33,758 nt of DNA from a virus, in the IMG/VR virus record IMGVR_UViG_3300020129_000325, positions 1 to 33,758 of that record; one strand, 5' to 3'. A program made the position numbers and the translations under genes. Shown here in pieces: positions 1 to 33,758 of this stretch (position 1 is its first letter; every line of letters starts with the position of its first letter). Under the pieces are notes generated by a model. It saw nothing but the letters and a program-made list of their open reading frames with translations, made no database searches and was not told the DNA's origin.

Positions 1-50
1 ATAGATGCCAAGCAGCGATTTGTTTGCTCTTTACCATTTTTTTTAAAACT

Positions 51-88
51 GTTGTCAACTTGTTGTCAATTGACTAAGTTTGTTGTCA
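51..88 (+). repeat. Three GTTGTCA direct repeats over the promoter
   Basis: GTTGTCA occurs at 51-57, 62-68 and 82-88, with start-to-start spacings of 11 and 20 bases, close to one and two helical turns. The copies cover the -33 region, the spacer and the position just after the -7 element. A fourth copy lies at 672-678 inside the small terminase gene. They could be an operator, or packaging-recognition sites comparable to the R sites of lambda cosB, which also lie just upstream of the small terminase gene. Confidence 0.5.
52..82 (+). promoter_or_regulatory. Bacteroidota-type promoter for the packaging operon
   Basis: TAAGTTTG at 75-82 matches the Bacteroidota -7 consensus TAnnTTTG exactly. 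A TTG at 52-54 lies 20 bases upstream of it, which suits the -33 element. Transcription would begin near 88, so the second in-frame ATG at 105 is a better start for the HNH gene than the ATG at 93. GTTGTCA repeats overlap the promoter. This is a consensus match only; activity is inferred. Confidence 0.55.
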
Positions 89-92
89 TTGA

Positions 93-632
93 ATGGATTT
101 TAAAATGCAGGATTTAATATTTGTTGTTAAGAAATGTCATCGGTGTGGGGTGAATAAGGAAATAAAAAAAAGAGCCAGATTTTGCGATAGTTGTAAAATA
201 GAATCATCCAATGAATCCAGAATTAGGAGATACGAATACACTAGAAATTATCGCAATACTGCTGAATATCGCATAAAAAGAAACGCTCAGGTCAGAGAGA
301 AGCTAAAGAAAAGACCAAAATTACTTTTGGCAAAACGAATTAGGAATAGGATTTATCTTTTCTTGAAATTGAGAGGAATGGTTAGGTTAAAGTCAACACG
401 CGAAATCATTGGTTGTGATTATGACTTTCTTCAACAACACTTGGAAAAACAATTTGTTCTTGGTATGACTTGGCAAAATATGGGTGAGTGGCACATTGAG
501 CACAAAAGACCATTAGCTTCTGCAAAAACCAGATCAGAAATACTGGAATTAAATCATTATACAAATCTTCGTCCAATGTGGGCTATTGATAATTTAAAGA
601 AAGGAACTCGCTACAATGGGATTACTTACTAA
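93..632 (+). CDS. HNH endonuclease, packaging-associated
   Basis: This 179-residue protein has two CxxC pairs (C15/C18 and C31/C34) that could form an N-terminal zinc knuckle, a very basic middle (about 43-100), and an HNH core with WHIEH at 133-137 followed by HYTNL at 155-159 and IDNLKKG at 165-171. HNH proteins encoded beside terminase genes in cos phages such as HK97 stimulate terminase cutting. This gene overlaps the small terminase by 17 bases, which fits that role. A mobile homing HNH is the alternative, but the overlap and position favour packaging. The predicted promoter would put the transcript start near 88, so translation may begin at the ATG at 105 (four residues shorter). Confidence 0.8.
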   Translation: MDFKMQDLIFVVKKCHRCGVNKEIKKRARFCDSCKIESSNESRIRRYEYTRNYRNTAEYRIKRNAQVREKLKKRPKLLLAKRIRNRIYLFLKLRGMVRLKSTREIIGCDYDFLQQHLEKQFVLGMTWQNMGEWHIEHKRPLASAKTRSEILELNHYTNLRPMWAIDNLKKGTRYNGITY

Positions 633-1236
633 AAAGGAATTCGCGGAAAAATGCGGGATTCAGACGAAAGTGTTGTCAGTTTATATCAAGCGGGGGAAAG
701 TGATTGTCTCGGGCTCGGGGATAATTGATGATACTAATTTGGTCAACATGCAATTCGTCAAGAATCAGGAATTGATACCGAGAAAAAAAACTCGAGTATC
801 GGAAAATGAACCTGTTGTTTTAAGTGAAAAGCCTCAAAAGGCTCAGAAACGCGAGAAAAAAAATGACAATCACACTAAACTTGATGAAAGATTCGACCTC
901 GATACTGAGAAAAAGAAAATGGAGATTGAGAAGCTCCAGCGGGAATCAAGGGTTGCCGAGGCTCAACATCAAAAGCTTATGGGTAAAATGCTGCCAACAG
1001 ATCCAGTTAAGACGCTATTCATCCAGACAATAAAGGCTTATACAGTCTCTTTCAGGCAAGCTGCTGAAAAAATAATTATGGAGTTCGCGGCCATTAATAA
1101 AATGAACCGAAATGACTTGGCGCAAATGCGAGGTGAGTTGATCTCGGCCATCAACCGAGCGGCTGAAGACGGGAATACCGAAAGCAAGAAAGCGGTAAAC
1201 GGAATTATTCGAGAATATTCACAAGCAAAGAAATAA
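616..1236 (+). CDS. Terminase small subunit, Nu1-like
   Basis: The N-terminus (about 1-45) reads as a winged-helix or MerR/Nu1-like DNA-binding domain, with LTKKEFAEKCGI followed by LSVYIKRGK. A charged linker (about 55-95) leads to a long helix (about 96-130) rich in Lys, Glu and Gln, then a helical C-terminal region. Nu1-type small terminases bind packaging sites with the N-terminal domain and the large subunit with the C-terminal part. It lies between the HNH gene and the GpA-like large terminase, the expected place. At 206 residues it is slightly longer than lambda Nu1 (181). The call rests on domain style and context; the sequence itself is weakly conserved. Confidence 0.65.
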   Translation: MGLLTKKEFAEKCGIQTKVLSVYIKRGKVIVSGSGIIDDTNLVNMQFVKNQELIPRKKTRVSENEPVVLSEKPQKAQKREKKNDNHTKLDERFDLDTEKKKMEIEKLQRESRVAEAQHQKLMGKMLPTDPVKTLFIQTIKAYTVSFRQAAEKIIMEFAAINKMNRNDLAQMRGELISAINRAAEDGNTESKKAVNGIIREYSQAKK

Positions 1237-1239
1237 AGC

Positions 1240-1467
1240 ATGGAAAAAGGAATATTTATTTTAAGGCCTAATTATAAAGTCCCAACAGATACATCCATGT
1301 ATTGTTGTGTGGAGTGTAGGGATTCAGATAAGGATCATAGCATAATTGAAAAGCCAGGGCCGCCAACTAGTGGTAATGAAATGTCTATGCGTGGTGCAGC
1401 AACTACCATTCGGGTTTGTACAGGATGTAATAAATATGATGGGCCATGGGTGCCAGCTCCTTATTAA
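1240..1467 (+). CDS. Small protein with paired cysteines, unknown function
   Basis: This is a 75-residue protein with C22, C23 and C26 near the start and C60/C63 near the end, a spacing that could bind one zinc ion. The middle carries GPPTSGNEMSMRG. I do not recognise the family. It starts 3 bases after the small terminase stop and ends 6 bases before the large terminase, so it is almost certainly co-expressed with packaging genes. In lambda the small gene between terminase and portal (W) is a connector, but nothing here resembles W, and a separate connector candidate lies at 24440. Confidence 0.6.
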   Translation: MEKGIFILRPNYKVPTDTSMYCCVECRDSDKDHSIIEKPGPPTSGNEMSMRGAATTIRVCTGCNKYDGPWVPAPY

Positions 1468-1473
1468 TAAAAA

Positions 1474-3537
1474 ATGAGTTACGAAGAATTTTTAATCGAC
1501 ACCTACACAGACATTTTCGTAAATGTCATAGATTCTTCCAAATACCTTCTTTCGGACGTTAAACCATCCACTTGGGCTGAAACTCATCGGGTAATGGATT
1601 CTGAGGACACAAGCAGGCCTGGCCCTTTCAGTTACGATTACACCCCATACCTTAGAGATGTTGTAGATTTCTTCAGCGACAATCACCCTGGAAGATTTGG
1701 TGCTGTCAAAAAGGGAGCTCAGATCGGATATAGTACAGGTGTTCTTGAAAATGCCATCGGCTGGATTATTGATCAGAATCCGGGAAATATACTCTTCCTT
1801 TCCGGCCACCAAGAGTTATCTGAGGAGGCCATGAATGGCAAGATTGACAAGATGATTGACTCATGTGGGCTCAGACACCTTATAAAGCCCAATGTGATGC
1901 GCAAGAGAAATCAGCGCACTGGAGATACCAGTAAGGCAAAAGAGTTCCCTGGTGGCAAGATAGTGGCCGGGAGTGCCTCTAATCACAGTCTCCTGAAACA
2001 GCGGTCCGTTCGCTATGGTTTGATCGATGATTTTGATGGCGCCAAGAAAAGTTCTAAGAAATCCGGTAATACCAGGACGTTAATTCAGCAAAGATTTGCC
2101 GCTCATTATGATAAAATGAAACTAATGTTCATTTCTACTCCCGAATTGGAGGAGGATTCTAACATTGATGTGGTCTATAAACTCGGTGATCAGCGAAAAT
2201 ATCACGTAGAATGCCCATGTTGTGGTGAAGATATCGTTTTGATGTGGGAAGTCGAAATTGAGGGAAAAGAAGGCGAAATCGGTGGAATTACGTGGGAATT
2301 GGACGAAAACAGCAAATTGGTGCCCGGAAGTGTCAAATATCGGTGCCAAAAGTGCGGAAACACCTTCGATGACAGCATAAAACAGCATTTATTGCAGAAT
2401 GGAAGGTGGATTCCAACAGCTGAAGCAAGCGAAATAGGCTATTATTCATGGCATATTTCATGTTTATACGCTCCTCCAGGCATGTTTAATTGGGAGTATT
2501 ATGCTCGGCAGTACCTCGAAGCAAATCCGGTTGGAGGCAAAAGGAAGGAAGATGAGCATAAAACATTCGTGAATTTGTGCCTTGGGGAGACTTATTCTCA
2601 GGAAGGCCAAGCTCCAGAAGCCAAAATACTGCAGCAAAATATCAGAAATTACGAGATTGGGACCATCCCGGAGAAACTTTCGCTGGCCGATGGCAATGGA
2701 AAGATAGTGGCGCTGACTTGCGCATGCGATTTGAATGGAACTGAACAGGATGCCCGTTTGGATTACGAGATTTTGGCGTGGGCAGAAAATGACGGTGCCT
2801 GCTATAGTGTGGAGCATGGCAGCATCGGAACTTTTGTTCCACGTGAATCACAAATTAGGAATAAAGTTGATCGGGAGCACTGGACCTACGAGCCACACAG
2901 GCCAAGGAACGTGTGGAGTGAGCTAAATAAGATAATCAGCAAAACATACCTTACTGATTCATTGAGCCCAACAGCGGCAAACCCTGGAAGAATTGGAAGG
3001 CCTATGAAAATAGCCATTACAGGAGTTGATACCGGACATTATACTGACTTCGCATACAACTTTATCGATACCAGTAACTATCCTGTTGTTGGAGTTCGCG
3101 GGGATAAAGAAAGTAAATATCGGAGGTACGATGCCAATACAGCATCATTTAAGCCAGGTTTAGAAAGAGGAAAGCTTTATTTAGTCGATGTAAATCACGT
3201 CAAGGATAAATTAGCCGAGGCAATGAAATTGAATTGGAATAAAAACGATGCTGAACAACCACCAGGGTTTATGAATTTCCCTATTCCATCGGGAGGCCTA
3301 TACCTTTTAAATAATTATTTTTCTCATTTCGAATCAGAACATAAAATAATTCAAGAGAAGGATGATGGTAATTCTTTCCGTTGGGTTAAGAAAAGTTCCA
3401 ACTCACAGAATCACATGTGGGACGTTCGTGTGTATAACATGGCACTAAAAGATATAATTGTGGATATCGTCACAAAAGAATTTAAAATTAAAAAAGGCGT
3501 TTGGGCTGATTTCTGTAGATTAATGCTTCCTAAATAA
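1474..3537 (+). CDS. Terminase large subunit, lambda GpA family
   Basis: This packaging ATPase/nuclease is 687 residues long (lambda gpA is 641). The ATPase half has a degenerate Walker A at about 78-89 (VKKGAQIGYSTG), a Walker B at about 181-187 (YGLIDDF) and a coupling motif FISTP at 219-223. A four-Cys zinc knuckle follows (C247/C250 and C291/C294), as is usual in GpA-type terminases. The C-terminal half carries nuclease-like acidic motifs, including ITGVDTGHYTD. It would cut concatemers and drive DNA into the prohead through the portal, which here is encoded about 21 kb downstream rather than next door. The ATG at 1474 follows an A/T-rich leader with no Shine-Dalgarno motif. Confidence 0.93.
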   Translation: MSYEEFLIDTYTDIFVNVIDSSKYLLSDVKPSTWAETHRVMDSEDTSRPGPFSYDYTPYLRDVVDFFSDNHPGRFGAVKKGAQIGYSTGVLENAIGWIIDQNPGNILFLSGHQELSEEAMNGKIDKMIDSCGLRHLIKPNVMRKRNQRTGDTSKAKEFPGGKIVAGSASNHSLLKQRSVRYGLIDDFDGAKKSSKKSGNTRTLIQQRFAAHYDKMKLMFISTPELEEDSNIDVVYKLGDQRKYHVECPCCGEDIVLMWEVEIEGKEGEIGGITWELDENSKLVPGSVKYRCQKCGNTFDDSIKQHLLQNGRWIPTAEASEIGYYSWHISCLYAPPGMFNWEYYARQYLEANPVGGKRKEDEHKTFVNLCLGETYSQEGQAPEAKILQQNIRNYEIGTIPEKLSLADGNGKIVALTCACDLNGTEQDARLDYEILAWAENDGACYSVEHGSIGTFVPRESQIRNKVDREHWTYEPHRPRNVWSELNKIISKTYLTDSLSPTAANPGRIGRPMKIAITGVDTGHYTDFAYNFIDTSNYPVVGVRGDKESKYRRYDANTASFKPGLERGKLYLVDVNHVKDKLAEAMKLNWNKNDAEQPPGFMNFPIPSGGLYLLNNYFSHFESEHKIIQEKDDGNSFRWVKKSSNSQNHMWDVRVYNMALKDIIVDIVTKEFKIKKGVWADFCRLMLPK

Positions 3538-3551
3538 AAAATATTTTTAAA

Positions 3552-3583
3552 GTAGTATTGCTTTTTTAAAAACTTAATACTAC
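3552..3583. promoter_or_regulatory. Perfect 8-bp hairpin between terminase and the glycosylation island
   Basis: GTAGTATT at 3552-3559 is the exact reverse complement of AATACTAC at 3576-3583, with a 16-base loop that includes a T6/A5 tract. No T-run follows the stem on either strand, so it is not a typical intrinsic terminator. It may be an operator or an RNA processing site. It overlaps the shared 17-base motif at 3565-3581. Confidence 0.45.
3565..3581 (+). promoter_or_regulatory. 17-base motif shared with 20658-20674
   Basis: TTTAAAAAC, then T, then TAATACT. The same string with A at the tenth base occurs at 20658-20674. Both lie immediately upstream of the first gene of a unit that lacks the 31-base late element. 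A phage-specific promoter or operator is plausible, but A/T-rich context raises the chance of coincidence. Confidence 0.35.
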
Positions 3584-3591
3584 AATTGTAC

Positions 3592-3870
3592 ATGGATAGA
3601 GAGGAAAACAAAATAACGGTCATTAAGCCAAAGAAAGGATTTGAGCATATGAAGCCAGCCTTCAACTGTCATATGACTCTTTCAAAGAAATCTGCGATTT
3701 TATTCTTTCCTAAGATGGCAATGATTGCTCCATTGGAGATGTCAAAAAGTATTATTGAGGAAGGCCCAACTCATATAGAATTTAAAATAAATTTGAATGA
3801 TGAATTATTCGATATAATGATCAAGACGATTCATAATCATAATTTCAAAATTTGCCTAAACAATAATTAA
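3592..3870 (+). CDS. Hypothetical protein, first gene of the glycosylation island
   Basis: A 92-residue protein counted from the ATG at 3592; a TTG two codons upstream (3586) is the alternative. It has alternating hydrophobic and charged segments that look like a small alpha/beta fold, with no cysteine pairs, signal peptide or membrane helix. I do not recognise it. It overlaps the next glycosyltransferase by one base, so translation is probably coupled. It follows the 3552-3583 hairpin and may be the first product of the island transcript. Confidence 0.6.
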   Translation: MDREENKITVIKPKKGFEHMKPAFNCHMTLSKKSAILFFPKMAMIAPLEMSKSIIEEGPTHIEFKINLNDELFDIMIKTIHNHNFKICLNNN

Positions 3871-4532
3871 TGAAAGTAGCAGTCATAGTTCCTGATCGCG
3901 GAGATCGTCCATTATTCCTTGGCAATTGCAAGAGAATGATTGATCGTCAAACACTTTCTCCTGAGACAGTAATTGTAATGGACCAAGTTGCTGAAGATGA
4001 TTCATACGACATCACAAAGAGGGTAAGAATCGGTTATGAACTGCTTTCTAAAATGGCAATACTTAATGTTCCAGTGGATGTGATCGCTATCATGGAGAAC
4101 GATGACTGGTATGCTCCTAATTACCTGGAGACAATGGTAGAAGCTTGGAAGCGATTTGGAATGCCTGATTTATTCGGTACTTGTTACACAATTTATTATC
4201 ACATGGAGCTTAAGGCTTACTATACCATGGAGCATCATCAACGGGCCAGCTTAATGAATACCTTTATTAAGCCATCTTTGGATTTCCAATGGTGTATTGA
4301 TGAGGAACCATACTTAGACTTGCATCTTTGGAAAACAGTGCCATCTCGCATTGTATTCCGTCCAGATAGACACATTTCAATTGGTTTTAAACATGGTATT
4401 GGTAAGTGCGGAGGAGGTTCACACGCGATTGACGAACGAATTAAAAAAAGATACCATACTCCAGACGGAGGTTTTCTAAAGGAAACTTTGGATGAGGAAA
4501 GTTTTGAATTTTATAACAACTATTTCAAATGA
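3870..4532 (+). CDS. Glycosyltransferase, GT-A fold (GT2-like)
   Basis: The 220-residue protein opens with the GT2-type strand MKVAVIVPDRGDR. It has an acidic metal and nucleotide-sugar site ENDDWY at 76-81, preceded by DVIAIM. A glycine-rich segment with GIGKCGGGSH lies near 176-185. There is no membrane segment, so it should act in the cytoplasm. Donor and acceptor cannot be read from sequence. It is joined to its neighbours by very short overlaps (1 base upstream, 4 downstream). A lyso-type virion-modifying enzyme or a surface-glycan enzyme are both possible. Confidence 0.78.
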   Translation: MKVAVIVPDRGDRPLFLGNCKRMIDRQTLSPETVIVMDQVAEDDSYDITKRVRIGYELLSKMAILNVPVDVIAIMENDDWYAPNYLETMVEAWKRFGMPDLFGTCYTIYYHMELKAYYTMEHHQRASLMNTFIKPSLDFQWCIDEEPYLDLHLWKTVPSRIVFRPDRHISIGFKHGIGKCGGGSHAIDERIKKRYHTPDGGFLKETLDEESFEFYNNYFK

Positions 4533-4804
4533 AAAAAATATTATTAATTTTAATCTGTATTGTCTTTTCAAATTGTGACATTAAACCAAGAGGAGTTAAT
4601 GCTCAAGAAACAGATCAATTAAAAAATTCTTGGAGCCACACTCCAATATATTCTTATAAGGAGGAGTGGCACAGCGGAATGCTCTATGGAGTTTGGTATG
4701 TTAATTATAATAATAGTTACACTGGATACTCTGTATTTGCTACCAATATCAGCAAAGATCAACTTGAAATGACTGTATTGAGACAAAAAAGAGACTGCAA
4801 ATGA
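4529..4804 (+). CDS. Small predicted lipoprotein
   Basis: A 91-residue protein with a lysine-positive start (MKKILLILI), a hydrophobic core and Cys16 in an FSNC context that could serve as a loose Bacteroidota lipobox. A second possible cleavage is after NA near residue 25. The mature part is polar and rich in Tyr, Asn and Trp. It begins with an ATGA overlap on the upstream glycosyltransferase and overlaps the next membrane protein by 4 bases. An envelope protein embedded in a cytosolic enzyme cluster suggests part of the island acts at the host surface. Function unknown. Confidence 0.6.
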   Translation: MKKILLILICIVFSNCDIKPRGVNAQETDQLKNSWSHTPIYSYKEEWHSGMLYGVWYVNYNNSYTGYSVFATNISKDQLEMTVLRQKRDCK

Positions 4805-5076
4805 AAAATCAACTTTATTTCGGAATTGCAATAAGATTAGTAATTCTATTCTCATTAGGAATATTATTCAGTTTTGTTCCTGAGCATTTGCGTGTTTTTT
4901 TTGGTGATCTTAATATACCAGATAAAAGTGGTGGTCCGATAGATAGAGATTGGGTCTGGGGCGCAAGGCATTATTGGTTTGCTTGGATGATGTTCTTTTT
5001 ATTCATATTGTCACTAATCAATTTTGTGATGTCTGTTTACAATTTGATCATTAAATATTATCCTGAAGTAAAATGA
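4801..5076 (+). CDS. Small membrane protein, two helices
   Basis: A 91-residue protein with hydrophobic stretches at about 7-27 and 58-84, separated by a polar loop with DKSGGPIDRDW. No family recognised. It is not a canonical holin by sequence, although size and topology would allow that; there is no endolysin nearby. It overlaps the lipoprotein upstream and the methyltransferase-like gene downstream by 4 bases each (ATGA), so these three are likely co-translated. A membrane anchor or export helper for the glycan enzymes is only a guess. Confidence 0.6.
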   Translation: MKNQLYFGIAIRLVILFSLGILFSFVPEHLRVFFGDLNIPDKSGGPIDRDWVWGARHYWFAWMMFFLFILSLINFVMSVYNLIIKYYPEVK

Positions 5077-5591
5077 TACGCGAAGCCAATCTACACTGGA
5101 GATATGAGGACACCGAGACAGGCCTTATTCTCCCTTGGTACACTCTCCCTGCTCTCCATTGGTTAAAGCAACAGGACGTTAGCAAATGGGAAGTATTTGA
5201 ATATGGTGCCGGTTACAGTACAATTTGGTGGAGATTGAATTGCAGAAATGTTGACAGTATTGATCATAATATAAATTGGTCTAACGCAATGAGTGCAATT
5301 TGCGAAAAAACCAAAGATGACTATATAGAATTCATTCGTTTCTGCATTGAGTCAACTACAAATGAAATGGGATTCGATTGTGTAGTTATAGATGGAGAGC
5401 ATCGTAAGGAGTGTCTTGAATATTCAATTGATTATGTTGCTAATGGAGGATATGTAATTATTGACAATTGGGGTCAAGAGGATTTTCCAGATACAGAGTT
5501 TGCTGACAAACTGCTTGAAGGATGGGAGAAACAGATTTTTAAACAACCTAACCATACCGACTGGTGTACAGCGGTATTCAGAAAGCCTTGA
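5073..5591 (+). CDS. SAM-dependent methyltransferase-like protein
   Basis: A 172-residue class I methyltransferase-like fold. Motif I reads FEYGAGYST (42-50), the second acidic strand VDSIDHN (60-66), then FDCVVIDGEHRKECL (101-115) and GGYVIIDNW near 126-134. The GEHRKE signature recurs in the gene at 10438, so the two are probably related. In a glycosyltransferase cluster, sugar O-methylation is the simplest role, but no substrate motif is visible. Adenine or protein methylation cannot be ruled out. Confidence 0.68.
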   Translation: MIREANLHWRYEDTETGLILPWYTLPALHWLKQQDVSKWEVFEYGAGYSTIWWRLNCRNVDSIDHNINWSNAMSAICEKTKDDYIEFIRFCIESTTNEMGFDCVVIDGEHRKECLEYSIDYVANGGYVIIDNWGQEDFPDTEFADKLLEGWEKQIFKQPNHTDWCTAVFRKP

Positions 5592-5623
5592 AAAAATTTA
5601 TATAGTGCGTGACAGGAGTAGTC

Positions 5624-6412
5624 ATGTTAAATGAAGCCGTTCCCTTCAGCTATATAGATTTTTTTAAAGATGGTTTTAAAGATAAAAAAATGATACTGAT
5701 AAAATTTGCATCAAGAGGAAGGTCAGATTGGTTCCGAAGAGGAATAGCCAACATAGTGAACACCATCCACACGGAGGATTACAAAATTCTTGTTACGGCT
5801 GACTTGGATGATCCTGAAATGAACAATCCTCACATCATTGAGTTTTGTCGGCAGCATGAGAATGTTACTTTGATTCACGGAAAATCTGAAAGTAAAGTGT
5901 TCGCTATCAATCGTGATATGGAATTTGTTGAAGGCTACCCATGGACCATTCTTGTCAATTTCTCGGATGACATGTTCTTTACTGTAAATGGTTGGGATAA
6001 CATTTTAAAACACCACATCAAAAGAGTATGGGGAACTTCACTTGACTTCTTCGCCCATCTCAACGATGGTTATGCGAAAGAAGCACTTTCGACAATGAGT
6101 ATAATGGGAAGGGATTATTACAATCGTGATGGCTATATTTATCACCCATCATATAAATCATTTTCATGTGATGCAGAGGCAATGTTTGTTGCCCAAATGA
6201 GAGGAAGGCACCATTACTTTGAGGAAAGTATTTTTCTTCACCAACATCCATCTAACTCTCCAAGAAGAGGAGATGAAACTTATCGAATTAACTCGCTGGC
6301 CACACCTCACGATACTAAAAATTATTTTGAAAGGCTTAATCGGTATTTTGATGAGCCAGTGACACCACAGACATTTATTCCATTCAAAGAACATTTAGGT
6401 AGAACATCATGA
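5624..6412 (+). CDS. Glycosyltransferase-like protein, GT-A fold, paralogue of 10941
   Basis: Counted from the ATG at 5624 it has 262 residues. AGGAG at 5613-5617 lies five bases before that ATG, one of few Shine-Dalgarno-like sites here. A GTG at 5609 and an ATG at 5690, where homology to the paralogue begins (MILIKFASRGR), are alternatives. Motifs include ILVTADLDD, the acidic site NFSDD at 112-116 and GYIYHPSYK at 170-178 followed by a CDAEA acidic pair. The gene at 10941 has the same order of motifs, which supports a duplicated enzyme family with a probable change in donor or acceptor. No membrane segment. Confidence 0.7.
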   Translation: MLNEAVPFSYIDFFKDGFKDKKMILIKFASRGRSDWFRRGIANIVNTIHTEDYKILVTADLDDPEMNNPHIIEFCRQHENVTLIHGKSESKVFAINRDMEFVEGYPWTILVNFSDDMFFTVNGWDNILKHHIKRVWGTSLDFFAHLNDGYAKEALSTMSIMGRDYYNRDGYIYHPSYKSFSCDAEAMFVAQMRGRHHYFEESIFLHQHPSNSPRRGDETYRINSLATPHDTKNYFERLNRYFDEPVTPQTFIPFKEHLGRTS

Positions 6413-6570
6413 ACATTACATTAACAGAAGAACAACTTGAGGAAGAAATAAAAATGGCCTACATTCACGGGTTCTCAAATGGTATGCAGTTAGAACGTGG
6501 ACTTGAACGTGATGAAACTGATGAATACGTAAAAAGTAGAATGCACAAAATAAAGACCAAGCAAAAATGA
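6409..6570 (+). CDS. Small acidic/basic protein of 53 residues, unknown
   Basis: An intact frame reads MNITLTEEQLEEE at the start, then GFSNGMQLER and a basic end (MHKIKTKQK). It begins with an ATGA overlap on the upstream glycosyltransferase and ends with an ATGA overlap on the next one, so it fills a gap that would otherwise be about 155 bases. The double overlap is the best evidence that it is translated. Mostly helical in appearance, with no signal or membrane segment. No function can be assigned. Confidence 0.6.
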   Translation: MNITLTEEQLEEEIKMAYIHGFSNGMQLERGLERDETDEYVKSRMHKIKTKQK

Positions 6571-7145
6571 AATTAGCTATACTTATTCCAACTCTTGTAG
6601 AAAGAAGAACATCCAGAAACATTCTGTGCATGCAGTTGCTTGAACAGATCAAGAATGCTGGCGCTGATAATGATGTTGAGGTTCTTTGGATTGAGGATAA
6701 CCGAGAGAAAACAACAGGCTATAAGCGAAATGAGTTAATCAAATATGCTCTGGAAAGAAATTCAGAATATGCTGCTTTCTTCGATGATGACGATGAGCCT
6801 GGGTTAACATACATTCAGCGCGGGTTGGAAGTAGTTGCCAGCGGAAAGGATTGTGGATCTCTTGTTGGTCAAATATATTGGAGCGGAGTACCAGGCAAGC
6901 CATTCCTTCATTCCCTGGAGCACAAAGAATGGTATGAGGACGAAAAATATTATTACCGAATGCCTAACCATCTTAATTTTGTGAAATTGGATAAGGTGAA
7001 GAATATTAAATTTCCTGATCAAGTTTTCGGTGAAGATGGAGTTTGGAGTTATGCCGTTCGGGATGCAGGAGTTTTACAGACTGAGCACAAAATTGAAGAT
7101 GTGATATATAATTACTACTGTGGATTTCCAAAACATAAAGTATAA
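6567..7145 (+). CDS. Glycosyltransferase family 2-like
   Basis: A 192-residue short GT-A protein. It begins MKLAILIPTLVERR, a typical GT2 first strand, has a second strand VEVLWIEDNRE (38-48) and the metal-binding site FFDDDDE at 71-77. Later, GEDGVWSYAVRD near 150 resembles the catalytic acidic region. Very short for GT2, so it is a bare catalytic domain. It overlaps the gene upstream by 4 bases and the gene downstream by one base. Confidence 0.75.
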   Translation: MKLAILIPTLVERRTSRNILCMQLLEQIKNAGADNDVEVLWIEDNREKTTGYKRNELIKYALERNSEYAAFFDDDDEPGLTYIQRGLEVVASGKDCGSLVGQIYWSGVPGKPFLHSLEHKEWYEDEKYYYRMPNHLNFVKLDKVKNIKFPDQVFGEDGVWSYAVRDAGVLQTEHKIEDVIYNYYCGFPKHKV

Positions 7146-7921
7146 TGTCTAAATTAATTTCTTATAGTCTGTTTTATGCCCCATGTGAGCCCTTCGAGAA
7201 AATGGCCTATATCCGTGGTGCCTATTGGAATTTCAGGATGAATAATTTTCTGTATCCAGACTGGAGAAGTCATCTGGAAGTTCAGCGAATTGTTTACGAA
7301 GAGTTCAAAGGACTTTTTGATTGGCTTGTTGAGAACAATAATCTCAGTCTTTCAATCAATGAAGGTTATCCGGCTCTTTGTGAGGGTATGCTCTGGAGAA
7401 TGAAGCCCATCTGGACTCAGGATGTATCTCATGTGCTTTGCAGGGATGCAGATGCCATTACCACATACAAAGAAGCTGAACTTGTTCAGTACTGGCTTGA
7501 GTCAAATTATTATACGATTGGAGCCATCCTTGATAATCCATCCCATTCAGGATTAATGGGAGGAATGATTGCAATACAAACATCTTCATTTAAAGCATTG
7601 ACAGAACTTAATAGCTGGCAAGAACTGATATCAGGAAAGGATTTATCAGAAAGAGGATCTGATCAGCATTTGCTTAATAGCTTAACTGTGAAATTGAATA
7701 ATGCTATAATTTATCTTGGAAGACTCCCATTACACCAACCAAAAGGACTTCCGCAAGTTAATCCAAAACTATGGGAGTCAAATCTTACATGTAGGCATAT
7801 CGGTAGTGCTGGCGTAGTTGAAATGGAGACAATACGTTTCTTCAAGCGACATGACCCATATCAATGGAAATTCGATGTAATTGAAAAGCAATTTTCTAAA
7901 CTATTTTACTGGCAAGCATGA
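7145..7921 (+). CDS. Glycosyltransferase-like protein with DAD motif
   Basis: This 258-residue protein has the DxD-type site RDADA (100-104) after a hydrophobic strand, a GLMGGMIAI strand at about 136-144 and GSDQHLLN at 171-178, a pattern seen in GT-A enzymes where the Asp/Gln segment lies opposite the metal site. A late CRHIGSAG may bind phosphate. The family is not certain. No membrane helix. Overlaps its neighbours by 1 and 4 bases. Confidence 0.65.
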   Translation: MSKLISYSLFYAPCEPFEKMAYIRGAYWNFRMNNFLYPDWRSHLEVQRIVYEEFKGLFDWLVENNNLSLSINEGYPALCEGMLWRMKPIWTQDVSHVLCRDADAITTYKEAELVQYWLESNYYTIGAILDNPSHSGLMGGMIAIQTSSFKALTELNSWQELISGKDLSERGSDQHLLNSLTVKLNNAIIYLGRLPLHQPKGLPQVNPKLWESNLTCRHIGSAGVVEMETIRFFKRHDPYQWKFDVIEKQFSKLFYWQA

Positions 7922-8727
7922 GATACATTTCATTATCAGTTAACAGAGTACCAAAGTACAGCTATTATCTTCCTTTGGTTTGTTGGGCGTGGAAACGTTA
8001 TAATTGGAAGGTGATTATAATGCATGAGGGTGAAATAAATCCTATTATAAAAAACTGTAAAAGTATGAAAGGGGTGTCGTTTGTCGAGATTGATCCGATA
8101 GATGGTATTGCTTCTGAGACGGTAACACAAGTATCCAGACTGTTCGCTTCCAGTTTTGTTGATATTGCGGATTACGTTATGACATCTGACGCTGACATGA
8201 TTCCTTTGTCTGATCACTTTAATCCATATGAGCACAAAATCACTAGTTATGGAAGAGATTTAACAGATTACCATTACCCAATTTGTTACGTGGGAATGCC
8301 TGCTTACTTGTGGTATAAAGTTATGGGAAACGATTACATTTATCCTCAAGATATCCGTGAACACAGAATGTTCTATATCAAAAAAGGCTTGGAAGGAAGG
8401 GCCGATGCCAAATCAGATCAACCAGAATTAAGATGGGTAACTGATCAAAATATGTTAACTGAAAAATTACTTGCATATGGTTCTGACTTTATAATTAGAA
8501 AGGACCGTGGGACATATCAAAATGGATACCCATTAGGAAGGGTTGACCGTTCGGCATGGACGCTTAATCATGGTAAATTTATTGATTGTCACGCTCCGCA
8601 CAATGTTCTTGAAAATGAATCCAGCTATAATAGATTGATTGAACTTATAGAGCACGTATGGCCGAACGAAGATTGGGGATGGTTTAAAAAATATACTGAA
8701 GATTTTAAAAAATTAATCAATGAATGA
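7918..8727 (+). CDS. Glycosyltransferase-like protein with DAD motif
   Basis: A 269-residue GT-A-type protein. TSDADMIPL at 89-97 provides the DxD motif after a strand, and WVTDQNML at 173-180 is the second acidic segment. IDCHAPHN near 223-230 supplies late histidines. The same DAD...DQ order as the gene at 7145 suggests they belong to the same broad group, although overall similarity is low by eye. Starts with a 4-base overlap on the preceding gene. Confidence 0.68.
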   Translation: MRYISLSVNRVPKYSYYLPLVCWAWKRYNWKVIIMHEGEINPIIKNCKSMKGVSFVEIDPIDGIASETVTQVSRLFASSFVDIADYVMTSDADMIPLSDHFNPYEHKITSYGRDLTDYHYPICYVGMPAYLWYKVMGNDYIYPQDIREHRMFYIKKGLEGRADAKSDQPELRWVTDQNMLTEKLLAYGSDFIIRKDRGTYQNGYPLGRVDRSAWTLNHGKFIDCHAPHNVLENESSYNRLIELIEHVWPNEDWGWFKKYTEDFKKLINE

Positions 8728-9364
8728 TGTTTGTTTTGTATCCGTAGCATTCGGGGAACGCTATGTTGAGCAGCAGGAACGATTGAGAGAATCTATTTTT
8801 GATATTTATCCAGATGCCAATATTTTATTTTATACTGATGCAAGGCCTGAAGGTTCGAGAACATTTTATGAATCTCTTTATGGATTCAAGCCACATGCTG
8901 TTCTAGGTGCAATTAACATTAAAAAGTGTGATAAAATAATATGGTGCGATCCAGCCATGATTTTAGTGGACAAAATTGATGATATGTTAAAATATCCAAT
9001 AATTGCAGTCCAGGATGATAATAAGCTTTTTAAATTTATCTCTGATAGATATTTAGCTAAAAGTAAACTTACCAGATTAGAATTGGAACACTTATCTTGG
9101 CACTTAGTTGGAGGAAGTCTTTTATATTTTGATTTCACGAATGACATTGCTTGTGATATTTTTGCAGGATGGATGGCAGATGAGCGTGCGGGCCTTTTTG
9201 GATCTCAATATGAGGAGGCCAGCGAGAAACTTCAGGGACATAGGGCAGATGAAACTTGTTTGGCCATGCAGATTTATAAACATGGGGTTACCCCTATTTC
9301 TGGTCCTGATGTAAGATACAATATCGAAGAAAATCCAATGTGGTTGAAAAAACATTTTAAATAG
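8720..9364 (+). CDS. Glycosyltransferase-like protein, GT8-like layout
   Basis: A 214-residue protein opening with the strand DVCFVSVAFGERYV and LFYTDARPEG at 37-46. The usual DxD position reads IIWCDPAMIL at 73-82, where the second acidic residue is missing, so metal binding may be altered. VGGSLLYFDF and GHRADETCLA follow, both typical of the acceptor side in GT8-like proteins. It overlaps the previous gene by 8 bases. It may be inactive or use a different donor. Confidence 0.58.
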   Translation: MNDVCFVSVAFGERYVEQQERLRESIFDIYPDANILFYTDARPEGSRTFYESLYGFKPHAVLGAINIKKCDKIIWCDPAMILVDKIDDMLKYPIIAVQDDNKLFKFISDRYLAKSKLTRLELEHLSWHLVGGSLLYFDFTNDIACDIFAGWMADERAGLFGSQYEEASEKLQGHRADETCLAMQIYKHGVTPISGPDVRYNIEENPMWLKKHFK

Positions 9365-9371
9365 CACAGTT

Positions 9372-9959
9372 ATGACAATAGAAAAAATCCATGAGCACTC
9401 AGTTGATACATCATTGTTACCGGAAGGGGCGAAGATCCTTGATATTGGTGCCCGTGGTTTTCTTTTTGCTGAATATTTTGAGAGACTTGGGCATGATGTT
9501 ACATGTATTGATGCTGATGATCTACCTTATACACATAATAGGCATCACTATTTAGAGTGTGCCATTTCAGACTATAATGGTGATGCCGAAATAATAAGAA
9601 ATAAAGATCTACAAGCAACATCAATAAAACGCGCAGAAGAACCATATGACAAATTAAAAGACTATATCCATTGCTATACTCTTGTTGAGTTATCAAATAT
9701 TTGCGGAATTCCGTTCTGGAGTTTAATAAAAATTGACATTGAGGGTTCAGAGTATCAGGTGATCATGTCGCTTGAAAAAGCTCCAGCAACACAATTGAGC
9801 ATAGAGTTCCATCTCCATACAGGGATTTATGGAATGTACGAAATGACATTAATGGAGGATAAATTGAAGGCGCTTGGATATTATCCAGCTAAACATGAAA
9901 TGACAGAAGAGCATGGTGCAGGAACTAACTTTTGGGATTCTTTATGGATACTAAAATAA
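9372..9959 (+). CDS. FkbM-family methyltransferase
   Basis: A 195-residue class I methyltransferase with motif I ILDIGARGF (22-30), an acidic second strand CIDADD (45-50) and the FkbM hallmark IKIDIEGSEY (119-128). FkbM enzymes commonly O-methylate sugars in glycan and antibiotic pathways, which suits the surrounding glycosyltransferases. Start at the ATG 8 bases after the upstream stop. The C-terminus overlaps the epimerase-like gene. Confidence 0.82.
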   Translation: MTIEKIHEHSVDTSLLPEGAKILDIGARGFLFAEYFERLGHDVTCIDADDLPYTHNRHHYLECAISDYNGDAEIIRNKDLQATSIKRAEEPYDKLKDYIHCYTLVELSNICGIPFWSLIKIDIEGSEYQVIMSLEKAPATQLSIEFHLHTGIYGMYEMTLMEDKLKALGYYPAKHEMTEEHGAGTNFWDSLWILK

Positions 9960-10441
9960 TAGTTGGTAATGGTGACATCGCCTCAATACTTTCCCTAAGA
10001 GAAGGTGCTTTATTCTTTGGGTCAGGTGTTTCAAACAGTAATTGTAATGATGATTATGAATTTCAGCGTGAGCACGATTTACTTTATTCTTACAGAAATT
10101 TCAAATTGTGTTGTATATACTTTAGTTCAATAGCAATCTATGACCAATGCAGCAGCCCATACATCTTGCATAAGATAAGCATGGAGAATTCGGTTAAGGA
10201 TTATTTTGATAATTATTGCATTATAAGAATTGGGAATATTGATTGGGGTAAAAATCCAAACACATTTCTGAATTATCTTAGAAACAAAATTAAGAATAAT
10301 GAACCTCACATAATAAAAGACGAATTCAAATACATGATTTCAAAGGATCAATTGGTAATGGTTGCAAATAGCGTACCGTTGATTGGTCGAAATGAGATAT
10401 GTATATTCGGATATAAATCAAAAGTAATTGACCTGCTATGA
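9944..10441 (+). CDS. Miniature NAD-dependent epimerase/dehydratase-like protein (SDR)
   Basis: From the ATG at 9944 the protein has 165 residues; a TTG at 9932 would add four. It keeps a first strand KIIVGNGDIA, the strand and serine pair YFSS at 59-62 and a YxxxK pair (Y73, K77) in PYILHK, the SDR catalytic signature, then IIRIGNIDWG. Extended-SDR sugar epimerases are usually near 300 residues, so about half is missing, mainly in the cofactor region; the start lacks the full GxxGxxG loop. It may be a reduced enzyme or a binding protein. It is the only candidate here for making or altering a nucleotide sugar. Confidence 0.55.
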   Translation: MDTKIIVGNGDIASILSLREGALFFGSGVSNSNCNDDYEFQREHDLLYSYRNFKLCCIYFSSIAIYDQCSSPYILHKISMENSVKDYFDNYCIIRIGNIDWGKNPNTFLNYLRNKIKNNEPHIIKDEFKYMISKDQLVMVANSVPLIGRNEICIFGYKSKVIDLL

Positions 10442-10944
10442 GAAAAGAAGAATTTTTAAAAGACATTGATAACTGGTCAAACCATCGTTATCTTCTATGG
10501 CCAGCACTTGAGGCAACAAAGCATATTGGTCTTCCTGTTTTGGAATTAGGATGTGGAAATGGAAGTACTCCATATCTTCAGAAATATTGTAGTGACAATG
10601 AATTACGATTGGGATCTTTTGATTTTGATAAAGAATGGGCTGATAAATTTGATGCTAATTATATTTCGAATTGGGATGATATAATATTTGATTCACATTA
10701 TAGTGTTGTTTTAGTTGATCATTCTCCAGGAGAACACAGGAAAGAGGCTTTAAAAAAACTAACGCATTCAAAAATTATTATTATTCATGATAGCGAACCG
10801 GCTGGCTGGAATGCCTCAGACTATCAGGTAAGAGAACAATTCGGATTATTTAAATATGTTTTTGATTTAAAATCCGAAGAGCCAGAAGGAGCATGGGCCA
10901 CCGCATTAAGTAATACAATTGATGTAACAAAATTTGAACTATGA
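10438..10944 (+). CDS. SAM-dependent methyltransferase-like protein
   Basis: A 168-residue class I fold with motif I VLELGCGNGS (34-43), a second strand GSFDFD (59-64) and VVLVDHSPGEHRKEAL (90-105), then IIIIHDSEP. The GEHRKE segment matches the gene at 5073, suggesting paralogues with different motif I and acidic residues. Likely substrate is a sugar or glycan of the island, by context only. ATGA overlaps join it to both neighbours. Confidence 0.7.
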   Translation: MRKEEFLKDIDNWSNHRYLLWPALEATKHIGLPVLELGCGNGSTPYLQKYCSDNELRLGSFDFDKEWADKFDANYISNWDDIIFDSHYSVVLVDHSPGEHRKEALKKLTHSKIIIIHDSEPAGWNASDYQVREQFGLFKYVFDLKSEEPEGAWATALSNTIDVTKFEL

Positions 10945-11630
10945 TTTCAATAATTCATCCTACCCGATCACGCCCAATTAAATCATGGGCAACTTGTAAT
11001 GACTGGATCAAGAATGCTCATACTGATATTGAATTAATAATCAGCATTGACATTGATGATCCGCATAGAAAAGAATACTTGAAGACCCATAAATATCTAG
11101 GAAACATAATAACCAGCACAAATAGATCTGCTATTGATGCAGTGAACAATGCAGCCCAAACAGCAAAAGGAGACATTCTAATTGTTGTATCTGATGATAC
11201 CGAATGTTTTTATGGATGGGGAAAACATTTAGAAAATCACATGCAAGGGAGATCTGATTGGATTCTTAAAACACAGGATGGTATCCAGCCATGGATCATT
11301 ACAATGCCGCTAATGGATCGGATATACTACGAACGATTTGGATATATTTACCATCCAGATTATAAGCACATGTATGCAGATACAGACCTTACTTGTGTGG
11401 CAGAATTGACCGGCAAGAAGATTGTTACTAATTTCCAGTTCCCTCATAATCATGTCTCAGAAAACGGGCAAATTGCTGATGATGTGACACTGAGGGCCAA
11501 TGCCACATTTGAAAGTGGAAGAAAGGTTTTTAAACAACGATTATCAAGAATGTTCGATATACCACAAGATAAAATAATTGGTCAGCTTACTCAAAACCAC
11601 TACACAAATGAAGCTATGTGCCATTTATAA
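10941..11630 (+). CDS. Glycosyltransferase family 2-like, paralogue of 5624
   Basis: A 229-residue GT-A protein that opens MISIIHPTRSRP, with ELIISIDIDDP at 31-41, the acidic site VVSDD (82-86) and GYIYHPDYK at 134-142 followed by DTDL. The order and wording of these motifs match the gene at 5624. It lacks the N-terminal extension of that protein. No membrane segment. Its 3' end overlaps the start of the next gene by 23 bases. Confidence 0.74.
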   Translation: MISIIHPTRSRPIKSWATCNDWIKNAHTDIELIISIDIDDPHRKEYLKTHKYLGNIITSTNRSAIDAVNNAAQTAKGDILIVVSDDTECFYGWGKHLENHMQGRSDWILKTQDGIQPWIITMPLMDRIYYERFGYIYHPDYKHMYADTDLTCVAELTGKKIVTNFQFPHNHVSENGQIADDVTLRANATFESGRKVFKQRLSRMFDIPQDKIIGQLTQNHYTNEAMCHL

Positions 11631-12360
11631 TGTTTTTGACGGAATAGAGTTATTGCCTGGATCAATCAAAACAATTTACAAGCATGTAGAAGAAATAATT
11701 ATAGTCTGGCAGGATATTTCAAATTTTGGCGAAAAGTATGATCCGCATCCTGAAATGGCCAAAACGCTTTCTGATTACTTTCATAAAATAACCTTTATCA
11801 AATTTGATCCAATTATCGATATAGGGGGCGCAATGAACGAGAGAGCCAAAAGAAATCTAGGCATGGATTACGCCAGAAGGCTTGAATGCACACACTTTAT
11901 TTCAATGGATGTCGATGAATACTATGAAGATTTTGAACGCTGCAAATCGCTTTATATTGAGTCAGGCAATAAAGGCTCTGTTTGTCGGCTACAGACTTAT
12001 TTCAAAAAACCAATATTCCAATTCGATATTCCAGAAGATTATTTTGTGCCATTCATTCATCAACTTGGCCCGGAAACAAAAAATGGAAGTTCTTCTTATA
12101 AATTTTGGGTTGATCCTACACGTACAGTAAATGAGGATGATATAGTTGAGCTACCAATCTTCATGCATCACTTTAGCTGGTGCAGGAAGGATATTGAAAG
12201 AAAGGCTCGGAATTCCAGCGCCAACATTAAAATTAAAAACGGCAGAATACTGGATGATTACAATTCTGCAGATTTGGGTGAAGGGTATTTTCTGACAAAC
12301 TGGAATAGGAGGATAAAAATTGTTGACGATATTTTTGGATTATCTAGTATTTTTGAATAG
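11608..12360 (+). CDS. Glycosyltransferase family 2-like, last gene of the island
   Basis: The ATG at 11608 gives 250 residues beginning MKLCAIYNVFDG, a good match to GT-A starts; a TTG 30 bases upstream would add an unlikely extension. The metal site is SMDVDEYY at 99-106, and a late HHFSWCRKDIERKAR resembles the C-terminal substrate loop of GT2-like proteins. The stop is followed by about 58 bases and then the intrinsic terminator at 12419, so this gene closes the island. Confidence 0.74.
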   Translation: MKLCAIYNVFDGIELLPGSIKTIYKHVEEIIIVWQDISNFGEKYDPHPEMAKTLSDYFHKITFIKFDPIIDIGGAMNERAKRNLGMDYARRLECTHFISMDVDEYYEDFERCKSLYIESGNKGSVCRLQTYFKKPIFQFDIPEDYFVPFIHQLGPETKNGSSSYKFWVDPTRTVNEDDIVELPIFMHHFSWCRKDIERKARNSSANIKIKNGRILDDYNSADLGEGYFLTNWNRRIKIVDDIFGLSSIFE

Positions 12361-12418
12361 AATTGTTTCCTAATCTTTTCTATTTCTATGTGATGTAGAT
12401 TATTGTTTGTTTGATCTT

Positions 12419-12449
12419 AAAAACCTCGGAGTAAATCTGGGGTTTTTTT
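12419..12449 (+). terminator. Intrinsic terminator after the glycosylation island
   Basis: A 12-bp stem pairs 12419-12430 with 12436-12447 (ten Watson-Crick and two G-T pairs), loop GTAAA, and the 3' side runs into a T7 tract. This is a textbook rho-independent terminator and separates the island from the sheath operon. Confidence 0.85.
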
Positions 12450-12455
12450 GTGTTC

Positions 12456-12513
12456 AAAATATTCCCGCCAAAAGGGACAAATATTTTAAAGTAAAGGCAT
12501 AAGGTGAATTTTT
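12456..12513 (+). promoter_or_regulatory. Late-gene element, copy A (upstream of sheath)
   Basis: Bases 12456-12486 are identical to 26610-26640 (31 of 31), then come 16 variable bases, then 12503-12513 (GGTGAATTTTT) identical to 26657-26667. The 31-base part is an imperfect dyad: AAATATT-CCC on the left, GGG-ACA-AATATTT on the right. It lies 18 bases before the sheath ATG, immediately after the island terminator. Best read as a phage-controlled late promoter or activator site. Confidence 0.7.
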
Positions 12514-12531
12514 ATTCAAAATTTACTGAAT

Positions 12532-14043
12532 ATGTCCTCAAACGCTGTTACGTTAGATAGAATTTCCAGAGTTGTTGGTTACAAGATAACAAAGGGCAAT
12601 TTTAACGAAAACAGCCCGAATTTACCCCAAAGGATAGCCATATTAGCCGAGGCAAATGATGCCAATCAAGCATCGTTAGTATTGACTCCGCAACAGATTA
12701 CAACAGCACAACAAGCGGCACAACTTTTTGGTGATGGATCTCCTGTGCATTTGATTGCAAGAATCCTTTTCCCTTTCTCTGGAGATGGAGTTGGTGGAAT
12801 ACCTGTTTTTGTATATCCACAGGCTAAGGCTGCTGGAGCAGCTAAGAAGGTAATTACTATTCAGCCAACTGGAGTTGCTACGGCCAATGTCACACATTAT
12901 GTGAAGGTAGCTGGCCGTGATGGCATGGATGCGCAATTTTACGCTATCAATATTGTTACCGGTGACACTACGTCGACCATAATTCAAAAAATTGAAGATG
13001 CTGTAAATAATGTTTTCGGATGTCCTGTAACTGGAACCGGGGATTCTTATGAGGCAATCTTAACTACCAATTGGAGTGGACTTACCGCAAATGATGTTTC
13101 GGCATCAATTGACACAAATGGTAATTCTGCTGGTATTTCTTATTCGGTTCAAAATGTTGCTGCTGGAAGCGGCACACCAAGTATTGCTGGGGCACTTGCG
13201 CAATTTGGAAATGACTGGAATACAATTGTTATAAGTTCTTACTATGATGCAACAACGATGTCTGCATTGGAACAATTCAATGGTATTCCTGATCCTGCAA
13301 ACCCAACCGGACGTTATGCCGGAATAGTAATGAAGCCATTTATTGCTTTGTTAGGTTCTGTATTGGATAATCCAAGTAGCATTACTGACACAAGGCTTAA
13401 TGATGTAACAATAGCAATATGCCCAGCGCCAGGCAGCTTAGGCTTGCCAATGGAAGCTGCTGCGAATATGGCTGTGTTGTTTGCTGTACAGGCTCAAAAC
13501 TCCCCACAACTTGACGTAGCTGGACAGTCATATCCTGATATGCCGGTTCCTAATTCAATATCGTCAATGGCAGATTATAGTACCAGAGATTCTATTGTAA
13601 AGAAGGGATGCTCAACTGTTAATTTAACAGCGGGTAGGTATCAAGTGCAAGATTTCGTTACTACATATCATCCATTGGGTGAGAATCCACCTCAATTTAG
13701 ATATTGCAGGAATTTGAATATTGACTTCAATGTGAGATATGGTTATTACTTACTTGAATTACAATATGTAGTTGACCATGTGATTTCTGCTGATGAAGAT
13801 ACGGTTACTGCTGATAAGGTAGTGAAACCGAAAACATGGAAAAGCAATGTTGATGAATATGCCGACGATCTTGCGAAGAGAGCATTGATAGTTCAGGCTC
13901 CATTTATGCAAGCAAGCATTGTAGTAAATATTGGAACTTCTAACCCAGATCGTTTGGAGACATTCTTCCGATATAAGAGAAGTGGATTTGCGCGGATTGC
14001 AAGTACGACCGCTGAAGCTGGTTTTAATTTCGGTACACTTTAA
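12532..14043 (+). CDS. Tail sheath protein, Mu gpL-like
   Basis: This 503-residue protein has the size and ending of contractile sheath subunits (Mu gpL is 495). The C-terminal third contains NLNIDFNVRYGYYLLELQ and a final domain with IVNIGTSNPDRLETFFRYKRSG, the conserved sheath core. The gene is followed 13 bases later by the tube protein, the invariant order of contractile tails. It shows that the phage is a myovirus type. It is the first gene after the repeated late element, fitting a product needed in hundreds of copies. Confidence 0.9.
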   Translation: MSSNAVTLDRISRVVGYKITKGNFNENSPNLPQRIAILAEANDANQASLVLTPQQITTAQQAAQLFGDGSPVHLIARILFPFSGDGVGGIPVFVYPQAKAAGAAKKVITIQPTGVATANVTHYVKVAGRDGMDAQFYAINIVTGDTTSTIIQKIEDAVNNVFGCPVTGTGDSYEAILTTNWSGLTANDVSASIDTNGNSAGISYSVQNVAAGSGTPSIAGALAQFGNDWNTIVISSYYDATTMSALEQFNGIPDPANPTGRYAGIVMKPFIALLGSVLDNPSSITDTRLNDVTIAICPAPGSLGLPMEAAANMAVLFAVQAQNSPQLDVAGQSYPDMPVPNSISSMADYSTRDSIVKKGCSTVNLTAGRYQVQDFVTTYHPLGENPPQFRYCRNLNIDFNVRYGYYLLELQYVVDHVISADEDTVTADKVVKPKTWKSNVDEYADDLAKRALIVQAPFMQASIVVNIGTSNPDRLETFFRYKRSGFARIASTTAEAGFNFGTL

Positions 14044-14056
14044 TTTTTAAGATACA

Positions 14057-14467
14057 ATGAGCGCAGTAGGTGGAGATATAATCGAAGTCCAATTTAGCCA
14101 TCCAACAATAGGACAAGGAACCATTTGGCCGAAAGCCGGTGAGAGCAGTACGCTTGATCTTGGAGGGTTCCGTTCTGATGATTCAGATGATGGAATCGAT
14201 GGCTCCGGTTTGATGATAGACAAGCTTACGCGAAAAAGACCTGGATTTGAAATTGTATGCGCCTGGGATAACAACAACAGACAGGAGCTTGAATTAGTCA
14301 CACTATTGGCCGCAAGTCCGGTCCCTGCAACATGGACAGTATCGCACGTAAGTGGTGCCGTATATAAAGGTTCAGGAAAGCCAGTTGGGGATCTAAAGGG
14401 CGCAATGGATGCTGCCACCTTCCCATTGAAGGTTGCTGGCGGTGGAATATTTAAGAAAATTTTATGA
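14057..14467 (+). CDS. Tail tube protein
   Basis: A 136-residue protein with the right position and size for a Mu gpM-type tube subunit. Its ending, KPVGDLKG followed by TFPLKVAGGGIFKKIL, is characteristic of this family, and the body is beta-rich (for example FEIVCAWDNNNRQELELVTLL). Hexameric rings of this protein would line the inside of the sheath. It overlaps the chaperone gene by 4 bases. Confidence 0.85.
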   Translation: MSAVGGDIIEVQFSHPTIGQGTIWPKAGESSTLDLGGFRSDDSDDGIDGSGLMIDKLTRKRPGFEIVCAWDNNNRQELELVTLLAASPVPATWTVSHVSGAVYKGSGKPVGDLKGAMDAATFPLKVAGGGIFKKIL

Positions 14468-14868
14468 TGAAGAATCAAGTAGTGGATCGTGATACGGCAA
14501 CGCAAGAAATCGAATCATGGTTAGACAAAAAGAAAGTTTACGAATCTACCAGAGAAGCCCAAAAGGATAGTATTGAGCTTTTGATAGAAGCTATGATGGC
14601 CGGTGATTTAACGCTGGATTCAAAGACCAATGAATTTGTCCATAAGATTCTTATCCCGGAAAGTGTTGGCATAACCGAGATGAAATATCGGGCAAGACTT
14701 AATGATGCCATTTTACGACCATATCTTAATGGTGTTAAGGGTGGTGATGCTGATGGAAGGCTTTTGGCATACACGGCTGCATTGACACAACAACCGAAAA
14801 ATATTTTATCTGCACTTGATACTGCTGATAAGAAAATAATGATGAGCATAGCAATTTTTTTCTTATAG
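14464..14868 (+). CDS. Tail assembly chaperone, short form (Mu gp41-like)
   Basis: A 134-residue helical acidic protein between tube and tape measure, where all contractile and long-tailed phages carry tail assembly chaperones. No enzyme motif. The last codons pass through a T7 run at 14855-14861 and stop at TAG 14866-14868. A -1 slip on T-TTT-TTC fuses it to the downstream frame, giving a long form of about 190 residues. Such G/GT-type pairs coat the tape measure during tube assembly. Confidence 0.75.
   Translation: MMKNQVVDRDTATQEIESWLDKKKVYESTREAQKDSIELLIEAMMAGDLTLDSKTNEFVHKILIPESVGITEMKYRARLNDAILRPYLNGVKGGDADGRLLAYTAALTQQPKNILSALDTADKKIMMSIAIFFL
14856..14862 (+). other. -1 ribosomal frameshift site (slippery heptamer)
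   Basis: In zero frame the codons are ATT TTT TTC TTA TAG, so the heptamer T-TTT-TTC has the X-XXY-YYZ form and allows both tRNAs to re-pair after a -1 slip. The -1 frame is then open to 15035. A 6-bp hairpin (14896-14913) lies 33 bases downstream, farther than the usual stimulator distance. Position between tube and tape measure matches known chaperone frameshifts. Confidence 0.75.
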
Positions 14869-14888
14869 AGGAGGAGAGTAAAACAAAT

Positions 14889-15035
14889 ATGTTCATTTCC
14901 CTTGTCCGGGAAAATCACTGGCCTCCGAGTGTGCTCGAAGGTCTTTTTTTTGATAGAGAGGACTACTTAGGATTGATATTTTGGTATGAAGATCTTCTCG
15001 AAGTTCAGAATGATTTAAAAAAGAATAAGAAATAA
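14889..15035 (+). CDS. Tail assembly chaperone extension, reached by -1 frameshift
   Basis: The -1 frame is open from 14862 to the stop at 15033-15035, giving 57 extra residues after the slip. An ATG at 14889 could start a free 48-residue protein, and AGGAGG at 14869-14874 lies upstream of it, so separate initiation is the alternative. The segment is acidic and aromatic (LFFDREDYLGLIFWYEDLLE), typical of the tape-measure-binding part of such fusions. The stop overlaps the tape measure ATG (TAATG). Confidence 0.68.
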   Translation: MFISLVRENHWPPSVLEGLFFDREDYLGLIFWYEDLLEVQNDLKKNKK

Positions 15036-16936
15036 TGGGAGCGTCCTTCGTCATTCCGAGTATTTTTACCGCTGTCGATAAATTCAGTGCTCCTGTTAAG
15101 GGTATGGGCAATGCTGTTCAGGGTTTTGTTTCCAGATCTGAAAGAGCATTAGGCCGAGCCAATGTAGCATTCTCAAAGTTAATGGCACCAGTTACCGGAC
15201 TCAATAAGCTTTTAATGGGCCTTGGTTATTATGTTGGACTATTTACACTCGTTAGAATAGTCAAAAACGCTATTGACATATTTGCCGACTTCCAACAGGC
15301 TAATGCCGATCTCGCGGTTGTTATGGGTGTATCGGTTCAAAAGAATAGAATTCTGGCTATGGAGGCCAGAAGAATAGGATTGAACTATGGCGTTGCTGCT
15401 ACTGAGGTTGTAAAGATGCAGCACGCTCTGGCCACTCTTGGATTTGAGCAAAGTGACATTATGAAAATGGGCAAACCATTAATCACAGGAGCCTCGGCAC
15501 TTGAAGGAGCGGACCCAGAAAGATTGGCCGGAACTATTGGGGCCGTAATAAATGCTTTTGAAAATTTGAAGGCTGGAGATACTCAGCACATTCTTGATGT
15601 CTTGGCATTATCCGCAAATAGAACAGCTTTGAATTTTGAAAAACTTGCCACTACTCTTCCAATTGTTTCTGGGCCGGCCAATGCTGTGAATATTTCTTTT
15701 GAGGAAACGGTGGCGTTACTTGGTGTTCTTTCAAATGCTGGCGTGCACGTTGCTACCTCTGCTACATCATTGAAAAATATTTTTATTGATAGTGCAAAAA
15801 AAGGACATACATATTCTCAGGTTTTAGAAAATATTGCCAAGAATTCTGATAAATTAACTGCCGCAAACAAAAAGTTTGGTAAAAGAAGTGTTGTGTCAGC
15901 TTTAGCAATAATTCAAAAAATGCATGATGCTAGGGATGGCGCGGCGGCATTAACAAAGGAATTTAAGAACGTTCAAACTGGATTAACTGATATTATTGCT
16001 GCTGAAAGATTGAATACATTTCGTGGAGCTCAACACCTATTGAATGCCGCATACAAAGAATTTATTCTAAGTATTGAAGATGGAAATGGGCCGCTTGCAC
16101 AATCATTGACACGTATCCTAAAGATAGCATCTGCTGTTTTATTATTAGCAACTGATTCAGATCAGGCAAGAGAGGCCATCGCTAAAATGGATTCAGGGAT
16201 TATTGCGACAGCGAGAAAATGGTTGTTTTGGCTGAAGGTTCTTAAATGGGTGGCGGCTGCAATTATTTTAGTAAAAGCAGCATTAATAGTATGGTCCACA
16301 GGAGTCACAATAATGACTGCTGGAATTTGGTTAGCCACAACCGCAATGAAGGCATTCAGTTGGGCTATATTTTTAGTTAATTACGCGATGCTGGCGAATC
16401 CTATTGGTTTGATCATAGCGGCTGTAGTTCTTATCATTGGAGTAATAACCGCTGCAATTGTTAAGTTCAATGAATGGGGGGCTGCTGTTCTTTTATTATT
16501 ATTTCCACTTGGACTTATTCCATTAGTGATAATGACGATAATTAATCATTGGGATAGAATGGTGAATGCTTTTAAGAATGTAGGAATCATAGCCGGATTA
16601 AAAGCAATTGGCAATACAATTCTGGATGTGATACTTTATCCATTACAGCAAATTGTAGGATTGATTGGTAAAATAACAGGAGCCAATTGGGCCATTGATG
16701 CTGCAAAAGGAATTGAAAATTTTAGAGAAAAATTAGCTTCTTATGAACAAGGTGATGCGACTAAGGTAACGCCAACTATAAATCCAAAGGCTACTGAGCA
16801 AGAGTCAAGAAACAGCAATACTTTTAATGGTAGGATGTGGCTTGATATTAATGATCCTGGAGGCCACGTTAAGAACGTTGGAAGCGATTCTACATTTATG
16901 ATGCCTCGCGTGACCACAACTAATTCATTTCAATAA
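15035..16936 (+). CDS. Tail tape measure protein, TP901-type core
   Basis: A 633-residue protein. Residues about 70-330 read as the TP901-type tape measure core (DFQQANADLAVVMG, ATEVVKMQHALATLG, AVNISFEETVALLGVLSNAG). Residues about 395-505 are strongly hydrophobic, which is usual for the part that may enter the host inner membrane at DNA injection. At roughly 1.5 Angstrom per residue the tail would be near 95 nm, by general knowledge of tape measures. It follows the chaperone pair directly and overlaps the next gene by one base. Confidence 0.9.
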   Translation: MGASFVIPSIFTAVDKFSAPVKGMGNAVQGFVSRSERALGRANVAFSKLMAPVTGLNKLLMGLGYYVGLFTLVRIVKNAIDIFADFQQANADLAVVMGVSVQKNRILAMEARRIGLNYGVAATEVVKMQHALATLGFEQSDIMKMGKPLITGASALEGADPERLAGTIGAVINAFENLKAGDTQHILDVLALSANRTALNFEKLATTLPIVSGPANAVNISFEETVALLGVLSNAGVHVATSATSLKNIFIDSAKKGHTYSQVLENIAKNSDKLTAANKKFGKRSVVSALAIIQKMHDARDGAAALTKEFKNVQTGLTDIIAAERLNTFRGAQHLLNAAYKEFILSIEDGNGPLAQSLTRILKIASAVLLLATDSDQAREAIAKMDSGIIATARKWLFWLKVLKWVAAAIILVKAALIVWSTGVTIMTAGIWLATTAMKAFSWAIFLVNYAMLANPIGLIIAAVVLIIGVITAAIVKFNEWGAAVLLLLFPLGLIPLVIMTIINHWDRMVNAFKNVGIIAGLKAIGNTILDVILYPLQQIVGLIGKITGANWAIDAAKGIENFREKLASYEQGDATKVTPTINPKATEQESRNSNTFNGRMWLDINDPGGHVKNVGSDSTFMMPRVTTTNSFQ

Positions 16937-17469
16937 TGGACTTAGAACTTGTTGAAACGGGAGATGGTGGAGATGTGATAAAGAACTCAAAAGATTTATC
17001 AGTAATTTATGGTTTTGAGAATTTTGTTTATTTGGCCATGTTCGGAGGGAACATTGAGGCATCAACCCCAACATCCAGAATAGCAAGTGAACAGGCTTTT
17101 GATTTTTGGGCGAATAATTTATTGATGGCTGGTGATGATAGTATTCAATTTAATTCTCAAACAGAAAGAATTTTAAAGTCAGTTCCTCTTACCAGCTCAT
17201 CCAGGTCTTTAATACAACAGGCAGTTGAGAAAGATTTGGCTTTTATGAAGGATTTTGCAATAGTGACCATTATTGTGCAGATCATAGCAACGGACAAATT
17301 GCTTATTGCGTGCAGAATATTGCAGCCTGACAATTTACAAACTCAGGATTTTATTTTTATTTGGGATGCAACCAGACAAGAGTTAATTGACCGTGAAATA
17401 ATCAGTACAAGCAGACAGAATATTACTATAAGATACTTCGATTTTTCTTTTGATTTTTCATTTGAATGA
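16936..17469 (+). CDS. Baseplate protein, Mu gp46-like
   Basis: A 177-residue protein with the layout of gp46-type baseplate wedge proteins: an acidic start (LVETGDGGDVIK), YLAMFGGN, a WANN motif near 54-57 and a helix ending in LAFMKDFAI. It lies directly before the J-like gp47 homologue, as in Mu. The last twelve residues, IRYFDFSFDFSFE, nearly repeat the end of the unrelated protein at 29685. Its stop overlaps the next start by 4 bases. Confidence 0.75.
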   Translation: MDLELVETGDGGDVIKNSKDLSVIYGFENFVYLAMFGGNIEASTPTSRIASEQAFDFWANNLLMAGDDSIQFNSQTERILKSVPLTSSSRSLIQQAVEKDLAFMKDFAIVTIIVQIIATDKLLIACRILQPDNLQTQDFIFIWDATRQELIDREIISTSRQNITIRYFDFSFDFSFE

Positions 17470-18647
17470 CAACTATACCAACCATATCGCAGCTTTATAC
17501 GGATGTGAAATCTGATCTGGAGACAGCTTACGGATCATCTATACCTTTGTTTGGCAAAAACTTTTTGAGGGCACTTGCTATTGTCCAGGCAGGAAAGCTT
17601 AAGATTTATTATTTAGCCATAGCCAATCTTCAAAAAAACATCTTTATTGATACGGCTGACCCAGAAGCATTAGGAGGAACGCTTGAAAGATTCGGAAGGA
17701 TAAAACTTGGTAGAAATCCATTCCCTGCTACTTCTGCTAAATATCAAATTCAGATTACTGGACAAGTTGGTTCGGTGATAAAATCAAGTCAGACATTTAA
17801 AAGTAATGATGATGCCCTAAATCCAGGAGTTTTATTTGTATTGGATGTCACTTACACATTAATTGCTAATCCAGATACAATAACGGTTCGCGCATTAACG
17901 CCAGGCATTGGGAGCAAGCTTTTGGTAGCCGATGGATTGACAGTAACTTCACCTATCGCAAATGTCAATTCGGATGCGACAGTGCTATCTGAAGTAGTTG
18001 AGCCATTAGCGGCTGAGGGAATTGAAGATTACAGATCCAAGGCTTTAGATGCCTATAGACTGGAGCCACAAGGCGGGGCCGCATCTGATTATAGATTATG
18101 GGCTGCTGATGCTCAGGGTGTACGTCAAAGCTATCCTTATGCGAAATCAGGAGCAGCCAATGAAATAAATCTTTATGTAGAAGCGAATATTGCTGACTCT
18201 ACGGATGGCAAAGGAACTCCTTCTGCATTTATTCTTACGGCCGTTGAAGCAGTAGTTGAGCTGGATCCGGATACAACAAAGCCGCTAAGTGAAAGAGGTA
18301 GAAGGCCATTGGCTGTTTTCCAAGTGCATTATTTAGCGATCACACCAAGAAACATTGATATTCAAATAACTTCATTTACCGGTATTACAACCGATATCCA
18401 GACTTTGATTTTTGATGCTACAAAAGCAGCCTTAGCGAATGTAAGGCCATTTGTAGCTGGAGCTGATATTTTGGCAAATAGGAATGATGTATTTAGTGTC
18501 AATCAGATTATTTCTATAATTCTGAATGTAAGGCCAGGAAGTGTTTTCGGGGCAATTCAATTGACAGTTGGCGGGGTTGGCGTTACGCCTTCATATCAAT
18601 TTTTGAACGGGGATATACCTTTTCTGAATACAATTACTTACGTGTAG
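17466..18647 (+). CDS. Baseplate J-like protein, Mu gp47-like
   Basis: A 393-residue wedge protein of the P2 gpJ/Mu gp47 family. Diagnostic features are DPEALGGTLERFGRIKL (about 63-79), a central beta domain, the segment EGIEDYRSKALDAYRLEPQGG (split near 185-205) and the later SYPYAKSGAANEINLYV. It would join the hub to the fibre-bearing rim of the baseplate. Placed between gp46- and gp48-like genes, exactly as in Mu. Confidence 0.87.
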   Translation: MTTIPTISQLYTDVKSDLETAYGSSIPLFGKNFLRALAIVQAGKLKIYYLAIANLQKNIFIDTADPEALGGTLERFGRIKLGRNPFPATSAKYQIQITGQVGSVIKSSQTFKSNDDALNPGVLFVLDVTYTLIANPDTITVRALTPGIGSKLLVADGLTVTSPIANVNSDATVLSEVVEPLAAEGIEDYRSKALDAYRLEPQGGAASDYRLWAADAQGVRQSYPYAKSGAANEINLYVEANIADSTDGKGTPSAFILTAVEAVVELDPDTTKPLSERGRRPLAVFQVHYLAITPRNIDIQITSFTGITTDIQTLIFDATKAALANVRPFVAGADILANRNDVFSVNQIISIILNVRPGSVFGAIQLTVGGVGVTPSYQFLNGDIPFLNTITYV

Positions 18648-18650
18648 AAT

Positions 18651-19364
18651 ATGGCTGTAATTGACAGGATAAATAAACTCACAGGACAATTATTTCCAAC
18701 AGGCAGGGCTTTCTGGAAAAGATTTGGAAGTGAGTTTGATAAGATGACAAGTGGGCTTAACGCCAGCGAGGTAAGGGCATATAATGATGCTGTTTCGATT
18801 AAGGATAGTGCATTACCGGATAATAGTAACTTTTCAGCCGATGATGCCAGCGCATGGGAAACCAGATTAGGATTAATTACTAATCCATTGGTCGCATTAG
18901 TTGACCGCAAATTGGCTATTCAGCGTAAAATGAATCATCCCGGAACGATCCGGGCACGGCAGAATTATCGTTATCTTCAAGAACAATTACAAGCAGCAGG
19001 ATTTGATGTTTTTGTTTATGAGAATAGATTTCCTGATGGGTTTGGGGGGTATGTTACAAAGACACCAATAGTATTTTCATTATTGCCATTCCCATCGACT
19101 CCAACTGAGCATGGTGATTTTGAACATGGTGATGCGCAACATGGAAATTTATTTTATGGGGATAAAATAGTGAACTCTATTGAAATTAATGGAGATAGGT
19201 TTTTTGATTTAGGAGCAAATTTGCGTAGTACTTTTTTTATTGGAGGAAGCACTCCGGGATCATGGGCAATAGTTGATGTAAATAGGGAACTAGAATTCAG
19301 GCAATTGGTTTTGAAGATAAAACCAGTTCAAACAATAACGTTTTTGTTGATTAACTTTTATTAA
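18651..19364 (+). CDS. Tail protein, Mu gp48/P2 gpI-like
   Basis: A 237-residue protein with the family start (LTGQLFPTGRAFW) and the segment ASAWETRLGL near 65-74 followed by RKLAIQRKM. P2 gpI-type proteins close the baseplate wedge and help attach fibres. Residues about 150-168 hold a short repeat, EHGD-FEHGD-AQHGN-LFYGD, that could form a beta turn stack or bind metal. The next gene encodes a fibre-like protein, the usual neighbour. Confidence 0.8.
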   Translation: MAVIDRINKLTGQLFPTGRAFWKRFGSEFDKMTSGLNASEVRAYNDAVSIKDSALPDNSNFSADDASAWETRLGLITNPLVALVDRKLAIQRKMNHPGTIRARQNYRYLQEQLQAAGFDVFVYENRFPDGFGGYVTKTPIVFSLLPFPSTPTEHGDFEHGDAQHGNLFYGDKIVNSIEINGDRFFDLGANLRSTFFIGGSTPGSWAIVDVNRELEFRQLVLKIKPVQTITFLLINFY

Positions 19365-19371
19365 ATTTTTT

Positions 19372-20154
19372 ATGGCTATAAGACTTCAGAGTAAACCAAA
19401 TGTAACGTCACCAGGAGCGCCATATCCTTATGGTGATATAAAAGATAATCCTGGAGATGGCAGCGGAACTCCTGTAAACAGATTGGTTTATGGAGATTTC
19501 CATCAATTCTTTGCAAAGCTTTTGGCTGACGCTGGGATTACTGGAAATGATTTACCAGAAAACACCACTAATACATTTCAGTACATACTCGCTTTAAATG
19601 CTATTATTGCGACTGCTGTTGGGACAGAAACGGCTGCAAGGGTATCGGCTGTATCTGCAGAGCAATCGGCCAGAATTTCGGCTGATAGTGCCCTTAGTTC
19701 TGGAAAGGTTGATAGGGCTGGTGACACAATTACCGGAAGCTTAATTGTAAATGTAGACGTAACTACAGGTAATAGATTAATAGTAACTGCAGCGGCTATT
19801 TTAAATAGTGGATTTAGATTTTCAGTCGGAGGAACAAATTATTTTAAAAAAACTGTCCAGATTGGAGATTGGGTTATGCTTGGTGGTAGTTCTAAATTAG
19901 TCGCTCATGGATTAGGAGCTGATTTTATAAACATACGAGAAGTTAGTGTTATGATTATTAGGGATGATTCAGCTTTTATTTTTAAACTAGAAGCTTTTGA
20001 TAACACAGCCTTAGCAATTGTAGCTGGTGTTCTGCAGATAGATAGTACAAATATAACTTTGATAAATAAGGCTGGTGTACTTCCGTTTGATTCAACTAAT
20101 TTTGATGCGACATCATTTAATCGTGGATTTGTTACAATAACTTATGAGGGTTAA
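19372..20154 (+). CDS. Tail fibre-like protein
   Basis: A 260-residue protein. An N-terminal segment (about 1-70) with GDIKDNPGDGSGTPVNRLVYGDFHQFF likely anchors to the baseplate. Residues about 80-115 are an Ala/Ser/Arg-rich coiled-coil-like stretch (TAARVSAVSAEQSARIS), then KVDRAGDTITGSL, a phrase common in fibre shafts. The C-terminal half is beta-rich. Gene position right after the gp48-like gene fits. Which surface it binds cannot be told. It ends 2 bases from the stop of the convergent lipoprotein gene. Confidence 0.7.
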   Translation: MAIRLQSKPNVTSPGAPYPYGDIKDNPGDGSGTPVNRLVYGDFHQFFAKLLADAGITGNDLPENTTNTFQYILALNAIIATAVGTETAARVSAVSAEQSARISADSALSSGKVDRAGDTITGSLIVNVDVTTGNRLIVTAAAILNSGFRFSVGGTNYFKKTVQIGDWVMLGGSSKLVAHGLGADFINIREVSVMIIRDDSAFIFKLEAFDNTALAIVAGVLQIDSTNITLINKAGVLPFDSTNFDATSFNRGFVTITYEG

Positions 20155-20156
20155 TT

Positions 20157-20615
20157 TTATTTAAATAGTTCATCAATAAGTATTTTTCTTTTATTTGGAT
20201 CAGTCTGATAGTCATACATATATTGACCATCTGGTACCATTATAGAATATGTATTGTATGGCGCATGTGCTCTATGTAATAAAAAGTGCCCCATTTCGTG
20301 AAAGACTATGAATTCAACATTTAAACTATCAAAATGATCTTTCATTGATAGAGTTTCGAGGGTAAATCGTTTATCAATTTTTATCTCACTTAATTCATAT
20401 ACCGTAAGTCCATAAATACCGGTATAAAATGTATTTAAATCATCCGTTAGCACCATAGTCATATCCTTATTAACATCTTTATTTCTTTTTGCGCCCTCCG
20501 CAAAAAATCGATTCGCAAAAATTTTAAGGTGTGGGTCAATATAAAAATGCCTTGAGTCTGTAAAGTCGCTACAAGAGAACAGTGTTATTAATAGTAAAAA
20601 AAATGTATTTTTCAT
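20157..20615 (-). CDS. Metzincin-like metalloprotease lipoprotein
   Basis: The ATG at 20615 gives 152 residues with a lipoprotein signal (MKNTFFLLLITLFSC, Cys15). HEMGH at 106-110 is the zincin site, with further histidines at 114 and 117 and SIM at 124-126 that looks like a metzincin Met-turn. The spacing differs by one from the classical HExxHxxGxxH. Similar small zincins occur in Bacteroidota genomes. It lies on the opposite strand inside the late tail region and has its own promoter-like TACCTTTG, as expected for an accessory (moron) gene expressed outside the late programme. It may alter the host envelope. Confidence 0.75.
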   Translation of the reverse strand: MKNTFFLLLITLFSCSDFTDSRHFYIDPHLKIFANRFFAEGAKRNKDVNKDMTMVLTDDLNTFYTGIYGLTVYELSEIKIDKRFTLETLSMKDHFDSLNVEFIVFHEMGHFLLHRAHAPYNTYSIMVPDGQYMYDYQTDPNKRKILIDELFK

Positions 20616-20639
20616 TTTAATTTGTTGTTTGATGATGAC

Positions 20640-20647
20640 CAAAGGTA
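20640..20647 (-). promoter_or_regulatory. -7 promoter element for the metzincin gene
   Basis: On the minus strand TACCTTTG reads 20647 to 20640, an exact TAnnTTTG match, 24 bases before the ATG at 20615. No clear -33 TTG is present at the usual distance, so strength is uncertain. Confidence 0.5.
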
Positions 20648-20657
20648 ATATTAATTC

Positions 20658-20674
20658 TTTAAAAACATAATACT
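20658..20674 (+). promoter_or_regulatory. 17-base motif shared with 3565-3581
   Basis: TTTAAAAAC, then A, then TAATACT, sixteen of seventeen bases equal to 3565-3581. It abuts the TTG start at 20675 and lies in the 59-base divergent gap between the metzincin gene and the second baseplate unit, which needs its own promoter. If it is a promoter, the transcript would be nearly leaderless or start farther in. Confidence 0.35.
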
Positions 20675-21412
20675 TTGCAATTAAACATAAACACTAACGC
20701 AGTTGTAAAGCACACAGTAACCCTTGAAAAGCTAAGAAAATCAGCTTTACCTAATGCTATTCGCGGAACTTTGAACGATGCGGCTTTTGATGTGAAGCAG
20801 AAAACCATGCCAGTTCAGGCTAAGGCTAAATTCATTAATCGATCTCCAAACTTCTTTAAGGCAAATAGCCGAGTAGAAAAAGCTGTTGGATTTGATGTGA
20901 ATAGCATGAAATCAAAAATTGGTTTTATTGATACTGGATTAAGGGGAGACAATAACTTTTCGGTAAAAGACCTTGAACAGCAAGAACACTCAGGAACCAT
21001 AAAGGGAAAATCTTTTATTCCTTTGGATAGTGCTCGACAAGGATCATCGCACAATCAATTGGTTAAGCCTCCAAACCGATTAACCAAGATCAGTAATATT
21101 GTAATTGCAAATAAGCTGAATGCCTCATCAAAGAAACAGAAGTTTATAAAGGCCATTTACAAAGCTGGCATGGGTGGATATGTATTAGGAAGCAATATAA
21201 AAGGTGAAGATATTCTTTGGAGGGTTAATTCGATTGATCCCGAAGGAGTAAACAAATTTAGCCTGACACCACTTTATGACTTTAGGAAGGCAAGGTCAAT
21301 CCATGTGGATGAAACTGGATTTATGGAAACGGCTTCAATGGATAGTGCTCAAAAACTAAATAAATTCTATATTGCACAAGCAGAGTTTTGGATTAATAAG
21401 TACGCAAAATGA
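20675..21412 (+). CDS. Minor tail protein Z / virion morphogenesis-like protein
   Basis: A 245-residue protein starting at TTG; the first in-frame ATG is codon 45 or later and would remove a conserved-looking start (LNINTNAVVKHTVTLEKL). The segment ALPNAIRGTLNDAAFDVKQKT resembles GpZ-like minor tail proteins, followed by SPNFFKANSRVEKA. A basic middle and mixed C-terminus give no enzyme motif. Position ahead of the gp43-like gene fits a tail completion or connector role. Family call is tentative. Confidence 0.5.
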   Translation: MQLNINTNAVVKHTVTLEKLRKSALPNAIRGTLNDAAFDVKQKTMPVQAKAKFINRSPNFFKANSRVEKAVGFDVNSMKSKIGFIDTGLRGDNNFSVKDLEQQEHSGTIKGKSFIPLDSARQGSSHNQLVKPPNRLTKISNIVIANKLNASSKKQKFIKAIYKAGMGGYVLGSNIKGEDILWRVNSIDPEGVNKFSLTPLYDFRKARSIHVDETGFMETASMDSAQKLNKFYIAQAEFWINKYAK

Positions 21413-22710
21413 GTTGGGTAGATGCGGTTCAAAGTCAATTAATAATCAAAACTGGAGACGGAAAGCAATTTTCCCCTCTTTGGAAGAATAGTTGTGCAAA
21501 AGAAATAGAATACAATATTGCTCAATTCGATTTCCCTAAAATAGCAGGATCTCTTGTTAATCGAGGCACTCCAACGGCCAGAAAGTTTACAATGGAGATT
21601 TATTTTCAGGGAGAGAATAACCTTGATGATGCACTGGCTTTTGAGATATCAGCGAACGACCCAAGGCCATGGACTATTTCTCATCCAATTTACGGGAACA
21701 TCCTTGTACAACCAGTCGGATTAAAATTTGATTATTCTGGTTATAACATAACTGCTATTACCGGAACAATAATCGAAACACTTGGAAGTCCTGGACTCAA
21801 AATAACAGTTCTCCCGATTGACAAGATTAATGCTGATAAGGTTACGGTTGATGAAAAGTTTGCAGAATCATTCAATGCTGAGGAACAATTATTACAAGCA
21901 AGGAAGGTCACTGCTTCTGATCTGGCGGGAGTTAATATAAAACAGGTAACAACACTCACGGGAATAAATAAAGCTTTCTATGACCTTGGAATTAAGTCTG
22001 TGAAGCTTACTGAGGATGCAGGGACATATTTGAATTTATTCAATACCGCAAATGCTGCCGTAAGTCAATTAATCAATGCTCCGTTACAGGCCATTCAAGC
22101 GATTCAGGCACTTATTAATTTTCCGGGAATAATGGTTACATCCATTGTAACTAGACTTTCATTACTTCAGGCACAATTAACATCGTTGAAGAATCAACTG
22201 GATTTTACCAATCGTGGTGATAAAAAAATATATGAGGTTTTGGGTGGAGGCATTATTTCTTCAATGGCCCAAGGATCAGTAACTAGTTACGATGCAGTTG
22301 GGGATTTATTAAATAATGGAATTCTTCCAGATTATAAAACCAGAAAGGATGTAGTAACTGTAATTGATATGATTCAGCTTGCCCATAGTAATTATCTGGT
22401 TGATCTGGACAATAACCAGACAGACAATGGAGGGTTGGAAGATAGCTACATACCAGATGCCGACTCTATCAGTGGTTTAAATTCATTAATCAATTTCACT
22501 ATTTCAAATCTTTCATCGATAGCGCTTAATGCCAAGCAGGAGAGATCAGTAGTACTAAATGACGATTCAAATGTGATTTTGCTGGCGCATAGGTTTTATG
22601 GCCTTCAGGTGGATGATTCTACAATTCAGACGTTCATGGAAAATAACGATATTTTTCTGGATGAGATTTTGGGTATCAAAAAGGGCAGAACACTAATTTA
22701 TTACATCTAA
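21409..22710 (+). CDS. Mu gpN (gp43)-like tail/DNA circularisation family protein
   Basis: A 433-residue protein. The N-terminal about 120 residues carry the domain called DNA circularisation protein N-terminus, with ATGKEIEYN-like wording (AKEIEYNIAQFDFPKI), RKFTMEIYFQGENN and DPRPWTISHPIYG. In Mu this protein is a baseplate hub part despite the older name. A long helical middle (about 215-260) suggests a tail-side scaffold. It precedes the gpP-like hub gene by a one-base overlap. Confidence 0.78.
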   Translation: MSWVDAVQSQLIIKTGDGKQFSPLWKNSCAKEIEYNIAQFDFPKIAGSLVNRGTPTARKFTMEIYFQGENNLDDALAFEISANDPRPWTISHPIYGNILVQPVGLKFDYSGYNITAITGTIIETLGSPGLKITVLPIDKINADKVTVDEKFAESFNAEEQLLQARKVTASDLAGVNIKQVTTLTGINKAFYDLGIKSVKLTEDAGTYLNLFNTANAAVSQLINAPLQAIQAIQALINFPGIMVTSIVTRLSLLQAQLTSLKNQLDFTNRGDKKIYEVLGGGIISSMAQGSVTSYDAVGDLLNNGILPDYKTRKDVVTVIDMIQLAHSNYLVDLDNNQTDNGGLEDSYIPDADSISGLNSLINFTISNLSSIALNAKQERSVVLNDDSNVILLAHRFYGLQVDDSTIQTFMENNDIFLDEILGIKKGRTLIYYI

Positions 22711-23837
22711 TGGAATTAGTCATTTTTGATAGGATACGTAATCGCAAAGTTGATAAATTCAATTCCTTTCATATTAGCTTAAAGTACAATAGTTTCTCAA
22801 GTCCATTCTCTTTTGACTATTACTTTGATCCGGATGTTTTTGAATTGAAAGAGATGGCATGTGTTGGTCATTACCATATTTGCAGACTATACCATAATGG
22901 CGAATTGATGCTTACTGGAATGATGCTCTCACAGGCTTTCAATCATTCTCCCATAAAACAATTGGTAGCCATTGGGGGTTATTCGATTTCAGGAATTTTA
23001 GAAGATTGCTCCATCCCGACAAATGCAGCCATTGATGCTGCTTTGGCAATCGGTAATTTGAAAATAAAGCCAGGTGAAATAAAGCCTTACTGCCCTCTTC
23101 AGTCAGATGGGCTTTCACTTCGTCAAATAGCAGAAAAGCTATTAGCGCCTTTTAAACTGAATATGATTGTAGACCCGGATGTAATCGGGATAATGGATGA
23201 AGTCTTTGAAGAATCAACGGCAGAGCCAAAGGATAGCATTAAAGCGTACCTAACAGAGTTAGCAACTCAAAAGAATATTATCATTACCCATGACGCAAAA
23301 GGGAATGTTGTTTTCACAAAAATAAAAACAGATTTAAAGCCAATTTATTACTTCAATGTGCCAAAGGGTGGATTGCCAGGAGTAGAAATTGGACTTCATT
23401 TTAACGGCCAGCATATGCATTCTCAGATCACAGTGGTAAAGCAAGCTGATGTGGACGATGAAAATGCAGGAGAAAGTACAGTAACCAATCCATACGTACC
23501 TTTCATCTTCAGGCCCAAGACCATTATTCAGACATCTGGAAATGATATTGACACAGAGTTGGCCGCAAAAAACGCTTTAGCTGATGAGCTCAGAAATCTA
23601 TCAGTAACAGTAAAATTGGATCGATGGATAATAAATGATAAGATTATCAGGCCAGGAAGCTTAATTTCGATTAAAGATCCTGAAAATTACATTTTCAATA
23701 AAACCGATTTTTTCATTGAATCAATAGATTTTACCGGAAACCAGCGCGAGGAGACTTGTACAATGCATTGTGTGTTGCCAGAGAGTTATAACGGAGCAAC
23801 GCCAAAATATATCTTTAAGGGTATAAATCTTCATTAA
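22710..23837 (+). CDS. Baseplate hub protein, Mu gpP (gp44)-like
   Basis: A 375-residue hub subunit of the gpD/gpP/gp27 type. Features: an N-terminal beta barrel, GYSISGILEDCSIP near 92-105, DGLSLRQIAEKLLAPF near 132-147, and a central KAYLTELATQKNIIITHDAKGN (split) typical of the family. It would sit between tube and spike. It follows the gp43-like gene by a one-base overlap and is followed directly by the gp45-like spike gene, as in Mu. Confidence 0.83.
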   Translation: MELVIFDRIRNRKVDKFNSFHISLKYNSFSSPFSFDYYFDPDVFELKEMACVGHYHICRLYHNGELMLTGMMLSQAFNHSPIKQLVAIGGYSISGILEDCSIPTNAAIDAALAIGNLKIKPGEIKPYCPLQSDGLSLRQIAEKLLAPFKLNMIVDPDVIGIMDEVFEESTAEPKDSIKAYLTELATQKNIIITHDAKGNVVFTKIKTDLKPIYYFNVPKGGLPGVEIGLHFNGQHMHSQITVVKQADVDDENAGESTVTNPYVPFIFRPKTIIQTSGNDIDTELAAKNALADELRNLSVTVKLDRWIINDKIIRPGSLISIKDPENYIFNKTDFFIESIDFTGNQREETCTMHCVLPESYNGATPKYIFKGINLH

Positions 23838-24335
23838 ATGAATATAACAAAAGTCATATCTACATCTTTCGATATTGTTAAGAGACGAATTACTAAAGTC
23901 TTGAAACACGGGAAGGATAATGTTGTGACGGGCTTAGAATGTGCCCCTTATGGCATAGACTCTAATCCAATTGCGGATATGAGAGCCATATATTCAATTA
24001 CAGAGGATACAGGAAGAAAAGTAATAATCGGATATATAAATATAAATCAATTGGCTGGTGTAGGGGAGACTAGGATCTACTCCACAGATAGCAATGGTGT
24101 ATTAAAGTCCTTTATTTGGCTTAAAAATGATGGTACATATCAGTTTGGTGGAACTGCCGACAATGCAGTTAGATATGCTCCATTAAATACAGGGCTTCAG
24201 CAATTGGTTACAGCTTTACAATCTGAGTTAGCATTAATTGCGGCTGGAATTGCGACTGGTGGCGGTTCTTACACACCAGGAACATTGAATTTGAATATCA
24301 CGGGGTCCAAGATTAATGAAATAAAAACTTTATGA
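23838..24335 (+). CDS. Baseplate spike protein, Mu gp45/gpV-like
   Basis: A 165-residue short spike-type protein. An OB-fold-like middle ends in IWLKNDGTYQFGG, followed by TADNAVRYAPLNTGLQ and a helix, the arrangement of gp45-type membrane-piercing proteins, where the beta-helical tip follows. Here the tip portion is short. Starts at the base after the hub stop. The ATGA overlap at 24332 leads to a 32-residue peptide. Confidence 0.75.
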   Translation: MNITKVISTSFDIVKRRITKVLKHGKDNVVTGLECAPYGIDSNPIADMRAIYSITEDTGRKVIIGYININQLAGVGETRIYSTDSNGVLKSFIWLKNDGTYQFGGTADNAVRYAPLNTGLQQLVTALQSELALIAAGIATGGGSYTPGTLNLNITGSKINEIKTL

Positions 24336-24430
24336 GGAAGGCTTTTATAAAATTGGTTTTCGCGGTATTGAGACTTGGTTATTACTTCGTTAAGGAAAAA
24401 ATATTTAGAATCAAAGGAAAATATAATTAG
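24332..24430 (+). CDS. Very small hydrophobic-basic peptide, 32 residues
   Basis: An ATG overlapping the upstream stop (ATGA) opens a frame reading MRKAFIKLVFAVLRLGYYFV then a basic tail, ending at TAG 24430. Its amphipathic or membrane-inserting character and coupled start support expression. Unknown role. It could be a decoy frame, since no comparison was possible. Confidence 0.4.
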   Translation: MRKAFIKLVFAVLRLGYYFVKEKIFRIKGKYN

Positions 24431-24439
24431 ATTTGGATT

Positions 24440-24754
24440 ATGGTTTATTTTGATAGATGTGGCCTTTACATACAATCAAAGCAATCGCTGCATGATAAAA
24501 TAGTAGCAATTGATGCAATTATTGATGCGTTAATAGTTCAAAGTGCTGATGCTATTGCCAGCGAAAATATAACTGAATATCAGTTAAATGATGGTCAAAC
24601 TATCATTAAACAGGTCTATAGAGGGGCCAGCAATATTAGCCAAGCTATTATGTCTTTTGAATCTATAAAACAGATTTACGTAAACCGACTTAATGGCCGT
24701 GTAGTGAGATCAATTGATAGTAAAAACTTCAGGAACTTCCGTGGGAACCGCTAA
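24440..24754 (+). CDS. Head-tail connector-like protein, gpW-like by position
   Basis: A 104-residue protein with helices separated by YQLNDGQTIIKQVYRG (about 47-62) and IKQIYVNRLNGRVVR near the end. This beta-hairpin plus helix layout and its place directly before the portal match gpW-like connector proteins, which close the packaged head. It overlaps the portal frame by 41 bases, so the two are translationally coupled. The sequence match to W is only a layout impression. Confidence 0.55.
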   Translation: MVYFDRCGLYIQSKQSLHDKIVAIDAIIDALIVQSADAIASENITEYQLNDGQTIIKQVYRGASNISQAIMSFESIKQIYVNRLNGRVVRSIDSKNFRNFRGNR

Positions 24755-26408
24755 ACAAGATTCATTTTTCAGCAGAGCTAAGTCTGCATGGGATACTTTA
24801 ATTGGAGATAAAGCGCCAGAGAGATTACAGGAACGACCTGTTAATAAGCAGGAAGCTATATTCCCAACCTCTGGAAGTTATCGTATGCTTTATGCTGGAT
24901 CTTTCAATGGAGAGAAGAATTTAGGCGAGATGGGACCAGTTAAGTTTTACTTGATGGATTATTATGCATTGAGTTTAAGATCTTGGCAAGCATACATTGA
25001 AAGCCCAATTGCACAAACGGTATTAAGAAAATTCACCACTTGGGTTATTGGCAAGGGATTAAAGCTTCAATGCGAACCAATAAAACAAATTGTTGGAAAA
25101 GAGAATCCGAAACTAAAAGAATTTTCAGATGAGGTTGAGGCCAGGTGGCAAGTATTTTCAAATTCAAAGATGGCTGATTACTCAGGCCAAAATACTTTAA
25201 ATCAATTGTCAAATATTGCCCATAAGAATTCTATTGTTGGTGGTGATGTTCTTGTTATACTGAGGTACATAGACAATTGTGTAAAAGTGCAATTGGTTGA
25301 TGGTTGTCATTTAATGTCTCCAATGCTTGGATCTGAATGGTTTCCATTGCTTACAGAATCCGGTAATAGGGTGATGAATGGAGTTGAGATAAATGAGAGA
25401 GGTGAACACATAGCCTACTATGTCAGAAAGCCATTTGACTCCTTAAACCCATTGAATATTCTGGATGTAGAAAGGATTAAGGTTAAATCGAAAGGAACGG
25501 ATATCGCTACAGCATTTCTTGTTTATGGAGATAAATTCAGGTTAGACAATCATCGTGGAATTCCTTTGCTATCTGCTGTTCTTGAAAAGTTGAAGACTAT
25601 GGAGCGCTATGATGTAGCGACACTATCAGCAGCGGAAGAACAAGCTAAGATTGCATATCAAATTGTTCATCAACTTGGAAGTACAGGAGAATTTCCTTTT
25701 GCTCAACAAGTAGCAAGAGCTCATGACCAGGATTGGGTTCAGTCGGACTTGCCAGCGACCGAATTAGGAGAGCAGCTTGCTGACAAGATAAAGGCCAGCA
25801 CAGACCGTCAAACAGTTAACAATCCACAGGGAGCAGAAGTGAAACCACTTCACTCCAATGAGTCTCAATTGTATTTTAAGGACTTTATCGAAAAGAATAT
25901 TGATATTGTTTGTGCTTGTATAGAGGCACCTCCTAATGTTATGATGTCAAAATATGACTCAAACTATTCGGCCAGTCGTGCAGCTATAAAGGATTGGGAA
26001 CATATTCTTTCTGTGAAGAGAAGAGATTTCGGCATCCAGTTCATTCAACAAGTTTATATCTTCTGGTTAGAGATAGAAATTCTAAAAAACAATATTCAAG
26101 CGCCAGGCTATTTGATAGCCAGAATGAACAAGGATAATGTTATGCTTGAAGCATACAGGACATGTAGATTAGTTGGTGCTCCTGTGGCAAATATTGATCC
26201 TATGAAAGAGGTTCAAGCGGAGCGTTTAAAGCTTGGAGAGACAGCAGCATCAATTCCTTTAACCACGGTTGAGGCAGCAACAGAAATTCTGAATGGTGGT
26301 GATAGCGATCACAATATGGAGCAATACGCTGAAGAACTCCAAACCAGTAAGGATTTAGGTTTGAAGCCAGAGCCAGAAGTAACTCAGACTGATACGGTAA
26401 GTCAATAA
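24714..26408 (+). CDS. Portal protein, lambda gpB-like
   Basis: A 564-residue portal (lambda gpB is 533). Evidence: SWQAYIESPIAQTVLRKF at about 90-107, WVIGKGLKLQ, the segment HKNSIVGGDVLVILRY and PPNVMMSKYDSNYSASRAA near 403-421, all typical of lambda-family portals. The start is TTG at 24714; no in-frame ATG exists before residue 58, and GTG at 24741 is the other option. It would form the 12-part ring for DNA entry and exit. It is far from the terminase genes, unlike in lambda. Confidence 0.9.
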   Translation: MIVKTSGTSVGTAKQDSFFSRAKSAWDTLIGDKAPERLQERPVNKQEAIFPTSGSYRMLYAGSFNGEKNLGEMGPVKFYLMDYYALSLRSWQAYIESPIAQTVLRKFTTWVIGKGLKLQCEPIKQIVGKENPKLKEFSDEVEARWQVFSNSKMADYSGQNTLNQLSNIAHKNSIVGGDVLVILRYIDNCVKVQLVDGCHLMSPMLGSEWFPLLTESGNRVMNGVEINERGEHIAYYVRKPFDSLNPLNILDVERIKVKSKGTDIATAFLVYGDKFRLDNHRGIPLLSAVLEKLKTMERYDVATLSAAEEQAKIAYQIVHQLGSTGEFPFAQQVARAHDQDWVQSDLPATELGEQLADKIKASTDRQTVNNPQGAEVKPLHSNESQLYFKDFIEKNIDIVCACIEAPPNVMMSKYDSNYSASRAAIKDWEHILSVKRRDFGIQFIQQVYIFWLEIEILKNNIQAPGYLIARMNKDNVMLEAYRTCRLVGAPVANIDPMKEVQAERLKLGETAASIPLTTVEAATEILNGGDSDHNMEQYAEELQTSKDLGLKPEPEVTQTDTVSQ

Positions 26409-26409
26409 A

Positions 26410-26595
26410 TTAATCTTTTCGAGGAGGTAGTTTCATATTGTCAGGATAGCTGTTTGCTATTTCCCATAACTTAGGTTTGATCAGCGCTGAAATATCAGTG
26501 CCGAGATTTTCTGCGATGTTCTCCAAATCAGTTCGTATTTGTTTGCCTACTCCTCTGATTCTAATTTCCCGGTGATCTCTATTTGTTTCTGCCAT
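26410..26595 (-). CDS. Ribbon-helix-helix-like small protein, possible regulator
   Basis: From the ATG at 26595 the protein has 61 residues. It begins MAETNRDHREIRIRGVGKQ, a polar start then a short strand IRIRG, and two helices (about 18-30 and 35-48), the plan of Arc/MetJ-type RHH dimers. It is divergent from the head protease gene, and the 31-base element copy B lies between them, 15 bases from this start. RHH dimers usually bind short dyads. A regulatory role on the two late elements is inference. Confidence 0.55.
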   Translation of the reverse strand: MAETNRDHREIRIRGVGKQIRTDLENIAENLGTDISALIKPKLWEIANSYPDNMKLPPRKD

Positions 26596-26609
26596 GTCAG
26601 TAAAATTAT

Positions 26610-26667
26610 AAAATATTCCCGCCAAAAGGGACAAATATTTATAAATAAATTCTATTGGTGAATTTTT
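26610..26667 (+). promoter_or_regulatory. Late-gene element, copy B (upstream of head protease)
   Basis: Same tripartite layout as 12456-12513: 31 identical bases, 16 bases of low identity, 11 identical bases. It ends 9 bases before the protease ATG. On the minus strand it also offers AATATTTG, a 7-of-8 match to TAnnTTTG, ahead of the RHH-like gene. Confidence 0.7.
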
Positions 26668-26676
26668 GATAGCATA

Positions 26677-27654
26677 ATGGCGAAAGAAATCTATCTATAC
26701 TCCGGTCTTTACAACAGTTCTGCGATGGAATTGATGCAAGCTGTTACGGATAGAATAGGTCAGGAGTGTACGATTCTTGAAAATTGTTATGGTGGTGATG
26801 TATTTGCCACTATGGGCATTAATGCTAAATTCAAGGAGCATGGTAATGTAACTGTAAAAGTTTATGGCGCTGCATTCTCTGGTGGTTTTAACATCCTTCT
26901 TTACGCTAAAAAAGTTATTGCATTGAGTACTGCTAGATTTCTCATACATCGGGCAGATGGTTATGCATCAACGCCAGAAGAAAAAGCCTTGTTGGAATCA
27001 ATGAATGTTGACCTTAAGGCACAAATGTCAAAAAGGGTTGATGACTCAAAATTGATTGCTATGAAAGGCGTGTCAATGGATGCACTATTTAATCCTGAAA
27101 CAAGAATTGATTTATTCTTGACAGCCCAAGAAATGAAAGATCTTAATATGGTGGACGAAATAGAAGTCCTTTCACCAATGGAAATGAAGGCACATGAGGA
27201 ATTAATGTTCAGAGTAGCCGCAAATTATCCAGAACCTAAAAAAATTGACAATCCAAATATTATCACTATGACTACACTTGCAGAATTGAAAGAAAAATTT
27301 CCAGCACTTTATGCATTAGCTTTTGCTGATGGTGTTAAAGTTGAAAAAGATCGTGTTGGAGCCGTTCTTGTATTTGCTCATTTGGACATGGAAGGCGCAA
27401 AGAAAATCATAGCTTCTGGTGAGCCAATGACAGCTACACAAATGGCAGAATTCAGCTTAAAGCAATTGAGTCCAGAGGCTTTAAAAAGCGTTGAAATCAG
27501 TGCTACTAAGGCTGTAAAAACTGATGAGATTCCAGTAACTAAAGAAGCTCTTGCAAAAAAAGAACTTGATGTATTTGAAGCATCGATAAGAGCAAGTGTT
27601 GGATTGGATAAGAATGCGACTCAAGGAAAGCAAGTAGTACTTGTTCAAGAATAA
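26677..27654 (+). CDS. Head maturation protease (ClpP/S49-like) fused to scaffold
   Basis: A 325-residue protein with an S14-like protease domain: oxyanion segment NCYGGDV (36-42), nucleophile Ser68 in AAFSGG, His91 in FLIHRAD and Asp145 in RIDLFLTA. Residues from about 198 are helical and scaffold-like, and an in-frame ATG at 27268 (residue 198) could start a separate 128-residue scaffold, as lambda Nu3 nests in gene C. It is the first gene after the second late element and precedes decoration and capsid genes, as in lambda. Confidence 0.85.
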   Translation: MAKEIYLYSGLYNSSAMELMQAVTDRIGQECTILENCYGGDVFATMGINAKFKEHGNVTVKVYGAAFSGGFNILLYAKKVIALSTARFLIHRADGYASTPEEKALLESMNVDLKAQMSKRVDDSKLIAMKGVSMDALFNPETRIDLFLTAQEMKDLNMVDEIEVLSPMEMKAHEELMFRVAANYPEPKKIDNPNIITMTTLAELKEKFPALYALAFADGVKVEKDRVGAVLVFAHLDMEGAKKIIASGEPMTATQMAEFSLKQLSPEALKSVEISATKAVKTDEIPVTKEALAKKELDVFEASIRASVGLDKNATQGKQVVLVQE

Positions 27655-27687
27655 AGAAATTTAAAAAGACTTTTAATTAATCAAATT

Positions 27688-28134
27688 ATGAGTAGTGTAA
27701 ATACCAGAGTCAATACCGGTCAGCAGATAACTACTGATTATGATTTGTCGAAAATATTTATTTGGGAGAATAGATATGAGGGTGACAATTATGTTAACAA
27801 CTCAAACTATAGCCCAATAACATTACTGGCCGGAACTGTGATGGGTAGAGTATCTGCCACTGGCGTTATAGTTCCTTGTTTGGCTTCCGCTGTGGATGGT
27901 AGCCAGATTCCAGTCGGGATTCTTGCGCAAGATATTATTGGTCTTGTTGGTGGCGGCACCAAATCTGCAGCAATTTGTATTGCTGGAGATGTAGCTGAAG
28001 ATAAGGTTATTTTCTACTACAGCGACACACTGGAAACTGTTGTTTCTGGCCGTAGATATCGTGACAGAATTCAAGGTGATACTGCCGGTATAGTATTACG
28101 TAAGAGAACCGAAATGACCGATTTCGACAATTAA
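27688..28134 (+). CDS. Head decoration protein, lambda gpD-like
   Basis: A 148-residue protein (lambda gpD is 110). Markers are YSPITLLAGTVMGRV near 41-55, IPVGILAQD and a late IAGDVAEDKV, the compact beta fold of capsid-stabilising trimers. It lies between protease/scaffold and capsid genes, the exact lambda order, and would cement the expanded capsid. Confidence 0.82.
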   Translation: MSSVNTRVNTGQQITTDYDLSKIFIWENRYEGDNYVNNSNYSPITLLAGTVMGRVSATGVIVPCLASAVDGSQIPVGILAQDIIGLVGGGTKSAAICIAGDVAEDKVIFYYSDTLETVVSGRRYRDRIQGDTAGIVLRKRTEMTDFDN

Positions 28135-28166
28135 TTTTTAAGTAAAAATTTAACGTAAAAATATTT

Positions 28167-29237
28167 ATGTCTATTTCAACAGCAGATATCAGGGCACTTT
28201 TCACGAAGACACTTGTTGACGTTTATCAAGAACGTCCTCCAGTAACAAACTTCCTGCAATCATTTTTTCCAGTTGATGCGGTTCCTACAAAGACTTTTTC
28301 AATTGAAGTTGAAAGAATGGGCGAAAAGGTTGCTATTGATGTAGTTCGTGGTACTGAAGGAAATCGTAACACTTTTTCCAGAAGCACTGAAAAGATTTTT
28401 GAGCCGCCTTTGTTCAGAGAATATCTGGATATGACCGAACTTGATCTTTATGATCGCGTACTCGGATCACAAGGGAATGCTCAATTGCCTTTGTTTAAAG
28501 CTCTTGTTGAAAGCGGTGCTGATAAACTTGCCAAGCTTGTTGATAAGATTAAACGAGCAAAAGAAATTCAATGTGCTCAGGTTCTTTTGACAGGAGTTGT
28601 GACCATGAAATATGGTGCCACTGCTTCAATTGATTATAAGCGTAAAGCCGCATCCATTGTTGATGTTTCTGGTGATTATTTCGCTGCTGCTTCAGACCCT
28701 TTTGCAACCTTTGAAAAAGGGTGTAATTTCCTACGTAAAGTAGGTCGCTCTGGAGATGGAACTTATAATGCCATATTAGGAAGTCAAGCACTTGCTGATC
28801 TCTTGGGTAATGCTAAGTTCCTGACTCGTCAGAATTTGTTTAACATGGCTCTGGATGCTGTTATTGCTCCTGCCGGAACTCGTACAGCGGAAGGTTACAC
28901 TTTCCATGGAACAATAACTTGCGGGTCTTACAAAGTGCAGTTGTTTGCATATCCTCAGTTTTATGATCTTGATAACGGAGATGGTACTTATACATCAACT
29001 CCATATTTCGATCCAAAATCAGTAGCACTTGTGCCAGCGAAACCAAGATTCAAAATGGTTCATTGCGCTGTGCCAATGTTGATAGGCGAACCAGGTCAAA
29101 TGCCACAACAAGGCGAATACGTTATGCAAGAATTCTTGGATAACCGTAGAGCTAAACATATTTTGGATGTTCAATCTGCTCCTGTGGCTGTGCCAGTTGC
29201 AATTGATACCATATACACATTTAAAGCAGTGGCTTAA
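28167..29237 (+). CDS. Major capsid protein, lambda gpE-like
   Basis: A 356-residue capsid protein (lambda gpE is 341). ALFTKTLVDVYQER at the start, YGATASIDYKR near 151-161 (family W/F-type core), GRSGDGTYNAILGSQALADLL and the ending with PAKPRFKMVHCAVPM and GEPGQMPQQGEYV are typical of the E family. Follows the decoration gene by 32 bases. It is followed by a terminator and alternative hairpin, which would make its message more abundant than those of downstream genes. Confidence 0.9.
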   Translation: MSISTADIRALFTKTLVDVYQERPPVTNFLQSFFPVDAVPTKTFSIEVERMGEKVAIDVVRGTEGNRNTFSRSTEKIFEPPLFREYLDMTELDLYDRVLGSQGNAQLPLFKALVESGADKLAKLVDKIKRAKEIQCAQVLLTGVVTMKYGATASIDYKRKAASIVDVSGDYFAAASDPFATFEKGCNFLRKVGRSGDGTYNAILGSQALADLLGNAKFLTRQNLFNMALDAVIAPAGTRTAEGYTFHGTITCGSYKVQLFAYPQFYDLDNGDGTYTSTPYFDPKSVALVPAKPRFKMVHCAVPMLIGEPGQMPQQGEYVMQEFLDNRRAKHILDVQSAPVAVPVAIDTIYTFKAVA

Positions 29238-29240
29238 AGG

Positions 29241-29283
29241 GTAGGTCATTAAAGGTCAATTTTGGTTTGAAATAAAGACCTAC
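29241..29283 (+). promoter_or_regulatory. Possible anti-terminator arm after the capsid gene
   Basis: GTAGGTC at 29241-29247 can pair with GACCTAC at 29277-29283, which is also the 5' arm of the terminator hairpin. The two pairings exclude each other, the layout of an attenuator. No ligand-binding fold is visible and no regulator known. Confidence 0.4.
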
Positions 29284-29307
29284 GCTTAATACACGTAGGT
29301 TTTTTTT
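29274..29307 (+). terminator. Intrinsic terminator between capsid and FII-like genes
   Basis: ACCTACG (29278-29284) pairs with CGTAGGT (29294-29300), extended by A-T and one G-T pair to about 11 bp, with a 9-base loop and a run of T to 29307. It ends only 3 bases before the ATG at 29311, so it may also hide that start region. Confidence 0.8.
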
Positions 29308-29310
29308 ATT

Positions 29311-29688
29311 ATGGGAATGTTAGAACAAGCTCAAGCGGACATTAAAAGAATCAGGACTGACCCAAATGGGTTTACCAGGCCTATGAACTTCATAAGTAAG
29401 GATGGTATTAGCTTGGCTACCATCCGTGGTATGCACGCGAAGATTCACATGGCCATCGATACCGAGGGGCAGAATGTGAATTCAAAAAAGGCCACAGTTT
29501 CGATTTCAGAAAGTTCATTGACTGATTTAGGATATCCAACCCGGAATGCAAATGGAGAATGTAGCCTGAAGGATGATAAGGTTGACGTTGTTGATAGTAC
29601 GGGTATTTTGTGCCATTATATTATCAGAGAGATTTTCCCGGATGAAACAATTGGTCTTGTTGTTTGTGTATTAGGTGATTTGGAATGA
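29311..29688 (+). CDS. Head-tail joining protein, lambda FII-like
   Basis: A 125-residue protein (lambda FII is 117). Family wording includes GISLATIRGMHAKIHM near 33-48, a beta barrel with VNSKKATVSISESSLTDLGYP (split near 57-77) and GECSLKDDKVDVVD. It would complete the head neck. ATG directly follows the terminator hairpin, and the stop overlaps the next gene by 4 bases. Confidence 0.7.
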   Translation: MGMLEQAQADIKRIRTDPNGFTRPMNFISKDGISLATIRGMHAKIHMAIDTEGQNVNSKKATVSISESSLTDLGYPTRNANGECSLKDDKVDVVDSTGILCHYIIREIFPDETIGLVVCVLGDLE

Positions 29689-30338
29689 GTGTAATTGATT
29701 CAGTAATACCACCACAGGCTTTTGAAGTTATCCGAGATCGGATTGGGAGAATTATAGCTGAAGAATTAGATAATCAATTTCAGATCAGTTATAACCCTGA
29801 TTTTAGAGTTAAAAATTGGATAGAGCGATTTCTTCAATTTGACAAGACGGAGTTGCCGTCTGTGAATGTAATATTTGGTGAGGGCACTTACGATGGCCAG
29901 ACTACAATACAATCGGATGGGACTTATAAATTTCATATTGATTGTTACGTTAACGCGAAGACCAATCAGGGTGGACCTGGTGATGTCCGGGCAATGGGCA
30001 AGCTTCATAGATTGCTGGGGCTTTGTAGGGCTATCATAGATGACTCAAGGAACAAGACGCTTCAGTTTAGTGTACGGCCAGGGTTTATAATGTATCGTCA
30101 TGTAGAGAGCATACAGATTGAGAATCCAAGGCAGAAAGAACATGATGCGGATAGTTCAGTGATGGGGAGGTTAACAGTTGTTGTTAAGGCCCCAGAGATC
30201 ACAAGCTATTCTCAGCCGAGGAATTTGGCAAGTTTTATAACAACAGTAAAGCTCGCTGACACTGATAGAGGTTATTTATGGATTGATGATAATAACACAA
30301 GATATTTTGATTCATCATTTGATGGGTCTTTTGAATGA
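29685..30338 (+). CDS. Tail completion/terminator-like protein
   Basis: A 217-residue protein with an N-terminal helix, a beta body (SVNVIFGEGTYDGQTT, YKFHIDCYVNAKT) and IENPRQKEHDADSSVMGRL, the style of tail terminator proteins (gpU-like). It follows the FII-like gene as tail completion genes do. The last residues TRYFDSSFDGSFE nearly copy the end of the gp46-like baseplate protein. ATGA overlap with the fibre gene. Confidence 0.55.
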   Translation: MSVIDSVIPPQAFEVIRDRIGRIIAEELDNQFQISYNPDFRVKNWIERFLQFDKTELPSVNVIFGEGTYDGQTTIQSDGTYKFHIDCYVNAKTNQGGPGDVRAMGKLHRLLGLCRAIIDDSRNKTLQFSVRPGFIMYRHVESIQIENPRQKEHDADSSVMGRLTVVVKAPEITSYSQPRNLASFITTVKLADTDRGYLWIDDNNTRYFDSSFDGSFE

Positions 30339-33181
30339 TTAATAAATTTTTACTTATGAAGAATATACTTTTTTTACTCCTTACATTTATTTCGGTAGCA
30401 TCCTATGCTCAACAGACTGATGCTGCATTAAAAACACAATTTGATATTATCAGGAATGAACCAAATGCTGGTGGAAATACAAAGGCGAGAATAGCGGATG
30501 CCTTTCAAGCGCTGGCTGATAGTAAGGTTAATAGATCCGAGGTTATTATTGCTTCCGGCACAAATGATTATGCTATTACTATAAATTCGACTATTGTTGA
30601 TTTGAGTCATAACCCTGGATTCAGAGTAAAGTTTGTTAATGGTAATACAGGTGCCGTTACGCTTACGGCAACTCCATCTGGAGGGAGTTCGTTAGGTTCG
30701 GTTCCTGTAAAAAAGAATGTTAGTATGGCACTTTCTTCAGGAGACATTCCTCCCGGGGCAATTTTTGACGTTATTTATGATGGTACAAATTATCAAATAA
30801 ATATTTCTGGTGGAGGTGGTGGATCAGGAACGGTTACTACGGTTTCTGTTACGGCTGCAAATGGAGTAAGCGGAAGCGTTGCAACGGCCACAACAACACC
30901 TGCTATTACATTATCATTAGGCGCTATTACGCCAACATCGGTTAACAGTGTCGTATTTTCAGGAAGTTCATCGCCTACTCTTGCAGTTACAGGGACTACA
31001 ACAATTTCGGGCACTCATGCAGGAACAAGCTCGGGCACTAATACAGGGGATCAAACTAATATTACTGGTAACGCAGCAACAGTAACCACTAACGCAAACC
31101 TAACTGGGCCTGTTACCAGTGTGGGGAATGCTACTACGATAACGAGTAGTTCAGTTTCTCCCAGTATGCTTACAGTAGCAGGATTGGGACTAACACCAAC
31201 TGCTGTTAAAACCGCAAATTATACAGCGGTAGTTAAGGATTTAATACCTGTAGACGCATCCAGTGGTAGTGTTACGATTACATTACCAACAACTCCTGTA
31301 GATGGTGCGTCTATAGCTGTGATAATGATTAATACTGCCAGCACGAATACAACAATTATAAACTGTGGAGGTAGTGATGTAATAAATAAAACTTCGGGAC
31401 TTACAACTTACTCGCTCACACAGGTTAGTCAGAGTGTGATTTTTCAATACAAAAACTCTACAGGTATTTGGTATGTAGTATCATCCGCGACCGGAGCTAC
31501 ACCTTGGGGAGGTATCTCAGGTATTCTATCAGCACAAACAGATTTGCAGACTGCCCTTGACAATAAGCAAACTATTCTTCCAGACAAGGTCGTGTCTTAC
31601 GGTAAAACCATAGTGTTTTTTGGTGATAGTTATACAGTTGGCGTAAATGCTAGTGTTACCGCTAAAAGGTGGACGAGTGTATTATGTCAATATACAGGAG
31701 CAATTGAAGATAATCACGGAGTTTCAGGAACAACGTTAGAAAAGCGTGCTACAATAGACTGGGCTGCGTCACCTAATATGGTTGATAACGCGACTAATAT
31801 TCCAACCAAAGTAACTGGCAAAAATTTATTAGTTTTCGCATACGGATTAAATGACATAGGATTCACCTCTGGCAGCTATACATCAACCAATTTTGTAACT
31901 GACTACACAACGGTATTAAACACTGCAATTTCAAAAGGCTGGGATCCATCACAGATATTAATTCTATCACCGTATTTCATTGGGTCTGCTGGATATACAA
32001 CTTATGCGGGGTTAAGCGGAACTCCTGCACCTACACAAGCGAGACATTTACAATTTGTTGCGGCTGCCAGACAAGTAGCTGGAACATTTGGAACATTATA
32101 TCTTGACATATATAATCAACAAAGATTAAATGATCAGACTTTGTTCGGTGCGGACGGACTTCATCCTAACGATGCTGGATATGCTTACATCGCAAATCAA
32201 GTTTTTGCATTTTTATATGGTGGTAACTTGAGTTATGGGAATTTAGTTGTAGATAATTTTTCTGTATTAAACCCAACGGGTACAGCCTTATTCGCAGGGG
32301 CTGGCGGGACACTTGTCTCACTTAACGACCATCAATTAATCGCTAGTGGAGGAGCGTATTACTCAGGAGGATTTAAAGCGTTGCCAACTGCGAGTACAGC
32401 AGCAATAATAAATATAGGTAATGCGGGTGCAGCCGCTGGATATTCGTTCTACATCAACACAGGATTAACTGCTGGCGCTGGATATACACCAACTGAACGT
32501 GGTCGGTGGGATTCGAATGGGCTTTGGCTTGGGGGCACTATTGCAAATGCTACATCTAAGCTCTGTATTGGTGCTGGTTCTACAACAGCAAATACAGCAC
32601 CGTTAGGATTTAGTTCAGGGCCAACCGAAACGACAATACGGGCAGGAACTTACCAATACAACGATAATCACTATTTAAGTAACGGAGCTTTAAATCAACT
32701 CGCAGCAGGAGGAAAAATAGCAGGATTTACCACTGCTGTAAGTAATACAAGTACAACCGAGACAGATTTGTTCACGTACACCACAAAAGCGTCTACACTA
32801 GCAAAAACAGACGAGGAGGTTGAATTTACAGCATTCGGAACATTCAATGATTTAACAGCAACGGTACAACTTCGATTTTATTTTGCGGGGACTTCTTGTG
32901 GAGATACAGGGGCATTAACAGTAAGTTCTTTAACTGGCGCTTATAGATTTTCATTTACCGTTCGTAGAACTGGGTCCACAACAGCAGTGGCAACTGTAGA
33001 TTTAACATCCTCAGAGGCATCCGTTACTGGTTTTCCATTAACCACAAACTTAACCGGATTAACTTTTACAGGCACAAACATTATTAAGGTAACAGGAACG
33101 GCAGGGGGAGGAACAGGAGGAACGGGAGATATAACAGCAACTACAGGGAAGATTATATATACCCCAGCAGCAAATAATTAA
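30335..33181 (+). CDS. Large fibre-like protein with SGNH/GDSL hydrolase domain and signal peptide
   Basis: 948 residues from the ATG at 30335; an ATG at 30356 starts the signal peptide proper (MKNILFLLLTFISVASYA then QQ). Residues about 160-290 are Gly/Thr/Ser-rich fibre repeats, including TNTGDQTNITGNA. The SGNH domain spans about 420-625: FFGDSYT with Ser432, GVSG at 462-465, GLND at 504-507 (Asn506) and DGLH with Asp607 and His610, a complete catalytic set. C-terminal beta regions follow. SGNH domains on phage fibres usually remove acetyl or other esters from surface glycans. A Sec signal on a virion protein is unusual. The ATGA overlap favours the upstream start. Confidence 0.85.
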   Translation: MINKFLLMKNILFLLLTFISVASYAQQTDAALKTQFDIIRNEPNAGGNTKARIADAFQALADSKVNRSEVIIASGTNDYAITINSTIVDLSHNPGFRVKFVNGNTGAVTLTATPSGGSSLGSVPVKKNVSMALSSGDIPPGAIFDVIYDGTNYQINISGGGGGSGTVTTVSVTAANGVSGSVATATTTPAITLSLGAITPTSVNSVVFSGSSSPTLAVTGTTTISGTHAGTSSGTNTGDQTNITGNAATVTTNANLTGPVTSVGNATTITSSSVSPSMLTVAGLGLTPTAVKTANYTAVVKDLIPVDASSGSVTITLPTTPVDGASIAVIMINTASTNTTIINCGGSDVINKTSGLTTYSLTQVSQSVIFQYKNSTGIWYVVSSATGATPWGGISGILSAQTDLQTALDNKQTILPDKVVSYGKTIVFFGDSYTVGVNASVTAKRWTSVLCQYTGAIEDNHGVSGTTLEKRATIDWAASPNMVDNATNIPTKVTGKNLLVFAYGLNDIGFTSGSYTSTNFVTDYTTVLNTAISKGWDPSQILILSPYFIGSAGYTTYAGLSGTPAPTQARHLQFVAAARQVAGTFGTLYLDIYNQQRLNDQTLFGADGLHPNDAGYAYIANQVFAFLYGGNLSYGNLVVDNFSVLNPTGTALFAGAGGTLVSLNDHQLIASGGAYYSGGFKALPTASTAAIINIGNAGAAAGYSFYINTGLTAGAGYTPTERGRWDSNGLWLGGTIANATSKLCIGAGSTTANTAPLGFSSGPTETTIRAGTYQYNDNHYLSNGALNQLAAGGKIAGFTTAVSNTSTTETDLFTYTTKASTLAKTDEEVEFTAFGTFNDLTATVQLRFYFAGTSCGDTGALTVSSLTGAYRFSFTVRRTGSTTAVATVDLTSSEASVTGFPLTTNLTGLTFTGTNIIKVTGTAGGGTGGTGDITATTGKIIYTPAANN

Positions 33182-33195
33182 AGTTAGTTATCTTA

Positions 33196-33211
33196 GATAA
33201 AAATTTTTATC
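33196..33211. promoter_or_regulatory. Perfect 16-base palindrome before a start codon
   Basis: GATAAAAATTTTTATC is a perfect palindrome abutting the ATG at 33212. TTATC also occurs at 33188-33192, giving three half-sites (TTATC, GATAA, TTATC). Could be an operator or, in RNA, a weak hairpin after the fibre gene. Confidence 0.4.
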
Positions 33212-33385
33212 ATGGCCAAAAAAGAAGATTTAATAAAATCCAAGGTTCTATTCATTGGCTTTGGAGTAAATGATAAAATAGACCGATTTGATTTTGATCC
33301 GGTTAAAACATACCCGACTAAGGAATCAATTTCTATTGTAAAGGAGTTGGTGGAAAAGTATGGGTGTGCGATTACAAGTAATTAA
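33212..33385 (+). CDS. Small protein of 57 residues, unknown
   Basis: An ATG at 33212 opens MAKKEDLIKSKVLFIGFGVN, then FDFDPVKTYPTKES and a helix SIVKELVEKYG, ending at TAA. It looks like a compact alpha/beta protein and has clean codon use, so it is probably real. No family recognised. It lies between the large fibre and the final lipoprotein gene, a spot where phages often keep fibre chaperones; that is only position. Confidence 0.55.
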   Translation: MAKKEDLIKSKVLFIGFGVNDKIDRFDFDPVKTYPTKESISIVKELVEKYGCAITSN

Positions 33386-33412
33386 TTTTAAACAAAAAAA
33401 ATAAAAACCTGT

Positions 33413-33754
33413 ATGAAAAATTTATTGTTGCTATTATTGATTTTTACAATGGCTTGTTCTAGTGATTCATCTACGGAAGTTACTTCTCCAAGCCCGTTTA
33501 TGAAAGCTTCATATGCATTACCTGTTGTTAACCGAAGCATCCACCTAAGAATTACCACACTAAATGGTCAGAACTTAGTTAATGACAATGAAGTGAATGT
33601 TATAGATAGCGGGATAGTATCTATATCTAGAGACGGTTTACCCACTGATCCTAACATCTGGATTAGAGATATGGGTACTGATGTAATGGAATTAACGGTT
33701 AAGATAGACGCTGTTAATCTTCAAAAATTAATAACTTGCGCGAGTAGCCAATAA
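33413..33754 (+). CDS. Predicted lipoprotein of unknown function
   Basis: A 113-residue protein with a lipoprotein signal (MKNLLLLLLIFTMAC, Cys15) followed by a Ser/Thr-rich linker and a beta-rich domain with LRITTLNGQNL and IWIRDMGTD. It could coat the host envelope for superinfection exclusion, or be a domain that binds the esterase fibre's substrate. No family recognised. Ends at TAA 33752-33754, so it is complete. Confidence 0.6.
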   Translation: MKNLLLLLLIFTMACSSDSSTEVTSPSPFMKASYALPVVNRSIHLRITTLNGQNLVNDNEVNVIDSGIVSISRDGLPTDPNIWIRDMGTDVMELTVKIDAVNLQKLITCASSQ

Positions 33755-33758
33755 ATCC

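Follow-up and report, generated by a model that had tools for sequence, protein, structure and literature searches.

The window, by which we mean the whole stretch of DNA that was analysed (33,758 bases, an IMG/VR virus record), encodes a myovirus morphogenesis set, with profile matches for TerS, TerL, sheath, tape measure, baseplate, portal, head protease and capsid. Downstream of TerL, 16 ORFs are found on the + strand (3592-12360), most of them joined by stop-start overlaps, and these are followed by the sheath gene; the island of 16 overlapping genes given in a preliminary description of this DNA is thus real. The features of the slot and of its two edges are as follows.

1474..3537, + strand: TerL (GpA family, by family match), upstream edge of the slot
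3592..3870, + strand: W01, small ORF, no family match; 3 nt separate its ATG from a near-consensus TACAATTG box
3870..4532, + strand: W02, glycosyltransferase, GT-A-like, the hallmark gene with which the cassette begins; PF00535, sub-threshold at E 3e-4
4529..4804, + strand: W03, small, lipoprotein-like signal; homologs absent from the remaining slots examined
4801..5076, + strand: W04, small, two hydrophobic helices; homologs absent from the remaining slots examined
5073..5591, + strand: W05, SAM methyltransferase-like; PF13578 (Methyltransf_24), E 2e-4, sub-threshold
5624..6412, + strand: W06, glycosyltransferase of the W06/W15 family; phrog_14945, E 1e-14
6409..6570, + strand: W07, 53-aa ORF, no family match
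6567..7145, + strand: W08, GT-A glycosyltransferase; phrog_14775, E 2e-24; profile versus TarS, E 2e-9
7145..7921, + strand: W09, putative glycosyltransferase; conserved DxD only, no family match
7918..8727, + strand: W10, predicted GT-A fold (KfiA, glycogenin/GT8-like); DxD in the family alignment
8720..9364, + strand: W11, putative GT-A-like protein; 'WLDPAM'-like motif only, no family match
9372..9959, + strand: W12, FkbM-type methyltransferase; PF05050, 25.5 bits, over cut-off
9944..10441, + strand: W13, short SDR-like protein; PF04321 (RmlD), E 0.039, sub-threshold; conserved YxxHK
10438..10944, + strand: W14, methyltransferase-like, W05-related; hhalign to W05, 94%
10941..11630, + strand: W15, GT2-type glycosyltransferase; PF00535 over cut-off; phrog_14945
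11608..12360, + strand: W16, predicted GT-A fold, usually the final gene of the cassette
12419..12447, + strand: terminator-like hairpin (intrinsic type), after W16
12532..14043, + strand: tail sheath, downstream edge of the slot; phrog_165, E 4e-85

Island gene order and sequence are conserved across dozens of independent contigs, with a content far above chance. Eight GT-A enzymes had been proposed, of which six are supported, W02, W06, W08 and W15 by profile and W10 and W16 by predicted fold, whereas W09 and W11 carry a motif only; the earlier annotation was slightly over-confident. Profile comparison (hhalign) relates W02 to W08 at 96%, and homologs of W08 include LittleE gp15 (E 6e-18, 171 bits) and Che8 gp108 (E 2e-16, 152 bits), the bits being those obtained with the family HMM. 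As W10 and W16 lacked a family match, they were folded with AlphaFold2 from alignments of their relatives, and the structure-based family assignment advised in the preliminary description was thereby carried out on both. The model of W10 (pLDDT 89.4) has KfiA as its nearest structure (VIA Z 13.3), with glycogenin-like folds at Z ~12, while that of W16 (pLDDT 96.3) is nearest to the ThuS/SunS S-glycosyltransferases (VIA Z 14.9 for ThuS; Foldseek/VIA in both cases) and matches a viral 'fringe-like' fold with a TM of 0.78. In these models, the predicted fold of W10 and W16 is the GT-A nucleotide-sugar fold.

Three methyltransferases (W05, W12, W14) and a mini SDR-like protein (W13) are plausible as tailoring enzymes. 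Among the three methyltransferase-like proteins named previously, W12 is over its cut-off, W05, whose family is present in 9 loci, is sub-threshold, and W14 is assigned through its profile match to W05 only; the supposed miniature epimerase, W13, is SDR-like by its sub-threshold RmlD match and YxxHK motif only. The claim that membrane helices are lacking is correct for the enzymes but not for W04, with its two helices, or for W03, with its lipoprotein-like signal. Over the islands as a whole, a strongly hydrophobic 19-mer is absent from 543 of 566 proteins, and a hydrophobicity scan of 566 island proteins returned no polytopic membrane enzyme.

The nearest annotated phages are Cellulophaga phiSM and the Ficleduovirus phages of Flavobacterium columnare, to the latter of which the sheath is 50% and TerL 37% identical, and nucleotide similarity to cultured phages was confined to an HNH gene. 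In FCV-1, TerL is followed by six small or unrelated genes and then by the portal gene, with no GT island annotated or detected by the W02 profile. The clade of the window has its head block after the tail block, so that TerL adjoins the sheath. Three MAG contigs link relatives to Bacteroidetes bins, and we infer from the relatives that the window's own host belongs to the Bacteroidota.

A survey of related phages for island presence and content, as called for previously, was performed and revealed a common but variable cassette in environmental relatives. A sheath search retrieved 30 related loci whose TerL/sheath slot spans 75 bases to nearly 8 kb (up to ~12 kb in the wider locus set), and in the clade near Ficleduovirus the slot is empty, holds W02 alone (L033, L101) or holds a larger cassette. 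In islands seen with both edges, the order of transcription usually puts W02 at the start and W16 at the end, and an interchangeable middle lies between them; L022, L079, L134 and others deviate from this layout. The middle of class I consists of W06/W15, W08 and methyltransferases, that of class II of a GT-like protein plus a hexapeptide acyltransferase or an Asn-synthetase-like amidotransferase (the 'hexapep' gene cluster being a mixture of acyltransferases and Asn-synthetase-like proteins), and class III middles are also present; the W11/W12 gene cluster merged neighbours. The cassette lies at the junction of tail and head blocks in L061, L091 and L110, and in phages with other terminases a W02-family gene is located between the tape-measure and head-protease/portal genes.

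Profile searches of viral contigs recovered at least 384 encoded relatives of W02 and at least 157 of W16, and no match to either family among 50,697 GenBank phage records. Within 296 Bacteroidota genomes, one weak match was obtained for W02 and none for W16, the W16 search being run without an internal positive control; W02 was likewise not found in island-less records, many of which are fragments, in a search without such a control. As neither family turned up in GenBank phages and both are near-absent from Bacteroidota genomes, this distribution suggests that the acceptor is specific to the phage, rather than that glycosyltransferases of the cell surface were borrowed. No report of this cassette was found in the literature.

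Of the 67 sheaths placed in a tree, 37 belong to loci with a reversed island and 13 to loci with a forward one, with at least two changes of orientation on well-supported branches (five by parsimony) and eight changes of island class by parsimony, all counts of orientation and class including loci that were found through W02/W16 and not representing unbiased frequencies. A reversed cassette is antisense to TerL and divergent from the sheath. These changes of orientation look evolutionary (2-5 events); site-specific inversion of the cassette was rejected, inverted repeats flanking none of five loci.

The sequence TAnnTTTG, counted as sequence matches and not as mapped promoters, occurs within 40 nt upstream of W02 in 19 of the 30 cassettes in which this gene is divergently placed (beside the sheath gene or, where the tail and head blocks meet, beside o24440), as against 1 of 41 in which a same-strand gene lies upstream (Fisher p 1e-8); a first-order Markov null gave a mean of 1.7 and never reached 19 in 2000 trials. 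This Bacteroidota sigma-A box occupies -12 to -5 in flavobacteria (PMC9723704). Of the 21 boxes located within 70 nt, 13 end 4-5 nt before the ATG, a spacing at which transcription would start at the start codon and generate a leaderless mRNA; leaderless transcripts are reported in the same paper for only 5.5% of the mRNAs it measured. Before W01, the window itself has the box with one mismatch (TACAATTG), and a scan of the window for E. coli-type promoters gave no excess. Terminator-like hairpins follow 4 of 21 cassettes, including that of the window (null mean 0.15). The same box is present before 16 of 68 sheath genes and 10 of 44 tube genes, and as it precedes a minority of them, it says by itself neither early nor late. 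The preliminary description had deduced late expression from the position between terminase and sheath; this argument fails because in most of the relatives found the cassette runs opposite to the two genes, often with its own sigma-A-type promoter box.

The locus is best regarded as a putative phage glycan-modification cassette, and to the preferred reading, that it works by virion glycosylation and builds a glycan in the cytosol of the host, on a protein of the virion and from host nucleotide sugars, we assign a probability of about 0.5. Such a role for cytosolic enzymes using host donors had already been proposed; the homology of W08, the location of W02-family genes at packaging/tail or tail/head junctions in the clade and amid head and tail genes of unrelated phages, the phage-restricted core families, the soluble enzymes, the conserved ends around a variable middle, and the near-lack of DNA-modification genes and lack of Gtr genes among the relatives searched speak for it, whereas the expression argument has fallen away and an acceptor was not found. 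The data show the gene content, the folds of two enzymes as predicted, the variability of the slot, the switching of orientation, the promoter box and the distribution, and from these we infer catalysis, order of action, virion target and benefit. A decorated oligosaccharide, methylated here and probably acylated or amidated in other versions of the cassette, would be assembled on a virion protein; W02, the sole enzyme of minimal islands, would most likely add the first sugar, the middle glycosyltransferases and methyltransferases would set the glycan type, and W16, usually encoded last, would act late in assembly. Fixed ends with an exchangeable middle would allow swaps of glycan type, as in capsule loci, and such swaps may alter how antibodies, predators, surfaces or receptors recognise the particle. 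The broader proposal of a widespread, undescribed 'glycotype' system in uncultivated Bacteroidota phages, with fixed W02/W16, a swappable middle, a leaderless host-sigma promoter and switchable coats, is put forward tentatively, as something possible rather than probable.

The search for an acceptor covered Ser/Thr-rich C-termini and genes limited to island-bearing genomes, and none was found. Candidate virion proteins of the window are the sheath, tube and capsid, a decoration protein (27688-28134) and a fibre (30335-33181). Ser/Thr-rich or extended C-termini were not seen on the capsid, tube or sheath of island-bearing phages, the Ser/Thr-rich tail being our own proxy for the mycobacteriophage-type acceptor (capsid/tail-tube C-terminus), by which other acceptor motifs would be missed; this result speaks against a plain copy of the mycobacteriophage system. 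Apart from W02/W16, W06/15 and W08, the comparison of island-bearing with other genomes yielded a single gene, small, RHH-like and in antisense, which was dropped as a lead, being weakly present in the island-less L019 too.

Methylated, acylated and amidated sugars are typical of surface polysaccharides, and the cassette could instead be a moron-like unit which remodels host LPS, capsule or surface glycoproteins in the course of infection and thereby blocks superinfection or alters adsorption. This would fit such tailoring, the many relatives in which the cassette has its own sigma-A-type box and runs opposite to the late genes, the terminators of 4 of 21 cassettes and an integrase in 4 of 29 records; the integrase is however absent from most records, the GtrA flippase (PF04138) was found in 0 of 24 relatives, the islands hold no polytopic membrane enzymes, and the core families are near-absent from genomes of the host phylum, which together make it unlikely, if still to be reckoned with. 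Modification of intracellular host proteins or small molecules, in takeover or counter-defence, is an improbable explanation: the host-type promoter box suggests that expression need not be late, and among solved folds a peptide S-glycosyltransferase (ThuS/SunS) comes nearest to W16, but assembly and tailoring of a glycan by many enzymes is excessive for a toxin-like modification, and we know of no counter-defence parallel for such a cassette. Glycosylation of modified phage DNA bases appears more improbable still. Virus-encoded glycosyltransferases acting in DNA hypermodification are known (Pyle et al. 2024, as cited elsewhere), and one relative (L053) has a TET/JBP gene, yet this (PF12851) is 1 of 24 relatives, and a thymidylate-synthase-type hydroxymethylase (PF00303) was seen in 0 of 29, many relatives being near full length, some perhaps incomplete, and the window a fragment.

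Glycosylation of tailed-phage virions has, in the papers found, been shown experimentally in a few mycobacteriophages. Should virion glycosylation prove true for this cassette, glycan coats would be common in environmental Bacteroidota phages and swapped like capsule types, the marker genes W02 and W16 would make the cassettes easy to track, the islands would be a source of small soluble glycosyltransferases belonging to new families, and the sugar coat of a phage outside animals would become a directly testable question. The preliminary description was right that the locus is of interest, and plausibly right on the virion as target.

The mycobacteriophages (Che8 gp108-110, Corndog gp38, Myrna; LittleE gp15-21) likewise have clustered glycosyltransferases without obvious donor synthesis. 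Virion proteins of Che8 are reported to be glycosylated, and its gp110 and gp38 of Corndog are reported as the glycosyltransferases on which glycosylation of the virion (for gp110, of the capsid) depends (PMC12363180). Homology is shared as well, through the relationship of W08 to Che8 gp108 and LittleE gp15, and the C-terminal part of Che8 gp108 is methyltransferase-like and matches island family c19; Che8 gp110 gave no match with the island family HMMs. The LittleE cluster abuts the major capsid gene, although glycosylation of LittleE virions is, to our knowledge, not known. In contrast to these phages, the cassette belongs to another host phylum, has more glycosyltransferases and tailoring enzymes, comes with no visible Ser/Thr-rich C-terminal tail on the virion proteins inspected, occurs in either orientation with its own promoter box, and has core W02 and W16 families which were not found in GenBank phages. 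Chlorovirus PBCV-1 (A064R, A061L, A111/114R) resembles it in gene content, with virus-encoded glycosyltransferases and methyltransferases that equip the particle with a methylated glycan (PMC9614988). It differs in being a eukaryotic algal virus with N-glycans, and in having multidomain enzymes instead of an operon. The layout of conserved ends around a variable middle of glycosyltransferase, methyl-, acyl- and amido-transfer genes is also that of bacterial capsule and O-antigen loci, from which the cassette is distinguished by its position at phage virion-gene junctions, with no flippase or polymerase seen. Finally, the gtrABC modules for serotype conversion and the moron modules of temperate phages are likewise accessory genes among late genes with their own promoter, whereas the cassette is without GtrA or a polytopic glycosyltransferase, mostly without integrase, and has phage-specific core families. 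The antisense, own-promoter layout nevertheless resembles that of morons, which often act on the host, and in this respect points away from the virion.

The tail-fibre-like protein, whose N-terminus resembles a Sec signal, whose Ser/Thr/Gly-rich stalk reaches 47% S+T over 60 aa and which by eye has an SGNH-like domain, could possibly be an acceptor of the glycan. It is listed here with further genes of the window and of loci on other viral contigs (L-numbers).

30335-33181 (+), tail-fibre-like protein (signal, stalk, SGNH-like domain)
93-632 (+), Endonuclease VII-like HNH gene, adjoining TerS
26410-26634 (-), ribbon-helix-helix-like short protein, assigned by eye
20157-20642 (-), protein with a metalloprotease-like motif (HEMGH) and lipoprotein-like signal
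L017 5747-7165, RtcB RNA ligase, within a glycosyltransferase slot
G022:42029-42391 (record of L053), TET/JBP dioxygenase, in one cassette-bearing relative
L118 13941-14468 (-), sialyltransferase-like gene (phrog_4603, E 4.5e-4)

The HNH gene shares ~71% DNA identity across 177 bases with Flavobacterium phage elemo. Portal and head protease flank the ribbon-helix-helix-like gene, which is antisense to them; its product, a candidate regulator, has homologs encoded at the equivalent antisense position in several relatives. The metalloprotease-like gene is likewise antisense, to the surrounding tail operon. In L118, an unrelated phage, the sialyltransferase-like gene is antisense and adjoins a homolog of W16, the GT-A-fold protein usually ending the cassette; proteins of similar appearance occur in L095 and L119.
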